The notes beneath the pieces are model-generated. The model was not told where the DNA came from and made no database searches. It saw only the letters and a list, made by a program, of their open reading frames with translations. The translations under genes were made by a program, and so were the position numbers. This document shows positions 1 through 64,000 of a DNA stretch of 64,000 nucleotides, one piece after another. Source of the DNA: Acidobacteriota bacterium. GTDB lineage: Bacteria > Acidobacteriota > Terriglobia > Acidiferrales > UBA7541. Positions within the stretch are counted from its first letter, which is position 1. Every line of letters starts with the position of its first letter. Location: positions 1-64,000 of the forward strand of contig QHYK01000115.1 in NCBI GenBank assembly GCA_003224085.1, given 5' to 3'.

Positions 1-702
1 GCGAAAGCCCTCAAAGGTTGATTCGGGACTAGCCACAAAGAGCAAACCCAGCCACACAAGTCCGCCGATTATGATGGCGAAAAAACCGTAGAAGATCACA
101 AGCATATAAGCATTAGCGACTGGTTGAACGCTTGGAGGAACGCGAACCCCACCCATCCAGTCTATGAGCGGCATTCGAGCGTAAGACAGAGCCACAAAAA
201 CGATTCCAATCGCAGGAACAGCAATCTTAGTGAACGCCGAAAATAATGAACTCGGCGTCAATATTGCCACGGCCCGGCTGATTAAGAGAACGCGCCAAAC
301 CGAAACTAATTCCAACGTCCAGACATTTGCCTGGGCTGCATCCACTTCACTCAGAAATCTTTCATAGGGAATCCCGTACAGCCATGCCAGCGGAGCAGTC
401 ATCCAGTAGAGCCCCAGAAAACTCAAGTAGCAGGATGCAAAATCAGGGAGGACTTTGCGTGCTTTAATGCTTGTTGCTAAATAGAGGAAGAAAAACAGGA
501 TCGACGAAGTAAGAAGCGACGCTGCTGCTGGTGCAAGAAGGAACCAGGGTTCACGCAAGAGGTATTTCCCGTCATAATGACGAGCGAGAGCTGCCGAGAG
601 ACAAAAAAGAAAGCCGACCAGGATCGAATGGCGATTGCTAGCGATTTCCCGAATCGCACTCTCGCGTCCGATCAGGTAGCCAAAAAGAGTTCTTATCGTC
701 AT
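1..702 (-). CDS. Integral membrane protein, partial (C-terminus outside window)
   Basis: An uninterrupted frame of 234 codons runs from an ATG at 702 down to base 1 without a stop, so the C-terminus lies outside the window. The product is strongly hydrophobic, with about six likely membrane segments (near residues 26-40, 53-77, 88-108, 128-148, 158-174 and 196-223) and short charged loops. I see no enzymatic motif. The ATG overlaps the stop of the upstream radical-SAM gene as ATGA, so the two are probably translationally coupled. A role as membrane partner of that enzyme is inferred from position only. Confidence 0.75.
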   Translation of the reverse strand, partial: MTIRTLFGYLIGRESAIREIASNRHSILVGFLFCLSAALARHYDGKYLLREPWFLLAPAAASLLTSSILFFFLYLATSIKARKVLPDFASCYLSFLGLYWMTAPLAWLYGIPYERFLSEVDAAQANVWTLELVSVWRVLLISRAVAILTPSSLFSAFTKIAVPAIGIVFVALSYARMPLIDWMGGVRVPPSVQPVANAYMLVIFYGFFAIIIGGLVWLGLLFVASPESTFEGFR

Positions 703-2051
703 GAACGTTCCTGGGATTGCGAACACCGCAGCTTGCGCGCTATTCGCGATTTGGTCCAGACTGTTTTTCGAATACTCGACCTCCTCTTGTTCTCGGCCGT
801 CGAGTAGACTGCGCCAGCGAGTTCGCGGTATGCATTCTCCAAATCCGATACTGTCATGCAGTCTGGAATGAAAGTGACATCAAACAACGTGTAATAGTCC
901 CAGCCACGATCAGAAATTATTCTGCCTTCCCTAGCCAGACGCTGGCGCAATGGAGAGCCGGGGAACGGGGTTTGCAGAGTCACCTGTACATCTGCGAGGG
1001 AGCAATCAAGAAGAAACTTAGTGAGATTTTCAATCGAGCCCTTCGTTTCTCCATCGGCACCCAACACAAAACAGCCCACAACTGCTATACCATGGTCCTG
1101 GATGGCTTCGAGAGCTGCCATCACCCTGCATAGCTCTGCCCGCTTTTCTCCGAACCCGCGGTAACTATGCACCAGAGATTCGATCCCAACAAGCACTTGC
1201 ACGCATCCCGAAGCGGCCAAGTCGCGCAACAGGGCAACCCTCTCGCCTATCCTCCAATCACTTTCGGTAAAGTATCGGAGACCCGTATCGGATAGGACGC
1301 CGAGAAGTTCTCTGTGATCTCTTGCGCCAGCAAAGGTGTTGTCGTCCGCAAGTTCGACCACAGGCCGACGGACGATTTTCTTTAGGGTTTCGAACTCCTC
1401 CTGCAAAAGATGTGCCGGCTTTTCGCGAAAGACGCCCAAAAGACGACTCGCTGCACAAAATTCGCAGGCGAACGGACAGCCCCTTTGCGTCTGGATAGTA
1501 AAGCGAGACCGCGGCAAAGCCGCTGCTAAATCAAATCGAGGAGGTCTTGACTCGTTGAGATTGAAGGGTCGATCCGCTCTATAGATGCCGCTAGCCTGGC
1601 CAAGAGACGCGTCTTGCAACACCTGGCTCCAAACTGGTTCGCCGTCACCTACAACTACGGCATCTGCGTAGTTCGCGGCCTCGTCGGGACATGCTGTCGC
1701 GTGGAGACCTCCGATAACAGTTGGGATTCCACGCTTTCGCAGCGCATTGGAGAATCCGTACGCTTCTTTCACCGATGCCGTCAGAGCCGAAATAGCGACG
1801 ATGCCTGGATCTTCGTCTGTAATCTGATCAACAAGTCTTTGCTCCCACTTGTCTACTTCATGGTAAGAACAGCTCCACTCAGAAGGCAATCTACCTGCCA
1901 ATGTGAGGAGGCCTAAGGCAGGAAGTTCGGCGACAGCGGCGTGTCGATTTTCAAGACCGGGAAGGCTGATGCCGAGCCTGAGTAGTTCCTGCTCACGAAC
2001 TCGGAGTCCCACAAAGGACACAAATGAAACGGATCGGCTTCGGGGTGTCAT
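699..2051 (-). CDS. B12-binding-domain radical SAM protein
   Basis: The 450-residue product has the two-domain plan of B12-dependent radical SAM enzymes. The N-terminal ~150 residues look like a Rossmann-type cobalamin-binding domain (IGGLHATACPDEA, VVGDGEP), although the canonical DxHxxG motif is not obvious. The radical SAM domain carries CxxxCxxC at C192, C196 and C199 (RGCPFACEFC), which would hold the 4Fe-4S cluster. Family members do methylations, ring rearrangements and other radical chemistry on unknown substrates. The gene is coupled through ATGA to the membrane protein downstream. The reaction cannot be assigned. No strong ribosome binding site precedes the ATG. Confidence 0.85.
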   Translation of the reverse strand: MTPRSRSVSFVSFVGLRVREQELLRLGISLPGLENRHAAVAELPALGLLTLAGRLPSEWSCSYHEVDKWEQRLVDQITDEDPGIVAISALTASVKEAYGFSNALRKRGIPTVIGGLHATACPDEAANYADAVVVGDGEPVWSQVLQDASLGQASGIYRADRPFNLNESRPPRFDLAAALPRSRFTIQTQRGCPFACEFCAASRLLGVFREKPAHLLQEEFETLKKIVRRPVVELADDNTFAGARDHRELLGVLSDTGLRYFTESDWRIGERVALLRDLAASGCVQVLVGIESLVHSYRGFGEKRAELCRVMAALEAIQDHGIAVVGCFVLGADGETKGSIENLTKFLLDCSLADVQVTLQTPFPGSPLRQRLAREGRIISDRGWDYYTLFDVTFIPDCMTVSDLENAYRELAGAVYSTAENKRRSSIRKTVWTKSRIARKLRCSQSQERS

Positions 2052-2536
2052 CTCTCGTTTAGTCTAGCAACGATTTTACACAGCGAACTGGAAGACTTAC
2101 GGATGTGTACTCCTCTAACGCCAATGCTTATCGCAAACTGAGCCATTGACGCTATTCGCGGCCTGCTCTTCGCGTGTTCTAAGGCATCGGCTCATGCGAC
2201 TTCCGCTTATCTATTTCTTTTCCATGTTGGAAAAAGTCCGCGTCCAAGAAGCAAATGGATACGTACTCCAGCAATACTGTAGAATCGGAAGCGGGCAAGA
2301 TTCCGGAAAACATAGACCTTGTGCTCAACCCTTCGAAACCGTAGCGTCCACCTCAATTTATTCAAAGACTAGCCAATCATTCGAGTCGCGCATTAGGCGT
2401 TGTCCTCGCAAAGCAAGAACCCGCCAATCCTTTGAGATTGTGACGCAGCCTCTCGGAGGTACTCGAAATCGATCCGACCTCGCTGGAATACATTCAGGAG
2501 TGGCGCTCTTGGTATTCGTTGACTGGATTATAGCAA
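2052..2536. other. Intergenic stretch with a possible decayed reading frame
   Basis: No intact gene is visible. On the plus strand the frame starting with ATG 2255 gives protein-like text interrupted by two in-frame stops (TAG at 2342, TGA further on) and ending at a TAG shortly before the toxin gene. It could be an old gene, but I recognise no family, so this is a weak call. Confidence 0.3.
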
Positions 2537-2572
2537 TTGTGCGATAATTCAATCGAAGAGGTGGCCCCGACA

Positions 2573-2980
2573 TTGAGCAGCGATTTCACGATTGAGTACG
2601 TGGAGCTACCGAACGGGCGGGCACCGGCCCGAGACTTCGTGGATTCGCTGGATGATAAGGCTGCCGCTCGGATAGACGCGTTCATCGAGCGCCTACGCAT
2701 CTACGGCAACCGAATGCAAGGAAAGTTCGTGAAGAAGCTCACTGGAGACATATTCGAGCTACGGGTCAAGCAATTCGACCGGATTTTCCGCGTCCTGTTC
2801 TTCTATCAACCGGGAATGCTGATCGTGATTACGTCAGGATTTCAGAAGAAGACGCAACAGACTCCGCCGGGCGAAATTACAAGGGCAGAGCAGCTGAAAA
2901 AGCTCTGGATGAAATATCGAAACCGTTACACGGGATCGCAGAAAGAACGGGAAGCCATTCTGAAGGAGTTGGGCCTATGA
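2573..2980 (+). CDS. RelE/HigB-type (phage Gp49-like) toxin
   Basis: The product of about 135 residues has the compact RelE/ParE-like layout. It opens with a strand (FTIEYVELPNG), followed by a helix around DSLDDKAAARIDAFIERL, the VKKLTGDIFELRV segment typical of Gp49/HigB-like toxins, and a C-terminal helix. Family members are ribosome-dependent mRNA interferases held inactive by an HTH antitoxin. The frame is open from TTG 2537; I prefer TTG 2573 because GAGGTGG lies 8 nt before it, but the start is uncertain. The stop overlaps the next start as ATGA, the normal coupling of a toxin-first module. Confidence 0.75.
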   Translation: MSSDFTIEYVELPNGRAPARDFVDSLDDKAAARIDAFIERLRIYGNRMQGKFVKKLTGDIFELRVKQFDRIFRVLFFYQPGMLIVITSGFQKKTQQTPPGEITRAEQLKKLWMKYRNRYTGSQKEREAILKELGL

Positions 2981-3309
2981 GACAAACCGTCAAGCGCGAC
3001 AAACACAGTGAAATTGTCGAACAGCGTGCTCGCAAGAGCGCAACCTACCGTAAGGCCTTCGGGCGCACCTTGCACCAGATTGACCTGGCTTTACTGGTGC
3101 GCGAGATGAGGGAGGATGCGGGGTTCACTCAGACCGAACTAGCGAAGAAGGTGGGCACGACACAGTCCGTGATTGCTCGCCTGGAGGACGCTGAATACAT
3201 GGGGCACTCGCTCACGATGCTGGAACGCATCGCTGCGGTCTGCGGCATTGCCCTCAAGCTTCATGCGGAGAAAAAGCCCAATTTCGACCGCGAGGTCGCG
3301 CTGGTCTAG
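2977..3309 (+). CDS. HTH (XRE-family) antitoxin, HigA-like
   Basis: The 110-residue product has a Cro/C1-type helix-turn-helix at about residues 45-100: REMREDAGFTQTELAKKVG, then TQSVIARLED, then LTMLERIAAVCG. It is the cognate antitoxin and probable autorepressor for the toxin gene it overlaps by 4 nt (ATGA). The toxin-before-antitoxin order is that of higBA. The module lies immediately left of the tRNA-Gly repeat at 3.4 kb, a common position for stabilising modules on integrated elements. I saw no clear operator upstream of the pair. Confidence 0.85.
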   Translation: MRQTVKRDKHSEIVEQRARKSATYRKAFGRTLHQIDLALLVREMREDAGFTQTELAKKVGTTQSVIARLEDAEYMGHSLTMLERIAAVCGIALKLHAEKKPNFDREVALV

Positions 3310-3357
3310 TCCCCAAGCAGGCCGTTGAACGACTGGCCGCTTTCCTCTGCAAATCGG

Positions 3358-3425
3358 TGGGGTCCAATTGAGCGAAGTGGGGTCCACTTGGGGTCCAAAA
3401 CCGTCCATTTTTAAACTGGATCCAA
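3358..3425. repeat. Clustered GGTCCA motifs beside the tRNA-Gly remnant
   Basis: Between the antitoxin gene and the tRNA-Gly repeat, GGTCCA occurs three times within about 40 bp (near 3361, 3381 and 3392), with variants following. A similar cluster sits at 35236-35277 before the second tRNA-Gly remnant, and related TCCGTCCAA motifs begin both copies of the tRNA-Asn repeat. Short direct repeats beside a tRNA 3' end are the usual look of arm-type integrase sites in attP arms. That role is an inference. Confidence 0.45.
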
Positions 3426-3503
3426 GTAGGTTAGCCGTGTAAGGGCAATTGAAACATCGTGAGTTATGGAGCGGGCGATGGGAATCGAACCCACGTCCGA
3501 AGC
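3426..3503. repeat. 78-bp direct repeat, left copy (tRNA-Gly-associated)
   Basis: This segment matches 35301-35378 in the same orientation. The right-hand part, covering the tRNA-Gly 3' end, is identical; the left-hand part, which lies downstream of the tRNA, carries scattered mismatches. Two copies in direct orientation, each made of a tRNA 3' end plus downstream flank, are what repeated integration at one tRNA type leaves behind. Confidence 0.7.
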
Positions 3504-3516
3504 TTGGGAAGCTTGC
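3467..3516 (-). pseudogene. tRNA-Gly (CCC) 3'-half remnant
   Basis: Read on the minus strand, this holds an anticodon-loop-like CTTCCCAAG, a T arm (GTGGG TTCGATT CCCAT) and the acceptor strand CGCCCGC followed by TCCA. That is the 3' half of a tRNA-Gly. No D arm or 5' acceptor strand lies upstream, so it is not a functional tRNA. Such 3' halves mark integration sites. Confidence 0.75.
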
Positions 3517-4037
3517 AATTTAACCCAAAAAACGCTGGATTGGCGGCATTTTTGCGATTTTCGGAACGCCTTAATTGGAAAATAATGGAAAACGGAAAAT
3601 GGAAAACGGCCACCTCGCGGTGGGGACAAACGTCTCGGAAAGCGGCGGTCTCCAGGCTTTCGCGGGCGCACTCGGGCCGGACCAAACGCCCATAGTTGCG
3701 GGGACCTTCAACGATCCGAACTTGCTGATCCTTCCATTTCGATTTGAACTGATTCGGCGTGGAGCAGCTGGTAGCTCGTCGGGCTCGCAGTTGCCTGTTA
3801 CACGGCAGGACAGGATTCTGGCACCGAGTTGGTTGGATAGTGGAATTGCCAGGTTTGCTGACGAGGTATTGAACTGTTACATCCGAGTAGGCCGTCCCTC
3901 GTTGACGAATTCCGGCGTGATCCCGAGCAGCCGGTATCTACGAACAGTCCCCAAAGTTCTTCACAGATACGACCGAGCCAAATTGACTCTGGTCCGGCTC
4001 ATTCATAGAATTTTGTAGGAGGAGCGTTACTGCTGTT
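3517..4037. other. Intergenic region, no gene recognised
   Basis: I see no convincing gene in this stretch. Overlapping frames exist on both strands but none has a ribosome binding site or a family-like product. Confidence 0.4.
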
Positions 4038-4619
4038 ATGTCTGCTGAATTGAGTTCCGGCGGCAAACATTCATTGCGCCGCTTTCTTGATGACCTCGTG
4101 TGGAAACATTTTGTTGACGATGTGCGGCTGGAAGAGCCGGGCGTTACCCAATACGTCTCCAAAATGCTTGTCGATTTCGTCGACGTCGGCAATCTCTATC
4201 GCCTTCAAAATGCTCAGGGAAAGAGGCTTGAGGACGTGGGGGAAATGCTCATCGAATCGAACCCCATGCTCGAAGCCCCATCTTTCGACCGGGAACGCGC
4301 CGTGCGCAAACATGTGGGGGACTACACTCTGTTTATGACCGGTCTGTTCCCGGAGAGCGTCGCAAAATCCCGCCAAACGAAGCGACCTCGCCTCGATGCC
4401 TTCGTCGACTTCGTGCAAGCCGGCAAGGAGTCCTATGCAATTGTGTCTTCGTTCGATCAATTCGAGTATCGGGATGAGGCGCCGCTCTTTAGAAGTCTGT
4501 CAGAGAATTTCGAAACCTGCGTGGTCGGACTCAATTTCGTGAAGCAAGATTTAGAAGAGTTCCAACACGAGTACTACCAGCGAGTCAAGGAGATCCTCGG
4601 TAAAAGCAAACGACAGTGA
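4038..4619 (+). CDS. Conserved hypothetical protein
   Basis: The 193-residue product is soluble, acidic and mostly helical, without signal peptide or recognised motif. Its codon pattern and even composition look like a genuine gene. An AGGAGGAG at about 4018-4025 lies somewhat far from the ATG at 4038. It converges with the outer-membrane gene at 4728, with a shared hairpin between them. The text (VSKMLVDFVDVGN, QAGKESYAIVSSFDQFEYR) suggests a small regulatory or stress-related protein, but I cannot assign a function. Confidence 0.7.
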   Translation: MSAELSSGGKHSLRRFLDDLVWKHFVDDVRLEEPGVTQYVSKMLVDFVDVGNLYRLQNAQGKRLEDVGEMLIESNPMLEAPSFDRERAVRKHVGDYTLFMTGLFPESVAKSRQTKRPRLDAFVDFVQAGKESYAIVSSFDQFEYRDEAPLFRSLSENFETCVVGLNFVKQDLEEFQHEYYQRVKEILGKSKRQ

Positions 4620-4683
4620 CGACGACTCAGCTTGAATGCTAACCGAGGACCAAGATCACTTTTGTTTTGCAGAACCACCTAGA

Positions 4684-4706
4684 GAGCCGGGCTTTCCGCC
4701 CGGCTC
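4684..4706. terminator. Hairpin between convergent genes
   Basis: GAGCCGGGC, TTTCC, GCCCGGCTC form a perfect 9-bp GC-rich stem with a 5-nt loop between two converging genes. No strong T-run follows on either strand, so it may be a weak or factor-assisted terminator. Confidence 0.6.
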
Positions 4707-4727
4707 CTCGTGTGGCTTCACTCTCAC

Positions 4728-5273
4728 TTAAAAGCGAAAACGGAAGCCTGTCGAAACACGCAGATTGTCCTGCACTTTACGACCTGCCGTCGGAACCTCA
4801 CGAAAGTCCGTAAGCAGATAGTCCACTTCGCCGAGCCTCAGGCTCATGTGTTTAGTGGCAGCTATATCGAGGCCTCCTCCTGTCGCCATCGCGAAAGAAT
4901 TCCGCGATCCGGGGACGCTGAAACCGGTCCCGCCCGTCGCGTGGGCCACGCCGAAGAGACCCTCCGCGAACGGCGTAACACGTCGGTAGCTCGGCAAGTA
5001 GAGTCGCGGGCCGAACAGGTAGGTTCCGAGACTGGAATCAAATCTGTCCATGTGGTACCCGCTGAAGTCTCCGATAATCCCGAACCAACTCTTGGGATTG
5101 AGGGCCACGGATGCAGTGCCTCCGTGAATGTTGAAATCAGGTGAATTGGATGTCGCAGGATTGGCGCGGATGTACGAGTAGCCTAAGGATACATCCTTGG
5201 TTGCTCGTTCCTGTGCCGAACTGCTCAGACACAGGAGAAGGGACATCAAAGCGAGATACGCAAGCTTACGCAT
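4728..5273 (-). CDS. Small outer-membrane beta-barrel protein
   Basis: The product of about 181 residues begins with a signal peptide (MRKLAYLALMSLLLCLSSSA). It then shows alternating aromatic and polar strands with Gly/Tyr-rich turns (VSLGYSYIRANP, TYLFGPRLYL, VTPFAEGLFGVAHA) and ends in Phe (TGFRFRF), the C-terminal signature of outer-membrane barrels. This fits the eight-strand opacity/OmpW-like group. ATG 5273 is chosen because GGAGG lies about 10 nt upstream; an upstream in-frame TTG would have no spacing to that site. Ligand and function are unknown. Confidence 0.8.
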   Translation of the reverse strand: MRKLAYLALMSLLLCLSSSAQERATKDVSLGYSYIRANPATSNSPDFNIHGGTASVALNPKSWFGIIGDFSGYHMDRFDSSLGTYLFGPRLYLPSYRRVTPFAEGLFGVAHATGGTGFSVPGSRNSFAMATGGGLDIAATKHMSLRLGEVDYLLTDFREVPTAGRKVQDNLRVSTGFRFRF

Positions 5274-5282
5274 ATCAAGCAA

Positions 5283-5698
5283 CCTCCAGCTTCAAGTTTT
5301 TTGAACGTTCCGTGAGGCAGAGGAACTGTCTCACGGCGGTAGCGCGCCAAAGATTTAATGGCAGTAGCTACCACCCAATACGATGCACATTTTTGGTGCT
5401 ACGTTGTCCATCGCAGGTCAAAGACCAGCGGGCCGTTGGCTAACCTAACGGAGGTGAGTTGCGCCCTTTAGGTCCGAAACGGCGAGAACAACGGAGGCCT
5501 TCTTGGCCTGTGCCTACCAAAAAGTCCGTATGCATTGAAAGCGTTGCATTTACGGGAAGCCCCGTAACGCATTGTTACCGGACGAAATTAGGTCTCGGGG
5601 CGTTATGGCCTATCCCAAACCCCGATTGCTGCGTAATTTTTGGTACAGACTGTTCGTATATTCCTCCAAAATCCTTGGCTTTGCAGGAAAGGATATCC
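5283..5698. other. Intergenic region, no gene recognised
   Basis: This contains the upstream region of the outer-membrane protein gene and the end of the HNH remnant. No convincing frame or RNA gene was seen. Confidence 0.4.
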
Positions 5699-6111
5699 TC
5701 AGCGAGTTGGAGGATACAGCCCGAAGGCTTCTTCAACTTCGCGAATCCGCTGACGGCGGACGTGATTCAGATTGAGCATCGCCACGGTTGCGCGGCCAAC
5801 GGAGTCCATCCTTCCATTTCATAGCCTTTGAATCGAAAGTGCTCCGACCACCGTTGCCGGATGGGATGAAACAAGGGCACCTGCTCGCCTGTCGCCGGAT
5901 CAACGGCCGTTGTCCTGTCGGCTTTTTGCAGATTGCATCCGGGGCATGCTAAGGCAAGGTTTTCCAAAACGGAGTGGCCGCCCTTTGATTGCGGGATGAT
6001 GTGTTCGACGTGAAACGTGGCTCCCTGGAGGCTCTCGTGCATGAGGCAGTATTGGCATCGTCCGTCTGCACGCAACCGGACGGCTTGCGACAGTGTTTCC
6101 GACACGGCCAT
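5699..6111 (-). pseudogene. HNH endonuclease, frameshifted near its C-terminus
   Basis: The first ~100 residues carry a complete HNH nuclease: a zinc knuckle CQYC, the catalytic HVEHIIPQSKGG, and LACPGCNLQKAD. The frame then stops early near 5767. Moving one base into the next frame restores protein-like text (GRATVAMLNLNHVRRQRIRE) that ends at the stop at 5699-5701, which matches a normal HNH C-terminus. A one-base shift near 5800 therefore truncates the protein; it is either a real lesion or a base-call error. The ATG overlaps the stop of the small gene at 6111-6332 as TAATG, so the two form a coupled pair. Confidence 0.75.
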
Positions 6112-6332
6112 TACGGCCGCTTGCTCAAAATCTGCAGTGCTTCCCCACGGACGAGAGACAATTGCTCGCTCAATTCAACCAGCGCTTCGAGTTCTTCTCT
6201 TTCCGATTGACCAAGAAGGCCTTCGTTGTTGCGGTCCATGAGTTCCTGAAGGCGACGGTCCGCCTTCGATGGAAAATGGAGATTTCCAACAGCCTCTACC
6301 CATTTCACGGGGGCCGAGATGGTTGAGCTCAT
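6111..6332 (-). CDS. Small helical protein paired with HNH nuclease
   Basis: The 73-residue product is charged and helical (DRRLQELMDRNNEG, SEREELEALVELSEQLS), resembling short proteins often coded just ahead of HNH nucleases. The stop shares one base with the HNH start codon, so the genes are cotranslated. Function unknown; a regulatory or accessory role is inferred from the pairing. Confidence 0.65.
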   Translation of the reverse strand: MSSTISAPVKWVEAVGNLHFPSKADRRLQELMDRNNEGLLGQSEREELEALVELSEQLSLVRGEALQILSKRP

Positions 6333-6412
6333 GGGATGATCCTAGGATGGCGGAGCGCTCACGTCAATGGTAGGCCAGGGATCGCCAGGGATCGCTATCC
6401 GTTCGCCTTCCT

Positions 6413-6805
6413 GTGAGCAATCGAAATATGGCGAAGAGTTATCCCAAATCGTCAGAGGAGACGACAAGTGAAATTATTGATTTCAAAGGCAGTCAGGGTT
6501 TTGGCGAACCACAGGGCTCGATAGGCTCGGGTCCGTATTCAGCGATATTTCGAGTGACAATCGCGGAAGCCAACTGTTGCAAATGCCTAATAGAGCGCAG
6601 GGACCTCATCGGCTTCGACGGAGGACGTTTGCCAGAGCCGGGGGCGGACAAGGGGGGCTTGAGCGGCGGTCCAGTACTGCTGGTCGATACTCTCGACTTT
6701 CCTCTAATTGGCGTCGTAACCGACCGTTGTGAAATGAGTCTCGCAGAGCTTGAGATTCTCCAGTTTGCGACTCTTGAAAATGTAATGACTGGCGCAAATG
6801 GCTAA
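6413..6805 (+). CDS. Hypothetical protein with SGGP motif (trypsin-like protease fold?)
   Basis: The 130-residue frame begins at GTG. Its C-terminal half reads KGGLSGGPVLLVDTLDFPLIGVV, the arrangement around the catalytic serine in trypsin-like serine proteases (GxSGGPV followed by a strand ending in GVV). The His and Asp parts of a triad are not obvious and the product is shorter than a full protease, so it may be a fragment or a non-catalytic homologue. The start codon is uncertain. Confidence 0.5.
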   Translation: MSNRNMAKSYPKSSEETTSEIIDFKGSQGFGEPQGSIGSGPYSAIFRVTIAEANCCKCLIERRDLIGFDGGRLPEPGADKGGLSGGPVLLVDTLDFPLIGVVTDRCEMSLAELEILQFATLENVMTGANG

Positions 6806-7123
6806 GCAATCGAGATCGGGCGCCCGCGCCCGTTTAAGGAAGAACGGTAGCGTGTAATTCCTGGAGTGGAACCATCACATCGAAAGCCTCGAACACATGA
6901 GCGGCTTTCAGGCGCAGGAAAAACACGAGGCGAAAGGGGCGCTGCACACCCTGCAGACTGTGCTGGGTGACGATTTCCTGCAAAATTGCAGCACAGAAAC
7001 CCCCTTCGTCGCCCGGCATCCGATGCTCAGGTGGCTGGCGAACGATGCGGCCAGCTCGCGTCGCAGCATAACGCGCTTCGCCGATCAGCTGAGAATCCTG
7101 GATGGAAAGGAGAGATCGAACTC

Positions 7124-7327
7124 ATGAGTCAGCTAGTTGTTTTCTTCTCGAAGGAAGGCAAGCCATTAAAAGCTCGTTGTTCTGCCTGTGGGACGGGTGC
7201 TCAGCGAAGAGTCGTTGCTACGAACGGGAACGAAATAGAAGTGTTTTGTCCCACCTGTCAATCATCCCTTCTTCTGGTGGCTAATGCCTCAGAATTGAAT
7301 CCTGGGCCGCGCTGCAGCTCTTGTTAA
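7124..7327 (+). CDS. Small zinc-ribbon protein
   Basis: The 67-residue product contains CSACG, CPTC and a terminal CSSC, so it probably binds one zinc ion. An AGGAG about 10 nt before ATG 7124 supports this start over upstream in-frame codons. There is no membrane segment. Similar tiny zinc-ribbon proteins have regulatory or nucleic-acid roles, but nothing specific can be assigned. Confidence 0.6.
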   Translation: MSQLVVFFSKEGKPLKARCSACGTGAQRRVVATNGNEIEVFCPTCQSSLLLVANASELNPGPRCSSC

Positions 7328-7354
7328 AACCCCGAGCCGGAAAAGACGCCGCGC

Positions 7355-7807
7355 CTAGGCGCGATCAGCCGGCGCCGGAGCTTTCTTCGATTCGAACCAT
7401 TCGTGGACGCGTTTCAATCCCTCAACGCCATCTACTGAACTAGAGCAAACATGCAAGGACGTGAGCGGCGTGAACGACATTTCGTCTTCCGTCAGCTGTT
7501 CACCTCGGAGAATCTTGAGCGGAATTTCGTCCGCTATTTGAAACAGTTTCTCTAGGTCTTGGACGATTAACTTAGGGCTATGCTCGTACGCTGTGAAGTT
7601 CGGTCTGAAAAGAATATCTCCCGAACAGACTATGAAGTTGTCGACAGCCGCAGTATCGAGCAAGTCCAAAAGGTCATCCCTGCTTTCGACGACGCCCATA
7701 ATGCAGAGCTCCAAACCGGCCGGGTGGCGTGGTGCGATGACTTTCACCTTATTGAGCCCGTCCAGGAATGTGAGAAACATCCGCAGGTTTGTTTTCGGAT
7801 TTAGCAT
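7355..7807 (-). CDS. Hypothetical protein, possibly from a leaderless transcript
   Basis: The product from ATG 7807 is about 150 residues, soluble, with no motif I recognise (GLELCIMGVVESRDDLLDLLDTA; FTPLTSLHVCSSS). On the minus strand a perfect TATAAT lies at 7819-7814 and would start transcription at about the ATG itself. No Shine-Dalgarno sequence is present, so a leaderless message is plausible. The frame is also open further upstream into the tRNA-Asn-associated repeat, which I consider non-coding. Confidence 0.6.
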   Translation of the reverse strand: MLNPKTNLRMFLTFLDGLNKVKVIAPRHPAGLELCIMGVVESRDDLLDLLDTAAVDNFIVCSGDILFRPNFTAYEHSPKLIVQDLEKLFQIADEIPLKILRGEQLTEDEMSFTPLTSLHVCSSSVDGVEGLKRVHEWFESKKAPAPADRA

Positions 7808-7846
7808 ACTCACATTATAGCGCCCGAAAACGCCGCGTCCGATTCC

Positions 7847-7948
7847 ATTTCCGTCCAACTTCCGTCCAATTCAAGGGCAGGATAAACAGCGATAAGGCTC
7901 GTAAGCGACACCAAACGCGGCACTTAGAGTTTTATACCCCCCGGCTGT
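7847..7948. repeat. 102-bp direct repeat, left copy (tRNA-Asn-associated)
   Basis: This segment matches 33914-34015 in the same orientation with only about five mismatches. It starts with two TCCGTCCAA-type motifs and ends in the anticodon arm of a tRNA-Asn (CCGGCTGT). The shared sequence lies where the 5' half of the tRNA should be. That is the structure of the far end of an element integrated in a tRNA gene: element end joined to a tRNA 3' part. Confidence 0.75.
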
Positions 7949-7987
7949 ACCGAAATGTTGGAGGTTCGAATCCTCCCCGGGGAGCCA
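7941..7987 (+). pseudogene. tRNA-Asn 3'-part remnant
   Basis: The segment holds a damaged anticodon arm (about two bases of the CTGTTAA loop missing), a perfect T arm (GGAGG TTCGAAT CCTCC), and the acceptor strand CCGGGGA with G discriminator and encoded CCA. The intact anticodon loop with GTT appears in the matching copy at 34009, which identifies the tRNA as Asn. The 5' half is absent and replaced by the 102-bp repeat. Confidence 0.75.
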
Positions 7988-8558
7988 ACTCCTTTGTCAT
8001 GCAGTGAGTTGCGAACATTTGCAGGGAACTCTGCCCTTCCACGATGAAATGTCGAGTGCGCGAATCGCGATTAATCTCGATCAATGAAGACGAAGGAAAG
8101 TCAACTGGGGCAGGTGTCTCTGCGGTTTATCAGATCAATCGCGGTCAATCGCGCTCAAACCAAGCATTCGGCTCGCAACCGAATGCTCGGCCATGCGCAC
8201 ACTAGTGTTAGAAGGACGTGCCTGCCTCGTGAGCAGTCGACCTAGTATCATCTCGTCGGTCAGGGTTCCTGTGCGAGCGATGCGGTGCTGTGAACGTGCA
8301 ATCATTTGCAGATCCCATTTCAAACTGTTGCCGGCACGGATAATTCCCCTCCTGAACAACGCGCTGCTCAGCGCGCACTTTCTGTTTGCCGACTATTCGG
8401 GAGTTGGCAAGCGGCATCAGAGAACGTGGTCGTGGCAGCGGTTTAGGTACCGACCCCTCACGGTCTGCGCGAGGGCGGACCAACAGGCCAGAAAGTGCTC
8501 GGCCAGACGCCATAGGTTTCAAGAGGCTTGGAATCGCCAGTGGGACTATAATCCGCGG
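7988..8558. other. Upstream region of the sigma-54 activator gene
   Basis: No gene is recognised between the tRNA-Asn remnant and the activator start at 8559. The activator frame stays open upstream to 8193, but that part has no domain-like content and is probably leader. Confidence 0.4.
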
Positions 8559-11500
8559 ATGGCGTCCGCAGAACATGGTTCCCACCAGCCTGTCCGCTCA
8601 ACCGATCCGCAGCCGGATGGCACATTGGCGAAAGACCTCGCCAGTGACGATATTCTCGAAATATTGAGAATGATTCTCGCAGGCGCGTCTTTGAAGGAAG
8701 TGCTGACGAGCGTGGTGCGGGTTGTTGAATCTCATCGTGAAGGAATGCTCTGCTCGGTTTGGCTTCTTGATCAAGACCGTGTACACATGCGGGCTATCGC
8801 AGCGCCAACTCTCCCCGAATCCTACGTTGCAGCACTTGACGGATTTGTTGTTGGCCCACAGGGCGGATCGTGTGGCGCAGCGGTAAACCAGCGCAAGCCT
8901 GTTTTCGTCAGCGACGTTCTGACGGACCCAATCCTTGAACAGGTGCGCGACATAATCGCAGCACATGGCATTCGCGCCTGCTGGTCTGCACCAATCATAT
9001 CTCACCAAGGTGAAATTCTTGGAACCTTGGCGTTTTACTTCCGATCAGTGCGAAGCCCAAGTCCAAGAGATATCCACCTAATCGAAAACGCAACTAGCAT
9101 CGCTGGAATCGCGATAGAGCAGAAAAAAGCAGAGGAGAATCTACGGCGCAGCGAATGGTCTCTGCTTGAGGCTCAGAGACTAGGCCATTCGGGGAGTTGG
9201 AGTCTAGATGTTTCATCCGGGATTGTAACGACTTCGCCGGAAATGCTCCGGTCATTTGACGTCAAACCGGGTGACGACTGTTCAAGCCCTGACTTTTGGT
9301 TTAACAGGATTCATCCTGAGGATCGGAAGCGGATTCGGGATCTCTTTGAGAGATGCGTCATGGAGAAAACTGATTACGAAGCGCACTACCGCCTTCTTCT
9401 TCCCGACGGAGCCATCAAATACCAACATTCTATCGGACGTCCTATCGTGAACGAGAAGGGCGACCTCGTGGAATTTGTTGGGACCGCAATAGATGTCACC
9501 GAACAGGCGCAGGCCGAAGAGAAGCTGCGACGCAGTGAAGCAGATCTCCTTGAAGGCCAAAGGCTAACTCACACGCTCACTTGGAGATATGATGTTTCAT
9601 CGCGGAGAGTCACAAATACACCGGAAGCGAACCGAATATATGGCTTCAAAGGGGATGAGGACACCTCGGATCCTGAACTCTACTTCGAGATGATTCATCC
9701 CGATGACCGGAAGCGCGTTCGGGAGCTTTTTGAAAGATGCACAGTTCTGAAAATCAATTATGAGGCGGATTACGCCATCATTCTTCCGGACGGAAATATC
9801 AAGCACATTCATGCTACTGGCCACCCGGTTTTGAACGAATCAGGCGACCTCGTCGAGTGGGTCGGGACCACGATGGATGTCACCGAACAGGCGCAGGCCA
9901 GGATTGAATTGGAGAAAGCTTTTGAAGAGATTAAGCAGCGAACGGAAGCTGCCCGCCGGAGCGAGAGAGAACTTCGCGACGTGGTCAATACGGTTCCGGC
10001 GCATGTCTGGAGCACTTCGCCCGACGGTCAGGTTGATTTCGTTAATGATCGTTGGTTGCAATTCACAGGTTTAGCTTTGGACGAGGTATTCGGGTGGAAG
10101 TGGGAAACGGTTCTTCATCCCGATGACCGGACGAGGGTCGTCGCCGATTGGCACACAGCCCTTAAGAACGGGCAAGCCATGGAGAGTGAAGCGCGGGTTC
10201 GGCGGGCAGACGGAGAATATTGCTGGTGGTTTATTCGCAATGTACCGCTGTGCGATGAAGCCGGAAAGCTCGTCAGATGGTATGGAACCGCTATCGACAT
10301 CGAAGATCGCAAACGTGCCGAAGAGGCTCTACAGCGGAGTGAGGGTTACTTAGCCGAAGCACAGAAATTGACCCACACAGGCAGTTGGGCGGTGCGGGTT
10401 CCTCAGATGGAAAACGCGCAGCGTGAGGCCGGTCAAGAGCTTGCCGTGATCCCAAGGGTCGGCTGGAACGCTTCTTATTGGTCAAAAGAGATGTACCGGA
10501 TCTTCGGCCTCGATCCTGGCCCCACGCCACCATCCCCCCTGGAGGTAGCCCGGCGGCTGCACCCGGAGGACGCGCGTTATTACACACCTGTGGTCGAGCA
10601 GGCCGTTCGGGACAGGACCGACTTTGAGGCCGACTATAGGCTTCTTCTGCCAAACGGCCCTGCCAAGTACATTCATGTGCTTGGACACCCGGTAGTGAAT
10701 GCTTCCGGTGATGTCACTGAATTATTCGGTACGGCGATGGATGTGACAGAACGCAAACGTGCCGAAGATGTCCTCCGCGCGAGCGAAGCATCCTTGCTCG
10801 AGGCCCAACGGCTAACCCGCACCTGCAGTTGGAGACACGAGGTCTTATCAGGGAAGGTGACAGTCTCCGCGGAAGGGTTTGCAATGTTTGGGATTGAACC
10901 CGAAGATGACGCATCGTCGGTTGATTTCTATCACAGTAGGAAGCATCCCAAAGATCGGCCCGAGGCCGAACAAGCTTACGCGGCGGCTTTGCTTAGAAAA
11001 ACTGAGTTTGAGGGAGATTTTCGGATTGTTCTTCCAGACGGAACGATGAAAAACATCCGCAGTATCGGCCATCCCATCCTGGACGAACGCGGCGACGTCG
11101 TGGAGTTTGTCGGGGCATCAATCGATGTCACCGAACACCACCGCGCGCGAGCCGACCTGGAGAAGGCGTTTGAAGAGATTAAACGCCTGAAAGACCGTCT
11201 TCATGACGAGAATCTAGCTCTCAGGGAGCAAATTGATCAGGTCTTCATGTTTGAGGAGATTGTGGGCTCTTCACCGGCCCTGCAAACCGTGCTCTCCAGT
11301 ATCGTGAAAGTGGCCCCCACCGATTCCACGGTGCTGATCACGGGCGAAACCGGCACCGGAAAAGAATTGATTGCTCGCGCCATACACAAGCACTCGCAAC
11401 GTTCCGGCCAGGCGTTCATCAGCGTAAACTGTGCGTCGATTCCTTCCTCTTTGATCGCGTCGGAGCTGTTTGGCCACGAGAAAGGCGCTTTCACTGGCGC

Positions 11501-12206
11501 GGTGCAGCGGCGCCAGGGCCGCTTTGAGCTGGCACATTCCGGTACGATTTTTCTAGACGAGGTAGGCGATCTTCCCGCAGAGACCCAGATTGCGTTGCTG
11601 CGAGTGCTTCAGGAGCGGCAGTTCGAACGAGTGGGAGGTAACCGAATTATTCCCACCGACGTTCGGGTCATAGCCGCAACCAACCGTGATTTAACGGCGG
11701 CCATTGCCGCGGGAACGTTTCGAGCCGACTTGTTTTACCGGCTTAACGTTTTCCCGATTGAGGTGCCTCCTCTGCGCAAGCGGAGAGAGGACATTCCGAT
11801 GTTGGTCGAGTACTTCGTTAAACGCTACGCAGAGAAAGCCGGGAAGCAAATTCGCAAAATCGACAGGAATACGCTGGAACAGTGCCAGTCGTATCCTTGG
11901 CCGGGAAATATCCGTGAGCTGCAAAACATCGTCGAGAGATCGGTGATCCTGAGCGGCGGCGACACTTTTTGGATCGAAAAGGCTTGGCTGGCCAGCCAGC
12001 AGGCAGCTCGGCAAGAGTTGCCAGGCCCTTTGCCAGACACTCTCCAGAAACAGGAGAGAAAAATTATTGAAACGGCCTTAGCTGAAAGCAAAGGGAAAGT
12101 CGCCGGCCCAGAAGGTGCGGCAGCGAAACTCGGAATTCCCCGATCGACGCTGGACACGAAAATTAAGCAGCTGGGGATCAAGAAACACAGGTTTATCTCT
12201 AAGTAG
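8559..12206 (+). CDS. GAF/PAS sigma-54-dependent activator (bacterial enhancer-binding protein)
   Basis: The product from ATG 8559 is about 1215 residues. It has a GAF domain (about 25-185), five PAS/PAC units (about 200-310, 325-440, 465-585, 600-735, 742-865), a short coiled coil, an AAA+ sigma-54 interaction domain (about 897-1130) and a Fis-type helix-turn-helix (about 1180-1212). Walker A is GETGTGKE near residue 929, and the sigma-54-contacting GAFTGA loop is intact near 976. No receiver domain or histidine kinase is present, so it probably senses small molecules or redox state directly. It has a shorter paralogue at 12722. The three sigma-54 promoters at 14.8-23.1 kb are the likely targets of one or both. 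Confidence 0.9.
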
Positions 12207-12400
12207 TAGTAAGTCCCTCCTTTTAATTCCCGGGAATCCGGCACTTGCCGGAATTTCGTCATCCTGCGGTTGTGTCTAGTTCCCATGTTTTCAATGTGTT
12301 GTATGTGGCCTCGGTATTGCACTTCCGCTTGCGCCAGCGACCGTGATGGCGGCAATGCAGAGCATCGCGACCACTGAGACTTGGGCCAAACACACAACTG

Positions 12401-12658
12401 ATGACCTTGAGGATCGAGAGATCAGCGCGGCAGGGATTCACGGTTTTTACCCTAAGCGGGCGTATGAAGGCGGAGCAGGTCCCGGAGCTGAAGGAGCTTT
12501 TCGATACGGACTACCGAAGCATCATTCTCGACTTGCAAGAGATGAGGCTGGCGGATCGCGACGCAGTGAAGTTCCTAAGGAGTTGCGAGAGGGACGGGAT
12601 GACGCTTGAGAACTGCCCGGCGTACGTCCGCGAGTGGATGGACAGAGAAGAAGATTGA
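12401..12658 (+). CDS. STAS-like (anti-sigma-factor antagonist type) small protein
   Basis: The 85-residue product resembles a STAS domain: a strand-turn-strand opening (FTVFTLSGRMKAEQVPELKELF), a central strand and loop (SIILDLQEMRLADRDAVKFL), and a final helix. STAS proteins relay signals by binding partner proteins. The usual phosphorylated Ser/Thr after the DL(x)G-like turn is not obvious here. The gene sits between the two activators and may modulate one of them; that is an inference from position. Confidence 0.65.
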   Translation: MTLRIERSARQGFTVFTLSGRMKAEQVPELKELFDTDYRSIILDLQEMRLADRDAVKFLRSCERDGMTLENCPAYVREWMDREED

Positions 12659-12721
12659 GGGAACGACGACCTGGCACTGCGGCGGCTCAGGTTTGAAGAA
12701 AGAAGTCCATTGTGGTGAGCG

Positions 12722-14737
12722 ATGTCAGTCGGTGCGGCTCTGGCTCCAGTCCTGTCGCTCAATTCGGCGTTCGCCTCTGAAAGCGATTCCAGCGGGCGGG
12801 AGGCCAGCTCAGGGGCCAAGTTCGTTCAGATGGACCCAAACGTGAGCTTTGACAAGCAGATCGCAAACAACGTTGCGCCCGTAGTCCTCCTCAGGGCATC
12901 CCTGCGGCATGGCTTCGAAGAACCCGGAGTACAGGACATTCGCCTTGTCGTCGACACCATCCCTACGTTGGCATGGTCTGCTGGTCCAGACGGCTCCGCA
13001 GACTTCTTCAATCAGCGCTGGCTGGACTATACGGGTCTATCTGCGAAGCAAGCTCTGGGCTCGGGATGGGAGGTTGCGATTCATCCAGACGACCTGCCAC
13101 GAATTCTGGAAACATTCCGGGAAGCTTTGAATTCTGTAAAGCCGTTCGAGGTGGAGGGCCGCTTCCGCCGCTTCGACGGCGAATTTCGCTGGTTTCTCTT
13201 TCGCGGCGGTCCTCTGCGCGACCGATCGGGGAAAGTGGCGAAGTGGTACGGAACAAATACCGATCTTGAGGAGCGGAAGCGTGCTGAAGATGCCCTCCGC
13301 TCGAGCGAAGCATCCTTGCTCGAAGCCCAACGGCTAACCCGCAGCTGCAGTTGGAAACACGAGATTTTATCAGGGAAGGTGACAATCTCCCCGGAAGGGC
13401 TTCCAATGTACGGCATTGTACCCGAAGATGACGCATCGACGGCTGATTTCTATTTCAGGAGGATGCATCCCGAAGATCGGCCCGGGGTCGAACAAGCTTA
13501 CGCGGAGGCTCTGCTTAGAAAAACTGATTTTGAGGCAGATTTTCGGATTGTTCATCCAGACGGAACGATCAAAAACACCCGCAGTATCGGCCATCCCATC
13601 TTGGACGAGCGCGGCGACGTCGTGGAATTTGTCGGGGCATCAATCGATGTCACCGAACACCACCGCGAGCGAGCCGAGCTGGAGAAGGCGCTTGAAGAGA
13701 TTAAGCGTCTGAGAGATCAACTGCACAACGAAAACGTAGTGCTCAGGGAGCAGATCGACCAAGCGTTCATGTTCGAAGAGATCGTCGGCACCTCGTCGGC
13801 GTTGCAGGGAGTGCTTTCTCGGCTAATGAAAGTTGCTCCCACCGATTCGAGCGTTTTTGTTAGTGGAGAGACTGGAACTGGTAAGGAACTGGTCGCCCGC
13901 GCCATCCATAAGCGATCTCGTCGGTCGCAACGCGCCTTCGTGAGCGTGAACTGCGCAGCTCTTGCCCCATCGCTGATTTCTTCCGAACTCTTTGGCCACG
14001 AAAAAGGCGCGTTCACGGGGGCGATGCAGCGCCGCCTAGGTCGATTTGAACTGGCGAACGGAGGAACCATTTTCCTCGACGAAATCGCGGAGCTGCCGCT
14101 GGACACTCAGGTTGCACTCCTGAGGGTGTTGCAAGAACGTGAATTCGAACGCGTCGGCGGCACGCAACCCGTTAAGATCGATGTCCGCGTAATAGCGGCA
14201 ACTAATCGCGATCTGGAAGCCGCCGTTGCAGACGGGACATTTCGCCCGGACCTCTACTACAGGCTGAACGTATTCCCGATCCAGGTTCCCCCGCTTCGCG
14301 AACGGCAAGACGACGTTCTGATCCTGCTGGAATACTTTGTCCATCGTTTTGCCCAAAAGATGGGCAAGCAGTTTGGAAAGATCGATAAGCGAACGGTCGA
14401 GCTATTTCGGTCCTACCCCTGGCCGGGCAATATTCGCGAACTGCAAAATGTTGTTGAGAGGTCGGTCATTGTGAGTTCTGATGAGGTGTTTTGCGTGGAT
14501 GCAGCCTGGTTGTCCAGGGATTCCCGTCGAGTCAGCTTGCCGCAACACCCTGAGCCCGCAGACGCCGATGAGGACGCCAGTCGTGAACGGCAGATCGTTG
14601 AGGACGCACTCGCGAGAAGTCGAGGGCGAGTGTCTGGCCCGAGCGGGGCCGCGGCGAGGCTCCGAGTACCACCTTCGACCTTGGAGCACCGCATTAAGAA
14701 ATTAAGGATTCGTAAAAGCCACTTCAAACTCAGCTAG
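12722..14737 (+). CDS. PAS-containing sigma-54-dependent activator (second paralogue)
   Basis: The 671-residue product carries two PAS/PAC domains (about 70-190 and 197-320), a coiled-coil linker, an AAA+ domain (about 350-590) with Walker A GETGTGKE near 382 and GAFTGA near 429, and a C-terminal Fis-type helix-turn-helix. From the second PAS onward it is very similar to the last part of the activator at 8559, so the pair arose by duplication with loss or gain of sensor domains. Its 3' end (from 14706) is copied twice downstream as part of a promoter cassette, which ties it to that regulon. There is no obvious receiver domain. Confidence 0.9.
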   Translation: MSVGAALAPVLSLNSAFASESDSSGREASSGAKFVQMDPNVSFDKQIANNVAPVVLLRASLRHGFEEPGVQDIRLVVDTIPTLAWSAGPDGSADFFNQRWLDYTGLSAKQALGSGWEVAIHPDDLPRILETFREALNSVKPFEVEGRFRRFDGEFRWFLFRGGPLRDRSGKVAKWYGTNTDLEERKRAEDALRSSEASLLEAQRLTRSCSWKHEILSGKVTISPEGLPMYGIVPEDDASTADFYFRRMHPEDRPGVEQAYAEALLRKTDFEADFRIVHPDGTIKNTRSIGHPILDERGDVVEFVGASIDVTEHHRERAELEKALEEIKRLRDQLHNENVVLREQIDQAFMFEEIVGTSSALQGVLSRLMKVAPTDSSVFVSGETGTGKELVARAIHKRSRRSQRAFVSVNCAALAPSLISSELFGHEKGAFTGAMQRRLGRFELANGGTIFLDEIAELPLDTQVALLRVLQEREFERVGGTQPVKIDVRVIAATNRDLEAAVADGTFRPDLYYRLNVFPIQVPPLRERQDDVLILLEYFVHRFAQKMGKQFGKIDKRTVELFRSYPWPGNIRELQNVVERSVIVSSDEVFCVDAAWLSRDSRRVSLPQHPEPADADEDASRERQIVEDALARSRGRVSGPSGAAARLRVPPSTLEHRIKKLRIRKSHFKLS

Positions 14738-14753
14738 GCCTTTTTCCGAGGAC

Positions 14754-14785
14754 TGGTGAAATCGCAATTTTCGCCAATTTCACCA
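14754..14785. promoter_or_regulatory. Inverted repeat, probable activator-binding site (copy 1)
   Basis: TGGTGAAAT and ATTTCACCA form perfect 9-bp arms around a 14-bp spacer. The centre is about 95 bp upstream of the predicted sigma-54 transcription start, the usual place for an enhancer-binding protein. The arms are conserved in all three cassettes while the spacer varies in copy 3. Confidence 0.65.
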
Positions 14786-14838
14786 AATCCACAAGCAGCT
14801 TTCCGGCCTTCTCTTCTTCCTTTTCAATCTCTTGCGGA

Positions 14839-14854
14839 TGGTCCGCCTCTTGCA
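14839..14854 (+). promoter_or_regulatory. Sigma-54 (-24/-12) promoter, copy 1
   Basis: TGGTCCGCCTCTTGCA fits the sigma-54 consensus TGGCACG-N4-TTGCW at 10 of 12 defined positions, with the GG and GC elements exactly 10 bp apart. Transcription would start near 14865, about 75 nt before the isochorismatase ATG. The same 16 bases occur at 20889 and 23040. Confidence 0.75.
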
Positions 14855-14939
14855 CCTGGAGTTGCTGAGAGACGTTACGTACCGTCTCGAAACCGACGAC
14901 TCAATCATGTTCTCGGATTTCAGAAAGGTGTCATCAACA

Positions 14940-15557
14940 ATGGAACGATTAACGAGAGATAACTCAGCAGTATGCCTGATTGACCATCAGGTCGGCCTAT
15001 TGCTTGGAGTCCGTGATATCACGATCAACGAATTGAAACACAACGTGGTCGGTCTCGCCAAGGCGGCGAAAATTCTTGGGATGCCAATCATCGCGTCTAC
15101 CACAGCCAAAGATGTCTTGTGGGGGCCGACGTTTCCTGAGCTCGTTGCTGTCCTAGATACAAAAAAGTATCCCATTATTGAGCGAATGACGATGAACGCA
15201 TGGGATGACCCGGATTTCGTAAAGGCGGTTAAAGCTACGGGCCGGACGCATCTCTTGTTTGCGGGCGTTACTCTTCAAGTCTGTGCGGCGCTTCCTGCTT
15301 ACTCGGCTTTGGCCGCCGGCTATAAGTCTTATGTCGTGATCGATGCATCAGGGGTGCTCAGCGCAACCAATCGCCAGGTAGGTATCGCCAGAATTCAACA
15401 GGCAGGTGTAATCCCCGTCGACTATTTCTCAATCGTGTGTGAAGTCATGGCAACCAACGCTGATCCATCCGCCAACGAGGTATATGCGGCGCTCGACCAG
15501 GACTTCTCCACCGTGATCGGACAGTTCTCTAAAGCCATGACTGGCAAAACGAAATAG
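14940..15557 (+). CDS. Isochorismatase-family cysteine hydrolase
   Basis: The 205-residue product has the Asp-Lys-Cys triad positions of the family: Asp in NSAVCLIDHQVG, Lys in STTAKDVLWG, and Cys in VTLQVCAALPAYS. Members hydrolyse amides, nicotinamide or vinyl ethers; the substrate is not evident. ATG 14940 is preferred because AAAGG precedes it and the family N-terminus starts here; the frame is open upstream through the promoter cassette. It is the first gene behind sigma-54 promoter copy 1 and probably heads an operon with the dioxygenase-like and PQQ genes. Confidence 0.85.
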   Translation: MERLTRDNSAVCLIDHQVGLLLGVRDITINELKHNVVGLAKAAKILGMPIIASTTAKDVLWGPTFPELVAVLDTKKYPIIERMTMNAWDDPDFVKAVKATGRTHLLFAGVTLQVCAALPAYSALAAGYKSYVVIDASGVLSATNRQVGIARIQQAGVIPVDYFSIVCEVMATNADPSANEVYAALDQDFSTVIGQFSKAMTGKTK

Positions 15558-15594
15558 CGAATACGTAACCGCTACAGTTCCTATGCGTCGCAGG

Positions 15595-15717
15595 GATGGT
15601 CTCTTGCCCGCTGGTCTGCAGATCGTCGGTCATCGAGGACACGACAGCGAAATCATCGAGGCTGCGATCGAGATCGAAAGGCGCAAGCAGAATCAAACAA
15701 TCTCAAGGACGACAAAG
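15595..15717 (+). pseudogene. Amidase C-terminal remnant fused ahead of the dioxygenase gene
   Basis: The translation LPAGLQIVGHRGHDSEIIEA matches the typical C-terminal end of amidase-signature enzymes (a PVGLQIVG motif followed by a helix). The rest of an amidase is absent. The fragment runs in frame, without a stop, into the dioxygenase reading frame. A deletion joining an amidase tail to the next gene would explain it. Confidence 0.6.
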
Positions 15718-16566
15718 ATGAACGAGACAAGAACAAAAGAAAACCAGACCCCGTATAGCGCATGGTTGCAGACCGAAATTCTACACACGCTTCAGCAAAC
15801 GGTGAGCAACCATCCTGGCGAGTATGCCTTCCTGATCAACGCGCAGGTCCAAGAACTCTACTGGGCGCTGATAGTAAGGGAAATGCAGGCAGCTCAGGTC
15901 TGTCTTCGCGAGGACAATCTGGTGGAGGCTCACGAAGCCTTGCTCAGAGTGGTGGATCACCACGAACCCCTGAACGCGACTTGGCGGTCTCTATCTTGGA
16001 TCACCCCGTCGGACATGATGCCGATTTTGGCGGCGGTCCGAGCTACATACGGTCGAGACACGGCTCTTCAGGGATGGACCTATCGACACATGGTCTACCT
16101 GTTCGGCATCAAGCAAGAACAGCACCTGGAGCATTTCGAGCCGCAACCACATCGATTTGAACAGCTTCAGAAGGCCCTGAACGAGCCGAGCCTGTACGAC
16201 GATGTGCTCGCCTTCTTAGCAAGGAGAGGTTTTAAAATTCCTGCGGAGGTGCTTAGGCGCGACCCGTCCAAAACCTATGCTCCCGACCCGGAGGTCGAAA
16301 AGGTGTGGGCCGCGGCCTACGAAACCGACCCTCCGGTCAAAATGCTCGGCGAGACCATGGCCGACATCGCCGAGGAATTTACAACTTGGAAGTATCGTCA
16401 TCTCATGGCGACACGTCGCACAATCGGAAATAGATCGGCGTATTTCGGTACCCCGGCTGTGTCTTGGCTGCTGCCGACGCTGGAAGACATTCCCTTTCCT
16501 GAACTCTTTTCGGCCCGCACCTTCATCGGCGACCAACCGGCAGTTTGTCCTCACGTGAAATCATAG
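15718..16566 (+). CDS. Tryptophan 2,3-dioxygenase-family protein
   Basis: The product of about 282 residues shows the family landmarks: an N-terminal QVQELYWALIVREM helix, a central LNATWRSLSWITPSDM region, and the C-terminal WKYRHLMATRRTIG (the His is the expected haem ligand) followed by FPELFSARTF. Family enzymes open an indole ring with O2 to give N-formylkynurenine. This copy differs from classical TDO in the middle, so the substrate may be another indole or aromatic. ATG 15718 is used because the upstream in-frame part is an amidase remnant. It is probably expressed from sigma-54 promoter copy 1. Confidence 0.8.
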   Translation: MNETRTKENQTPYSAWLQTEILHTLQQTVSNHPGEYAFLINAQVQELYWALIVREMQAAQVCLREDNLVEAHEALLRVVDHHEPLNATWRSLSWITPSDMMPILAAVRATYGRDTALQGWTYRHMVYLFGIKQEQHLEHFEPQPHRFEQLQKALNEPSLYDDVLAFLARRGFKIPAEVLRRDPSKTYAPDPEVEKVWAAAYETDPPVKMLGETMADIAEEFTTWKYRHLMATRRTIGNRSAYFGTPAVSWLLPTLEDIPFPELFSARTFIGDQPAVCPHVKS

Positions 16567-16594
16567 GCGTACCGGCAGAGCAAAGGAGACATTC

Positions 16595-18205
16595 ATGAAG
16601 TCAAAGTCTACTATTCTTGTCGGGCTCGCCGTTGTCCTGGGCGCGTCATACCCGATTGCGTCCCGCCAAGGTGCGGTTAACAAGCCGGACGACAGCGACT
16701 GGTTGTACGTCGAGCACGACCTGGCGGGAACCCGCTATTCGTACCTCAAGCAGATCAATATCAAGAATGTTTCGCAAATGGCCAAGGTCTGTGTCTACAC
16801 TTTCCCCGATAAAGAGCCATCACAGACCGCGCCCATCGTGTCTGCGGGCGTCATGTATTTGACGACTGCCCACTACACCGTCGCGGTGGATGGCTCTGAC
16901 TGCCACGTTGTTTGGACAAGCAAGTGGTCGCCACGCGATCACGAAGCGTTCAACACGAACCGCGGCGCAGCACTCGCTGGGGGAAAGATCATTCGCGGCA
17001 CCGGTGATGGCTTCCTGTTGGCGCTCGACGCAAAAGACGGGCACACGCTATGGACCAAGCAAATCGCTAATCCAAAAGAGGGCTACTTCATCAGTATGCC
17101 GCCCCTGGTTCATGGCGATCTGGTCTACATTGGACCGGCAGGCGCTGAGTTCGCCTCGAAAGGTTGGGTTGGGGCGTTCCGAATCAGCGATGGATCGCAA
17201 GTGTGGCGATTCAACATCGTGCCCGACGATGGCGAGCCTGGCGCAAACACCTGGGGGACAGATCCAGCAGCGCGCGAACACGGCGGCGGAAATCTCTGGA
17301 CTCCCATGACCTTTGACGAGGAGAAGAACCTGCTCTACGTCCCCGGCGGAAACGCCGCTCCCGATATTTACGACGAAGACCGGCCAGGGCCCAACCTGTA
17401 CACGAACTCGCTGATCGCTTTGGATGCCATGACCGGCCACTTGGCGTGGTACCGACAGTTCATCCAGCACGATGTGCACGACTATGATGTCACGCACGTT
17501 GGCCCAATGTTCAAAGCGAAGATCAGCGGCTCGACAAACAACGTTATCGCCAGCACCGGCAAGGACGGAATGTTACGGCTCTTGGATCGTGATTCGACTG
17601 AGATCCTGTACAGTGTTCCGTTCACCAACCGAGTCAACGCCGAAGCTCCTGTCACGACGACTCCTGTGCGGGTTTGCCCCGCAAGTCTCGGTGGGCAGGA
17701 GTGGAACGGCTCTGCATATGACATCAAACTAAACTTGCTAGTGGCTCCTGCTACTGACTGGTGTGCAGAGTTCAAGAAGGATACGGAGCGGCCGGATCCG
17801 GAGAAGGAACACACGCACGGCTGGTACTTTGGCGGTGAAACCAAGTTCGATCCATGGTCAGCCGCGCGTGGACGACTCACTGCGTTCGATGCTTCCACCG
17901 GCAAAGAGAAGTGGCGCTACGATGCCGCGAAACCGCTGGCGGCCGGTGTCACGGCGACCGAAGGCGATCTTATTTTCACCGGTGAATTGACTGGTGACCT
18001 GGTGGCGCTGGACGCTAGGACCGGCAAGGTACTGCTACGGAGCGCGCTCGGTGGCCCGGCCGGTGGCGGTGTGGTTACCTACAATGCCCGCGGCGTGCAA
18101 AACGTGGCCATCGTCTCGGGCTTTCTGGGGATATACAACTCGATCGCTCCCGAGATCGGGGGCGGAAATACCAGCGTCACAATATTCCGCCTCCCTGGGA
18201 AATGA
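16595..18205 (+). CDS. PQQ-dependent (quinoprotein) alcohol dehydrogenase-like protein
   Basis: The 536-residue product has an N-terminal secretion signal and a beta-propeller of repeated W-motif blades (VVWTSKW, LWTKQIANP, VWRFNIVP, LAWYRQF, KWRYDAAKP). The HDVHDYD segment matches the region with the catalytic Asp of quinoprotein alcohol dehydrogenases, and GGGNLWTPM is also typical. The adjacent Cys pair usual in methanol and ethanol dehydrogenases is not seen, and there is no C-terminal haem domain, so electrons must pass to a separate acceptor. It is periplasmic and preceded by an AAAGGAG site. Confidence 0.85.
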   Translation: MKSKSTILVGLAVVLGASYPIASRQGAVNKPDDSDWLYVEHDLAGTRYSYLKQINIKNVSQMAKVCVYTFPDKEPSQTAPIVSAGVMYLTTAHYTVAVDGSDCHVVWTSKWSPRDHEAFNTNRGAALAGGKIIRGTGDGFLLALDAKDGHTLWTKQIANPKEGYFISMPPLVHGDLVYIGPAGAEFASKGWVGAFRISDGSQVWRFNIVPDDGEPGANTWGTDPAAREHGGGNLWTPMTFDEEKNLLYVPGGNAAPDIYDEDRPGPNLYTNSLIALDAMTGHLAWYRQFIQHDVHDYDVTHVGPMFKAKISGSTNNVIASTGKDGMLRLLDRDSTEILYSVPFTNRVNAEAPVTTTPVRVCPASLGGQEWNGSAYDIKLNLLVAPATDWCAEFKKDTERPDPEKEHTHGWYFGGETKFDPWSAARGRLTAFDASTGKEKWRYDAAKPLAAGVTATEGDLIFTGELTGDLVALDARTGKVLLRSALGGPAGGGVVTYNARGVQNVAIVSGFLGIYNSIAPEIGGGNTSVTIFRLPGK

Positions 18206-18275
18206 GGTCTCTGGTGCTCGCAACCACCCGAACCCATTTGAAATAGCGATTCAGAATTCTAGGAGAACAAGAAAC

Positions 18276-18518
18276 GTGGCAAGTCAACTCATTCGAGACG
18301 CTGCTAAGGATCATCCACTCACGCCGAAGAACTCGGCGCTGCTGATCATCGATTATCAGCCAGTGCAGGTGAATTCGATTGCCTCCATGGATATGCAAAG
18401 GCTGATTGACAATATTGTCGGCGTCGCCAAAGCCGGCCGTGCTTTCGGCCTGCCGATCGTACACTCCACAGTCAACGTTAAGACCGGCTTGAACAAGCCG
18501 GCCATGGCGCAGGCCTGA
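18276..18518 (+). pseudogene. Isochorismatase-family hydrolase, truncated
   Basis: A GTG start behind AGGAGAACAAG opens an 80-residue product with the N-terminal half of an isochorismatase-family hydrolase (NSALLIIDYQPVQVNSI, then GRAFGLPIVHSTVNV). The frame ends after KPAMAQA. The lysine is missing or displaced and the catalytic cysteine is missing. It is a 3'-truncated remnant, different from the complete gene at 14940. Confidence 0.75.
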
Positions 18519-18604
18519 GGCGCGATGAACTACTTACGAGTGGCACTTAAGAGGCAACTGTTTGCTTGAAAGGAAGCCTCTCCTTGATGGATGTGGAGTT
18601 CGGA

Positions 18605-19051
18605 ATGGACAGAAACTGGAAACTTCTTGATCTGAGTGCGCTTGCTCTAAGACTGGCGCTCGCGGCATCATTTTTGTCGGCCGTCGCCGATCGTTTTGGA
18701 ATATGGGGAAAGTCTGGAGAACCGCGTGTGTCGTGGGGCGACTTTGCGCACTTTGTCGTCTATACGGAACGACTGACATCGATTGTGCCGCTGCCTCTGG
18801 GCCCATCAATGGCCTGGATAGCAACTGTTGCTGAAATCGTGCTTGCATTGGCTCTCCTGGTGGGTTGGCAGACGCGCACAGCGGCGTTTCTGAGCGGTTC
18901 GCTGCTGCTGCTTTTTGGGCTAGCGATGGCGTTCGCGCTCGGCATCAAAGCACCGCTCGACTTCTCCGTATTTTCCGCGGCGACAGGTGCTTTCCTTCTG
19001 TCAGGGCTAGATCGTTACAAACTTAGCCTCGACGATAGGAAAAACAGCTGA
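18605..19051 (+). CDS. DoxX-family membrane protein
   Basis: The product of about 148 residues has four predicted membrane segments (ALALRLALAASFLSAVADRF; MAWIATVAEIVLALALLVG; AAFLSGSLLLLFGLAMAFA; SVFSAATGAFLLSGL), the DoxX plan. Members are linked to thiosulfate:quinone oxidoreductase or sulfur and redox homeostasis, but most are uncharacterised. The ATG at 18605 has a GGAG about 10 nt upstream. It follows the PQQ dehydrogenase and the truncated hydrolase in the same direction. Confidence 0.75.
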   Translation: MDRNWKLLDLSALALRLALAASFLSAVADRFGIWGKSGEPRVSWGDFAHFVVYTERLTSIVPLPLGPSMAWIATVAEIVLALALLVGWQTRTAAFLSGSLLLLFGLAMAFALGIKAPLDFSVFSAATGAFLLSGLDRYKLSLDDRKNS

Positions 19052-19183
19052 TGACTGGTCGTACCGCAATGTCGACGCAGGCTGCAAACGCGATTCCTGT
19101 TTACGAAAAAGTTCCCACTCAGCAACGAATACCGAAACAAATCCTCGTGCTTTGAATGCTGATAGCAAACTTGCTGAAATGTG

Positions 19184-20656
19184 ATGCGAAAAAGTCCGAA
19201 GACCTGCTGCGACTTCCGAATCCCAAACAGGGTACTCAGCTTGCTCTGGGTTGTAGGTCTCCTTCTGCCTGCTGCTTTCGGGCAGGCAATTGACTCGCAT
19301 CAGACAACTGTGGCTGACTTCGAGCGTCCGGTCTATGTACCGCTTGATAGAAGCCAAGAGGATTGGAGTTTTCTGAAGGACCCAGAATTGCGCATAGATC
19401 CTTGGGACCCACTCAAGTACATTGCTTTGCGTAACGCTCCAGGTTGGTACCTTACGCTGGCTGGAGAAGAACGCTCCTTTTATGAACGCTATCGCAATTA
19501 CAACTGGGGTGCCGGCCCGCAAGACGGCAATGGATACTATCTCAATCGTTTTCTTGGCAGCGCTGATTTTCACCTGGGCTCCTCAACACGCTTCTTCTTC
19601 GAGCTAAAGAGCGGTCTTGAATTCGGACGGGCTGATGGCCCGAGGCCAGTTCAAGACGAGGACAAGCTGGATATAAATCAGCTATTTATAGAATTCCAGC
19701 TACCGTCACGCGGCGATCGTCCGCGCGCAAGCCTCAAGATTGGACGACAAAATCTTCAGTACGGGGAAGGAACCTTGTTGGATGTGCGCGATCTGAATGT
19801 GCGTCAATCGTTCGACGGAATCAAACTGATCTTGAGGCCGAAGGACTGGCAGGTAGATCTATTCGCTATGCGCCCGGCGTTAAGCAATCCCGGGCTCTTC
19901 GATGATTACCCGGATCATACGCAGACGCTTTGGGGTGTTTACGGCGTGACTTCGAAGCACCTGCCCCGATTCATCCGCCAGTTGGACGCCTATTACTTGA
20001 GTCTTGATCGAAAAATCGCACGATTTGCTCAGGGCAGCGGAAGAGATCAACGGCATACAGTAGGATCTCTGATACACGCGGGGAAGGGCAATTTCTCCTA
20101 CGCGGGGGAAGTCGATCTTCAATTTGGCAAATTTGGCAGCGGCAACATTCTTGCCTGGAAATATGCCCAATGGCTCTCTTACTCATTCTCCCATCTCAAA
20201 TTTCGACCGGTTCCAAGTTTGCTTTTTGGAATTTCAAGCGGAGACACGAATCCCGCTAATCCCGATCTTCAGACTTTCTATCCATTGTTCCCAAAGGGCC
20301 TTTATTACGGCTTCATCGATGACAGCGGTTCTCTGAATGCTATAGTTTTGCACGGACAAATCGCTTTGCAGCTTTCAAAGAAAATTTCGTTAGCCCCTGA
20401 TAATTTCTTCTTTTGGCGGCAACGTACGACTGACGGACTGTACTCTCACCCTGGAGTTCTGTTACGAAGCGGCCTGGCTTCTCAAGAGAAATACGTCGGA
20501 GCCCTGCAGGATATTGCGATTACTTGGACAGTTGATCGCCACACGACAGTTCAGTTGATTGGCGCGTACTACGAAGCCGGAGCCTTTCTGCGAGAAACTT
20601 CTCCGCCGGGAAGGAACACGGCGTATGTATCTGGAAAAGTGATTTACAGGTTCTGA
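19184..20656 (+). CDS. Alginate-export-type outer-membrane porin
   Basis: The product of about 490 residues starts with a signal peptide (VLSLLWVVGLLLPAAFGQ), continues as a long beta-barrel rich in alternating aromatic strands, and ends in Phe (VSGKVIYRF). The GRADGPRPVQDEDKLDINQLF and KIGRQNLQYGEGTLLDVRDLNVRQSF segments fit the alginate_exp porin family, used for export or for uptake of organic substrates. The start could be GTG 19181 or ATG 19184. Its last 60 bp are duplicated at 22747 as the beginning of promoter cassette copy 3. Confidence 0.85.
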   Translation: MRKSPKTCCDFRIPNRVLSLLWVVGLLLPAAFGQAIDSHQTTVADFERPVYVPLDRSQEDWSFLKDPELRIDPWDPLKYIALRNAPGWYLTLAGEERSFYERYRNYNWGAGPQDGNGYYLNRFLGSADFHLGSSTRFFFELKSGLEFGRADGPRPVQDEDKLDINQLFIEFQLPSRGDRPRASLKIGRQNLQYGEGTLLDVRDLNVRQSFDGIKLILRPKDWQVDLFAMRPALSNPGLFDDYPDHTQTLWGVYGVTSKHLPRFIRQLDAYYLSLDRKIARFAQGSGRDQRHTVGSLIHAGKGNFSYAGEVDLQFGKFGSGNILAWKYAQWLSYSFSHLKFRPVPSLLFGISSGDTNPANPDLQTFYPLFPKGLYYGFIDDSGSLNAIVLHGQIALQLSKKISLAPDNFFFWRQRTTDGLYSHPGVLLRSGLASQEKYVGALQDIAITWTVDRHTTVQLIGAYYEAGAFLRETSPPGRNTAYVSGKVIYRF

Positions 20657-20803
20657 CAGTTCCTGTAGCGAATCTCACGTGATCCGCTGGGGTCTGCCCA
20701 AGGGCTCAGCAATAAAAATCCGGCTACTCCGATGATTTCAGCGAAGATGAGCGACTGGATTCGTAAAAGCCACTTCCAACTCAGCTAGGCCATTTCCGAG
20801 GAC

Positions 20804-20835
20804 TGGTGAAATCGCAATTTTCGCCAATTTCACCA
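20804..20835. promoter_or_regulatory. Inverted repeat, probable activator-binding site (copy 2)
   Basis: Same TGGTGAAAT / ATTTCACCA arms and 14-bp spacer as at 14754, about 54 bp before the -24 element. Confidence 0.65.
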
Positions 20836-20888
20836 AATCCACAGGCAGCTTTCCGCCCTTCTCTTCTGCCTTTTCAATCTCTTGCGGA

Positions 20889-20904
20889 TGGTCCGCCTCT
20901 TGCA
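20889..20904 (+). promoter_or_regulatory. Sigma-54 promoter, copy 2
   Basis: TGGTCCGCCTCTTGCA, identical to the element at 14839. It would start transcription about 75 nt before ATG 20990. Confidence 0.75.
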
Positions 20905-20989
20905 CCTGGAGTTGCTGAGAGAACGTTACGTGCCCTCTCGAAACCGACGACTCAATTATGTTCTCGGTTCTCAGAAAGGCGTGATCAAC

Positions 20990-22138
20990 ATGCTCACTAG
21001 CATCGTTGGCGCACGACTAAGCTGCCACTTTGCCAAGGGCTGGGTCTTCGAACCTGCCATCGAAATGGGCACGGCATCGACTGGCACTTCGGCCAATCGC
21101 TCGCCATTCAAACGGGCTGAATTCGGATCTCTGATCCGCATGGCGGTTTTCGCACTCTCTATCGCGGCTGGCATCGCTACGGCCTCTCCAGTCTTTGCAG
21201 GTACAGAACGCGGATCACAGAACATGGCAGATACTTCGGATGCAGCGCTGGCCTCCTCACTTCCCGGCGATTTCAGGAACGGCTATGCCGAAGTGAACGG
21301 CACGCGCATCCACTATGTCGAGGGTGGCAAAGGCACGCCCGTGGTCCTGCTGCCGGGCTGGCCCGAGACTTGGTGGGAGTTCCATAAGATCATGCCGGAA
21401 CTGGCGAAGCGCCACAGTGTGATCGCGGTTGATCTTCGCGGAATGGGAGGTTCTGCCAAACCGGGGTTGGGCTACGACAAGAAGAACATGGCCAAGGATA
21501 TTCACGAGCTGACCCAAGCGCTCGGGTACAAGCAGGTCAACATCGCCGGACACGATATCGGAGCAATGGTCGCCTACAGCTTCGCTGCTAACTATCCGGA
21601 TGCGACGCTCAAAATCTGCCTGATCGATGTTGCGCACCCCGAAGAAAGTCTCTACACACTGTCGCTGCTCCCGCCACCCGGGCATGCGGTCCGCGGAACC
21701 GGGGAATCAACCCATCCGGTCTATCTCTGGTGGTTCGCTTTCAATCAACTGCCGGATCTTCCGCAACAACTGCTGGCTGGGAAGTCCAGGTTACTGATCG
21801 ACTGGCTCTTCGATTCTCAACTGCGAAATCCCGCTGCGATCTCGGAGCGTGATCGTGCGATCTACGCCGCCGCGTACTCGCAGCCGGATGCGATCCGCGC
21901 TGGAAACGCCTGGTATCAGACGTTTGGACAGGACATCATTGACGCCAAACACTACGGCCAGATAGCAACGCCAGTTCTAGCCTTGGCCGGTGAGCGTAAT
22001 TACCCTTATCTGCGCGAGCTTCTTCCGACACAGGCTTCAGATGTGCGCGTCGTAAAGGTCAACTCCAGTAGCCACTATGTCCCCGAGGACCAACCCGAGG
22101 CCGTTGTGCGAGAGCTTCTCGGATTCTTTAAGTCATAG
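20990..22138 (+). CDS. Alpha/beta-hydrolase (epoxide hydrolase/haloalkane dehalogenase type) with chimeric N-terminus
   Basis: The core (about residue 95 onward) is a complete alpha/beta-hydrolase: oxyanion segment LLPGWPETWWEF, strand and turn IAVDLRGMGGS, nucleophile elbow GHDIGAM with Asp as in epoxide hydrolases and dehalogenases, and the histidine in SSSHYVPEDQPE. A secretion signal (MAVFALSIAAGIATASPVFA) precedes it. The first ~24 residues (MLTSIVGARLSCHFAKGW...) are not part of the hydrolase. They are the duplicated N-terminus of the decarboxylase-like gene at 23142, brought in by the cassette. Translation may start at 20990 or at an internal Met nearer the signal peptide. Confidence 0.85.
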   Translation: MLTSIVGARLSCHFAKGWVFEPAIEMGTASTGTSANRSPFKRAEFGSLIRMAVFALSIAAGIATASPVFAGTERGSQNMADTSDAALASSLPGDFRNGYAEVNGTRIHYVEGGKGTPVVLLPGWPETWWEFHKIMPELAKRHSVIAVDLRGMGGSAKPGLGYDKKNMAKDIHELTQALGYKQVNIAGHDIGAMVAYSFAANYPDATLKICLIDVAHPEESLYTLSLLPPPGHAVRGTGESTHPVYLWWFAFNQLPDLPQQLLAGKSRLLIDWLFDSQLRNPAAISERDRAIYAAAYSQPDAIRAGNAWYQTFGQDIIDAKHYGQIATPVLALAGERNYPYLRELLPTQASDVRVVKVNSSSHYVPEDQPEAVVRELLGFFKS

Positions 22139-22164
22139 GGCTTAGTGTGAGCTGCCAATCAAGT

Positions 22165-22193
22165 GAGAAGACCCCACCTGATGGGGTCTTCTC
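22165..22193 (+). terminator. Strong hairpin after the alpha/beta-hydrolase gene
   Basis: GAGAAGACCCCA, CCTGA, TGGGGTCTTCTC form a perfect 12-bp stem 26 nt after the hydrolase stop. A T-rich run is lacking, but the position and stability fit a transcription terminator. Confidence 0.7.
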
Positions 22194-22484
22194 CCAATCA
22201 TTCACAAATTCCAGTTTACCAGTCACCGCAATCCATTTCTTGGCCTCCACAATCGGGCCGCGACTGTGCCGCCGTCCCGCGAACGTCCGGTATGGGTCGA
22301 AACCTGCCGCTCGATCCGCAGGTCACCATGGGAAGGCAGGCAATCTCGACGGAGGGATTTGCGCTGATCCTGCAGTTCCAGTCCGCGTCCGGGTGATGTA
22401 GTCTTGCGTCGCTGAAAAGCGGCGCCGCCAGGTGTCTCACCACCGACCGACGCCTAACCAAAACGAGCCCCAAGGAGGCCCGAA

Positions 22485-22700
22485 ATGGCTACCCCCGATT
22501 CTAGCGGGGTGCAGCGGCGGCGTGTCCGTTTGGACGGCAACGGCCCGCGCACTCATCCGTCCCCAAAACCACCGCGCAAGCCGGCCCGTAAACCGTCCGC
22601 GTGGAAATCCGGTCCCCGTGGTCGCGACCTGCACAATCCGCTCACCGATATCACCCGGCGCCTCGAGGTTTCAGCGCCGTCGCCGTTACCGCCGAAGTAG
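22485..22700 (+). CDS. Small Pro/Arg-rich hypothetical protein
   Basis: A strong AAGGAGG lies 7 nt before ATG 22485, and the 71-residue product is basic and rich in Pro, Arg, Lys and Ser (KPPRKPARKPSAWKSGPRGR). The low-complexity sequence is probably disordered, and I recognise no family. It sits between the hydrolase terminator and promoter cassette copy 3. The ribosome binding site is the best reason to believe it is translated. Confidence 0.45.
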   Translation: MATPDSSGVQRRRVRLDGNGPRTHPSPKPPRKPARKPSAWKSGPRGRDLHNPLTDITRRLEVSAPSPLPPK

Positions 22701-22953
22701 CACTCAGAGCGCAGAACTGCGAACAAGACGCCGACATCGCCCTATGACTTCTCCCCCGGGAAGGAACACGGCGTATGTATCTGGAAAAGTGACGTACAGG
22801 TTCCGACAGTTCTTGCGGTGAATCGCACGTGATCCCCTGGCGTCTGCCCAAGGGCTCAGCAATAAAAATCCGGCTACTCCGTTGATCTCAGAGAAGATGA
22901 GCGACTGGATTCGTAAAAGCCTCTTCCAACTCAGCTAGGCCTTTTCTGAGAAC

Positions 22954-22985
22954 TGGTGAAATCGCAATTTCCACCAATTTCACCA
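22954..22985. promoter_or_regulatory. Inverted repeat, probable activator-binding site (copy 3)
   Basis: The TGGTGAAAT / ATTTCACCA arms are identical to the other copies, while the spacer has changed (TTTCCACCA instead of TTTTCGCCA). Conservation of arms against a drifting spacer supports a protein-binding role. Confidence 0.65.
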
Positions 22986-23039
22986 AATCCACAAGCAGCT
23001 TTCCGCCCTTGTTCTTCTGCCTTTTCAATCTCTTGCGAA

Positions 23040-23055
23040 TGGTCCGCCTCTTGCA
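23040..23055 (+). promoter_or_regulatory. Sigma-54 promoter, copy 3
   Basis: TGGTCCGCCTCTTGCA, identical to the elements at 14839 and 20889, lies about 87 nt before ATG 23142. Confidence 0.75.
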
Positions 23056-23141
23056 CCTGGAGTTGCTGAGAGAACGTTACGTGCCGTCTTGAAACCGACG
23101 ACTCAATTATGTTCTCGGATCGCTGAAAGGAGTTACCTAAC

Positions 23142-23549
23142 ATGCTCAATACCATCCTTGGCGCACGACTAAGCTGGCACTTTGCCAACGGCTGGGTCTT
23201 CGAACCTGCCATCGTCGGGCCCGACATCGTCGACTACACCCTGAAAGCGGGGCCACACGCTGGACGGCATGCCATCCAGCACTTCTACTATCAGCGGGTA
23301 GCTCCGGGAGTCGAGACCACGGTCTGGTACGAAGAAAGTGGCGCGCTCGTCCATATTACCTGGTACTTAGAGACACAAACGGTGCACCGCTTCGCTGCTC
23401 TTCCTGCGTGGCTGGCCGAAGATATGACCGTTTATAAGGGTGACAACCAAGACCCCGCGTTCATCGAGAAAATCAAAAAGCTTATTTCGCAGCGGCAAGA
23501 TTATCCCCGGCACATCCTAAACGATGAGGGCTATTTCAAAGTGATCTGA
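23142..23549 (+). CDS. Phenolic-acid-decarboxylase-like (calycin-fold) protein
   Basis: The 135-residue product resembles phenolic acid decarboxylases in length and order of features: an N-terminal HFANGWVFEPAI strand, IVDYTLKAGPHAGRH, a central VETTVWYEESGALVHITWY stretch, and a tail around DPAFIEKIKKLISQRQDYP. Those enzymes remove CO2 from hydroxycinnamic acids without a cofactor; a MoaF-like or other calycin relative is possible. Catalytic residues cannot be confirmed by eye. It sits directly behind sigma-54 promoter copy 3 and ahead of an aldehyde dehydrogenase gene, which fits aromatic acid turnover. Confidence 0.65.
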   Translation: MLNTILGARLSWHFANGWVFEPAIVGPDIVDYTLKAGPHAGRHAIQHFYYQRVAPGVETTVWYEESGALVHITWYLETQTVHRFAALPAWLAEDMTVYKGDNQDPAFIEKIKKLISQRQDYPRHILNDEGYFKVI

Positions 23550-23691
23550 TCGTCCCATGCCGGGAAGCTTGGCAAGGCGATTTCTAATTCTTGTGACTAC
23601 ATCTTCTTCTGCAGAGTTATAGGTCGTAATTACCAGCTAAATATTTTAGCTCAAATTCTATACGCCACAGAAAGCGGATAGGAGGCTTCAA

Positions 23692-25053
23692 ATGAATTTC
23701 GAATCACGCAATCCGGCGACGGGTGAACTACTGGGCGTCCATCCGGAGCACGATAAAGCAGAGACCGACAAGCGCTTGCAGCGCGCTTGGGACGGCTGGC
23801 GACGGTGGTCCCGCACTCCATTGCGGGAGCGAATCGCTTTCCTCACTCGGCTCGCCGAGCTGCTGGAGGAGCGGGTCGAGACCTATGGCCGCCTAATCAC
23901 CGCCGAGATGGGCAAGCCGCTCGCGGACTCCATTTTCGAGATCAAGAAATCTGCTTGGGCCGCCCGCCACCTCGCCGAAACAGGGGAGGCTTATCTCAAA
24001 CCACAGTCCGTCGCAGGCCTACCGGCAGAGATCGTGTATGAATCGTTAGGGCCGATCTTCTCTGTTCAGCCGTGGAACGTACCCTTCTGGCAGGTGCTGC
24101 GCTTCTTCAACACCACAGCCTTGGTCGGTAATACCGCGCTCATCAAGCACGCCGAATCAGTCCAAGGATGCGCCGAGGCGCTGGAGACGCTGGTGCGCGA
24201 TGCCGGTGGCCCCGAAGGACTCTATGTCAACCTTGCAATCCCGGTTGAGGCGTGTGCGGCCGTCATCGCCGATCCGCGTGTGCGGGCCGCCACCGTCACC
24301 GGCAGCGTCCGCGCCGGCCGCGCCGTTGCGGAGGAAGCGGCCCGAGCCGGAAAGAGAGTGGTGCTGGAACTCGGCGGTTCCGATCCTTTCATTGTTCTGG
24401 AGGACGCCGATCTTGCGAAAGCCGTGCAGCTCGCCGTGACGTCGCGGTACTTCAACAACAGCGAGGGTTGCATTTGCGCCAAGCGGTTCCTGGTGGCGGA
24501 GTCTCTGTTTGACGACTTCACCAAAGCGTTTGTCGAACAATCCAAGGCGCTTCCCATGGGCGATCCCATGAAGGAAGGCATCAAGGTCGGCCCACTGGCC
24601 CTCGCCCGTGCCCGAAAGAACCTCCATCGCCAGGTGCTCGACGCGGTAAAGGCTGGAGCGCGCATTCTCACTGGCGGTGAGATCCCCGCCGGCCCCGGCA
24701 ATTTCTACCCGCCGACTGTGCTTGTGGGGCTGCCGCCCGAGGTGGCGATAGCCAAGGAAGAATTCTTTGGTCCCGTGGCTATGATTTTCCCCTTCAAGAC
24801 CGAGGAAGAGGCGATTCACCTCGCCAATATCACTGACTTCGGTCTCAGCGCTGCGGTCTGGAGCCGTGACCTCGTCAAGGCCCGTCGCGTTGCCGGCGAG
24901 ATCGAATCTGGAATGGTATTTATCAATGATTTCACCCGCTCCGATCCCCGCGCACCATTCGGAGGCTTCAAGGCTTCAGGGTATGGGCGCGAACTTGGCG
25001 TTCCCGGCGCACGGGAACTTACCAACCCAAAACTGATCTGGCGGGGTGCCTGA
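23692..25053 (+). CDS. NAD(P)-dependent aldehyde dehydrogenase (succinate-semialdehyde type)
   Basis: The 453-residue product is a full-length aldehyde dehydrogenase. The nucleotide-binding part includes VQPWNVPFWQVLR and VTGSVRAGRAVAEEAARAG, the general base Glu is in VVLELGGSDPF (near residue 226), and the catalytic Cys is in NNSEGCICAKR (near 259). The C-terminus APFGGFKASGYGRELG is typical. The length and the start ESRNPATGELLG resemble the SSADH (GabD-like) group, though the substrate is not certain. AGGAGG precedes the ATG. Confidence 0.9.
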   Translation: MNFESRNPATGELLGVHPEHDKAETDKRLQRAWDGWRRWSRTPLRERIAFLTRLAELLEERVETYGRLITAEMGKPLADSIFEIKKSAWAARHLAETGEAYLKPQSVAGLPAEIVYESLGPIFSVQPWNVPFWQVLRFFNTTALVGNTALIKHAESVQGCAEALETLVRDAGGPEGLYVNLAIPVEACAAVIADPRVRAATVTGSVRAGRAVAEEAARAGKRVVLELGGSDPFIVLEDADLAKAVQLAVTSRYFNNSEGCICAKRFLVAESLFDDFTKAFVEQSKALPMGDPMKEGIKVGPLALARARKNLHRQVLDAVKAGARILTGGEIPAGPGNFYPPTVLVGLPPEVAIAKEEFFGPVAMIFPFKTEEEAIHLANITDFGLSAAVWSRDLVKARRVAGEIESGMVFINDFTRSDPRAPFGGFKASGYGRELGVPGARELTNPKLIWRGA

Positions 25054-25166
25054 AGAAGTACGCGCCGAATACCAACTGACACGCTCGAAGTCGACCCGGT
25101 GAATGATTCGTCGTCACGGGCCGAGAAGCAATGTCTTCGGAAATGCGAACAGGGAGGAGCAACACT

Positions 25167-25826
25167 ATGCCAGTAGAACTCATGAGTGCGATCGACGAAG
25201 CGAATGCGACGAGCTCTTCTGCCAATCGTCTGGTTGCGGACGAAGATGCATCGCTGGTTGCTGCCGCGAAAGCCAGGGACACTCGCGCATTTGGGCTGCT
25301 GGTCGAACGGAACGAGCGAAAACTTTTTTCAATGGCTCAGCGCATAACCCGCAATCGGGAAGACGCCGAAGATGTCGTGCAGCAGAGCTTCCAAAAAGCG
25401 TTCATTCACTTGAAGAAGTTTGAGGGCGAATCTCTATTTTCCACCTGGTTGACACGAATCGCCATCAACGAGGCACTTATGTTGTTGCGCAGGAAGCGTG
25501 GATCGCATGAGGTGCCGATCGAAGAATCAAGCACGAAGACCGAAAGTGCGCTGCGGCTGGATTTTCTGGACTCGGCCCCAAACCCCGAAGATAGGTGCTT
25601 AGATCGGGAACAGGAGGAAATTCTGTCCGCAGCTTTGAATAAGTTGCGGCCAGGAATACGGAAAGCAATCGAGCTGCGGGAACTTGGCGAGCTATCCACA
25701 GCAGAGACTGCTCTAGTCATGGGTCTCTCAGTCGCGGCAGTAAAAGGCCGGGTGTTCTACGGGCGCAGGAAATTGCGCGAGACATTAAGGCAAAGCCCGA
25801 AGGTAGATAGGAGAGACAACAAATGA
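25167..25826 (+). CDS. ECF-type RNA polymerase sigma factor
   Basis: The product from ATG 25167 (AGGGAGGAG 8 nt upstream) is about 219 residues. It has a sigma-70 region 2 (LVAAAKARDTRAFGLLVERN, then DAEDVVQQSFQKAF and FSTWLTRIAINEALMLLRRK) and a region 4 helix-turn-helix (LRPGIRKAIELRELGELS, then LSVAAVKGRVFYGRRKL). No anti-sigma gene adjoins it. Instead its stop overlaps the start of an FMN reductase gene as ATGA, so the reductase may be part of its signal circuit or simply its target. Confidence 0.9.
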   Translation: MPVELMSAIDEANATSSSANRLVADEDASLVAAAKARDTRAFGLLVERNERKLFSMAQRITRNREDAEDVVQQSFQKAFIHLKKFEGESLFSTWLTRIAINEALMLLRRKRGSHEVPIEESSTKTESALRLDFLDSAPNPEDRCLDREQEEILSAALNKLRPGIRKAIELRELGELSTAETALVMGLSVAAVKGRVFYGRRKLRETLRQSPKVDRRDNK

Positions 25827-26446
25827 GCAGCCACGTCCGTATTCTTGGCATCGCTGGAAGTCTCCGTCGCGGTTCTTACAATCAGGCTGCGCTCCGCGCG
25901 GCCAAATTACTTGTCCCGGAGAATGGTGAGATCGACATCTTTCAGCTTGATGGTATTCCGATGTTCAATGAGGATGACGAGAAGCGCCCACCATCATCAG
26001 TGCTGGAACTGAAGAAGCGCATTCGCCGCGCCGATGCTCTTCTGATCGTAACGCCCGAATACAACTACTCCATCCCTGGAGTCTTGAAGAACGCGATCGA
26101 TTGGGCCTGTCGGCCCTATGGGGACAGCGCCTGGTCTGGGAAAGCAGCGGCGATCATGGGTGCGTCTCTCGGCGCAATCGGAACCGCTCGGGCCCAAAGC
26201 CATCTGCGGCAAATCCTTGCAGCTCTCAACTTGTTTACCCTGAATCAGCCTGAGGTTGTTATCGCGGATGCTGCACACCGATTCGATGAGAACAGCAATC
26301 TGACCCATGAGCCGACTAAACAATTGATCCGGGAACTGCTAAAGAATTTGGTGGACTGGACCCGCCGAATTTCGCCTGCACCGGAGAGTACCTCAGCATC
26401 CAGTGCAACTGCGCGGCATCCGCTTAGCGGCGACGTGCCCGCGTGA
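25823..26446 (+). CDS. NADPH-dependent FMN reductase (chromate/quinone/azo reductase family)
   Basis: The 207-residue product has the flavodoxin-like signature GIAGSLRRGSYNQAALR for FMN phosphate binding and TPEYNYSIPGVLKNAIDWACRP, which is diagnostic of the ChrR/YieF-type family. These enzymes reduce quinones, chromate or azo dyes by two electrons. The start overlaps the ECF sigma gene by 4 nt, so translation is coupled. A C-terminal tail rich in Ser/Ala/Thr extends past the family core. Confidence 0.9.
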   Translation: MSSHVRILGIAGSLRRGSYNQAALRAAKLLVPENGEIDIFQLDGIPMFNEDDEKRPPSSVLELKKRIRRADALLIVTPEYNYSIPGVLKNAIDWACRPYGDSAWSGKAAAIMGASLGAIGTARAQSHLRQILAALNLFTLNQPEVVIADAAHRFDENSNLTHEPTKQLIRELLKNLVDWTRRISPAPESTSASSATARHPLSGDVPA

Positions 26447-26536
26447 TCCCGGCTGGAGTGAGAGCTTGCTGTGCTCGGCCGCGTGAAAGGTACCGTAGGT
26501 CGTTACGACAGAGTCTCAACTGAGGAGGAAAGTTCG

Positions 26537-27655
26537 ATGAGCAAGAACACAACACAGATTAGAGCCGCGGTCGTCCGCGAGAAAGGCGGACCTTTTAGCA
26601 TCGAAACATTAAGTTTGGAAGGCCCGCGGCGCGATGAAGTATTGGTCAAGGTCGTGGCCACCGGCTTGTGCCACACAGATATGGTTGCCCGTGATAAGGG
26701 CTACCCCGTACCGCATCCAATCGTGCTTGGCCACGAAGGCGCAGGACTCGTCGAGAGCGTAGGAGCGGATGTTGTCAAAGTCGCGCCTGGCGATTCTGTC
26801 GTGCTCACATTCCTGACATGCGGACGTTGTAGGCCTTGCTGCTTGGGGAGAATTGCCCATTGCGAAAAGACCTTCCCGCTCTCCTTCGGCGGAGCGCGGC
26901 TGGACGGCAGCACTGCTACACTCGACGGCCATGGCGAGAAAGTTCACGATCACTTTTTCGGGCAATCGTCGTTTGCGACATACGCACTCGCCAATGAACG
27001 CAACGTGGTCAAGGTCAGCCGTGACGTGCCGCTCGAACGCCTCGGTCCGCTCGGCTGCGGTATTCAGACCGGAGCCGGGGCCGTAATGAATGCGCTGAAT
27101 GTGAGACCGGGTACAAGTTTCGCTTCCTTCGGCGCGGGCGCAGTTGGATGCTCAGCGATCATGGCAGCACGGGCTATTGGAGCAACAACCATCGTCGCCA
27201 TAGACATCGTGCCCTCGCGTCTGGAAATTGCAAAGGAACTGGGCGCGACGCATGCTATTAACAGTAAACAGACAAATCCAGTTGAGGCGATCCGAGATAT
27301 TACTGGTGGCGGAGTCGATTATTCGCTAGAGGCCTCCGGGGACCCCAGAGCGTTGCATCAGGCGATAGAAGCACTCGGATCTCTCGGCACCTGCGGCATC
27401 GTCGGAGCAGAGCCACTAGGCACAGAGGTGAGCTTTGACGTGAACAACCTGATGATACCCGGTAAGGGGATACGCGGCATTCTTGAGGGTGAGAGCGTTC
27501 CCGATATCTTTATCCCGCAGCTCATCGAACTCAACGCGCAGGGGCGCTTCCCGTTCGAGAAACTGACGAAGTTTTACACCCTCGATCAAATCAATCAAGC
27601 TGCCAAAGACAGCGAAAATGGCGGCACGATCAAGCCCATCATTCGCCTAATGTAA
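26537..27655 (+). CDS. Zinc-dependent alcohol dehydrogenase (aryl-alcohol type)
   Basis: The product of about 372 residues has catalytic zinc ligands in GLCHTD and GHEGAG, a structural-zinc Cys cluster (CGRCRPCCLGRIAHC), and a Rossmann segment (SFGAGAVGCSAIMAAR). The order and length match the class containing aryl-/benzyl-alcohol dehydrogenases. It would interconvert an alcohol and an aldehyde with NAD and pairs logically with the aldehyde dehydrogenase at 23692. ATG 26537 is set by GAGGAGGAA just upstream. Confidence 0.88.
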   Translation: MSKNTTQIRAAVVREKGGPFSIETLSLEGPRRDEVLVKVVATGLCHTDMVARDKGYPVPHPIVLGHEGAGLVESVGADVVKVAPGDSVVLTFLTCGRCRPCCLGRIAHCEKTFPLSFGGARLDGSTATLDGHGEKVHDHFFGQSSFATYALANERNVVKVSRDVPLERLGPLGCGIQTGAGAVMNALNVRPGTSFASFGAGAVGCSAIMAARAIGATTIVAIDIVPSRLEIAKELGATHAINSKQTNPVEAIRDITGGGVDYSLEASGDPRALHQAIEALGSLGTCGIVGAEPLGTEVSFDVNNLMIPGKGIRGILEGESVPDIFIPQLIELNAQGRFPFEKLTKFYTLDQINQAAKDSENGGTIKPIIRLM

Positions 27656-27723
27656 TGGTGGACTGCTCCCTGCGCCGCCGCGCACTCGACGGCATTGTGC
27701 ATCTCGATCCAGGAGGAAACTCC

Positions 27724-28032
27724 ATGTCTCAGCTCACGAATCTCGCTTTCTTCCGCGCCAGGCGTCGCCAGACCGAGGCGCTCGGCGCGGCTCTAGCCGC
27801 TCTAGTCGAGCCCACCCGGGGCGAAGCCGGATGCCTCAACTACGACCTTCACCAGTCCCTCGAGAACGCCGAGATCTGGTTCGTCTACGAGAACTGGCGT
27901 TCGATGCAGGATCTGGACTCGCACATGAAGTCCGTGCATCTGCGTGCCTTTCTGACCGCAGCGCCGACCCTCGTCGAGGGCGACATCGACCTTCGTCGAT
28001 TCACCATGATTTCGACGCCCGCAACGCGTTGA
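27724..28032 (+). CDS. ABM-domain (antibiotic biosynthesis monooxygenase-like) protein
   Basis: The 102-residue product has the small dimeric alpha/beta-barrel pattern of ABM/quinol monooxygenases: an N-terminal strand, GEAGCLNYDLHQSLENAEIW, FVYENWRSMQDLDSHMKSVH and a final strand. Family members oxidise quinols or bind small aromatics. ATG 27724 follows AGGAGGAAACTCC. It stands between an alcohol dehydrogenase and a short-chain dehydrogenase gene, in line with aromatic or quinone chemistry. Confidence 0.8.
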   Translation: MSQLTNLAFFRARRRQTEALGAALAALVEPTRGEAGCLNYDLHQSLENAEIWFVYENWRSMQDLDSHMKSVHLRAFLTAAPTLVEGDIDLRRFTMISTPATR

Positions 28033-28058
28033 CCAAATTTTTTGAAAAGGAGCAAATT

Positions 28059-28809
28059 ATGTCATTTAAAGGCAAGAATGTCATCGTCACCGGCGCCACG
28101 GGCGATCTCGGAACGGCCATCACGCAACGCCTGATCTCGCAAGGCGCCAACGTCCTGGCCGTGGGATCAAGAGCCGGGGAGTTCCCGCGCCTTGTGGCCG
28201 CATGCTCAGGTCCCGGCCTTCTTGAAACCATCGTCGCCGACGTGAGCGATTCGAAACAGGTGCTCGAGTACGCCAAGCGCGCGTTCGATCTCTGGGGTCA
28301 GATCGATGGCTTCGTGAACAACGCTGGAATTCAAACGCCGGTACGTCCGATCGTCGACTTCCCCGAGGAAGACTTCGATCGCGTGATGGCCGTCAATGTC
28401 CGCGGCATGTTCCTCGGGCTCAAGCACGTGTTGCCTCGCATGCGGGAAGGCGGTTCGGTGGTCAACATGTCGAGCGCGCTGGGGTTGGTGGGCGGCGCGG
28501 GCATCTGCGCCTACGTCACGTCCAAGCACGCCATCATCGGCCTGACCAAAACCGCCGCGCTCGAACAGGGGGCTCGCAAGGTGCGTGTCAATGCCTGCTG
28601 TCCAGGTCCCATCGCTGGAAGGATGACATTCAAGCTGGCCGAAGAGGTGTTCGCGGGCAGCAACAAGACCTTTGGCCGAGACTGTTCCGTTGGGTCGCCA
28701 CGGCACTCCGGAAGACGTAGCGGGCCTCGTCTCTTACCTGTTGTCCGACGACTCCACGTATGCGACCGGCACCACACATTCGGTCGACGGCGGCTTCACG
28801 ACCGCCTGA
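28059..28809 (+). pseudogene. Short-chain dehydrogenase/reductase, frameshifted
   Basis: The first ~200 residues are a normal SDR: TGATGDLGTAI nucleotide loop, NNAG, the serine in VVNMSSALG, and YVTSKHA for the catalytic Tyr and Lys. Near 28670 the reading shifts by one base. The original frame runs on to 28895 as nonsense, whereas the next frame gives a proper SDR C-terminus ([19 protein letters not shown], then [12 protein letters not shown]) ending at TGA 28807-28809. The lesion is either a recent mutation or a base-call error; without it the gene would be intact. AAAAGGAG precedes the ATG. Confidence 0.8.
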
Positions 28810-28891
28810 TCGCGTCATTGCGAGAACCGAGATCGCCGGATGAAAAGGAGTTATACAACTGTACATGCTCAACCGAGAATGGTGTGGAAAA

Positions 28892-28933
28892 ATGACACAG
28901 CGAACCTGGTTTATCACCGGCGTGGCGGTTTGA
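28892..28933 (+). pseudogene. Start fragment of a second SDR gene
   Basis: ATG 28892 opens MTQRTWFITGVAV and then a stop. The first eleven residues are the typical N-terminus of an SDR (strand followed by TG at the nucleotide loop), cut just before the glycine-rich turn. The DoxX gene begins at the very next base, so the rest of the SDR was probably replaced. Confidence 0.55.
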
Positions 28934-29386
28934 ATGTCAACAGGCCTTGGTATGATTGAAAAACTTCTTCAAACAGATGCAGATTATGTCTGCACTTTCC
29001 TCAGGACTATCGCTGGAATAATTATTTTTCCGTATGGAATGCAAAAACTGCTTGGCTGGTTTGACGGTGTAGGAATCAAAGGAACACTTGAACAAATGAC
29101 GGTCAGGAAAATCCCTCAATTTATTGGATGGCTGATTATCATCGGGCAGTCGCTTGGAAGTATTGCGCTAATATTCGGTTTTCTAGGGAGAATCGCGGCT
29201 GGTGGACTCTTCATAATCTTTATAGGAGCGCTCATAGTTCACTTGCCTGACGGGTGGGCAATGAATTGGTTTGGAACAAAAAATGGAGAAGGGATTGAGT
29301 ATCACGTAATGCTCCTCTCGCTGCTCTTGATAGTCATCGTTAGAGGAAGCGGCGCCATGTCAATCGATCTTTGGCTAACATCTTAG
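28934..29386 (+). CDS. DoxX-family membrane protein (second)
   Basis: The 150-residue product has four membrane segments (FLRTIAGIIIFPYGMQKLLG; IPQFIGWLIIIGQSLGSIAL; AAGGLFIIFIGALIVHL; VMLLSLLLIVIVRG) and the DoxX pattern. It is richer in Ile/Lys and in A+T than its neighbours, which suggests separate acquisition. The start may be ATG 28934, directly after the SDR-fragment stop, or ATG 28952. It is not closely similar to the DoxX at 18605. Confidence 0.75.
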   Translation: MSTGLGMIEKLLQTDADYVCTFLRTIAGIIIFPYGMQKLLGWFDGVGIKGTLEQMTVRKIPQFIGWLIIIGQSLGSIALIFGFLGRIAAGGLFIIFIGALIVHLPDGWAMNWFGTKNGEGIEYHVMLLSLLLIVIVRGSGAMSIDLWLTS

Positions 29387-29444
29387 GAGGCAATGGGCAA
29401 TCGGCTTCGAGAATGAGAAGGACGTGGGGTCTAAGGAGATTCAT

Positions 29445-29531
29445 ATGCCATACCGGCTATTGGGCAAAAGCGGCCTCCGGGTTTCCGAAGCGGCTCTGGG
29501 CACCATGACCTTCGGCGATGATGCGACTTAG
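29445..29531 (+). pseudogene. Start fragment of an aldo/keto reductase gene
   Basis: Behind AAGGAG, ATG 29445 opens 28 codons (YRLLGKSGLRVSEAALG, then TMTFGDDAT) and then stops. This nearly repeats the N-terminus of the complete aldo/keto reductase at 32059 and breaks off right after the shared TFGD. It is a truncated duplicate. Confidence 0.7.
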
Positions 29532-29592
29532 ATGAAAACAACTCGGAAAGAGGCCGAGGCGCGATTTGTCCGTATTTTAAGGCCTGGAAAAC

Positions 29593-29630
29593 TGGCGGGA
29601 GCAACGGGACTCGAACCCGCGGCGTCTGCC
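29593..29630 (-). pseudogene. tRNA 3'-end remnant (Asp-like)
   Basis: On the minus strand there is a T arm (GCGGG TTCGAGT CCCGT) and acceptor strand TGCTCCC with G discriminator and CCA. The T arm and the discriminator resemble tRNA-Asp. No proper anticodon or D arm precedes it. It is another likely integration scar, lying inside the 26-kb unit. Confidence 0.55.
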
Positions 29631-29739
29631 GCAAGCCGCGCGGGTAAGACGCCCGTCATCCTGAGTGGAAAGCTGTGCGGCGATTCACAGCATCCTTCCA
29701 AACTCCGGGTCATCCATAGCAACAAAAGGAGAGCCTGCG

Positions 29740-30198
29740 ATGAAAGCTCGTATCGACTACACCAATGTTCCGGAAGCGCTCCGTGGGATGTATCAGCTCG
29801 AGCATTATATCCACAACTCAGGCCTGGAGGAATCGCTGGTCCACCTCGTGAAGATGCGCGCTTCGCAGATCAATGGGTGCGCGTATTGCCTCGACCTGCA
29901 TTCGAAAGACGCCCGCGCCCTCGGCGAGACCGAGCAGAGACTCTACGTGCTCGACGCTTGGGAGGAGGCCCCCTTTTACTCCGAGCGCGAACGCGCGGCG
30001 CTCGCGCTCACTGACGCCGTCACTCGGATCACGGAAGGCCATGTGCCCGACGCGGTCTTCGAGCGCGCACGAGCGCACTTCAACGAACAGGAGATGATTG
30101 CGCTGGTGTTTACCCTGACTACCATCAACGCCTGGAACCGCCTTGCTATTACGATGCGTACCGAGGTGGGCAAATATCAACCGAAGGCCCGCCCGTAG
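29740..30198 (+). CDS. Carboxymuconolactone decarboxylase/AhpD-family protein
   Basis: The 152-residue product has the AhpD-like active-site motif NGCAYCLDLHSKDAR (CxxC followed by His) and the usual helical core. Members with CxxC act as alkylhydroperoxidases; the same fold includes carboxymuconolactone decarboxylases of protocatechuate degradation. ATG 29740 has AAAAGGAGAG upstream. It sits just before a divergently promoted TetR gene region within the redox gene cluster. Confidence 0.85.
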   Translation: MKARIDYTNVPEALRGMYQLEHYIHNSGLEESLVHLVKMRASQINGCAYCLDLHSKDARALGETEQRLYVLDAWEEAPFYSERERAALALTDAVTRITEGHVPDAVFERARAHFNEQEMIALVFTLTTINAWNRLAITMRTEVGKYQPKARP

Positions 30199-30403
30199 GA
30201 GAAGATCCGGATGCAGTCAGCGAGATGTTGCATGTGACCCTCCTGCGCCTAGCTTGGCGCAAAAGAACCTTCATGCAGCGGCGCCGGATAAGGATGCGGC
30301 GACGGGAAGTCTACCGAAGTGAATTGCTTTGCGGCGGCAAGGCTCGGCAGCTTCGGGTTTGCCAACTGTCCGCCCTTCATTCTGTTTCGGCCTCCGCCTT
30401 CGC

Positions 30404-30432
30404 TTGCCATCAGCATACTTCCTATGTATAAT
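30404..30432 (+). promoter_or_regulatory. Sigma-70-type promoter of the TetR gene
   Basis: TTGCCA at 30404-30409 and TATAAT at 30427-30432 are separated by exactly 17 bp, giving a near-consensus promoter about 24 nt ahead of the GTG start of the TetR gene. Confidence 0.7.
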
Positions 30433-30440
30433 TGAGTATG
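30414..30440. promoter_or_regulatory. Inverted repeat over the TetR promoter (operator)
   Basis: CATACT and AGTATG form 6-bp arms separated by 15 bp and embrace the -10 element. Binding here by the TetR product would block its own promoter, the standard autoregulation in this family. Confidence 0.6.
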
Positions 30441-30462
30441 CACTCGGTAATAGAGAAGGTCA

Positions 30463-31038
30463 GTGGCGCGTCCTAAAAGCGAAGACAAACGAAATGCGAT
30501 CCTCGACGCCGCGACCCGCCTATTTGCGGAGCGCGGTCTTACCGCTGCCCCAACGTCAGACATTTCAAAACAAGCTGGCATCGCCGAGGGAACTCTGTTT
30601 ACGTACTTCAAGACCAAGAATGATCTGATCAATGCCCTTTACCGGGAGATCAAGCTGGAACTTGCCGACGCGATGATGTCGGATTTCCCTCGGAAGAAGA
30701 ATATTCATACCAGGCTGCGACATGTATGGGATCGCTATGTGAATTGGGGCATTGCAAACCCCAAGCAGCGCAAGGTGCTGGCGCAACTACAGGTTTCGGG
30801 GGTACTCACCAAAGAGTCCAGAGACGCCGGCAGCGCGCCGTTCGTCGAATTCCAAACCATGATTCGTCACGCGATTGAGCAGCGGGTCTTTCGGAATGAT
30901 CTCCCGGTGGAACTAATCTCGAAGTCGTTAGCAGCCTTGGTCGAGGCAACGATAGATCTCACGGTGTCGAATCGATCCAAAGCGAAACAATACCGGGATA
31001 GCGGCTTTCAAATGTTCTGGGCGGCAATAACCAAGTAA
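30463..31038 (+). CDS. TetR-family transcriptional regulator
   Basis: The 191-residue product has the N-terminal TetR helix-turn-helix (RNAILDAATRLFAERGL, then DISKQAGIAEGTLFTYFKTK) and a helical ligand-binding C-terminal domain. It starts with GTG at 30463. A near-perfect promoter with an overlapping inverted repeat lies directly upstream, so autorepression is likely. The SDR and aldo/keto reductase genes downstream in the same direction are the most likely regulated targets. Confidence 0.9.
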   Translation: MARPKSEDKRNAILDAATRLFAERGLTAAPTSDISKQAGIAEGTLFTYFKTKNDLINALYREIKLELADAMMSDFPRKKNIHTRLRHVWDRYVNWGIANPKQRKVLAQLQVSGVLTKESRDAGSAPFVEFQTMIRHAIEQRVFRNDLPVELISKSLAALVEATIDLTVSNRSKAKQYRDSGFQMFWAAITK

Positions 31039-31150
31039 CGAATCGTTGCATCTCATAAATGAGTACGTAATCACAATAGAGTCGCTCGCGAATCCAGCTC
31101 GCCGAGTCTAAACACACATAGTCTGTCTAACAAGGAGAACGGAGGATTTC

Positions 31151-32032
31151 ATGTCGAAGGTCTGGTTGATTACGGGAAGCGGAAACGGGTTGGGGAGGGA
31201 CATCGCCGAGGCGGCGCTGGCCGCAGGTGACAGCGTGGTCGCTGGGGCGCGCCGGACGGAGGAACTGGCACCTCTGGTGGCGCAATACGGCGAGCGGGTG
31301 AAACCCGTGAAACTGGAAGTGCGCGACGAAGCCGCCGCAAAAGCGGCCGTGCACTTGGCAGTGGATACATTCGGGCGGCTGGACGTTCTGGTGAATAACG
31401 CAGGCTATGGGCAATTTGCCCCGTTCGAGCAAATGAGTGCGGAGGACTTCCAGGCGATCGTGGACACCTGCTTCTACGGCGTGGTGTACACCACGCGCGC
31501 TGCTGTGCCGGTGATGCGTAAGCAGAAGGGCGGTCACATCTTTCAGGTGTCTTCGGTCGGTGGCCGCCACGCAGTTCCGGGCAATACGCCGTATCACGCG
31601 GCCAAGTGGGCGGTGGGCGGTTTCAGCGACTCGCTGGCGATGGAAGTCGCGCCCTTCGGAGTCAAGGTCTGCACACTGGAGCCGGGAGGAATTCGGACCA
31701 ACTGGGCACGGCGCGCAGGTCAGAATGCGCCGGACCTGCTGCCCGAATACGAGGCCACGGTCGGTTCGTTCCTGAAGATGTTGCGAGGCCTCGAAGGGCG
31801 TCTGGAAGGCGATCCGCGAAAGATCGCGGATGTAATTCTGCAACTGGCAAATAGCGACGAGGTGCCGGTGCGGCTGATCCTCGGTGTCGATGCGGAAAAG
31901 CGTGTGCAACAAGCGGAAGCTGCGCGGGCGAGCGAGGCCGAGAAATGGCGACATCTCACTGTTTCAACGGTTTTTGAAGATGGGCGCTTCGACAGCCGAT
32001 TGCATATGGCAAAGAGCGGAATCAATTCCTGA
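31151..32032 (+). CDS. Short-chain dehydrogenase/reductase
   Basis: The 293-residue product is an intact classical SDR: TGSGNGLGRDIAEAALAAG nucleotide loop, LVNNAGYG, the serine in FQVSSVGG, and YHAAKWA with the catalytic Tyr and Lys. The C-terminus is longer than average, as in the SDR subgroup that acts on carbonyls in stress or xenobiotic responses. AAGGAGAACGGAGG precedes the ATG. It lies downstream of the TetR gene and upstream of the aldo/keto reductase. Confidence 0.88.
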   Translation: MSKVWLITGSGNGLGRDIAEAALAAGDSVVAGARRTEELAPLVAQYGERVKPVKLEVRDEAAAKAAVHLAVDTFGRLDVLVNNAGYGQFAPFEQMSAEDFQAIVDTCFYGVVYTTRAAVPVMRKQKGGHIFQVSSVGGRHAVPGNTPYHAAKWAVGGFSDSLAMEVAPFGVKVCTLEPGGIRTNWARRAGQNAPDLLPEYEATVGSFLKMLRGLEGRLEGDPRKIADVILQLANSDEVPVRLILGVDAEKRVQQAEAARASEAEKWRHLTVSTVFEDGRFDSRLHMAKSGINS

Positions 32033-32058
32033 GTTGCTGAATCATGAGGAGCACGATT

Positions 32059-33096
32059 ATGAAATACAGATTACTTGGCAAGAGCGGACTGCGGGTCTCC
32101 GAAGCGGCTCTAGGCACCATGACCTTCGGCGACGAGTGGGGATGGGGATCACCAAAGGCTGAAGCGCTGAAAGTCTATGAGACCTACCGCGAGGCAGGTG
32201 GAAACTTTATTGACACGGCGAATTTCTACACCAACGGCACTAGTGAGACATTCCTTGGAGAGTTCATGCAGGGCCATCGCGAGAGCGTCGTTCTAGCCAC
32301 GAAGTACTCCAACGCCACGCCAGGCAATGATCCGAATGCGGCGGGCAATCATCGCAAGAACATGATGCAAGCAGTGGAAGCCAGTCTGAAGCGACTGCAG
32401 ACCGACTATATCGACCTGTACTGGGTGCACATCTGGGACGGGATCACACCTGTGGAAGAAGTCATACGCGGTCTGGACGACTTGGTTCGCCAGGGCAAGG
32501 TTCTTTACGTCGGCATCTCGGACGCTCCCGCCTGGTGGGTCGCCCAGGCAAATACTCTGGCGGAGCTTCGAGGCTGGACACAGTTTATCGGGCTGCAGCT
32601 CGAGTACAGCCTGATTGAGCGGACGGTCGAGCGCGAACTGATTCCCATGGCCGAAGCTTTGAACTTGGGGGTTCTGGCTTTCTCTCCCCTGGCGGGTGGA
32701 TTTCTAACCGGGAAATATCACGGCGCAGGCAAGCCCGACGGCGGGCGGATGACCAATGAGGGAGTAAAAGCCTTCTTTCCAGACAGGGAACAACGCGCGG
32801 CGCCGATGATATTGGCTGTAAAGTCGGTTTCCGAACAAACCGGTCGCAGCATGGCGCAAGTCGCGCTCGCCTGGTTGCGCCATCAAACGGTGCCAGTAAT
32901 CCCGATCATAGGAGCGCGGAAGGTATCTCAACTCCAGGATAATCTCGCCAGTTTGGATCTGGAACTCTCCGCCGAACAATTGAAATCCCTTGATGGAGCA
33001 AGCCGAATCGAGCTCGGATTTCCCCAGAGTATTTACGATAGAGAAATGGTTCGTGCAATTAGGTATGGCGGGACGTGGGATCGCTTGCTGCTCTAA
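32059..33096 (+). CDS. Aldo/keto reductase
   Basis: The product of about 345 residues is a full (beta/alpha)8 aldo/keto reductase. It has GNFIDTANFYTNGTSE with the catalytic Asp and Tyr, the Lys in VVLATKYSN, DYIDLYWVHIWD with the His, and a C-terminal NADPH-binding part (VPVIPIIGARKVSQLQDNL). ATG 32059 is preferred because AGGAG lies 9 nt upstream. A 28-codon duplicate of its start is at 29445. It probably reduces aldehydes or ketones with NADPH. Confidence 0.9.
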   Translation: MKYRLLGKSGLRVSEAALGTMTFGDEWGWGSPKAEALKVYETYREAGGNFIDTANFYTNGTSETFLGEFMQGHRESVVLATKYSNATPGNDPNAAGNHRKNMMQAVEASLKRLQTDYIDLYWVHIWDGITPVEEVIRGLDDLVRQGKVLYVGISDAPAWWVAQANTLAELRGWTQFIGLQLEYSLIERTVERELIPMAEALNLGVLAFSPLAGGFLTGKYHGAGKPDGGRMTNEGVKAFFPDREQRAAPMILAVKSVSEQTGRSMAQVALAWLRHQTVPVIPIIGARKVSQLQDNLASLDLELSAEQLKSLDGASRIELGFPQSIYDREMVRAIRYGGTWDRLLL

Positions 33097-33252
33097 ATGC
33101 GGCACTTCAGGCAGAATCGTGATCCAGATGCCGGCGTTTAAGCTCCCAGTTTACGGGCAAACCGGAAGTTGAACGGCGAGGGCAGACTACTGACAACCTT
33201 GACGACGTAACACCAAGCCTCCCCAATCTCAACTCCCTTAAAGCGTGAAAGG

Positions 33253-33990
33253 CTAGAACAACTGCCCCTGAGTTGGAGTGTCTAACGTGGCAGGCGACGC
33301 GGCCTCCGCATCGTCAATTTTTGAATTGTTGAGTTTCCTGCTGACAGGATACCGACGCATCAAGTTCGCGTCGTAGGGCTTGAGAATGTCACGAATCCTG
33401 CCGAAGTCATTCACGTCGGGATCGAGCCACACATCGTACTTGTCCGGCGTCACGATGACGGGCATACGGTCATGCAGATCGGCTACGAGCGAGTTCGGAC
33501 CGGTCGTTAAGATCGTGCAACTTTCAATGATCTCTCCATACGGGCTCCTCCACTCATCCCACAGTCCGGCGAATGCAAAGACTTCACCCTCACCAACCTC
33601 GAAGCAGTAAGGCTGCTTCACAGAACCCATTTTTCGCCACTCGTAAAATCCATCCGCAGGAATGAGGCAACGTTTGGTAAAGATCGAATCTCGAAATGCC
33701 GGTGTGGTTGTCACGGTCTCCGACCGAGCGTTGAGCGTCCGATTTCCGATGCTCATGTCCTTTGCCCAGGATGGAATCAATCCCCAACGCATGGTTGTGA
33801 AGTGGCGAATCTTTTTGCCTTGCTCTTTGAGGACAATCAGGACTGGCTGCGTTGGCGCAATGTTGTATCGCGGATGCTCTTCAACTTCGTCATCCGCCGC
33901 ACACAGATTCCGAATTTCCGTCCAACTTCCGTCCAATTCAAGGGCAGGATAAACAGCGATGCGGCTCGTAAGCGACACCGAACGTGGCAC
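33253..33990 (-). CDS. SRAP (YedK/HMCES-like) protein, 5'-truncated
   Basis: Most of the frame is an SRAP-domain protein, which shields abasic sites in single-stranded DNA. It has RYNIAPTQPV, MRWGLIPSWAKD, NARSETV, RCLIPADGFYEW, FAFAGLWDEW, and the His in LHDRMPVI. The family always begins MCGR, with Cys2 as the DNA-crosslinking residue. Here the normal ~20 N-terminal residues are missing and the frame instead opens inside the 102-bp tRNA-Asn-associated repeat (33914-34015). The insertion boundary has therefore cut off the catalytic Cys, and the product is probably inactive. I expect the native part to end near 33908. Confidence 0.8.
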   Translation of the reverse strand: MPRSVSLTSRIAVYPALELDGSWTEIRNLCAADDEVEEHPRYNIAPTQPVLIVLKEQGKKIRHFTTMRWGLIPSWAKDMSIGNRTLNARSETVTTTPAFRDSIFTKRCLIPADGFYEWRKMGSVKQPYCFEVGEGEVFAFAGLWDEWRSPYGEIIESCTILTTGPNSLVADLHDRMPVIVTPDKYDVWLDPDVNDFGRIRDILKPYDANLMRRYPVSRKLNNSKIDDAEAASPATLDTPTQGQLF

Positions 33991-34015
33991 TTGGAGTTTT
34001 ATACCCCCCGGCTGT
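33914..34015. repeat. 102-bp direct repeat, right copy (tRNA-Asn-associated)
   Basis: This is the partner of 7847-7948, same orientation, about five mismatches. It begins with TCCGTCCAA-type motifs, cuts the SRAP gene, and runs into the tRNA-Asn anticodon arm. Confidence 0.75.
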
Positions 34016-34027
34016 TAACCGAAGGGT
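34009..34027 (+). pseudogene. tRNA-Asn fragment (anticodon arm only)
   Basis: CCGGCTGTTAACCGAAGGG shows a correct Asn anticodon loop (C-T-GTT-A-A between CGG and CCG). After GGGTTG the sequence leaves the tRNA, so the T arm and acceptor end present in the left copy are lost here. Confidence 0.65.
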
Positions 34028-34484
34028 TGCACCTGGTACTGATATGGGAGGTCGGACGGACAATTTCGTTGTCGAACATCGCGAACGTCGTCTCGAATTG
34101 TTGCTGTTCTATCGGGAGGAAAAATCACAGTAGAGCGTTCGTATACGTCGCTCATTCGGGCGCAACCCGCAGGAAGGGTTTCCTGACAAGTTCGCCACGA
34201 GATTTTAGCGAGAGTAATTGTGTATTCGGTACGTATCGGGCCTCTGCAACCAGAAACTATTCTGCAGCAATAAGTTCCGAAGACCCTGCAACCATCCGAA
34301 TTTACAAGTCGCGCGCCGCAACATCTCGATGTCGCGACCCTAAAACACAGTCGGATGCAATCGATGGCTTCCCACAAGCCGATTTCCTGGAAGCGATCCG
34401 GTCACGCTGAGAATGTGGTCTGCTACCCATTCATAGAATTCTTGAGGCGGGGTCCTACTCGCACGCTCCACGGTGGATAGCCAG
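34028..34484. other. Intergenic region, no gene recognised
   Basis: No family-like frame is visible on either strand between the tRNA-Asn fragment and the SnoaL-like gene. Confidence 0.4.
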
Positions 34485-34880
34485 TTAGGATCGATGTGCG
34501 AATGCGGCAGACGGACCAGCGGTTAGATCGGCCTCATCCCCGAGGTCCATGGCTGCGATAAGACCGCTGTTCACAGTGAATACGTGGAGAACCTCGCTGT
34601 CTGAAAGAACATCCCCTTGAAGGCTCTTAAAGAGTTGGTGCACCCTGACGCGGGTCTTGCCTCCGGCTTCCTCGGTCATTGCGAGCGGTTCGACATGGGG
34701 ATCGAACTGACCCCATTGTCGAGTCCAATAGGCGCGGATCTCTTCTTTTCCGACAACTTTGCCGCCCTCCGAAGCCTTGGGCCAGCTCACGTCTTGCGTC
34801 ATTAGTGCTAATGCACCGTCGATGTCCCGCTTGTTGAATGCGGAGTACGCCTGCTCAATAATGGTCTTATTGTCTGCCAT
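34485..34880 (-). CDS. SnoaL/NTF2-like protein
   Basis: The 131-residue product fits the SnoaL-like cone fold: the opening helix IIEQAYSAFNKRDIDGALALM with DVSWP, a VGKEEIRAYWTRQWG helix, and two long strands (GKTRVRVHQLFKSLQG, VLHVFTVNSGLIAAMD). The family includes polyketide cyclases, isomerases and many stand-alone proteins of unknown role. No operon partner is adjacent. Confidence 0.8.
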   Translation of the reverse strand: MADNKTIIEQAYSAFNKRDIDGALALMTQDVSWPKASEGGKVVGKEEIRAYWTRQWGQFDPHVEPLAMTEEAGGKTRVRVHQLFKSLQGDVLSDSEVLHVFTVNSGLIAAMDLGDEADLTAGPSAAFAHRS

Positions 34881-35300
34881 TCATCCGCCTATAACGCTTG
34901 CCATGCACTCGATTATCGTTATGCGGCCAGCCCACATCATCGCTGACGGATTTTAGCAAAAGGAAGGGCGAAGCCGCACCGTTTTTCATCCTCTTTTTGT
35001 CCTTCGATGCGGTAAGCCTGTAGGTAACGGGAAACGCCCTTGTGGCTATCTTGAGGGCTGGCCCCCGGATTTCCGGCTAAACGAAACCACGCGTGCAGTC
35101 GCTTAGTTCTGAGACTTACGCGGCGAAATGGATCAGTTCGCTGCGGAACGGTATGCTCAAAAATTGTGTTTTCGGTACGTATCGGGCCCTCGATTTGAAC
35201 GCACGACAGCTCTTGACCGTTTATCATTCCACGACGGTCCAATTGACCGAATTTCAGTCCAACTTCAGTCCAAAACGGACCATTTCCTGGGCAGATCTTG
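34881..35300. other. Intergenic region with clustered GTCCAA motifs
   Basis: No gene is recognised. At 35236-35277 there are three GTCCAA motifs in about 40 bp, the same arrangement as at 3358-3402 left of the other tRNA-Gly remnant, possibly integrase arm sites. Confidence 0.45.
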
Positions 35301-35378
35301 GTAGGTTAGCGACGTAAGGACAGTTGAATCATCGTGATTTATGGAGCGGGCGATGGGAATCGAACCCACGTCCGAAGC
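35301..35378. repeat. 78-bp direct repeat, right copy (tRNA-Gly-associated)
   Basis: This is the partner of 3426-3503, with the tRNA-Gly 3' end identical and the adjoining flank diverged by about ten bases. The distance between copies is about 31.8 kb. Confidence 0.7.
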
Positions 35379-35388
35379 ATGGGATGGC
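35342..35388 (-). pseudogene. tRNA-Gly 3'-half remnant (second copy)
   Basis: On the minus strand the acceptor end CGCCCGC-TCCA and the T arm are intact, and a degraded anticodon arm still contains TCCCA. The 5' half is absent. Confidence 0.7.
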
Positions 35389-35573
35389 AATAATTGGTCA
35401 GCGGTAGTGTAAGAAAAAATACACCAGGGCCCAGGCGACAAACACCAGAAGCACCAGAAGCAGAAAGCGGAAGACCTTGCCGCTACTGCTGGCTTCGGGC
35501 ACGACTGGGGTGTTGCTGATCGTTCCGCCAAGCCTGCCAGAAATGCCGTCCGTCGGTTTGGCATTAGCAGCTT

Positions 35574-35830
35574 CAATTGTCGTCGTTGTGTTGGAAATGG
35601 AAGTCGGGGCGGTGCGCCTCTTTCGCGGGCGGCAGAGTCTCCTTCTCGAGAATCTCGCTTTGCGTCAACAACTCGTTGCGCTGAAGCGTCGACATCCTCG
35701 CCCTAGTCTCGGCCTCTTCGATAAGCTCTTCTGGGTGGCTGCTCGGCGGTTCCGGTCGGAATGGAAGGAGTCCCTCATCCTGGTCACGCGGGAAACCGTG
35801 GTCCGCTGGTCAACTCCTGTCCTTGGCTAA
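35574..35830 (+). pseudogene. Transposase/integrase-core protein, N-terminal fragment
   Basis: The frame encodes LLLENLALRQQLVALKRRHP, then LDKLFWVAARRF-like text and LILVTRETVVRW, the standard N-terminus of DDE integrase-core transposases that are frequent in acidobacterial genomes. The sequence is lost directly after VVRW, where RAGFRLYW would follow. The frame is open upstream to 35477 without transposase content. Confidence 0.7.
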
Positions 35831-35985
35831 AATCAGGAAGCAGGTGCGCTGACCGTGCACGAACCGTGCATTTATGAATCAAATTGAGGCCCTTGGAGTT
35901 AGCTTTGAACGAGAAGCAGATTCCCCAATTTGTTGGAAACAATAGAAACTCAAGCAGGAAATGGAATGCTTAGAATGAATTCTCG

Positions 35986-36026
35986 TGCTTGCAAAGCAGG
36001 TGCTCTCCCAGCTGAGCTACACGCCC
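35986..36026 (-). pseudogene. tRNA-Ala (TGC) 5'-half remnant 1
   Basis: On the minus strand: acceptor GGGCGTG, TA, D arm GCTCAGCTGGGAGAGC, then anticodon arm with TTTGCAA (anticodon TGC). The sequence leaves the tRNA right after the anticodon arm, and no T arm or 3' acceptor follows. Confidence 0.75.
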
Positions 36027-36102
36027 ATCCTTAGTAACCATTTTATTCTAAAACACTTTCGAACGCGCCGCACTCCAATTCACCAAAAACAGAGCACCTT
36101 CT

Positions 36103-36139
36103 GCCTAGATAGGTGCTCTCCCCACTGAGCTACACGCTG
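36103..36139 (-). pseudogene. tRNA 5'-half remnant 2 (Ala-type)
   Basis: On the minus strand: CAGCGTG-TA-GCTCAGTGGGGAGAGC followed by CACCTATCTAGGC. The acceptor and D arm resemble tRNA-Ala, but the anticodon arm is already corrupted. No 3' half follows. Confidence 0.55.
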
Positions 36140-36331
36140 ACGCCGTATAACCGTTTCTGCCGGGCATTGAGTCGTTTCAAATTGACGTAACGGCACTACG
36201 CCCTCGTTGCTGAAATTGGAACATCAATTTCTCGACTGTCATCGACATCGCGATCACGACGATTCATCATTGAACGGGAGCAGTGTCTCGAACCGGGCGC
36301 CTCGGCTGAGGACACCCGAGAGACGCCGCTC

Positions 36332-36673
36332 GTGCAAGTCACGATTGAAGGGGAGCTGCGAAAGGCAAAACTCATCGAAGGCGTCCTGCCCAAATATCCA
36401 GAAGAGGCACTAAAAAGCAGGATTACAGGAACCGTCGAACTGCACGTAGTTTTTGAAAAGGGCGGGACAGTGAGGCTGGTTGAAGTTGTATCCGGACACC
36501 CTCTGTTCGCGCAAGCAGCTGTCGACGGAATGAGAGACTGGAAATACCCGCCGACGATGTTAAACGGTAAGCCGGTGGAAGTGGACACGCTAGCATTTGT
36601 CACGTTTGCGCTCGGCGGTGCGCTGACGACAAATCCTTCAGCTCGCACTTTCGATCGTGCTCGATTCCGCTAG
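36332..36673 (+). CDS. TonB C-terminal-domain (TonB-family) protein, probably 5'-truncated
   Basis: The product has a TonB C-terminal fold: KLIEGVLPKYPEEALKSRITG, VELHVVFEKGGTVRLVEVVSG, HPLFAQAAVDGMRDWKYPP, and a closing strand. A normal TonB would have an N-terminal membrane anchor and a proline-rich linker; neither is present. The frame is open upstream to about 36189 without a convincing start; GTG 36332 is only the first usable codon. It is likely the 3' part of a longer gene. Confidence 0.65.
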   Translation: MQVTIEGELRKAKLIEGVLPKYPEEALKSRITGTVELHVVFEKGGTVRLVEVVSGHPLFAQAAVDGMRDWKYPPTMLNGKPVEVDTLAFVTFALGGALTTNPSARTFDRARFR

Positions 36674-36746
36674 CCGGGATACGGACACACGCGCTCTGCG
36701 CCGCAGATGATCTCCAGACGAAAATTCGTGTCCAGTTCAGCCGCCC

Positions 36747-36775
36747 TTGACGCAGGATGCGTTTGTGGTTATGGT
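36747..36775 (+). promoter_or_regulatory. Promoter of the brnT/brnA-type operon
   Basis: TTGACG at 36747-36752 and TATGGT at 36770-36775 are 17 bp apart, about 21 nt upstream of the toxin ATG. Confidence 0.6.
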
Positions 36776-36789
36776 ATAAGAGTTATACC
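36773..36789. promoter_or_regulatory. Palindromic operator at the toxin-antitoxin promoter
   Basis: GGTATAA-GAG-TTATACC is a perfect 7-bp-arm palindrome overlapping the -10 element. It is the natural site for autorepression by the CopG-type antitoxin or the toxin-antitoxin complex. Confidence 0.65.
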
Positions 36790-36795
36790 AGTCAC

Positions 36796-37074
36796 ATGCG
36801 ATTTCAGTTTGACGCAAGGAAAAGTAAGAGGCTTCGGGCAAACCCGAAGCGTGGCATCGGATTCGAAGACGCGCAAGAAATCTTCTCGCATCCCTATTAC
36901 CTCGATCAGCGCTCCGATTTTCCGGAGCAATACCCCGCGATCGGCTGGGTAGGCGGCCGACTTTACTCCCTGATTTTCGAGGTCAGGCACGATTCCGAGG
37001 GCGAATACCACCACTTGGTTACGCTCTGGAAGTCCACCAATGAAGAAAGGAAACTCTATGAAGAGCAGACGTAA
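36796..37074 (+). CDS. brnT: BrnT-family toxin
   Basis: The product of about 92 residues matches BrnT: MRFQFDARKSKRLRANPKRGI (the F-x-W/F-D-xxK-xxxN opening), GFEDAQEIFSHPYY, a central strand IGWVGGRLYSLIFEVR, and the C-terminal LVTLWKSTNEERKLYEE. BrnT is a RelE-fold ribonuclease that arrests translation. ATG 36796 fits the family start, directly after the palindromic operator. It overlaps the antitoxin gene by 17 nt. Confidence 0.85.
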   Translation: MRFQFDARKSKRLRANPKRGIGFEDAQEIFSHPYYLDQRSDFPEQYPAIGWVGGRLYSLIFEVRHDSEGEYHHLVTLWKSTNEERKLYEEQT

Positions 37075-37336
37075 AAAACCGAAACCCGTTTCAGCTGAGG
37101 CCATCGCACGTTTCGCCGATCGAGGAAAGGACATCTCGCGGTTCTTCACTAATGCCGGGCAGATGATGGAGCCTGTCCAGCGTGTCAATGTCGACTTGGC
37201 CGGTACGATGCTGAACCAACTCGACAGCGTCGCCCAAGAACTGAACATAAGCAGGCAAGCAGTCATCAAGACCATGCTTCGACAAGGCCTCGATCGTTAC
37301 TATTTGGCCAAAAGCCGTGCACGCAAGCTTGCCTAG
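37058..37336 (+). CDS. BrnA-type (CopG-like) antitoxin
   Basis: The product of about 92 residues has a basic N-terminus and a C-terminal ribbon-helix-helix segment (VQRVNVDLAGTMLNQLDSVA, then LNISRQAVIKTMLRQGLD). It pairs with the overlapping BrnT toxin gene and would repress the operon through the palindrome at 36773. ATG 37058 has GAAAGGAAA upstream. Typical BrnA is followed by nothing else in the operon, as here. Confidence 0.8.
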   Translation: MKSRRKKPKPVSAEAIARFADRGKDISRFFTNAGQMMEPVQRVNVDLAGTMLNQLDSVAQELNISRQAVIKTMLRQGLDRYYLAKSRARKLA

Positions 37337-37559
37337 CTATAGCTAGGTGACCGCGGCTGAGATGTTACTGATGCAAACAGAGCACCTGAAAATCGATGGG
37401 CACGAATCGGGTTGTGGGTTCCGAAATTGGCGGCTTAGAATTTCCGGAACCCACATCAGAGTACCCTTATTTTGTGTAGCCCAGTTAGTAGCCCAATTTG
37501 CAGAGGGGTTTGCACTGTTAAGAGACGCCGATTCAACGACTTAGGTGAGATGATGGCGT

Positions 37560-37600
37560 GTTTGCAAAGCGGGTGCTCTCCCAAACTGGGCTAAAAGCCC
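37560..37600 (-). pseudogene. tRNA-Ala (TGC)-type 5'-half remnant 3
   Basis: On the minus strand: GGGCTTT-TA-GCCCAGTTTGGGAGAGC, then CACCCGCTTTGCAAAC with anticodon TGC. As in remnants 1 and 2, the sequence departs after the anticodon arm. Confidence 0.65.
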
Positions 37601-37735
37601 ATACGGTGCAACCATCACCCTTTCAACAGCGTACGGCGACTTCTCCAATTGTTCCAACCGCGCTTTTCGGACCATATGGTCCAACATGTCAGAGGCGGTG
37701 AGCGACTGGGCCATTTTAGCGGTCCATTTAGGGCC

Positions 37736-37869
37736 GCCCCTTTCCCTCTTGCACGAGGATCTCAGAACGGTCCTCGCCGTCAAGGGTTCGCTTCGCCGCG
37801 CAACACCGGCGCGCCCTTGACCGCTGCGGGCCGTTCTGAGACAACACCCCTTCCAAGAGGGAAAGGGGC
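37736..37869. repeat. 134-nt nested hairpin (MITE-like or structured RNA)
   Basis: Three nested perfect stems share one axis: GCCCCTTTCCCTCTTG with its complement (16 bp, 37736-37751 and 37854-37869), TCTCAGAACGG with CCGTTCTGAGA (11 bp, 37760-37770 and 37831-37841), and GTCAAGGG with CCCTTGAC (8 bp, 37779-37786 and 37814-37821). No protein is encoded. It lies between a tRNA-Ala remnant and a transposase fragment, suggesting a small non-autonomous element, but a folded RNA is possible. Confidence 0.7.
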
Positions 37870-38119
37870 AGAGTGAAAAAGTAACCAGACCACCGCTGTT
37901 TTGGCCCCTTTTTCCACCGCCATCGACACCAACAAGAGGCTTTTCGATAGGAATTGGAAACGATCTGGGTAAACAGTGTTTCATCGGGGGTTGGACTTAA
38001 CGTGCGCGGTGAGACCGTTGTGCGAAAGAAATTCTCACGGTACTCAGTTGCTGCGCTTCACTGCAAAGGTGACATAGTCTAGATCCAATCCAGTTGTTGC
38101 TTTTCGTGCTTGGTTTGGC
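37870..38119. other. Intergenic region, no gene recognised
   Basis: Nothing convincing lies between the hairpin and the transposase fragment. Confidence 0.35.
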
Positions 38120-38653
38120 TTGGAAGTGCATGTGAAGAAAGAGTGGATGAGCCGAGTGCATGGAAGTGCTTTGAGGCGTCATGGAATCCGAGTTCAGCCA
38201 CAGAGTTTACTCTGGAAATCACCGGCCATCGAGGTCGATCATTCTATTCCAGGGATTCGAGTCTGCGAAGTGTTGGATCGTATCTTCGCTGACCGTCCAC
38301 TACCCAGTACGCTGGTCATGGACAATGGGTCAGAATTTTCGGAACCGACAGCTCTCGATGAATGGGCGTGTCGGCATGGTGTGAGGTTACACTTCATCGA
38401 GCCTGGCAAGCCAATACAGAATGCGTTCTGCGAAAGCTTCAATGGCAAGTTCCGTGACGAATGCCTGGACGAGCACTGGTTCACGAGGCTGCAAGAAGCC
38501 AAAGACATCATCGAAGCTTGGCGGAAAGAATACAATGAGGAACGGCCACATAGTAGTCTGGATGACCGGACACGCGTCGAGTATATCCAGCATCTGCTCG
38601 ACAAAGGGGCGCAGGCGACCGGGCATGGTAGATGCCTAGCGGAGACGGGATAG
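38120..38653 (+). pseudogene. IS3-family transposase (OrfB), C-terminal fragment
   Basis: From about 38235 the product is the catalytic half of an IS3-type Orf[19 protein letters not shown] with the second Asp, [17 protein letters not shown] with the Glu of the DDE triad, and [18 protein letters not shown] near the end. The first catalytic Asp and the whole N-terminal half are absent. The region before 38235 does not resemble transposase. No terminal inverted repeats were found. Confidence 0.75.
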
Positions 38654-38718
38654 CCCGTCTAAAGGCAAATGCGTGCGTCATGAAGGTGGCCCTCGTTCAA
38701 AATAAGGAGGTGCTCAGC

Positions 38719-39321
38719 TTGAAAAGAATACAGTCGCTGCCAATCGCATTTTTTCTGCTGGGTCTGTTGTCCCTGTCTGTGTGCGCTCAGGAAAAACAGC
38801 TGTCGCCCAGGGCGCAGGAGCTCACCCGGGCTCTGGCTGTGCTTCACAGTAAACCCGGTGATCCAATGACGCAGAAGCACTACTTGTAAACGTTCCCGCA
38901 CGATTACAAAACTTTCCTCGACCTGTTCGACTTGGACCATGAACTCTACGACGGACACGACTTCATCGATGTGCTACCTTCGCTCGCCAGGAACCATGAC
39001 ACCCAGGTCGGCATATTGCTCATTGGGCTCTACAGAGATGCGCACATAGAGGCTGACGCGCCGACTTATCTGCAACTCGCCGCAGCGGCTTACGGAAGCC
39101 AACACACGAAGAGCTTTGCCAAATTGCTGAAACAACTGCCCACAGAAAAGGAGAACCACTTGATCACTTTTCTGGCGGATGTAGAAAATCACCACGGGTA
39201 TGCGGAATATCAGAGCATCATTGGTCACCTTAAAGGCTTGGAAGAACAGGGTCTTGTCTTGGCAACAAGTTTGAAAAAGCGAGGAAAAAGAAGGAACAGC
39301 GGCCCCACGGCTGAAACATGA
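38719..39321 (+). pseudogene. Secreted hypothetical protein split by a nonsense codon
   Basis: A TTG start at 38719 behind AGGAGG opens a signal peptide (IQSLPIAFFLLGLLSLSVCAQ) and a helical product. TAA at 38887-38889 interrupts it, yet the same frame continues seamlessly (TFPHDYKTFLDLFDLDHELY onward) to 39321. The whole reading would be about 200 residues. I recognise no family. A single C-to-A type change could have made the stop; otherwise it is a base-call error. Confidence 0.65.
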
Positions 39322-39396
39322 ACCAAAAAACTCAGAACCGAATCAAAGGCCTAACTTCAGATTGGCCCGACTAACGCGGGAGGGTCAAGGTGAACT

Positions 39397-39591
39397 ATGG
39401 TGGTCAAGCAAGCCAGAGAGGCCGCCCGGCTGTGGATGGTTGAGGAAGCCAGCGGTATACGAGGATTCTGCGGAGCGTACACTGCCGGCTCGACGAACTG
39501 GCTCCCCGATGATGCAGACCTCACCACGGCATCTGATCTCGATATCATGGTCGTCCTCGCAGACCAGAACCAGGTTGGCGGGCGAACATAG
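39397..39591 (+). pseudogene. Nucleotidyltransferase-type gene, 5' fragment
   Basis: ATG 39397 opens a product with AGSTNWLPDDADLTTASDLDIMVVLA, the G-S plus DxD arrangement of polymerase-beta-like nucleotidyltransferases (aminoglycoside or lincosamide resistance type). It ends where the transposase fragment begins near 39590. Only ~60 N-terminal residues survive. Confidence 0.55.
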
Positions 39592-39812
39592 GGGATGGAC
39601 TTGATCTGTGTCACCTCTAGTATGCGCAGATTGGCTTGCCACTGGTGAAACCGATAAAGCGGATCGTTGTCGGAGCTAAGGTACTTCGGCATCCAAAGCT
39701 GCCCTCGAATGGCGCGGTTGAACATCCTACAAAGTGCGGCACCATCGACCGTGCCGGCATGGACGCCGAAACCAATGATCCGGCGGGTGTATTGATCCAT
39801 GACCACCAGGAC
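39588..39812 (-). pseudogene. Integrase-core transposase, internal fragment
   Basis: On the minus strand the product reads VLVVMDQYTRRIIGFGVHAG, then ALCRMFNRAIRGQ, YLSSDNDPLYRFHQW and TQIKSIPYV, the middle of a DDE integrase-core transposase with two of the three acidic residues. Both ends are cut, by the nucleotidyltransferase fragment on one side and the dehydrogenase fragment on the other. Confidence 0.75.
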
Positions 39813-40154
39813 CTATTCGACCCGGTCGCTGGTAGTTTCATAGAAACTCTGGCGGAATGTGCAGCGCGCAATGCGGCGATCATCGAATACGGCTGGCTCA
39901 GCGCCGATCCCACGCCTTTCCCGCTTTTTTCAGCATTCCAGAAAGCATTAACGGTCAGAGGTTACACTCTACATGAGTTTGTAACGGATCCGGTTCTACG
40001 ACCTAAGGCCGAGCGTTTCGTTTACGACCATCTGGAGCAGGGTGAGCTGAAACCCAAAATTGATCGCACGTTCCCGCTCGCACAGATCATTGAAGCGCAT
40101 CGCTACTTGGAATCAAACCAACAGGTAGGCAAAGTCGTGGTTACCGTTCCCTGA
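39813..40154 (+). pseudogene. Zinc-binding (MDR) dehydrogenase, 3' fragment
   Basis: The product begins inside a medium-chain dehydrogenase at LFDPVAGSFIETLAECAA and ends normally (FPLAQIIEAHRYLESNQQVGKVVVTVP), which is the C-terminal third of a quinone-oxidoreductase-like MDR. The 5' two-thirds are replaced by transposase sequence. Confidence 0.7.
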
Positions 40155-40661
40155 TGCGTGGGATTCTGGCTCGTTCTGCTACCTCGGAAATGCGGCAAGG
40201 ACTTGGAGCTCGCTGGCGGCGCGCTCTTGGTTAGTGTGCTCGCTGCGAGACGGCCGGAATGAATTTTGGTGACATTGGAGGCGACAGTCCGGCACTTCGT
40301 CTAGTGCTGCGCCAGGTCGAGACTGTGGCGCCCTCTTTAGCGTCCATTTTCTTTCGGTCCAATTTTAGTGGCGGAGGAGGTGGGATTAAACCCTAGTGAG
40401 GAAGCGTGAGGAATGGCCTTAGCGGCGTTTGTAACTGATGCGAAATGTACAACTTGCAGCCGCCCCTTTTTGATTCGGCGCACCTTGTTGTAATTACGGA
40501 GCTTTTTGGGTCTCAAATCCTCGTCTAGAAGTACACATGTACTGATGAAAACAGGCTATTTATTCGGCGTGTCTAGCCCCCTTCTAAAAGAGGGGCTGGA
40601 CAGAGGAAGGTGCCTACCGACGCGTCCTTTCCACCCCTCTCAAAATGTACGTATTCACCCG
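40155..40661. other. Intergenic region, no gene recognised
   Basis: Contains further GTCCA/GTCCAA motifs (near 40340-40365), like those beside the tRNA remnants, but no gene. Confidence 0.4.
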
Positions 40662-41069
40662 ATGGATGTTGCTTTGAAAACCTGCAAATTGGAGGGAGCC
40701 AGCCACGCTGAAATCTGGATGGCCTATATGTCCAACGAACTTAAGACGCTTTGGAAACGCTCGTCCTCGTACTGGCGCAGTGTCCACTCACGAAAGTGGC
40801 TTCCAGTAAATCGCCGCGTGCGCCTGCCTTTCTGCGTCCTCAAAGTACTCGGCGATGTCCTCGACGATGGAGAGCTTCATTTCATAGAGAGGGCGCGAAC
40901 GTTTGAAGCCGCGAGACGACGTATCGAAGCGCTCGCGGAGGTCAGGCCAGGTCAATACGTGATTTACAACGGGGAAACAGGCGAACGGGTTTCCATTGTT
41001 GCAGGTGGAAAGCGTGGCCAATCAGCTTTGGGGGATTCTATGTTGGCTTTGACTGGACGGTTTACCTGA
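40662..41069 (+). CDS. Hypothetical protein, start uncertain
   Basis: The C-terminal part (FEAARRRIEALAEVRPGQYVIYNGETGERVSI) looks like a real small domain found at the end of many short bacterial hypothetical proteins. The N-terminal part is less convincing. ATG 40662 is a guess; the frame is open from 40506. It overlaps the convergent zinc-ribbon gene by 48 nt, so at least one of the two ends may be wrong. Confidence 0.4.
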   Translation: MDVALKTCKLEGASHAEIWMAYMSNELKTLWKRSSSYWRSVHSRKWLPVNRRVRLPFCVLKVLGDVLDDGELHFIERARTFEAARRRIEALAEVRPGQYVIYNGETGERVSIVAGGKRGQSALGDSMLALTGRFT

Positions 41070-41210
41070 GTCATCGGCGCGAAGCTCGGCCCTACACTGC
41101 CGACATTTCGGATTCTGCTTCCACTCCGCGACGAAGTAACGCTTGCCACAGCTTGGGCACCGATAGCGCCGCGTGAGTTGCCAATCTCTCGCGGTATTCA
41201 TGACGGCCAT
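41022..41210 (-). CDS. Small zinc-ribbon protein
   Basis: The 62-residue product has CPSCG and, 14 residues later, CRQC (RYRCPSCGKRYFVAEWKQ and NPKCRQCRAEL), a standard zinc ribbon. ATG 41210 is the likely start; 41201 is an alternative. The last ~15 residues are Ser/Gln-rich. Confidence 0.5.
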   Translation of the reverse strand: MAVMNTARDWQLTRRYRCPSCGKRYFVAEWKQNPKCRQCRAELRADDSGKPSSQSQHRIPQS

Positions 41211-41745
41211 TCTACCATCGGCTGCCAGTCTAAAAGGCATCAGGTCTATACCTGATTGACGCCATCGTGTGGTGTGAGGGCTACAGGGAGACAATTTATT
41301 CCGTTGCGGTAGACCAAACGGAAGGCCGCACTGGAACAAAATTCGCTATGAAGGATTACAGGAAAAGACAGGAAGGTCTGGAAGACATTTTCAGGGAACA
41401 TTGAAGCTTTAGGTGGACGTGATGAAGGACGTGGTGCGATAGAGAGTTATAGTAATGGTGATTGGTGACCCCTCGAAGCCCGCCTGCGGCAGGCAGGCTC
41501 GGGCCAAACGGGTTGATTCGTGACGCTTCGCTGAAGCTCCCTTCGCGAAAATCGCTCGGGTAAACACGGTAAGCTAGCACGCAGGCTTCTTGCGGATTGA
41601 CATTAGGTAGCCGTGTTTACAGACTTTAGGGCCAATTGTGAATCTCCCTGTCGAGCGGATTTAAGCAGATGAGATACGGAATTCCATCTACGTTTTTCTG
41701 CTACCGCACCAGTCCGGGCAGCGTCACTGAAAGGAAGTGATAAGT
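41211..41745. other. Intergenic region, no gene recognised
   Basis: Only short, unsupported frames are present. Confidence 0.35.
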
Positions 41746-42060
41746 GTGGGTGGCCGAAGGTTTTTGCCGACTGGCCGAGTCGAACACCGGATTGCAAAGA
41801 CAGAAGTCGTAGAGCTTCTGCACCTGGGCGAATCGCCGCCTGCGAAGGTTGAAGCCATCACTGAAAACGTGAGCTCTCAAGGGGCGCGGGTGATTGCTGA
41901 TTCAGTTTGCGCGCCGGGGAAGGCTGTGCGTTTAAATGCACCAGAGGAACACCTGAAGTTGTCGGCGCGTGTGGTCTACTGTCAACGTTTGGACGAGAGG
42001 AAATTTGCCATTGGGCTTCAACTTGAAGCGCGCGTTGAGGAATGGCAAAAGCTGCCTTAG
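41746..42060 (+). CDS. PilZ-domain-like protein
   Basis: The product of about 104 residues fits a PilZ-type beta-barrel: an N-terminal RR..R-like segment (GGRRFLPTGRVEHR), ITENVSSQGARVIAD in place of the D/NxSxxG motif (here NVSSQG), and VVYCQRLDERKFAIGLQLE. PilZ proteins bind cyclic-di-GMP and adjust motility or surface behaviour. The RxxxR motif is not canonical, so ligand binding is uncertain. GTG 41746 follows AAGGAAG; GTG 41737 is an alternative. Confidence 0.65.
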   Translation: MGGRRFLPTGRVEHRIAKTEVVELLHLGESPPAKVEAITENVSSQGARVIADSVCAPGKAVRLNAPEEHLKLSARVVYCQRLDERKFAIGLQLEARVEEWQKLP

Positions 42061-42337
42061 CTCTGATGGTGATCACCTTTCAAGAAGCCTGGGTGCAATC
42101 GGTTCTGGGTGCCAAGCGGCCACGTTTCTGCTCTTACGCCCTGCGGGAGTTTACTGCGAGTACTCTCCCGAACCTCTGCATATTCCCGCTAAGTCATTCC
42201 ATCCGTAGGGGTTAAACGGGCTTCCCCTTCTCGGAATTTGTATTACCCTATATATTTGTCTTTCTGTGTCGTTTTATTGGCATTTTATGCTTGACAAGTA
42301 ATGTTATGTCGCAAGTTGTGCAAAATCGTCGAGAGTT

Positions 42338-42664
42338 TTAGCAGTCTTCACTGATGCCTCGGCAAACCCTGGTCTCCGCCGTTCCGAGTAGGTCATTCAC
42401 AAGTTGTGTATCCCCACACTGCGAACACTTCAATTCGTGTCGACCATCCTTGAGGGTCTGTGTATAAGTCCACGCACACTCCATCACTGGCTTCGGCAGG
42501 TCAGGAGTGTTACGACCGCGTTTCTTTTGGACCGGGGTCTCGACCACTGGCATAGGTTCCGGGATCGCAGCGACCGCAACCGGGGCAGGCTTCGCCGTGA
42601 GCGCACAGTGAGGACACGGAAGTGGCTTTCGATGCTTCGGGCAATGGCGAAGATGGCTGCTCAT
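42338..42664 (-). CDS. Hypothetical Cys/His-rich protein
   Basis: The 108-residue product has an N-terminal HCPKHRKPLPCPHC cluster, a Pro/Val-rich linker and a C-terminal CSQCG with a further Cys, so two zinc knuckles are likely. A nucleic-acid-related role is possible. It overlaps the gene at 42661 by 4 nt (ATGA), so the two are cotranslated as an accessory pair. Confidence 0.55.
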   Translation of the reverse strand: MSSHLRHCPKHRKPLPCPHCALTAKPAPVAVAAIPEPMPVVETPVQKKRGRNTPDLPKPVMECAWTYTQTLKDGRHELKCSQCGDTQLVNDLLGTAETRVCRGISEDC

Positions 42665-42906
42665 GAACTTACAGAGACAGATGCGTCATCGGAGTCAGGG
42701 AAGATGTCGTTGAAATCTTTCTTTGAGATGTTGACAACTTTGTCGTTGAGTCTCGACACTCGATAACCGACCACAAATGGTTCCTTGGAGCGTATTGCCT
42801 CCATTAGTTTCGTTCGAGTCCATGATGCTACTAATCCGGCGCCAATAGCCTTCTGAATCTTTTCTTGTGCTTCGTCAAACGTCATCATCGTCTTATCGAT
42901 ATTCAT
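42661..42906 (-). CDS. Hypothetical small protein
   Basis: The product from ATG 42906 is 81 residues, begins MNIDKTMMTFDEAQEKIQKA, and has a helical start followed by a basic middle (WTRTKLMEAIRSKEPFVVGYRVSRL). AAGGAGAACAAC precedes the ATG. No family recognised. It is coupled to the Cys-rich gene downstream. Confidence 0.6.
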   Translation of the reverse strand: MNIDKTMMTFDEAQEKIQKAIGAGLVASWTRTKLMEAIRSKEPFVVGYRVSRLNDKVVNISKKDFNDIFPDSDDASVSVSS

Positions 42907-43442
42907 GTTGTTCTCCTTCCGCGTCTCCGATCTGCGCCCCGGCGCTGCTGAGTACACTCCTACTTTGCAACTTACGGATTTAGGACGGCACGAGGATACG
43001 AGGCTGACTGACTAACTAGTCTCCTACTCCACGCCGACGTGTCGGCCGTGTCGTTACTACATACAGTCTGCCACATGTGGTTCTAGTACTTCAATACCGA
43101 AAATAAAGCGAACATTTTTCTTGGTCGACCGCACCTCGAACCCGCTGGTCTGACTGCGCCAGGTTGGTCGATTCTTCTAAATGAATGGGGTGCCCAGGCA
43201 GGTGGATCCCGGATGAAGTCCACCCTGCACCTAATATGATCTCCGCCGTTAAAAGGTTATCCAGCATCCAGCCAGGATGGATCAACCAAAGAAAAACATA
43301 TTATGCACTGGAAACAAAAAGCCCGAACAGGTTTCCTTATATAAGGTTACCGGGATTTCCTTCCATTTCCAATCGAACCATTCATCCGTTCCGGGTGATC
43401 CTGCACCAACTCGATTCCCGAGGTCCGCCAACGTGCAGTTCG
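42907..43442. other. Intergenic region, no gene recognised
   Basis: Contains the upstream region of the two-gene pair and no supported frame. Confidence 0.35.
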
Positions 43443-43817
43443 TCAGTTCGTAGCGGCAGTAGTCCGTGTGGAAACTGAGTGGGCCGTCGATATACTCCGC
43501 GCCACACCGTCGCGTACATACTTTTGAACTTCTTGAATGGTCGCAAACTTTTCAACCGACCATGGGCCACGACCTTCTTCTTGCGATAAAACGGAGAACG
43601 GCTTCGGACGACGATCCGGCTTGATTTGAATAAACAGAACGTCGAATTCGTTTTTGAATTGGCCGTCCTGCGTCCTGGTCACAGTCATGCGTTCGAGTCC
43701 GCCGTGGTATGCCTTGCGAACCAAGATGATGCCAGTCTCACCTTCGAATTCAATTCTCCAGGTTTGCGGCTTCAGGGTCTTTTGATCGTGCTTAAACTGG
43801 TTCGTGGTAAAAGTCAA
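43443..43817 (-). CDS. Hypothetical protein
   Basis: The 124-residue product reads like a genuine soluble protein (TWRIEFEGETGIILVRKAYH, MTVTRTQDGQFKNEFDVLFI, VEKFATIQEVQKYVRDGVAR) with strand-rich N-terminal and helical C-terminal parts. No motif is known to me. There is no clear ribosome binding site and no operon partner. Confidence 0.5.
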   Translation of the reverse strand: MTFTTNQFKHDQKTLKPQTWRIEFEGETGIILVRKAYHGGLERMTVTRTQDGQFKNEFDVLFIQIKPDRRPKPFSVLSQEEGRGPWSVEKFATIQEVQKYVRDGVARSISTAHSVSTRTTAATN

Positions 43818-44062
43818 GCAAGGTCGCGGAGCCGGGGAACTGTATCCTTATATATTGTTGCGGCGGGTCCCGTCGCGGAGCACTTGGCGCATAGGTTCGA
43901 GTCCCCGCCCATCCTTCTCCGCCTCGTGGATGCGCTGGACTTCATCCTGGGTCCAATCTATGCGGGAAATAGCGGCCTCATAGTTTGCGTTCTTGGTCGC
44001 AACATCGAACACTATATAGTTCAAGTTCACCACATCTTACTGGTATCACCACTGTGCTACGG
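43818..44062. other. Intergenic region
   Basis: A GGTTCGAGTCC near 43892 looks like a tRNA T-loop, but no paired T stem or acceptor supports it. Confidence 0.3.
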
Positions 44063-44825
44063 TTAAGAGGAACCAGGAGGCAGAGTTGATGTGGGTGATG
44101 CACTAATGAATGCAACCGAAATTGTTTCTCTACTGTCTGAATATAGCAACACGCTTGACCGCCTCCACCCGCCCGCCGAGGAAGCGGGATGACGTGTCCC
44201 CAAAGATGTGGGCCCATGACGATCCAGGTGCGCGAGAATCAGGTCCATGGCTTGCCGCCGGTCGGTTGCCGGACCGCGCTTGGGGCGCTCTCGGCGGAGC
44301 GAAACGGTGAGCTGTTTGAGAGTGGATTGGATATCGTTGAGTTTCTTGACCGTAGGGGCGAGTTGTTGCCGCTGAGCCCACTGCTGAGAGGCGCGACGCG
44401 GTTTGGTGCTGAGGTAAACGTAGGTGTCTTGGAATGGTTTTCGTTTCAGCTCACGCGCACGCACCAGGAGACGCAGGGTCTCGTGCACGCGCAGATGCAG
44501 GAGGTCCTGGAGTTAGGTGTGGGTCTGGCCTGCCGGTGAGGTCTCCACCAAATGGATCAGGGTGGCGCGCAAGGTTCCCTGCGAGGAGAAGCCAATCTGG
44601 CGATACCGCCAGAGGCCTTTGGAGTCGAACTGCGGGATGGGTTCGAGGGTGTAAATAGCGGCCCGCGTGGCTGTAGCTGGTGAGATAACCGACGGCCCGC
44701 AGCGCGTGAAGGATCGTAGTGCGCGACTGCCTCTTTAAGGCCTGGCGAAGATCGTCGAGCAGTGCCACAGGTCGGGTCCGGAAGAGCTTTTGCAGGGCAG
44801 CCTTGTAGGGAGAATCGTTCGGCAC
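44063..44825 (-). pseudogene. Mobile-element-associated winged-helix protein, broken
   Basis: Starting at GTG 44825, the product begins DSPYKAALQKLFRTRPVALL and QALKRQSRTTILHALRAVGY, a winged-helix domain. Near 44655 the frame shifts; the next frame continues as YTLEPIPQFDSKGLWRYRQ and VETSPAGQTHT, then hits a stop near 44525 and resumes as LQDLLHLRVHETLRLLVRAR. This three-part order matches a protein often found beside insertion sequences. At least one frameshift and one nonsense codon inactivate it. Confidence 0.6.
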
Positions 44826-44956
44826 ACGTCCTCCATGAACTCGCGATGTATTCGCGATTCTGGGTTTAACTGGCAATCGTGATGCCCGCGCAGGCTTAAC
44901 TTGTTCTGGGACTGAAATTTAGGAGTGCGTGCGCAGATTGATTGACCAGTTAAGCC

Positions 44957-45036
44957 GAAAATCACCGGCCAAACTGTTTGATCATAAGGCGCTTACGCGC
45001 GAATCAAGGTCCAAACAGATTTGACCGGTAATTTTT
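44957..45036. repeat. Imperfect inverted repeat (about 25-bp arms)
   Basis: The segment at 44957-44980 (AAAATCACCGGCCAAACTG...) and the complement of 45011-45036 differ at only a few positions, with a 30-nt spacer. It lies just upstream of the broken mobile-element gene and could be a terminal repeat or a regulatory palindrome. Confidence 0.45.
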
Positions 45037-45207
45037 AGCAACACGGAAGTTCTGCAGTTGAATCCAATCAAACTCTCCAAAGCGTGAGATTTCGGATTTC
45101 GGGAATGGATCGGTGCGACACTCTCCCACTAAATTGTCTCGCTAGGGGGTTCACCCCAACGGTTCTCGAACCCTTGTCTTGCTGACGTGCCTCGGAGTGG
45201 ATGGTTG

Positions 45208-45531
45208 CTAACCTAGTGCAACCCGTTCCAATCGTTCGAGAGTGTCGGGATATTTGCGAACTAACAAGACGAGGGCTGCTGCCTGAGGATTGGGTTTTGC
45301 GCGACCCTGTTCCCACTTCTCAAGCGTGCGTTCGTTAATGCGCAACTTCCGAGCGAAAACGGCTCGCGAACAGCGCAGCCTCTTACGCGTATCCCGAATC
45401 AGCTTCGAATCCACCTTGGGCAGCGGTCCCGCTTCAACGTTGTAAGTGCGCAGCGTGATTTTGCCCTCGCGATGACTTTTCATCGCTGCGACGCCTTCCA
45501 TCATTTCGTCGAAAATCTTTCTCTTGCTCAT
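45208..45531 (-). CDS. HTH (XRE-family) regulator, antitoxin-like
   Basis: The product from ATG 45531 is 107 residues. Its C-terminal half is a Cro-type helix-turn-helix (LIRDTRKRLRCSRAVFARKL, then INERTLEKWEQGRAKP), as in NadS/HigA-like antitoxins that usually follow a RelE-type toxin gene. No toxin precedes it here; the neighbour upstream is the last gene of the respiratory cluster, 5 nt away. GGAGGTGA gives a strong ribosome binding site. It may be an orphan antitoxin or a local regulator. Confidence 0.8.
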   Translation of the reverse strand: MSKRKIFDEMMEGVAAMKSHREGKITLRTYNVEAGPLPKVDSKLIRDTRKRLRCSRAVFARKLRINERTLEKWEQGRAKPNPQAAALVLLVRKYPDTLERLERVALG

Positions 45532-45536
45532 CACCT

Positions 45537-46013
45537 TCACCTCCGCGGTTTCCTTTGCTTCGCAAGCTTCGCGCCCTGACGTGCCCGGAGCTCGGTTTCA
45601 ATCGCGCTGTTCCGTTTTCGGTCCGGCTGAGGTTTTGGCGAACCAGTACCAGTTGCAAACCCGACCAAGCTTTGGGATCGACCTGAAGGAGTGTTCACGG
45701 CCGGGATGCCTAGAACCGCGGCGTGCTCGTCCCCATATTGCCAATCTTCAGCGTACTGGTTGCGCTTGCGATACGCCACGATGGCGACGATCGTGCCGAT
45801 GGACAACGGAGGGAAAAGAAGGATCAGGATTCCGTGTTTAAGAGCCTGAATAAAATGCGTACCGGAATTGGCGGCGGTTTGATAGCACAACGCGCAACTC
45901 TGGGCGTAAAGAGACAAGGGGCTTACGAGCAGGGCTAGCGCGGTGACGCCGCACTTCAGGAGCTGGTATCTGGCTTTTGGCCCCAGATGCATCCTAAGTT
46001 GTTCCGTTTCCAT
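45537..46013 (-). CDS. Small membrane protein at the end of the oxidase operon
   Basis: The product of about 158 residues has a signal-like first membrane segment ending SLYAQSCALCYQTAANSG, a second membrane segment (ILILLFPPLSIGTIVAIVAY), and a long basic tail. The CxxC after the cleavage-like site could bind metal or act as a redox pair. It follows CoxD by about 50 nt in the same direction, so it is probably an accessory or assembly protein of the oxidase. ATG 46013 is preferred; 46031 and 46040 are alternatives. Confidence 0.6.
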   Translation of the reverse strand: METEQLRMHLGPKARYQLLKCGVTALALLVSPLSLYAQSCALCYQTAANSGTHFIQALKHGILILLFPPLSIGTIVAIVAYRKRNQYAEDWQYGDEHAAVLGIPAVNTPSGRSQSLVGFATGTGSPKPQPDRKRNSAIETELRARQGAKLAKQRKPRR

Positions 46014-46062
46014 TCTAATTCCCCGAGGCATCCTACCCAAGCCCGATAATAGAACTTCAGGG

Positions 46063-46377
46063 TCACCAATGTACGACCCGCAAATGCTCGAGCCGGAGCG
46101 CGTCCGGCCAGAAATGATCCATCATGAAAAGCACGAACAGCAGCGCTGGGATTAAGCTCCAGAAAAGGCTAGGGCGTTCGTACTTCAAGTGCATGAAGAA
46201 CATCACGGCTATGCCCGCCTCGATGAATGCAAAAATAAGCAGGAACAAGAGCAATCTATCGCTCGACAAATGCCGGTAGGTCAAGAAGACCTCAATTCCT
46301 ACGATGCACAGCAAACCGACCCAGATTGCCAGATAAGATTTCATTCCCAGAGCATTTCTTGGTTGCGTGGCGGCCAT
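46063..46377 (-). CDS. Cytochrome c oxidase subunit IV (CoxD-like)
   Basis: The 104-residue product has three membrane segments (LAIWVGLLCIVGIEVFLTY, LLLFLLIFAFIEAGIAVMFF, LFWSLIPALLFVLFMM) with MHLKYE between the second and third, as in prokaryotic subunit IV of haem-copper oxidases. It helps assemble the complex. ATG 46377 has GGGAGG just upstream. Confidence 0.8.
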   Translation of the reverse strand: MAATQPRNALGMKSYLAIWVGLLCIVGIEVFLTYRHLSSDRLLLFLLIFAFIEAGIAVMFFMHLKYERPSLFWSLIPALLFVLFMMDHFWPDALRLEHLRVVHW

Positions 46378-46408
46378 CTTGCCTCCCAATGCCCTTCGCC
46401 CGGGGTTC

Positions 46409-47038
46409 CTATTTCGCGTTCATGAGATAAACCAGCGGAAAGACGAACATCCAGACGACGTCCACAAAATGCCAATACAGGCCGACGGTCTCGACATGAC
46501 TCTCGTCCGTGCGCCTCCGGTGGTACTTGATGGCCACGACAAGGATAGCCACGATGCCGGCAATGACGTGACCCAGGTGCAGACCGGTGATGCTAAAGAA
46601 CGTGGCGCCGAACAGCGCTGGTCCGCCAACGGGGTTTTGGAACAGCCGCCAGCCTTCACCAATCATTCTCAGCCATTCGCGGATGTGCAGAACCGCAAAG
46701 AGGGTTCCTAGCAGCACCGTCACGCCAAGCCAGGCAAGACAGCGTGAGGGGTTCTCATTTTTTGCAGCTTCGAGCGCGCCCAGCATCGTCACGCTACTGG
46801 CGAGAAGCACAAACGTCATGACCATGCCGTTCACAATGGTTGGCGAAAAGGCGAACGGCGTGGTCCAGTCCGTGCTTCCGACCCGCACATAGCCGTAAGC
46901 GAACAGGATAGAAGCGAAGGTAACCGCGTCAGAAAGGATGAACAGCCAAATGCCGAGCTTCTTGTGCTGAATCCCGTACGGCGATTCTTCTCGCAGGGCC
47001 TCATGACCGGCCATAACCCCCTCAGATTCGCTCACCAC
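46409..47038 (-). CDS. Cytochrome c oxidase subunit III (second CoxC)
   Basis: The 209-residue product is a subunit III with about five to six membrane helices. Landmarks are LGIWLFILSDAVTFASILFAY at the start, TGLHLGHVIAGI, and VGLYWHFVDVVWMFVFPLVY at the end. It carries no redox centre; it stabilises the oxidase and helps oxygen access. Two subunit III genes in tandem (with 47045) suggest one is a split or specialised version. The start could be GTG 47038 or ATG 47014, each with a G-rich site upstream. Confidence 0.85.
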   Translation of the reverse strand: MVSESEGVMAGHEALREESPYGIQHKKLGIWLFILSDAVTFASILFAYGYVRVGSTDWTTPFAFSPTIVNGMVMTFVLLASSVTMLGALEAAKNENPSRCLAWLGVTVLLGTLFAVLHIREWLRMIGEGWRLFQNPVGGPALFGATFFSITGLHLGHVIAGIVAILVVAIKYHRRRTDESHVETVGLYWHFVDVVWMFVFPLVYLMNAK

Positions 47039-47044
47039 GCCCTC

Positions 47045-47773
47045 CTAAATGGTGTCCATCCGGGTCATCATCAAAAGAATCAAATAGATCCACAGGCCGT
47101 CCATGAAGTGCCAGTACACTGAGGCGACGCCGAGCGCCGCTCTTTGCCTCGGACCTGTGCTTCGGCTCAACCCATGAAGGACATAAGCCAGGCCGGCAAT
47201 CCCACCGAGCAAGTGCACGCCATGAGCCGCGGTCAAAACATAAAAGAACGAGCTGCTGGGATTTGTTGAAAGGAAGAGCCCCTCGGCGGCAAGCTCACGC
47301 CACGCAACCAACTGCCCGGCGACGAACATTAATCCAAGCCCCATAGTGAAGTAAAACCAGTACAAGGCTCGAGCTGACGCTCCCGCATCCCCGGCCGGTT
47401 TTTTCTGTCCGAAATTGTGATGTTGCCCGAACCGGCGGCGGGACATTTCCAGTGTAAAACTGCTCAGCAGGAGAATCAGCGTATTAAAGTAAAGAATTCG
47501 TGGCAGCTCAAAATGTCCCCAGTCTCTGGCCGCGCCTTGCCGAACAACCATGGCGCTGGTAAGAGCGGCGAACATCATCGAAATGGCCGCCACCGCAACC
47601 CAAATGCCCGTTTGCGAAGGCGCGACTCCGGCGGGAAGCGAAGAAATGCGCCTCCGCGGGCCTTCCTTGGAGCCTCCTTCTCCCCCTTCGGACGGGCCCA
47701 GCTCGCGTTTTATCTGAGGCGGCGGGGAGTAGGTTGACGATGCCATGGTCTTGAGGTGCTCGCTTTCCAACAT
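47045..47773 (-). CDS. Cytochrome c oxidase subunit III (first CoxC)
   Basis: The 242-residue product has a polar N-terminal tail and five membrane helices typical of subunit III (GIWVAVAAISMMFAALTSAMVV, FYVLTAAHGVHLLGGIAGLAYV, ASVYWHFMDGLWIYLILLMM). Its ATG comes immediately after the CoxA stop, so translation is coupled. The AAHGVHLLGG and YWHFMDGLW motifs are hallmarks. Confidence 0.85.
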   Translation of the reverse strand: MLESEHLKTMASSTYSPPPQIKRELGPSEGGEGGSKEGPRRRISSLPAGVAPSQTGIWVAVAAISMMFAALTSAMVVRQGAARDWGHFELPRILYFNTLILLLSSFTLEMSRRRFGQHHNFGQKKPAGDAGASARALYWFYFTMGLGLMFVAGQLVAWRELAAEGLFLSTNPSSSFFYVLTAAHGVHLLGGIAGLAYVLHGLSRSTGPRQRAALGVASVYWHFMDGLWIYLILLMMTRMDTI

Positions 47774-49546
47774 TTAGCCCGCTGCCGCCTTTTCGGGCGA
47801 AGTCTGCATCACGTAATCGCCTGCGGCGCTCTCCACGCCGTATTCCTCCGGGCCGTGGTAGACAATCAGATGCCTCCCGCCGAAGTTGTCAAAGGGGGGC
47901 GGCGAAGTGGTGGCCCATTCTAAGGTGGTTGCTTCCCAGGGATTGTCAGTCGCCCTTGGCCCGCGGAAGCGGCTCCAAATCAGGTTGTAGAGAAAAAGGA
48001 GCTGGGCGGCACCGGTAAAGAGCGCTGCGATGGTAATGAACCTGTGTACGGGAATCAGCGGAATTAAATAATTATCGGTAAACGCGGCGTAACGACGCAC
48101 GTTGCCGGCCAGACCCAGATAATGCATGGGCATGAAGATAGCGTAGACACCTACGAAGGTCAAACAGAAGTGCCACTTGCCGAGCGTTTCATTCATCATG
48201 CGGCCGAACATTTTCGGGAACCAAAAATAGGTGCCGGCAAAAATCCCGAACATGGCTGCGACGGCCATCACAAAATGGAAGTGAGCCACAACGAAATACG
48301 TAGCATGCAAATAGGTGTCCAGCGAAGGCTGTGCGAGAAAAAACCCGCTGAGCCCCCCGGTGATGAATACGGAAATAAAGCCGATGCAGAAGAGCGCGGG
48401 CGTGCTGAAGCGCAACTTGGCGCCATAAAGCGTGCCAAGCCAGAGCAGCACAACAATCGTCGCCGGAATGGTGATGATCAGTGTGGGCACGGAGAACAGC
48501 AGCGCCGAGAAGGGATTCATCCCGCTCACGAACATGTGATGTCCCCAAACCATGTAGCTGAGGAAGCCGATGGAGACCATGCATCCGATCACCGCCCGGT
48601 AGCCAAGGATGCGCTTGCGGGCAAAGACGGGGAGAATCGTGGAAATAATGCCAAACCCCGGAAGGATGGCGATGTACACCTCCGGATGCCCGAAAAACCA
48701 AAACAGATGTTGCCAGAGAAGCGGCGAACCGCCCGCGTGCGGCAACACTTGATCATTCACCACTAGACCCGCGGGATTGAAGAAGCTCGTTCCTGCCACG
48801 CGATCCAAAACCAGCAGCACACAAGCCGGCAACAAAACCGCAAACGCCAGCAAACCGATGACCGAAGTTACAAACCACGCCCACGTGGAAAGCGGCATGC
48901 GCGCCAGGGACATCCCTTTGGTGCGCAAGTCGAGCGTGGTGGTGATGAAGTTCAGGGAGCCGAGCAACTGACCCACACAAAAAATCGCGATCGACAGTGC
49001 CCAAAGAGTCTGGCCGGTTCCCTGGCCCGGGCCGGCGACGGCGCCGACGGAACTAAGCGGGGCATAAGACGTCCACCCGGCCAGCGCCGGTCCGTCCCCG
49101 ACAAAGAAAGAGAGAATCAGCACCGCAAACGCCACAAAGGTGACCCAGAAGGACATCATGTTGATGCGGGGGAAGGCCATGTCTTCGGCGCCCACTTGAA
49201 TGGGGAGAAGATAGTTTCCAAAGCCCGCGAAAGGCGCAGTAGTCAAGACAAAAAAGACCATGATGGTGGCATGCATGGTCATCAGCGAGAGGTAATACTC
49301 CGGGGTCATGACGTTCCCCGGCGCTCCGGTCGGCGAGAGCTTTTCGAGAAGCGGAATGTGTGCGGCGGCCCAGCCCAGGTGGATGCGCATCAACCAGGAC
49401 AAAACCATCCCAATGAAAACAGCCAAGAGCGCCAGGCCGTAATACTGCTTGCCAATCACTTTGTGGTCGACGCTGAATACGTATTTTCGAATAAATCCCT
49501 GGGGTGGCGCATGGTGGCGGACCACTGCTTGCGCGGAACTATTCAC
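47774..49546 (-). CDS. ctaD: Cytochrome c oxidase subunit I
   Basis: The product from GTG 49546 is about 590 residues with 12 or more helices. All metal ligands are visible: low-spin haem His in MTMHATIMVFF, CuB His and the cross-linked Tyr in FGHPEVYIAILPGFG, the CuB His pair in WGHHMFVSG, and HATYFVVAHFHFVM with the haem a3 and haem a His. The Glu in GHPEVY indicates an A1-type proton-pumping oxidase. The frame is open upstream to 49708, but GTG 49546 behind GAGGTG is preferred because the extra part overlaps CoxB. Confidence 0.93.
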   Translation of the reverse strand: MNSSAQAVVRHHAPPQGFIRKYVFSVDHKVIGKQYYGLALLAVFIGMVLSWLMRIHLGWAAAHIPLLEKLSPTGAPGNVMTPEYYLSLMTMHATIMVFFVLTTAPFAGFGNYLLPIQVGAEDMAFPRINMMSFWVTFVAFAVLILSFFVGDGPALAGWTSYAPLSSVGAVAGPGQGTGQTLWALSIAIFCVGQLLGSLNFITTTLDLRTKGMSLARMPLSTWAWFVTSVIGLLAFAVLLPACVLLVLDRVAGTSFFNPAGLVVNDQVLPHAGGSPLLWQHLFWFFGHPEVYIAILPGFGIISTILPVFARKRILGYRAVIGCMVSIGFLSYMVWGHHMFVSGMNPFSALLFSVPTLIITIPATIVVLLWLGTLYGAKLRFSTPALFCIGFISVFITGGLSGFFLAQPSLDTYLHATYFVVAHFHFVMAVAAMFGIFAGTYFWFPKMFGRMMNETLGKWHFCLTFVGVYAIFMPMHYLGLAGNVRRYAAFTDNYLIPLIPVHRFITIAALFTGAAQLLFLYNLIWSRFRGPRATDNPWEATTLEWATTSPPPFDNFGGRHLIVYHGPEEYGVESAAGDYVMQTSPEKAAAG

Positions 49547-49602
49547 GTGGGCACCTCGCAAACGAACCTTCGGGCTGCCGCCATAGCGCGGCAGCGCCGA
49601 TC

Positions 49603-50403
49603 CTAATCGCCGGACTGGGTTTTTAGCCACTGGTCGAACTGATTCGGCGGCAGCACCTCGAGAAACGACCTCATGCTGTAGTGGCCGAGACCGCACAGTT
49701 GGGTGCAAACGATCTCGTACTTCCCGACGCGCGTTGCCGTGAAGTGCAGCGGCATGGTCAGGCCCGGCACAATGTCCTGCTGCATACGCAATTCAGGAAC
49801 GTAAAACGAGTGAATCACGTCTTTGCTGTGCATGGTGAGGAGAACGGGCCGATTGACAGGCACGGTCAAGGTACCCACGATGGTGTCGTCCCGCGCCGCG
49901 ACATCGTTTGCCGGGTCAAGCCCAAAGTAGTTCCCGTTTCCGTCCCGGACCCTTTCCGGATGGACGACGCCGAACTGGCCGTCCGGTCCTGCATAGCGGA
50001 AATAAAAAGCAAACTGCTCAGCGGCGACGTCAACGTGAAGCGCGTCCGGCTCGGCAGGCGTCATATAAACAGCCGCCCACACCTTAGACCCTACAAAAGA
50101 AAGAACTAGGATTTCGACCCCCACCAAGACAATGGCCAAACCGATGAGGGGGCCGGGGCCCCCAGGAAAATATCTGATCGTTCGTCCATCCTTGTTGTCG
50201 CTAAATTTCCAAGCAAAGTAGCCGAGAATCAACTGCGAGGAAAGGAAAAGGAAACCGGTGGCGGCCATGGTCTCATCCATCTGGCGGTCAATCCTGGGCC
50301 CGATGGTTGAGATATCCACTGGCGGCCACCAGACATGTGCGGCGATCAGCCCGGCGGATACAAGCGCAATAACCGTCACAACTATTGCGAATAATTTGCC
50401 CAT
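49603..50403 (-). CDS. ctaC: Cytochrome c oxidase subunit II
   Basis: The 266-residue product has two membrane segments and a periplasmic cupredoxin domain with a complete CuA centre: His in DVIHSFYVPELRMQQD and CTQLCGLGHYSM (CxxxC, His, Met). There is no C-terminal cytochrome c domain, so this is an aa3-type rather than caa3-type oxidase and needs a soluble donor. The diheme cytochrome and cupredoxin-like gene upstream are the natural candidates. Confidence 0.92.
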   Translation of the reverse strand: MGKLFAIVVTVIALVSAGLIAAHVWWPPVDISTIGPRIDRQMDETMAATGFLFLSSQLILGYFAWKFSDNKDGRTIRYFPGGPGPLIGLAIVLVGVEILVLSFVGSKVWAAVYMTPAEPDALHVDVAAEQFAFYFRYAGPDGQFGVVHPERVRDGNGNYFGLDPANDVAARDDTIVGTLTVPVNRPVLLTMHSKDVIHSFYVPELRMQQDIVPGLTMPLHFTATRVGKYEIVCTQLCGLGHYSMRSFLEVLPPNQFDQWLKTQSGD

Positions 50404-50478
50404 GATTATTCGCCTTCGCGAGTTCCGGATCTAGTCTCCGCGGCGAGCAGCGCGGCATTGCTCGCAGGAACCAAGCTC

Positions 50479-51210
50479 CTAGTAAAGATAAGGAGTGACC
50501 TTATATGTGAAAGTGATCGTCTTGGTCTCCCCCGCAGCAAGCGTCACTTCCTGACTTTGCGTGCCATACTGTTCTTGCCAACTCGTCACAGTGTACTTGT
50601 CTGGCGGGAGTCCCTTCAAGCTGAACGACCCGTTGTTGTCGGTGACCGCGTAGCGAGAAGTCTTGAGAACTGCGAAGTACCCGTGCATCCACGGATGGAT
50701 GTTGCACTTTACTTCAATGAACTCCGGTTTGCTCCACTTCGTCTCGATGGGCGGGGCCCCGGGCGGCTGAGATTTATTCCACTCCGGATTCAGTTTCGGA
50801 AGCGGGTGGATGTTATGCGCGAATGGATCATCGGTGTAGATCTGAAGAGGCTGGTCCACCTGCATCGGGAGCACATGCGGGATATACATGCAGCCTTTCT
50901 GATCATATCTTGCGGCCTGGGTGGGGGTGGGGGAAGGCGGCCCGCCAGCCGAGATGTATACGACCACATATTCAAGTACGTTTCCGGGACCCGTGACTAC
51001 GTTTTGGGCCATCTCCGGCGGGTTGTGCTCCTTGGCGCAGGTTGGCTCCTTGGCCATGTCAATCGGCTTCATCTTGGGAGGTGTGCCTGTATAGGTCACT
51101 TTCCCTTCGATTGTGCCCGAGTCCGCTCGAGGATTGGCCAGGACCACCACCACCGAGCCCGCGAGAAGACCAACGAAAGGCAGTAAAAGAGACACGGATT
51201 TCGACCGCAT
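50479..51210 (-). CDS. Cupredoxin-like periplasmic protein (carboxypeptidase-regulatory domain)
   Basis: The 243-residue product has a signal peptide (LLLPFVGLLAGSVVVVLA), a cupredoxin-like middle with FAHNIHPLPKLNPEWN and VKCNIHPWMHGYFAV (potential type-1 copper ligands His, Cys, His, Met), and a carboxypeptidase-regulatory-like C-terminus (NNGSFSLKGLPPDKYTVTSW). Homologues are called methylamine-utilisation-like. Position between the diheme cytochrome and CoxB suggests a copper electron carrier or an oxidase copper-loading role. A broken paralogue is at 56758. Confidence 0.75.
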   Translation of the reverse strand: MRSKSVSLLLPFVGLLAGSVVVVLANPRADSGTIEGKVTYTGTPPKMKPIDMAKEPTCAKEHNPPEMAQNVVTGPGNVLEYVVVYISAGGPPSPTPTQAARYDQKGCMYIPHVLPMQVDQPLQIYTDDPFAHNIHPLPKLNPEWNKSQPPGAPPIETKWSKPEFIEVKCNIHPWMHGYFAVLKTSRYAVTDNNGSFSLKGLPPDKYTVTSWQEQYGTQSQEVTLAAGETKTITFTYKVTPYLY

Positions 51211-51249
51211 AACGACAACTCCTAACCGGAAGTATAGCGCAGAATGGAA

Positions 51250-52155
51250 TTACTTTCCCGGGGGCGCTTCCTGCCCGATCGGTTTGAGCTGTCCTGGATG
51301 CGCACTCACCCACTGCCTGAAAGTGCCTAGCTCCGGCGTTTTGATCGATACCTGCAAGGTTCGCAGGAAGTGCACCAAATCCCACGCTTCCTCGGGCTTG
51401 ATGTTGTCAGCGAAAGACGGCATCGGTGTTCCGTCCAGGCCGGTCATGAAAATCCGGTAGAGGTCATGGTTCGAGACGCCGCACTTAAAGCGTTCGCCAG
51501 TGGTGAAGTCGTACGGACGTATCGGATTGCCCTTGCTGTCGGTCAGCGTCGCGGCCGACGGACCGTCTCCGCGCCCTTCAGAACCGTGACACTTCCAGCA
51601 CTCCATCTTCTGAAACAGTTCCCGGCCATGCAGAATGCTCTCGATTTTGGCCGGAGGCTCCGGTGGAATGGCGATAGGCGTTCCCGCCTTGTCGGTCTGC
51701 CACCTTGTCGAGAAGGTCTTGACGAACGCGACCAAGTTCGCACGCTCTTGGTTGGTCAGGGACCGCCACTCCGGCATGTTCGTGGTAACAAACCCGCGGG
51801 TCACGGCATCAAAGAGATCCTCATCGGTCGGAAGCGCACCGGTCGGTGTCGAGCGGCATTTGAACACCCCCAGCGTGAAATCCCGGGGTTTTGCAAACCC
51901 GAGGGTGGGATCGAACCATATTGCGTTTTCGCCGTTTCCGTCCCCACTGGCGCCGTGGCATCCAACACAAAATCGACGGTAGAGCGTTTTCCCGTCTGAC
52001 GAGTGGCCCGCAAGGCCTCCAATGTGGGCCTCCATTGGTCCGGTTACGGTGTGAAAATGAATGTCGGTCTGCGCGAAGCAAGGCGTGGTACCTGCGGCCA
52101 AGGCGAGCCCCAACGAACCGAAGAAGAATGCGACCACTGATGTTATTGATTTCAT
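51250..52155 (-). CDS. Diheme c-type cytochrome
   Basis: The product from ATG 52155 is about 301 residues, secreted (signal peptide ending in CFAQ), with two c-type haem sites: FCVGCHGASGDG and CWKCHGSEGRG. The two halves resemble each other, as in cytochrome c4-like diheme carriers. It begins 16 nt after the porin-cytochrome gene and probably carries electrons from it toward the oxidase. An earlier in-frame start would overlap the upstream gene. Confidence 0.88.
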   Translation of the reverse strand: MKSITSVVAFFFGSLGLALAAGTTPCFAQTDIHFHTVTGPMEAHIGGLAGHSSDGKTLYRRFCVGCHGASGDGNGENAIWFDPTLGFAKPRDFTLGVFKCRSTPTGALPTDEDLFDAVTRGFVTTNMPEWRSLTNQERANLVAFVKTFSTRWQTDKAGTPIAIPPEPPAKIESILHGRELFQKMECWKCHGSEGRGDGPSAATLTDSKGNPIRPYDFTTGERFKCGVSNHDLYRIFMTGLDGTPMPSFADNIKPEEAWDLVHFLRTLQVSIKTPELGTFRQWVSAHPGQLKPIGQEAPPGK

Positions 52156-52171
52156 CGAAAGCCTCTGTCTC

Positions 52172-53647
52172 TCAAAAGTCGAAGTCGAATCCGAAAAACA
52201 AGGTTTGACTCCAAACCCCAGGGCACCTCGTAGCTGAACATAGTGCCGTAAGCGGCGCGAGCGGAGAGAGGCCCACGCCATTGCCGCTCAATGGAATAGC
52301 CCCGGCCGTCTTCACCAGCGAAAATTCGTTGTGCCAAGCCAGCCCCGCGCGGCTGAACATGATGGGATACCATCGGTAGCCTGCCGTATAGGCATCGATG
52401 TCCCCTTGATTGGCTGGCATCGTCGGAGTCGGGAAAGCCTGACGCGACATGCGGAGGATCTCGTAGCGACCTGTTAGGACCAGTTGCGGGCTATAGTAAT
52501 AGTGCGTTTCGATGAACCCGCCGTTCCAAGTTGGGGCTTTAGCGCCAGCCGGAAGGGTTACGGGAGGGGAACAAGGCGCAGTTAACCCACAGCCTATTCC
52601 TAGGAATACGCTGTCGTATCCATGCAGGAAAAATGGCAGGAACTCCCATTTCCCCTGGAGGGTGTAAAGATCTCCAGCGAACCCCACACGATAAAATGAC
52701 TTATTCCCTATCCCGGTCCCCGGTATGGGCGCGGTCGTGAAGGTCTGCGAGAACGTTGGTCTTCGGCCAACGTACGCGTATCCGCCGAGCCTCTGGAGCC
52801 CCAGTCGGCCAACCTGAAAAGCTTGGCTGAAAGTGACGTACCCGTCGTAGGTTCGGTTCGAGGGCAGGCCAACGTTACCGCTGTTGCTGCTCAGCACCGA
52901 CACCGAATAGCGCGTGTAGCTGTTTATGGAATGTCCCATCAATTCAAGGCCAATCTGATTGTCTCCGAGCCCGAAGTCGTTCGCATCTCCCACGGGCGCG
53001 AAGTGATAGGTCTGGTACAAACCCCCGTTTGCGGATAGGAATAGGAATCGCTTTTCGGAAACCAGGTTGTCGAGCTCGAACTTCCCGAACTTTACATTCA
53101 GCCACCGGCTTTTGAGCAAATTGTCAAAGCGCACGAATGCGTTTTCGAAGTGGAAGGCCCCTGTCGAGTCCGAGGAAGGAAGCAGGGAAAAGGAAATATT
53201 CTTGTACAGTGTCCCGGCCGTCCAGAGATCGAAGCCAGAGAGGTCAAAACCGTGTTGCTCCACGACGGAGCCGTTTGGCGGCGCGCCGTCGACAGGCTGA
53301 TGATTCGTGCGCTCGCGGTGCCAATTCGGCGTCATGCGCAATGTCATTGGCCAATACGTCGGGTTCTGCCAAATGGGGGAGTCGCGATCGTTCATGAGCT
53401 GGTATCCGTTGTCGCGGAAGACTTGGCCAAAGTTGTTCAATTCGGGCCACGCTGTGTGGCACGCCGAACATGGCAGTCCGTACTTTCTGGCAAACGCAGG
53501 GATCGCGCGGAAATTGCCGCCAGGGAGAGGCTTGGCAGAGGCGGAACGACTATCCGCAAGGATCATGGCAAAGAGAAAAAACCCTAACAACGATAACGCC
53601 AACCACGAGATGCTCTTCTTCGCCGAATGTCTTGCCCGTTCGCCCAT
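52172..53647 (-). CDS. Cyc2-like fused cytochrome c-outer-membrane porin
   Basis: The product from ATG 53647 (perfect AGGAGG upstream) is 491 residues. It has a signal peptide (about 14-38), then a single haem site C60-S-A-C63-H64 inside FARKYGLPCSACHTAWPELN, and from about residue 90 a long beta-barrel with alternating aromatic strands and a terminal Phe (FFGFDFDF). One haem ahead of a porin in one chain is the plan of Cyc2, the outer-membrane Fe(II) oxidase. The haem-site neighbourhood (P-x-FARK...CxxCHTAxPxL...FG) fits that family. It is first in the operon that ends with the cox genes. Confidence 0.8.
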   Translation of the reverse strand: MGERARHSAKKSISWLALSLLGFFLFAMILADSRSASAKPLPGGNFRAIPAFARKYGLPCSACHTAWPELNNFGQVFRDNGYQLMNDRDSPIWQNPTYWPMTLRMTPNWHRERTNHQPVDGAPPNGSVVEQHGFDLSGFDLWTAGTLYKNISFSLLPSSDSTGAFHFENAFVRFDNLLKSRWLNVKFGKFELDNLVSEKRFLFLSANGGLYQTYHFAPVGDANDFGLGDNQIGLELMGHSINSYTRYSVSVLSSNSGNVGLPSNRTYDGYVTFSQAFQVGRLGLQRLGGYAYVGRRPTFSQTFTTAPIPGTGIGNKSFYRVGFAGDLYTLQGKWEFLPFFLHGYDSVFLGIGCGLTAPCSPPVTLPAGAKAPTWNGGFIETHYYYSPQLVLTGRYEILRMSRQAFPTPTMPANQGDIDAYTAGYRWYPIMFSRAGLAWHNEFSLVKTAGAIPLSGNGVGLSPLAPLTALCSATRCPGVWSQTLFFGFDFDF

Positions 53648-54304
53648 ATCGCCTCCTGAGTATTGGCCACCTATCACCTTCCTACTGGAAGATCTGGGGA
53701 CTACCTGTACACGGAAGGAGGACATACCCTCCAACCGACGGCCCCGTGGTGGATAGACAACCCCGGGGAAATTTTTGATGAAAACAACAAACCACGTCCC
53801 TAGAGAACCCGCTGCGTCTCTTGGTCACGAAAGTGACGAGCTGTTTCCGGACCGAGGGGCGAATCTACCCCGGGAAAAAAAGCAATGTCAAGTAATTTTG
53901 TCGCCCTTTGTCACTTTTTTCACTTTTTGTCTTGAAGATCTTCGTGAGCTTGGAATTCTACAAATTCTACGATTGCGCGACTACCTAAATCCGGCGAGAA
54001 GTTCGCCGTTTTCTACGAAAATCGAGCTTTTCTCTCACAATTTTTTCAGCAGTCGATGATTTTTGACAAAATTGGCTTTAGCCTTCCAGCAGTTTACTCG
54101 ATGCACCTGCCACACGATAATCATACGGTAATCAGGGGCGAATTAACTAACCCTTCCACCCCTTCCCCAGCCGCATTGCTCGCGCGGTCGATTGTGAGCA
54201 ATTCGTTGCCCAACTTCCTAAAAACTTTTTGAGGGTTGACATTCCTGCGCCCCACGCGGTAGGAAAAGACTTCGACCCAATCGTTCCTTTGAGCAGAGGT
54301 AAGT
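53648..54304. other. Divergent intergenic region
   Basis: This lies between the respiratory operon and the SH3-like genes and contains A+T-rich stretches (53870-54110). It must hold the promoter of the operon reading left, but I could not fix it. No gene recognised. Confidence 0.45.
54236..54265 (+). promoter_or_regulatory. Possible promoter of the SH3-like gene pair
   Basis: TTGACA at 54236-54241 and TAGGAA at 54260-54265 are 18 bp apart, about 40 nt before ATG 54305. The -10 is weak. Confidence 0.4.
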
Positions 54305-55222
54305 ATGCGTGGCACACCGCGAGGGGCCAAGCGGGACTACTGGCCGGTTCGGCGCAAATCACTGCCGATATCGGTGGGCTTCGGATTGAGCAGCGTGATG
54401 CTCTCGGCGTTTTTACTGATACCGCGACTCTACGCCTCGAAGGACCAGGACACACCCAATCCAGGTTTCGTGACCGAATTCGCTGCTCCGCTTGATGACG
54501 TCCTCGAGGCCTTACAGGAAGTGCTTCAGGATGGAACGATCCATGGGACACTCATGTTTGAAAAAGAACTGACGCTTACCGGTGCGATTGCTGTAGAGTC
54601 AACTCCACTCTTCGCACCGTGGAAGGGCCCCGGCAAGGTCTACTATAAGATTCGCAACGATGCCCTAGCTCCCCGGCATTTCCTGCGGAGCGCAGACCAA
54701 GGGACGATCGCAGTTCGTTATGTGGTCACGAGTGTTAGCCCAGAACGGACGCGCTTGCGCATTGACGCGATTTTTGTTGAAACGGCCCAACGCGCAGCGC
54801 ACCCGTCCGATGGCACTGTCGAATCCAGCGAATACAAGGCTATTCAGGATCATCTTCAGGCGATGCAACATGCCGAACAGGAAGCGGCCGACGCCCAGCG
54901 GCGCCGCGAGAGTGCGGACCTTGCCAGACAAACCTTCATCCGCCAGCGCGAAGATGAGGCAGCTCTTCTAGCCTCGGCAAAGTCTTCCGCACAAGATCTC
55001 GAGCAGCGCATCGATTCTTTACGGCACGAGGTACAGAGACGGATTAGAGCACCCGGTGCCGCTTTGAAAGCGGCACCATTTCGCTCAGCAGCCACCCTGA
55101 GCAATCTCGCCTCCCAGACCGAGGTTGTTATCCTGATCGTGACTCCCCACTGGTACGGTGTAGAAACTCCCAGCGGTCAGCACGGATGGCTTCCTCTAGA
55201 CCAATTGGAACCCCTGCCGTGA
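54305..55222 (+). CDS. Exported SH3-like-domain protein
   Basis: The 305-residue product has an N-terminal membrane or signal segment (about 22-42), a conserved alpha/beta domain (FAAPLDDVLEALQEVLQDG; LTGAIAVESTPLFAPWKGPG), a long coiled coil with many Glu/Arg/Ala (about 180-250), and a C-terminal SH3-like strand set (TEVVILIVTPHWYGVETPSG, then HGWLPLDQLEPL). GAGG precedes the ATG. Bacterial SH3 domains bind envelope structures. The next gene encodes a related protein and overlaps its stop as GTGA. Confidence 0.65.
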   Translation: MRGTPRGAKRDYWPVRRKSLPISVGFGLSSVMLSAFLLIPRLYASKDQDTPNPGFVTEFAAPLDDVLEALQEVLQDGTIHGTLMFEKELTLTGAIAVESTPLFAPWKGPGKVYYKIRNDALAPRHFLRSADQGTIAVRYVVTSVSPERTRLRIDAIFVETAQRAAHPSDGTVESSEYKAIQDHLQAMQHAEQEAADAQRRRESADLARQTFIRQREDEAALLASAKSSAQDLEQRIDSLRHEVQRRIRAPGAALKAAPFRSAATLSNLASQTEVVILIVTPHWYGVETPSGQHGWLPLDQLEPLP

Positions 55223-56517
55223 GAAAACATACAGGCGCCAGATGCAAGTTGCGATTTCTTCTGTGGTGTATGTTTTTCACCTTGGGCATTTCATCTCCGT
55301 TGCCGGTAATTGCCCAAGCCGTCCCTTACGCACGAACCTATGCCAAATCGAATGAGGAAGTGGACAGAGCCTTGAAAGAAATGCAAGCCTACACTGGCCA
55401 AAGACTGCCGGTTCTTGACGGCTTCGTGGCCAGTGCAGATCACCCCCTTGATCGCTATCAGCGCGCCTACTACCAGTTCTCGATCGACCTTCTGCCGGCA
55501 GGGCCCGGCAGCGCCGTTGTTCGCGTCACCGCAAAAATCACGGCGTGGTATACCGACCGTGAGCCGTGGAAGTCAGGCTATCAGGTTCTTCCCTCGAACG
55601 GCCGGCTAGAGTTAGACCTTCTTGACAGACTCAGCGACAAGCTCGGCGGCAAGCCTGCTGCTTCTGCATCAAGTCCGGATGTGGAAGCTCCAAAACCGAA
55701 GTTGAACCTCTCTGGCTTGGCGAGCAGTCCTCTCACGCCAAGCAAAATTCCCGTCCCGGCTCCGACCGTCTTCGCAAGGACGGCGCCGGGCGGATCAGAA
55801 GGTGAAGAACTAACTGCGCTTCGAGCGCAGCGCGAGGCCGAAGAGAAGCGCATGCGACAGCTCAACGAAGAGCTCCAGAACCTCGAGGAGATCCAGCGCA
55901 GCCAAGCGCATCCTGCGAATCTTGTTGTGGTGAAGAAAGCCGGCACGCCTGTGCTGGCGCGACCCGCGGCGGACTCCCGCGTTCTCTTCCTGGCTGCGGT
56001 TGATGACGAATTCGAGTCTCTTGAGACCAATGGGGAATGGATTCACGTGCAGATTTCCGGTCCGTTGCGTGGATATATTCGCCGAAGCAATGTGGATTTG
56101 CCCGAGGATGTCGCCTCGCGGTTAAAATCGCCAGACGGGACCACCGCCAATGTGAAGCCGGAGGTCTTCCGAGTAGAGCGCGAGGAAGCCAGGATCTTCC
56201 CTGGCAAATGGGAGCCGCTGGCTGGGAAGTCCGTAAAGATATATACCGTCCGGTCGATTTCACAAGACTTGAAAACCGATGCTGCTGCGAAGCGCAATTT
56301 CGCGTTTTCCCTGTTCCAGAAATTCTCAGAAGACTCAAGCGGCGGGGCAGCGCCGGGAGTCGAGGGAGTTGTGGTCACTTTTGATTCCGCCGACGGTGGC
56401 ATCGTAGGGGCCACGCTCGCAACCCTTAAACAGATGATGGCCGGCTCGCTCTCCCGAGACAATTTCTGGAAACTCTGTTATTTGGATCCCCCTGACGCCT
56501 TTCAGCCATCGCCTTAG
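55219..56517 (+). CDS. Exported SH3-like-domain protein with coiled coil
   Basis: The product from GTG 55219 is about 432 residues with a signal peptide (CMFFTLGISSPLPVIAQA), a domain similar to that of the upstream gene, a Pro/Ser linker, a short coiled coil (about 205-235), a bacterial SH3 domain (VVKKAGTPVLARPAADSR, then GEWIHVQISGPLRGYIRRSN), and a C-terminal domain of unknown type. The GTGA overlap with the upstream stop favours this start over ATG 55186. It is probably periplasmic or attached to the envelope. Confidence 0.7.
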   Translation: MRKHTGARCKLRFLLWCMFFTLGISSPLPVIAQAVPYARTYAKSNEEVDRALKEMQAYTGQRLPVLDGFVASADHPLDRYQRAYYQFSIDLLPAGPGSAVVRVTAKITAWYTDREPWKSGYQVLPSNGRLELDLLDRLSDKLGGKPAASASSPDVEAPKPKLNLSGLASSPLTPSKIPVPAPTVFARTAPGGSEGEELTALRAQREAEEKRMRQLNEELQNLEEIQRSQAHPANLVVVKKAGTPVLARPAADSRVLFLAAVDDEFESLETNGEWIHVQISGPLRGYIRRSNVDLPEDVASRLKSPDGTTANVKPEVFRVEREEARIFPGKWEPLAGKSVKIYTVRSISQDLKTDAAAKRNFAFSLFQKFSEDSSGGAAPGVEGVVVTFDSADGGIVGATLATLKQMMAGSLSRDNFWKLCYLDPPDAFQPSP

Positions 56518-56757
56518 CCGCATTAACTCAGACATGCCTCACCTCCTGCGATCATGCAGACCGCAACACAAACGATCGCCGCAGCCCATGCACAGAACAG
56601 TGACTCATTTTCATCCGCGCCCGTAGCGACCGTATGCAAGCGCCGTCCGCCAGGAATCGCTCATCAAAGATCGGGAATCCACCTGACACCCCGCGGCCAC
56701 AAGTTTTTATCATTGCGTAAAAGCGGCTTTACGCCGCTAGGAGCGCGGTCAATTCCG

Positions 56758-57481
56758 TCAGGGTGTGGCGCGAAAGACGAAGTTGACGTTTTGGGTTTCG
56801 TCGCCGCCTAGGGTGACTTCCTGCCTCTGTGTGCCGTAAACCTCATGCCATGTCGTGACGGCGTACCTGCCGGGGGGAACGTCCGGAAGCCGGAAAGTGC
56901 CATCCTTCCTGGCCTGGTCACCGCGACGTGGCTGGTCTTCTAGAACAACGAAATAGGCGTTCATCCAGGCGTGAATGTTGCACTTCACATGAATGAATTC
57001 TTCGTCTTTATAGGATTACTATGGGAATAGGAAAGGGGAGAGTCCCGGGCAGCTGGATGCGGTTCCATTCGCGGTTGATTTTGGCGAGTGGGTGGATATT
57101 GTGATTAGAGGGGCCGCTATTGGTGATGCTCACATCCTGCCCCACGCGAAGTGGGAGGACGCTGGGAGTGCAGTGACAGTTGCGTTGGTCAAAGGGGGCT
57201 GGCGTGGCCGGAGGCGGAGCAGGGATGGAATCGCCTGCAGAATATAAACCACAACATTCTGGAGTGTGTTACCGGGACCGGTAACCACATCTTCGGTCGC
57301 GAGCCCGCCTGGATTCAATTTTGCACACTCCGGCTGTTTGGACGTATCGATAGATCTTAGGTTTCGCGGGCGTTCCTGTATAAGTGACTTTTCCTGTGAT
57401 GGCTCTGGAGTTTGAGCCTGGAGAGAGAGCCGCCAAACTCAAAAAAAGCAAAGCTGCGAAGCCTATGGCTGCCAAACGCAT
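56758..57481 (-). pseudogene. Broken paralogue of the cupredoxin-like gene
   Basis: Pieces in different frames reproduce the protein at 50479. From 57481 there is a signal peptide (LAAIGFAALLFLSLAALSPG) and ITGKVTYTGTPAKPKIYRYV; near 57310 the frame shifts to NPGGLATEDVVTGPGNTLQN; near 56990 a third piece gives VKCNIHAWMNAYFVVLE and the regulatory-like C-terminus (GTFRLPDVPPGRYAVTTWHE). At least two frameshifts have destroyed it. The copper-ligand motif CNIHAWM is still recognisable. It is about 4.5 kb from its intact relative and on the same strand. Confidence 0.75.
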
Positions 57482-58229
57482 TCCGCTTCATCCTCCCATC
57501 TGAGGAGTCAAATGACTAGGACCTGCTTGGGTGTCGCGCCCCATAGCTACGAAGGAGAATCCCGGCGATTCCGCTTCTTTGTCTCAAGAACCCTCTCTGG
57601 CCAAATACTACGGTCACGAGACGTTGGGCTTGAGAGATTTGCATGCTTGTAACTAAGGAATTGATAAATGGCTTAGTTAGAGTTCTAGGCTTAGTGGTCG
57701 AAGTCGGGCGGTGAAAGAGGTTAATTGGCGGGGGTAGCGCTTGGCTTGTAAATTCCTTGTAAATTCGCTCTCCAACGGCAGTCTCTTTGCTAAAACGCAT
57801 AGATGCTTCCGTTTCGGCACCCCTACACTGCCTGTCGTGGTTGTTCGTTGTCTTTCGGCGCAACAATCGTCGCCTCACTTCCCGCTGGGGATGTGAACCT
57901 CGAAGTGACGAACGTGACAGGACATCGGAAGATTCGCAGTTGTTAGAAAGTGATCCCGGGTGTAGTCGCGCTACGCCCCGGAAGCTAGGCGCGCTTTGCG
58001 GAGAGCGTTTACGCCAGCCCCTCTCCTTCGAGGGATGGCACGTAGCCTTCTGCGCGCCATTGAGCCCGACGAGGAGAGCTGCAAGTGACCATAACTCCCA
58101 ATCCTCTTCAGTTGCCAGCCTTGCTACCTGGCCCTGGCATCTCCTTGCAAGATTCCCAAGGAATCAAAGGCCCATTCGCGAGCTTCGCAAGCGATGGGAA
58201 GAGCCCCGCAGACCTGCCACGGAGGTTCT
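57482..58229. other. Intergenic region, no gene recognised
   Basis: Overlapping open frames exist but none has a plausible start region or a family-like product. Confidence 0.4.
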
Positions 58230-58544
58230 ATGACTACTAAATCGAAAAGATTATCAGTGTATTTCGCCTGTATTGTCATGCCCCTGGGAGTTGTCACCAC
58301 TGTGGGACTGGCAGGCCGCGCAAAGCGGCCGAGTCCTGTGGACGGAGTCAAAGTAGACCTGGACGCGGACGCCGCCTACCGCGATGGCCTTTTCGTGGGC
58401 AAGCTCGACGGTCAGCAAGGAAGAGCAATGCAGCCGACCGTTGGTCGCTGGAATTCCAACGAGGATCGTGCTTCCTTCCGCGCCGGCTACGAAAAGGGCT
58501 ATAGAGAAGGCTTGGCTTCAAGAAATGCCGGGCACCGGCGCTAA
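58230..58544 (+). CDS. Hypothetical exported small protein
   Basis: The 104-residue product has an N-terminal membrane or signal segment (LSVYFACIVMPLGVVTTVGLAG) followed by an acidic and Gly-rich region (DADAAYRDGLFVGKLDGQQG; FRAGYEKGYREGLASR) reminiscent of short Gly-Tyr repeat proteins. GGAGG lies 5 nt before ATG 58230. Function unknown. Confidence 0.6.
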   Translation: MTTKSKRLSVYFACIVMPLGVVTTVGLAGRAKRPSPVDGVKVDLDADAAYRDGLFVGKLDGQQGRAMQPTVGRWNSNEDRASFRAGYEKGYREGLASRNAGHRR

Positions 58545-58791
58545 CTTCAACTAAGAAACGGAGAAAGCTTTGCGGCCTGAAAAGAAGGCACGTGCGATCC
58601 GCTGCAGCCAGTCATGGAGCGGAGCAACGTAAGTAATTATAACCATGTCTCGAATCCTGCCCTTCATTAGCTTACGCTATTTTTTTGCACGAGCTCCCCG
58701 CCGAAAGAATTCCCTCGCTCTTGCGAGCCTCCTCTTGTAAAGAGGGTGCCAACCGCAATGGAAAGCTGCTTCGTCTCTTATCATCCTTGCG

Positions 58792-59175
58792 TTGGTGCTC
58801 GGGGTCGGGCTGGCCAGCAACTTGGTTCTGCGCCACATCGTTCAGACCGCGCCTCTGTGGGTTGCAGTGGTCCTTGGCTTTCGTCGCTCGCACGCGGCTC
58901 CGTGGGTGGCGCTCCCCTTTTTTCTGTTTTGGCTCCTGCTAATGGCCTTGATATGGGCATACCTGCTGGGCATTTCAACGTTCTTTAGCGGACATTTTTC
59001 GCCCGTTGAAATTGCTATGACCTTTATCGTCGGCGCGGCTTCGATGGTCGGAATTGGCTGTTTTGTGGCTTTCAAGACCGATCTTTCGTGGGGTGCCAGG
59101 ATAGGCCTGTTCGACTCAGCTTTCTGCCTGCAATCGCGCATCGCTGAGGGGCGGGGCCGGACCAGGAGTCTCCGA
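58792..59175 (+). CDS. Membrane protein, ends uncertain
   Basis: The frame encodes about four membrane segments (LGVGLASNLVLRHIV, APLWVAVVLGF, WVALPFFLFWLLLMALIWAYLLG, AMTFIVGAASMVGIGCFVAF), so it is likely a real small membrane protein. No ATG or ribosome binding site is found at the start, and the frame reads on through the next gene's start, so both ends may be damaged by small shifts. Confidence 0.4.
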
Positions 59176-59424
59176 ATGAAAGGACGTCGGCCATTGCTGC
59201 TTCTCTCTATTCTCGTGTGCTTTTCAACCTCATGCGAAACCGGAACCTTCGACCCATGGCTCTCCCCAACACAGATGGAGGTCGAAGGAGAATGCGACGT
59301 GTTTACCGGAAGGATTGTCGCCGACGATTGGGCTGGCCGACCAATTACGACAAAACACGGCGTTCGCTACCGAGCTTCAACGATTCTCCTCCGCTTTGCT
59401 CGGCAGTTATCCGGTATGATCTGA
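59176..59424 (+). CDS. Small lipoprotein-like protein
   Basis: AGGAG lies 8 nt before ATG 59176. The 82-residue product begins MKGRRPLLLLSILVCFSTSC, a signal peptide with a Cys where a lipid would be attached (the lipobox is not ideal). The rest is polar with no recognised family. It is in the same frame as the membrane protein just before it. Confidence 0.45.
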   Translation: MKGRRPLLLLSILVCFSTSCETGTFDPWLSPTQMEVEGECDVFTGRIVADDWAGRPITTKHGVRYRASTILLRFARQLSGMI

Positions 59425-59429
59425 TTTCG

Positions 59430-60267
59430 ATGCCGGAATACACTTTATCATCGATCTTGCCGTTCGTGCGGTCGGGGCTGCGCCGGGTCAGACCAGGCTT
59501 TACGCTCACCGAATACGCCAACGCAACCTGGACAGAGTTGGAAAAATCAGGTGCACCAGTGCGGCGATTGCGCCCGTATGCAGAAAATAATCCTGACAAT
59601 CCCGAGGGTCGTTATTGTGGGCGAACTCTGAGGATTTGAGACACTCCGCGGTTGAAGCGTGGCTATATCTTCAACGTCGCGGTTTCGCGCTTCGAGCTTC
59701 TAGAACTTTCCCCTCTACCCTGGATGATTTGCGCCTGGAATTGACTAAGCGTGGCAGAGAGTGGGTTGATGGGCAGGAACCTATTCCAGAGTTGCCTGCC
59801 GAATATCTCGCCGCATTGCAGAGGATGGTTCCGAATCTGGATGAAGTTGTTCGGGAGTACGTGGTGGAGGGACTCGGCTCGTTCGAGCACGACAGATTTC
59901 GGGCGGCAGCGGTCATGATCGGCGCGGCCTCTGAGAAGGCGCTGTACATGCTGGCAGAGAAGATGCTCGACGCCATTTCCACGGCCAGGTGGAAGGCAAA
60001 TTTCAATACCGCGCTCAAGAGGCGCGATCTCGCAGAGTTATTCGAGCAAATGAAGAATGTGTTACGCAACGCGAACAACTTGCCAGGCCGTCCCTTTGAA
60101 ATATGTTGATTAAGGCGGTCCAAGTTCAGCGGAATAACGCTGTACACCCCATGAACGAGAAGATTTCAGACGACACTGTTCGGCTTTCTTATCTCGCTTT
60201 TCCATACGCGCTGCAAAAGATCGAGCAACTTCGCGACTGGTTTTCAAAAAACCCGAACATGCTATAA
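59430..60267 (+). pseudogene. Hypothetical gene with two frameshifts
   Basis: Three successive frames give continuous protein-like text. ATG 59430 opens FVRSGLRRVRPGFTLTEYAN; a shift near 59620 leads to SAVEAWLYLQRRGFALRASR and YMLAEKMLDAISTARWKANF; a second shift near 60100 leads to KAVQVQRNNAVHPMNEKISD and YALQKIEQLRDWFSKN, ending at TAA 60265-60267. The last part resembles HEPN/DUF4145-like helical domains. With the shifts the gene cannot give a full product; an assembly error is possible for either one. Confidence 0.6.
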
Positions 60268-60347
60268 AAAACAGAGCGGGCAATGGAAGTCACGGGGAGC
60301 ACGGGGATGTTGTAACCGCGTTTACCAGACTTGAGATATATGATTGA

Positions 60348-60770
60348 GTGGGTAGAAGCGAAGTGACGCTCCGCAAAGGCAAGTCGATAGCGGGCATTGT
60401 CCTCATCGGGCTTGGCGTCATTGCTCTGCTATTCCTTGGGATGCGGAGAGAGAGTGTCCGAGTAAGTCAGCGAGAGCGTGAAGCTATTCTCCGAACGGAC
60501 CTGCGGACTATACGGGACGCGATCGATAACTACACCTTGGACAAACAAGAGCGTCCAAAATCTCTTCAGGACCTTGTGGATGCCGGCTATCTTCCGACTA
60601 TTCCGGTCGATCCGACCACAGGAAAAATGGATTGGGTGCCGGACTTCGAAGGTCCTGTTCTCGGGGACCCCGTTGTGAGCCCCGACCTGAAAGCGCGGCG
60701 TGGTCGTTACGACGTACATCCAAACTCTAGTAGGGTTGCCACGGGAGGTAGCCAGCACGATACGTGGTAG
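60348..60770 (+). CDS. Type II secretion pseudopilin-like (GspG C-terminal domain) protein
   Basis: The 140-residue product starts with GTG, has one N-terminal membrane helix (SIAGIVLIGLGVIALLFLGM), and then the GspG-like core: LRTIRDAIDNYTLDKQERPK, LQDLVDAGYLPTIPVDPTTG, and RYDVHPNSSRVA. The prepilin cleavage motif (G followed by FTLIE-like) is missing, so it is either anchored or no longer a pilin. No secretion genes adjoin it. Confidence 0.7.
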   Translation: MGRSEVTLRKGKSIAGIVLIGLGVIALLFLGMRRESVRVSQREREAILRTDLRTIRDAIDNYTLDKQERPKSLQDLVDAGYLPTIPVDPTTGKMDWVPDFEGPVLGDPVVSPDLKARRGRYDVHPNSSRVATGGSQHDTW

Positions 60771-60945
60771 GCTGTGGTCCGCAAACGTTCCATTTAGCGG
60801 CTTTCAGCGCATTGTTACATTGTTACATTACATTGTGACATTCTGATGCTTTATTGGACCGCCTCGGCTTCACCTTCTTGAATATCGCTGATTTCAAAGA
60901 GGTTCGCGCCGGATGACATTTTCGGTAAGGACAGGGGGATGAGCG

Positions 60946-61484
60946 ATGATTTTAGTGGTCAGGAGCTCTTTCTTCCATCTGGTTATGATCGCCCTGGGAT
61001 TTTTGCTGATTGTTCCCACAGCATCAAGCCAAGAATACCGCGCCTCCATTTCCCGGAGGTAACCATCACCAATTCCGACACGAAGGTTTCCACAAGCACC
61101 CTCACGGATGAGTCCGGCGACTATACGGTGCTTTATCTTACGCCGGGCCCGTACCAAGTCTCGGTCGAAATGCTGGGATTCAAGAAGCTGGAGCGTTCCG
61201 GCATCGAACTCCGGATCGGCGATCGCCTGACGTTGGATTTGCAACTCCAGCTCGGAGGCGTCCAGCAGGAAGTCCGCGTAACGGCTGGGACACCTCTTCT
61301 CCAAACCGCGGAAGCTTCCGCCGGTCAGATCATTGACGAGCGCCTTTCCAGCAAAACCATGGAATCCCGCAAAGTCCCCGGTCTTTTCTTTATTGGCGAA
61401 GTCGTGGATGTCACGGGCCATCTCGGCGGCTTCAACTTGCAGTGGGCTTGGGCCTCCGGCGCCGCGGCCGGCCGCAGCGTGTGA
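60946..61484 (+). pseudogene. Chimera: TonB-receptor N-terminal piece joined to BaiN/HI0933-like flavoprotein C-terminus
   Basis: ATG 60946 opens a signal peptide (FFHLVMIALGFLLIVPTASSQ) and then runs out of frame near 61060. The other frame carries a carboxypeptidase-regulatory domain (TDESGDYTVLYLTPGPYQVSV) and LGGVQQEVRVTAGTPLLQTA, typical of the start of acidobacterial TonB receptors. Near 61350 it changes without a stop to ESRKVPGLFFIGEVVDVTG and HLGGFNLQWAWASG, the C-terminal end of BaiN-type flavoproteins. Two unrelated genes have been joined by deletion, and the receptor itself is lost. Confidence 0.75.
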
Positions 61485-61500
61485 ATCGAGTACGAATCCT

Positions 61501-63321
61501 TCACCCCTGTTCCTGTTCCAGCTCCGCCCAACGCGCGTACAACGCATCCACAATCTTCTGCGCCTTGGCCATTTCCGCCAGCACGTTTTGTAGCCGCACG
61601 TGATCGCCCATCACCTCGGGATCCTCCAGCGCCTTGTGGCGAATTTGCAACTCCTGCTCCGCCTCGGTGATCCGCCCCTCGATTCGCGCCAATTCCCTGC
61701 TCTCTTGATAGGAAAGCTTCTTCTGCGCTGTAGCAGGCGTCTTGCTCCCGTTTCCCGCTGCCTTTGACCTCGGCTCATCCTTCAGACCGCTCATTTTCTT
61801 TGCAGCTTTTTGCGCACTTTGCCATTCTTCCCATTGCGAATAATCGGCAAACCGCTCGGCTTTGCCCATTCCATCCAGCCCCAGCACCACCGTCGAAACA
61901 CGATCCAGCAGGTAACGGTCGTGCGTTACGAGTACCAACGCCCCGCGATATTCCAGCAGACTCTCTTCCAATATTTCCAGCATCGGAATATCCAAATCGT
62001 TCGTGGGCTCATCCAGCAGCAGCACGTCCGCGGGTTGCAGCATCAACTGCGCAATGAGCACCCGTGCCCGCTCGCCTCCAGAAAGCCGGCCCACCCACTG
62101 ATTTAGCTGCTCGCTGGCAAACAAAAATCGCTCCGCCCACGACGCCACGTGAATCACCCGTTCCTGATAAATCACCGCATCGCTGTCCGGCGCCAGCGCC
62201 CGCCGCAGCGTAACTTCCGGATCGAGCTGGCGGTTCTGGTCGAAGTACACGATCCGCAAACCGTCCGCCTTGCGAATTTTCCCCTTCGCCGGCTCGATAT
62301 CCCCGCGCAGCAAACGCAGCAGCGTCGTTTTCCCGCCGCCGTTCGGCCCCACCAGCCCCACGCGCATTCCCTGCGTGACAATAAAGTGCAGCCCGGCGAT
62401 CAGCGTCCGCTCGCCAAACCCGTAGGAAACGTCATCCAGCGTAAGCAACTGCTTGGTTTTCCGGCTGGTCGCGGAAAAATCAATCTCCGCCGCGGAAGCC
62501 CGCGTCCGCGCCTTCATTTCCGCAAGCTCGCCGATCATCCCATGCGCATCGTCGATACGCGCCTTCGATTTCGTGGTGCGTGCTTTTGGCCCTCGCCTCA
62601 GCCAGGCGATTTCTGTGCGCACACGGTTTTCCAAGGCCTGTTGCCGCTTTTGCTGAGCATGCAGGTACTCCTCCTTGGCCTCCAGAAACTTGCTGTAATT
62701 TCCGGACACGCGCAGCGCTCCGTCTTCGTACGCGCGACTGATTTCCACCATTTCGTTTGCGACATTTTCCAGGAAATACCGGTCATGGCTCACCACCACG
62801 CATGCAAATCCCGCGCTTTGCAGCACCCCTTCCAGCCAGCCAATTCCCGCGAAGTCCAGATGGTTCGTCGGTTCGTCCAGCAGCAGGATATCCGGCCGCT
62901 GCACCAGCGCTTCCGCAATCGCCAGTCGTTTTTTCCAGCCGCCTGAAAGCTCCGCCGCCAACGCATCCAAAGCGGTAAAACCTGCCCGCCCCAGCGTCTC
63001 CGCGAATTCCGAAGCGTGTTCCTCTTCCGGTACGCGCGCTCGTTCCAGTGCGCCCTCAATCACGCCGCGCACCGCCACGCCCGGCGAAAACTCGGATATC
63101 TGCGTCACGCAGCTTATCCGCGTCCCCTTGCGTACGGCGACATCCCCGCCATCCGGTTTTACGCGGCCATAGAGCATCTCGATCAGCGTGGATTTGCCGG
63201 ACCCGTTGGGTCCAATCACACCGATCCGTTCCCCTTCCGAAACGGTGAAGGAAAGATTCTGGAAAAGCGGTGCGCTTCCGTATCTTTTGGAAAGTCCTTG
63301 TGCGCTAATCAGCGGTGCCAA
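61501..63321 (-). CDS. uup: ABC-F ATPase, Uup-like
   Basis: The 606-residue product has two ABC domains: Walker A GPNGSGKST and GPNGGGKTT, signatures AELSGGWKKR and GRLSGGERAR, Walker B ILLLDEPTNHLD and VLLLDEPTNDLD, with the linker helices of ABC-F proteins between them. A C-terminal coiled coil (about 535-600) is the mark of Uup, a cytoplasmic protein acting on translation and ribosome or DNA branch processing. No membrane domain. The gene appears intact and ends 16 bp from the chimeric gene. Confidence 0.9.
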   Translation of the reverse strand: MAPLISAQGLSKRYGSAPLFQNLSFTVSEGERIGVIGPNGSGKSTLIEMLYGRVKPDGGDVAVRKGTRISCVTQISEFSPGVAVRGVIEGALERARVPEEEHASEFAETLGRAGFTALDALAAELSGGWKKRLAIAEALVQRPDILLLDEPTNHLDFAGIGWLEGVLQSAGFACVVVSHDRYFLENVANEMVEISRAYEDGALRVSGNYSKFLEAKEEYLHAQQKRQQALENRVRTEIAWLRRGPKARTTKSKARIDDAHGMIGELAEMKARTRASAAEIDFSATSRKTKQLLTLDDVSYGFGERTLIAGLHFIVTQGMRVGLVGPNGGGKTTLLRLLRGDIEPAKGKIRKADGLRIVYFDQNRQLDPEVTLRRALAPDSDAVIYQERVIHVASWAERFLFASEQLNQWVGRLSGGERARVLIAQLMLQPADVLLLDEPTNDLDIPMLEILEESLLEYRGALVLVTHDRYLLDRVSTVVLGLDGMGKAERFADYSQWEEWQSAQKAAKKMSGLKDEPRSKAAGNGSKTPATAQKKLSYQESRELARIEGRITEAEQELQIRHKALEDPEVMGDHVRLQNVLAEMAKAQKIVDALYARWAELEQEQG

Positions 63322-64000
63322 TTCTGCCGTCTTCTCCTGTTATGTCGCTCTTCTAGCATAACAGCAGCCGCCCCGCTAAAAATCTTGAGGGCAATAAGGG
63401 GGCACTAGCTAAGCTACGCTAAGCTAGGGATTCTGCTGTATTTCTTTCAATGACTTAGAAGGCCAAGGTGCGCCGCAAAACTCCTTTGTTTTCATACAGT
63501 CAGCGGATTTCACACCTATACGCTCCAGATAGACGTTTCTGGGAACGCGACCACGCTCCGAGACGTTGTCCAGCAAGCCGTACTATCAAGCCTAGGTCCG
63601 CTCCACTTTATGCTGGCAGATGCATCGTCGCCTCGCAATCATCAGATGCAGCACTTATTTGATTTTTACTGCCTTCATAACAGCCGAATGGTTGAAATTC
63701 TAAATGCTCTATCATGTGTCGCTTACCGGGAAACACAACCGATTTTCGGTCCATCAGTTGGGCTACTGAATGGATTTCAATTGGAGCAACGGCAGAGTAG
63801 GTCGCGTGTTCAAATTCCGGCCCTCGGCTCCGCTGTCTGTTGGAGTTCGACCTGGAGCATGGGGGGATCGATTCGTATAGGTATGGCATTTCGGAGCGTC
63901 GCGGCGGCTGAGTCTTGCAAACTGCGCCTACCGAACAGCGGATTTAGCAATCCCTTTGTGCACTCCTAGCTTAAGCTAGAATTTAGTTCGCGCGTAGGCC
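63322..64000. other. Intergenic region with two palindromes
   Basis: No gene recognised. CTAGCTAAGC-TAC-GCTAAGCTAG (63405-63427) is an almost perfect palindrome, and CTAGCTTAAGCTAG (63966-63979) is a perfect 14-bp palindrome made of the same words about 550 bp away. Their role is unknown. Confidence 0.4.

Follow-up and report, generated by a model that had tools for sequence, protein, structure and literature searches.

For aerobic iron oxidation Cyc2 serves as the principal marker gene, but the function of its diverged homologues in bacteria which are not known as iron oxidisers is uncertain. According to Keffer et al. (PMC8406198), Cyc2 proteins share the consensus AXPXFAR[Q/K][T/Y] before the haem site and PXL after it, and function is least certain for the divergent homologues, notably those of Cluster 3. 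In Acidithiobacillus, Acidiferrobacter and Acidihalobacter the rus operon has the order cyc2-cyc1-cup-coxBACD (PMC10654088). Acidobacteria were named in the same work as holders of Cyc572 homologues, and Hausmann et al. reported that MAGs of related Acidobacteria from peatland lacked dissimilatory iron genes (PMC6018796). Here we describe a diverged Cyc2-like branch whose gene heads a conserved operon arranged like this best-studied iron-oxidation operon; the genomes concerned number in the dozens, belong to two phyla and come from soil, peat and permafrost. A search of open papers returned no description of this operon.

The locus lies in a stretch of 64,000 nt, here called the window, which was analysed as a whole and to which coordinates refer unless another contig or locus is named. 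Its features are as follows:

54305..55222, plus strand: divergent gene upstream of the operon, of no known family, conserved beside the operon in Acidobacteriota (neighbourhood comparison, no family match)
55186..56517, plus strand: divergent gene upstream with a weak SH3-like match, conserved beside the operon (neighbourhood comparison)
53652..53657, minus strand: Shine-Dalgarno sequence AGGAGG, 4 nt before the ATG at 53647 (sequence)
52172..53647, minus strand: Cyc2-like fused monohaem cytochrome-porin, 491 aa (translation, orthologues, model, fold matches)
53438..53506, minus strand: haem region AIPAFARKYGLPCSACHTAWPEL, residues 48-70, with the CxxCH at 53456-53470 (motif, invariance, consensus in PMC8406198)
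51250..52155, minus strand: diheme cytochrome c with the class-I domains CVGCH and CWKCH, in a Cyc1-like position (Pfam Cytochrom_C; 6h5l_B, E 2e-57)
50479..51210, minus strand: cupredoxin (H132..C169-x2-H172-x2-M175) with CarboxypepD_reg/transthyretin-like parts, in the cup/acoP position (invariant ligands, model, fold matches)
49603..50403, minus strand: coxB, cytochrome c oxidase subunit II with the CuA motif CTQLCGLGHYSM (profile matches, sequence)
47774..49708, minus strand: coxA, subunit I, given as the longest frame, with the true start probably further in (PF00115, E 2e-133; GHPEVY and HH ligands)
47045..47773, minus strand: coxC, subunit III, first copy (PF00510)
46409..47038, minus strand: coxC', subunit III, second copy (PF00510)
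46063..46389, minus strand: coxD, subunit IV (PF03626)
45537..46040, minus strand: small membrane-like protein (SCALCYQTAA) of no known family, conserved last operon gene (37/55 loci; no Pfam match)

The minus-strand ORF, read from 53647 to 52172, translates into 491 residues, and the plus-strand frame over 52172-53647 is interrupted by 10 stops. The protein has a signal peptide-like start and exactly one haem-c site, the CxxCH formed by C60, C63 and H64, and it ends in ...GFDFDF, thus in Phe. An earlier note made from the sequence had placed a secreted 491-residue chain with one CxxCH and a final Phe at these positions, and in all these points its reading was correct. It had also judged by eye that the haem context is of the Cyc2 type. 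Indeed, AIPAFARKY, GLP, CSACH, TAW and PEL, which follow each other in this order, fit the published consensus exactly, residue for residue. When all six frames of the whole window were searched (approximately 128,000 codons), the full motif A.P.FAR[QK][TY]..CxxCH...P.L occurred once, at this gene. Among 75 aligned sequences P50, F52, A53, R54, K55, C60, C63, H64, P68 and L70 are invariant and each relative has a single CxxCH; since the motif is kept across the orthologues, it is not due to chance. No conserved Met that could serve as the sixth haem ligand was found near the haem in the orthologue alignment. In the barrel, H239 (window 52931-52933) is the only His besides H64 that is invariant in the 75 orthologues, and the alignment makes it a candidate haem or iron ligand. 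Scans for promoters and terminators showed no excess over shuffled sequence.

An AlphaFold model of the protein was built from the 75-row alignment and reached a pLDDT of 81.8 and a pTM of 0.80, with about 18 strand segments (DSSP) between residues 101 and 490. The alignments for the AlphaFold models contain no loci from the genome search. The haem domain (residues 33-64) has a pLDDT below 50; such a poor prediction is expected for a domain modelled without its cofactor. By Foldseek the top solved match was OprP (E 3.1e-11), and VIA-align gave Z 25.0 for PorB (rmsd 2.9 over 298), 23.9 for OprP and 23.8 for OprO, the matched structures being 3WI4/4AUI (PorB), 2O4V (OprP) and 4RJW (OprO). The secreted protein is thus predicted to be a porin whose haem domain would lie at the periplasmic mouth. 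The barrel postulated in the earlier note is supported by the model, but its strand number of about 16 has to be widened to 16-18, since most of the top solved matches are porins with 16 strands and the model has 18 segments. OprP, OprO and PorB were reported as templates for Mariprofundus Cyc2PV-1 (PMC8406198), and Leptospirillum Cyc572 was matched to PorB (4AUI and 3WI4) at approximately 10% identity and an rmsd of approximately 3 (PMC10654088). The nearest solved relatives of the window protein are therefore the porins used in the published Cyc2/Cyt572 models.

In Pfam, NCBIfam and the PDB sequences no family or sequence match to the porin protein was found, and its classification as Cyc2-like therefore rests on motif, fold and neighbours. 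Members of the Cyc2 family are recognised by one haem-c site in a chain of at least 365 residues, by AxPxFAR[Q/K][T/Y] upstream of the CxxCH and PxL downstream of it, and by a C-terminal barrel of about 16 strands resembling OprP, OprO and PorB. The 491-aa protein shows the first two features in its sequence and the third in its model, where the strand number is 16-18. The sequence and fold criteria examined thus support its assignment as a Cyc2-type monohaem porin. However, the strongest evidence for this reading is the rus-like operon downstream, which lies outside the part of the window covered by the earlier note.

From its first gene on, this operon encodes the Cyc2-like protein, the diheme cytochrome c, the cupredoxin and the oxidase genes coxB, coxA, coxC, coxC' and coxD. 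The ATG of the diheme gene at 52155 is located 16 nt past the stop of the Cyc2-like gene, and a longer frame reaches 52281. Subunit I carries the haem/CuB ligands and subunit II the CuA site, as is characteristic of an aa3-type heme-copper oxidase. The CuA motif was found in 56 of 60 subunit II matches, the other four being incomplete frames; the complete motif in subunit II implies that the electron donor of the oxidase is a carrier protein and not quinol. The copper ligands H132, C169, H172 and M175 (C169-x2-H172-x2-M175) are invariant among the relatives of the cupredoxin. Its AlphaFold model (pLDDT 88) matches amicyanin and plastocyanin with Z values of 11-12, and AcoP is found among the fold matches at ranks 43 and 49 (TM 0.41 of target). 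Fold and His, Cys, His and Met ligands are those of a type-1 copper cupredoxin, for which copper binding is predicted. The copper protein is not a rusticyanin; by its model, a transthyretin-like domain encloses a domain of the amicyanin/plastocyanin type.

Two further elements flank the operon. Just past its end (window 45208-45540, minus strand), a 110-aa helix-turn-helix protein is encoded which by eye resembles antitoxin-type regulators. The divergent pair at 54305-55222 and 55186-56517 (plus strand) is present upstream of the operon in approximately 50 of 80 loci, and in locus L105 it is inserted between the Cyc2-like and the diheme genes. The pair is a possible unrecognised partner.

The arrangement is conserved. 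In 55 loci with more than 7 kb of downstream sequence, the diheme gene is kept in 54, the cupredoxin gene in 51 and the genes for COX1 and COX4 in 44, and the full colinear order is present in 40 of the 55, which are located in MAGs of Acidobacteriota and Gemmatimonadota. A match to the porin protein was detected in 35 of 61 genomes of the window's genus and the wider class, and approximately 20 of these 35 have a full orthologue (roughly 47-88% identity). A species-level genome collection contains at least 515 loci encoding a relative. The earlier note had called fused monohaem porins rare outside the Cyc2 type; in view of this number in a single collection, the word "rare" needs to be qualified. 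The best 80 of these at least 515 relatives, all with at least 47% identity, were analysed. They originate from MAGs labelled Acidobacteriota, Gemmatimonadota and, in two cases, Chloroflexi, and no Cyc2 of Mariprofundus, Gallionella or Leptospirillum is among these 80, all of which are close relatives. Of the two Chloroflexi copies, one does not differ from a Gemmatimonadota copy and was probably mis-binned. By their titles, the host samples were taken at soil, peat, palsa, bog, fen and permafrost sites, many of them at palsa, bog and fen.

In an unrooted tree, a single well-supported branch divides the Acidobacteriota rows from those of Gemmatimonadota plus Chloroflexi, and apart from the pair that was probably mis-binned nothing points to recent exchange. 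The window gene is placed next to that of locus L074, from a MAG of acidobacterial group 2 (88% identity). In this nearest relative (L074, 8971-11353) only the Cyc2-like and diheme genes are present and oxidase genes are absent downstream, suggesting that these two genes can move or be kept independently of the oxidase. A second Cyc2-like copy in L053 (7181-8509) and L095 (9001-10329; G018:C75) contains an in-frame TGA which parts the haem end from the barrel, and is probably a decaying paralogue or an assembly error. More distant are the FARQT-type Cyc2-like proteins, which were found in the same class and on plasmids of Caballeronia, Acidiphilium and A. ferrooxidans. The A. ferrooxidans plasmid protein was rejected as a tested Cyc2 reference: it is a FARQT-type relative and not the characterised Cyc2 of the rus operon. 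By hhalign, the porin family is related to the FARQT-type proteins over the haem domain and the first strands (98.7% probability), and profile comparison links it over the whole length to a second paralogue group (99.9%, 413 columns).

A second Cyc2-like gene, FSRKYQTSCTTCH, is located in the same genome on contig C62 (L004) in a cluster at 6717-14954. It is followed by genes for a cupredoxin (PF00127), a pyridine-nucleotide/4Fe-4S oxidoreductase, a Rieske protein, a split cytochrome b and a large multi-domain cytochrome c. This cluster could be an uphill electron branch, if the rus/pet pair of Acidithiobacillus is taken as a guide. The genome harbours five COX1 genes. No RuBisCO large subunit was found in it, which leaves Calvin-cycle autotrophy unsupported and suggests energy capture alongside organic carbon instead.

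Based on these data, we consider it probable that the gene encodes a Cyc2-type outer-membrane electron inlet, which probably oxidises dissolved Fe(II) and feeds the aa3-type oxidase of its own operon in lithoheterotrophic soil bacteria. Substrate, electron direction and carrier order are proposed here by analogy with the rus system. Dissolved Fe(II) would enter the barrel pore and give one electron to the single haem at the periplasmic end of the barrel, from where it would pass to the diheme cytochrome, the cupredoxin or both; these carriers would deliver it to the CuA of the oxidase, and O2 would be reduced while protons are pumped. At the level of the protein, the Cyc2 haem motif, its invariance among orthologues, the barrel model and the porin matches argue for this proposal. 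At the level of the genome, it is supported by the operon order resembling that of rus operons, the downstream conservation, the cupredoxin ligands, the CuA motif and the second, redox-linked Cyc2-like gene. Against it stand the lack of rusticyanin, the haem-domain pLDDT below 50, the 18 strands instead of 16, the loci, L074 among them, in which Cyc2-like and diheme genes have no adjoining oxidase, and the absence of dissimilatory iron genes from related MAGs according to Hausmann et al. (PMC6018796). Further, no iron phenotype is known among the hosts.

The natural donor to the same inlet and chain could also be something other than Fe(II), either manganese as Mn(II) or Mn(III) or a soluble redox shuttle, for example reduced humics; a role in Mn(II) oxidation has been proposed for Cyc2 and other cytochrome-porins in Ca. 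Manganitrophaceae (PMC9040806). In line with this, the barrel has diverged from the FARQT-type proteins (16-21% identity), so that pore selectivity may differ, and palsa, bog and fen are the sampling sites of many hosts. We nevertheless regard such a donor as rather unlikely, since Fe(II) is the substrate of each of the three Cyc2-family proteins that have been tested biochemically (PMC8406198) and the operon order copies that of an Fe(II) operon. It is improbable that the protein is a non-respiratory haem porin for solute or metal import, with the haem used for sensing or detoxification or as a structural plug and the operon as coincidental shared regulation: the diheme cytochrome gene adjoins in 54 of 55 loci and the cupredoxin gene in 51, and the paralogue is likewise tied to redox genes, although anion and phosphate porins are the nearest matches of the barrel and some homologues are located away from oxidase genes. 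An outward flow, in which the porin-cytochrome would pass periplasmic electrons to Fe(III) or other external acceptors, appears highly improbable despite the facts that porin-cytochromes also serve Fe(III) reducers and that acidobacterial iron reducers exist (Paludibaculum). One haem alone cannot span the membrane, and the operon ends with an aa3-type oxidase with CuA which, with the cupredoxin included, represents a high-potential oxygen-reducing branch.

The proposed Fe(II)-oxidising inlet is of interest beyond this locus. From the conserved rus-like layout, dissolved iron may be a source of electrons for many uncultured Acidobacteriota and Gemmatimonadota of soil, and the question whether common soil heterotrophs gain energy in this way is made testable. 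It is tempting to go further and to speculate, quite tentatively, that Fe(II) respiration is common but overlooked in these abundant uncultured bacteria and uses two Cyc2-type inlets, one leading downhill through a cupredoxin of new architecture to the aa3-type oxidase, the other uphill through Rieske/cytochrome b and the pyridine-nucleotide oxidoreductase. If true, the arrangement would be parallel to the rus and pet operons but made of different parts.

In comparison with known systems, the window protein shares with the Cyc2 family (A. ferrooxidans Cyc2, Mariprofundus Cyc2PV-1, Leptospirillum Cyt572; PMC8406198) the signal peptide, the single N-terminal CxxCH within AxPxFAR[QK][TY]...CxxCH...PxL, a length of more than 365 aa and a porin barrel like that of OprP, OprO and PorB. 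It differs from them by the K/Y form of the motif and by the 18 strand segments of its model instead of the reported 16, the comparison being made via published motif and fold. With the FARQT-type Cyc2-like proteins it has the haem domain in common, but the barrel can be aligned in the first strands only (16-21% identity).

The nearest solved sequence to the diheme cytochrome is that of Kuenenia (6h5l_B; E 2e-57 over 215 residues), which in Kuenenia is a partner of an HAO-like complex and not of an oxidase. As in the AcoP/cup system (7z3f, 7z3b; PMC5982212), the cupredoxin gene is located between those for a diheme cytochrome and coxB, and AcoP is among the fold matches. However, the window cupredoxin matches AcoP more weakly than amicyanin or plastocyanin, and it has transthyretin-like parts around the copper domain.

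In the operon, rusticyanin is missing, and TIGR03095 matches nothing in the genome; a strict rus operon is thus rejected, and we call the operon rus-like. It has the order of the rus operon (PMC10654088), i.e. cyc2, diheme cyc1, cupredoxin, coxB, coxA, coxC and coxD. Unlike the rus operon, it has two subunit III genes and an extra small last gene, its cupredoxin carries the C-x2-H-x2-M loop inside a CarboxypepD_reg/transthyretin-like protein, and its hosts are Acidobacteriota and Gemmatimonadota.
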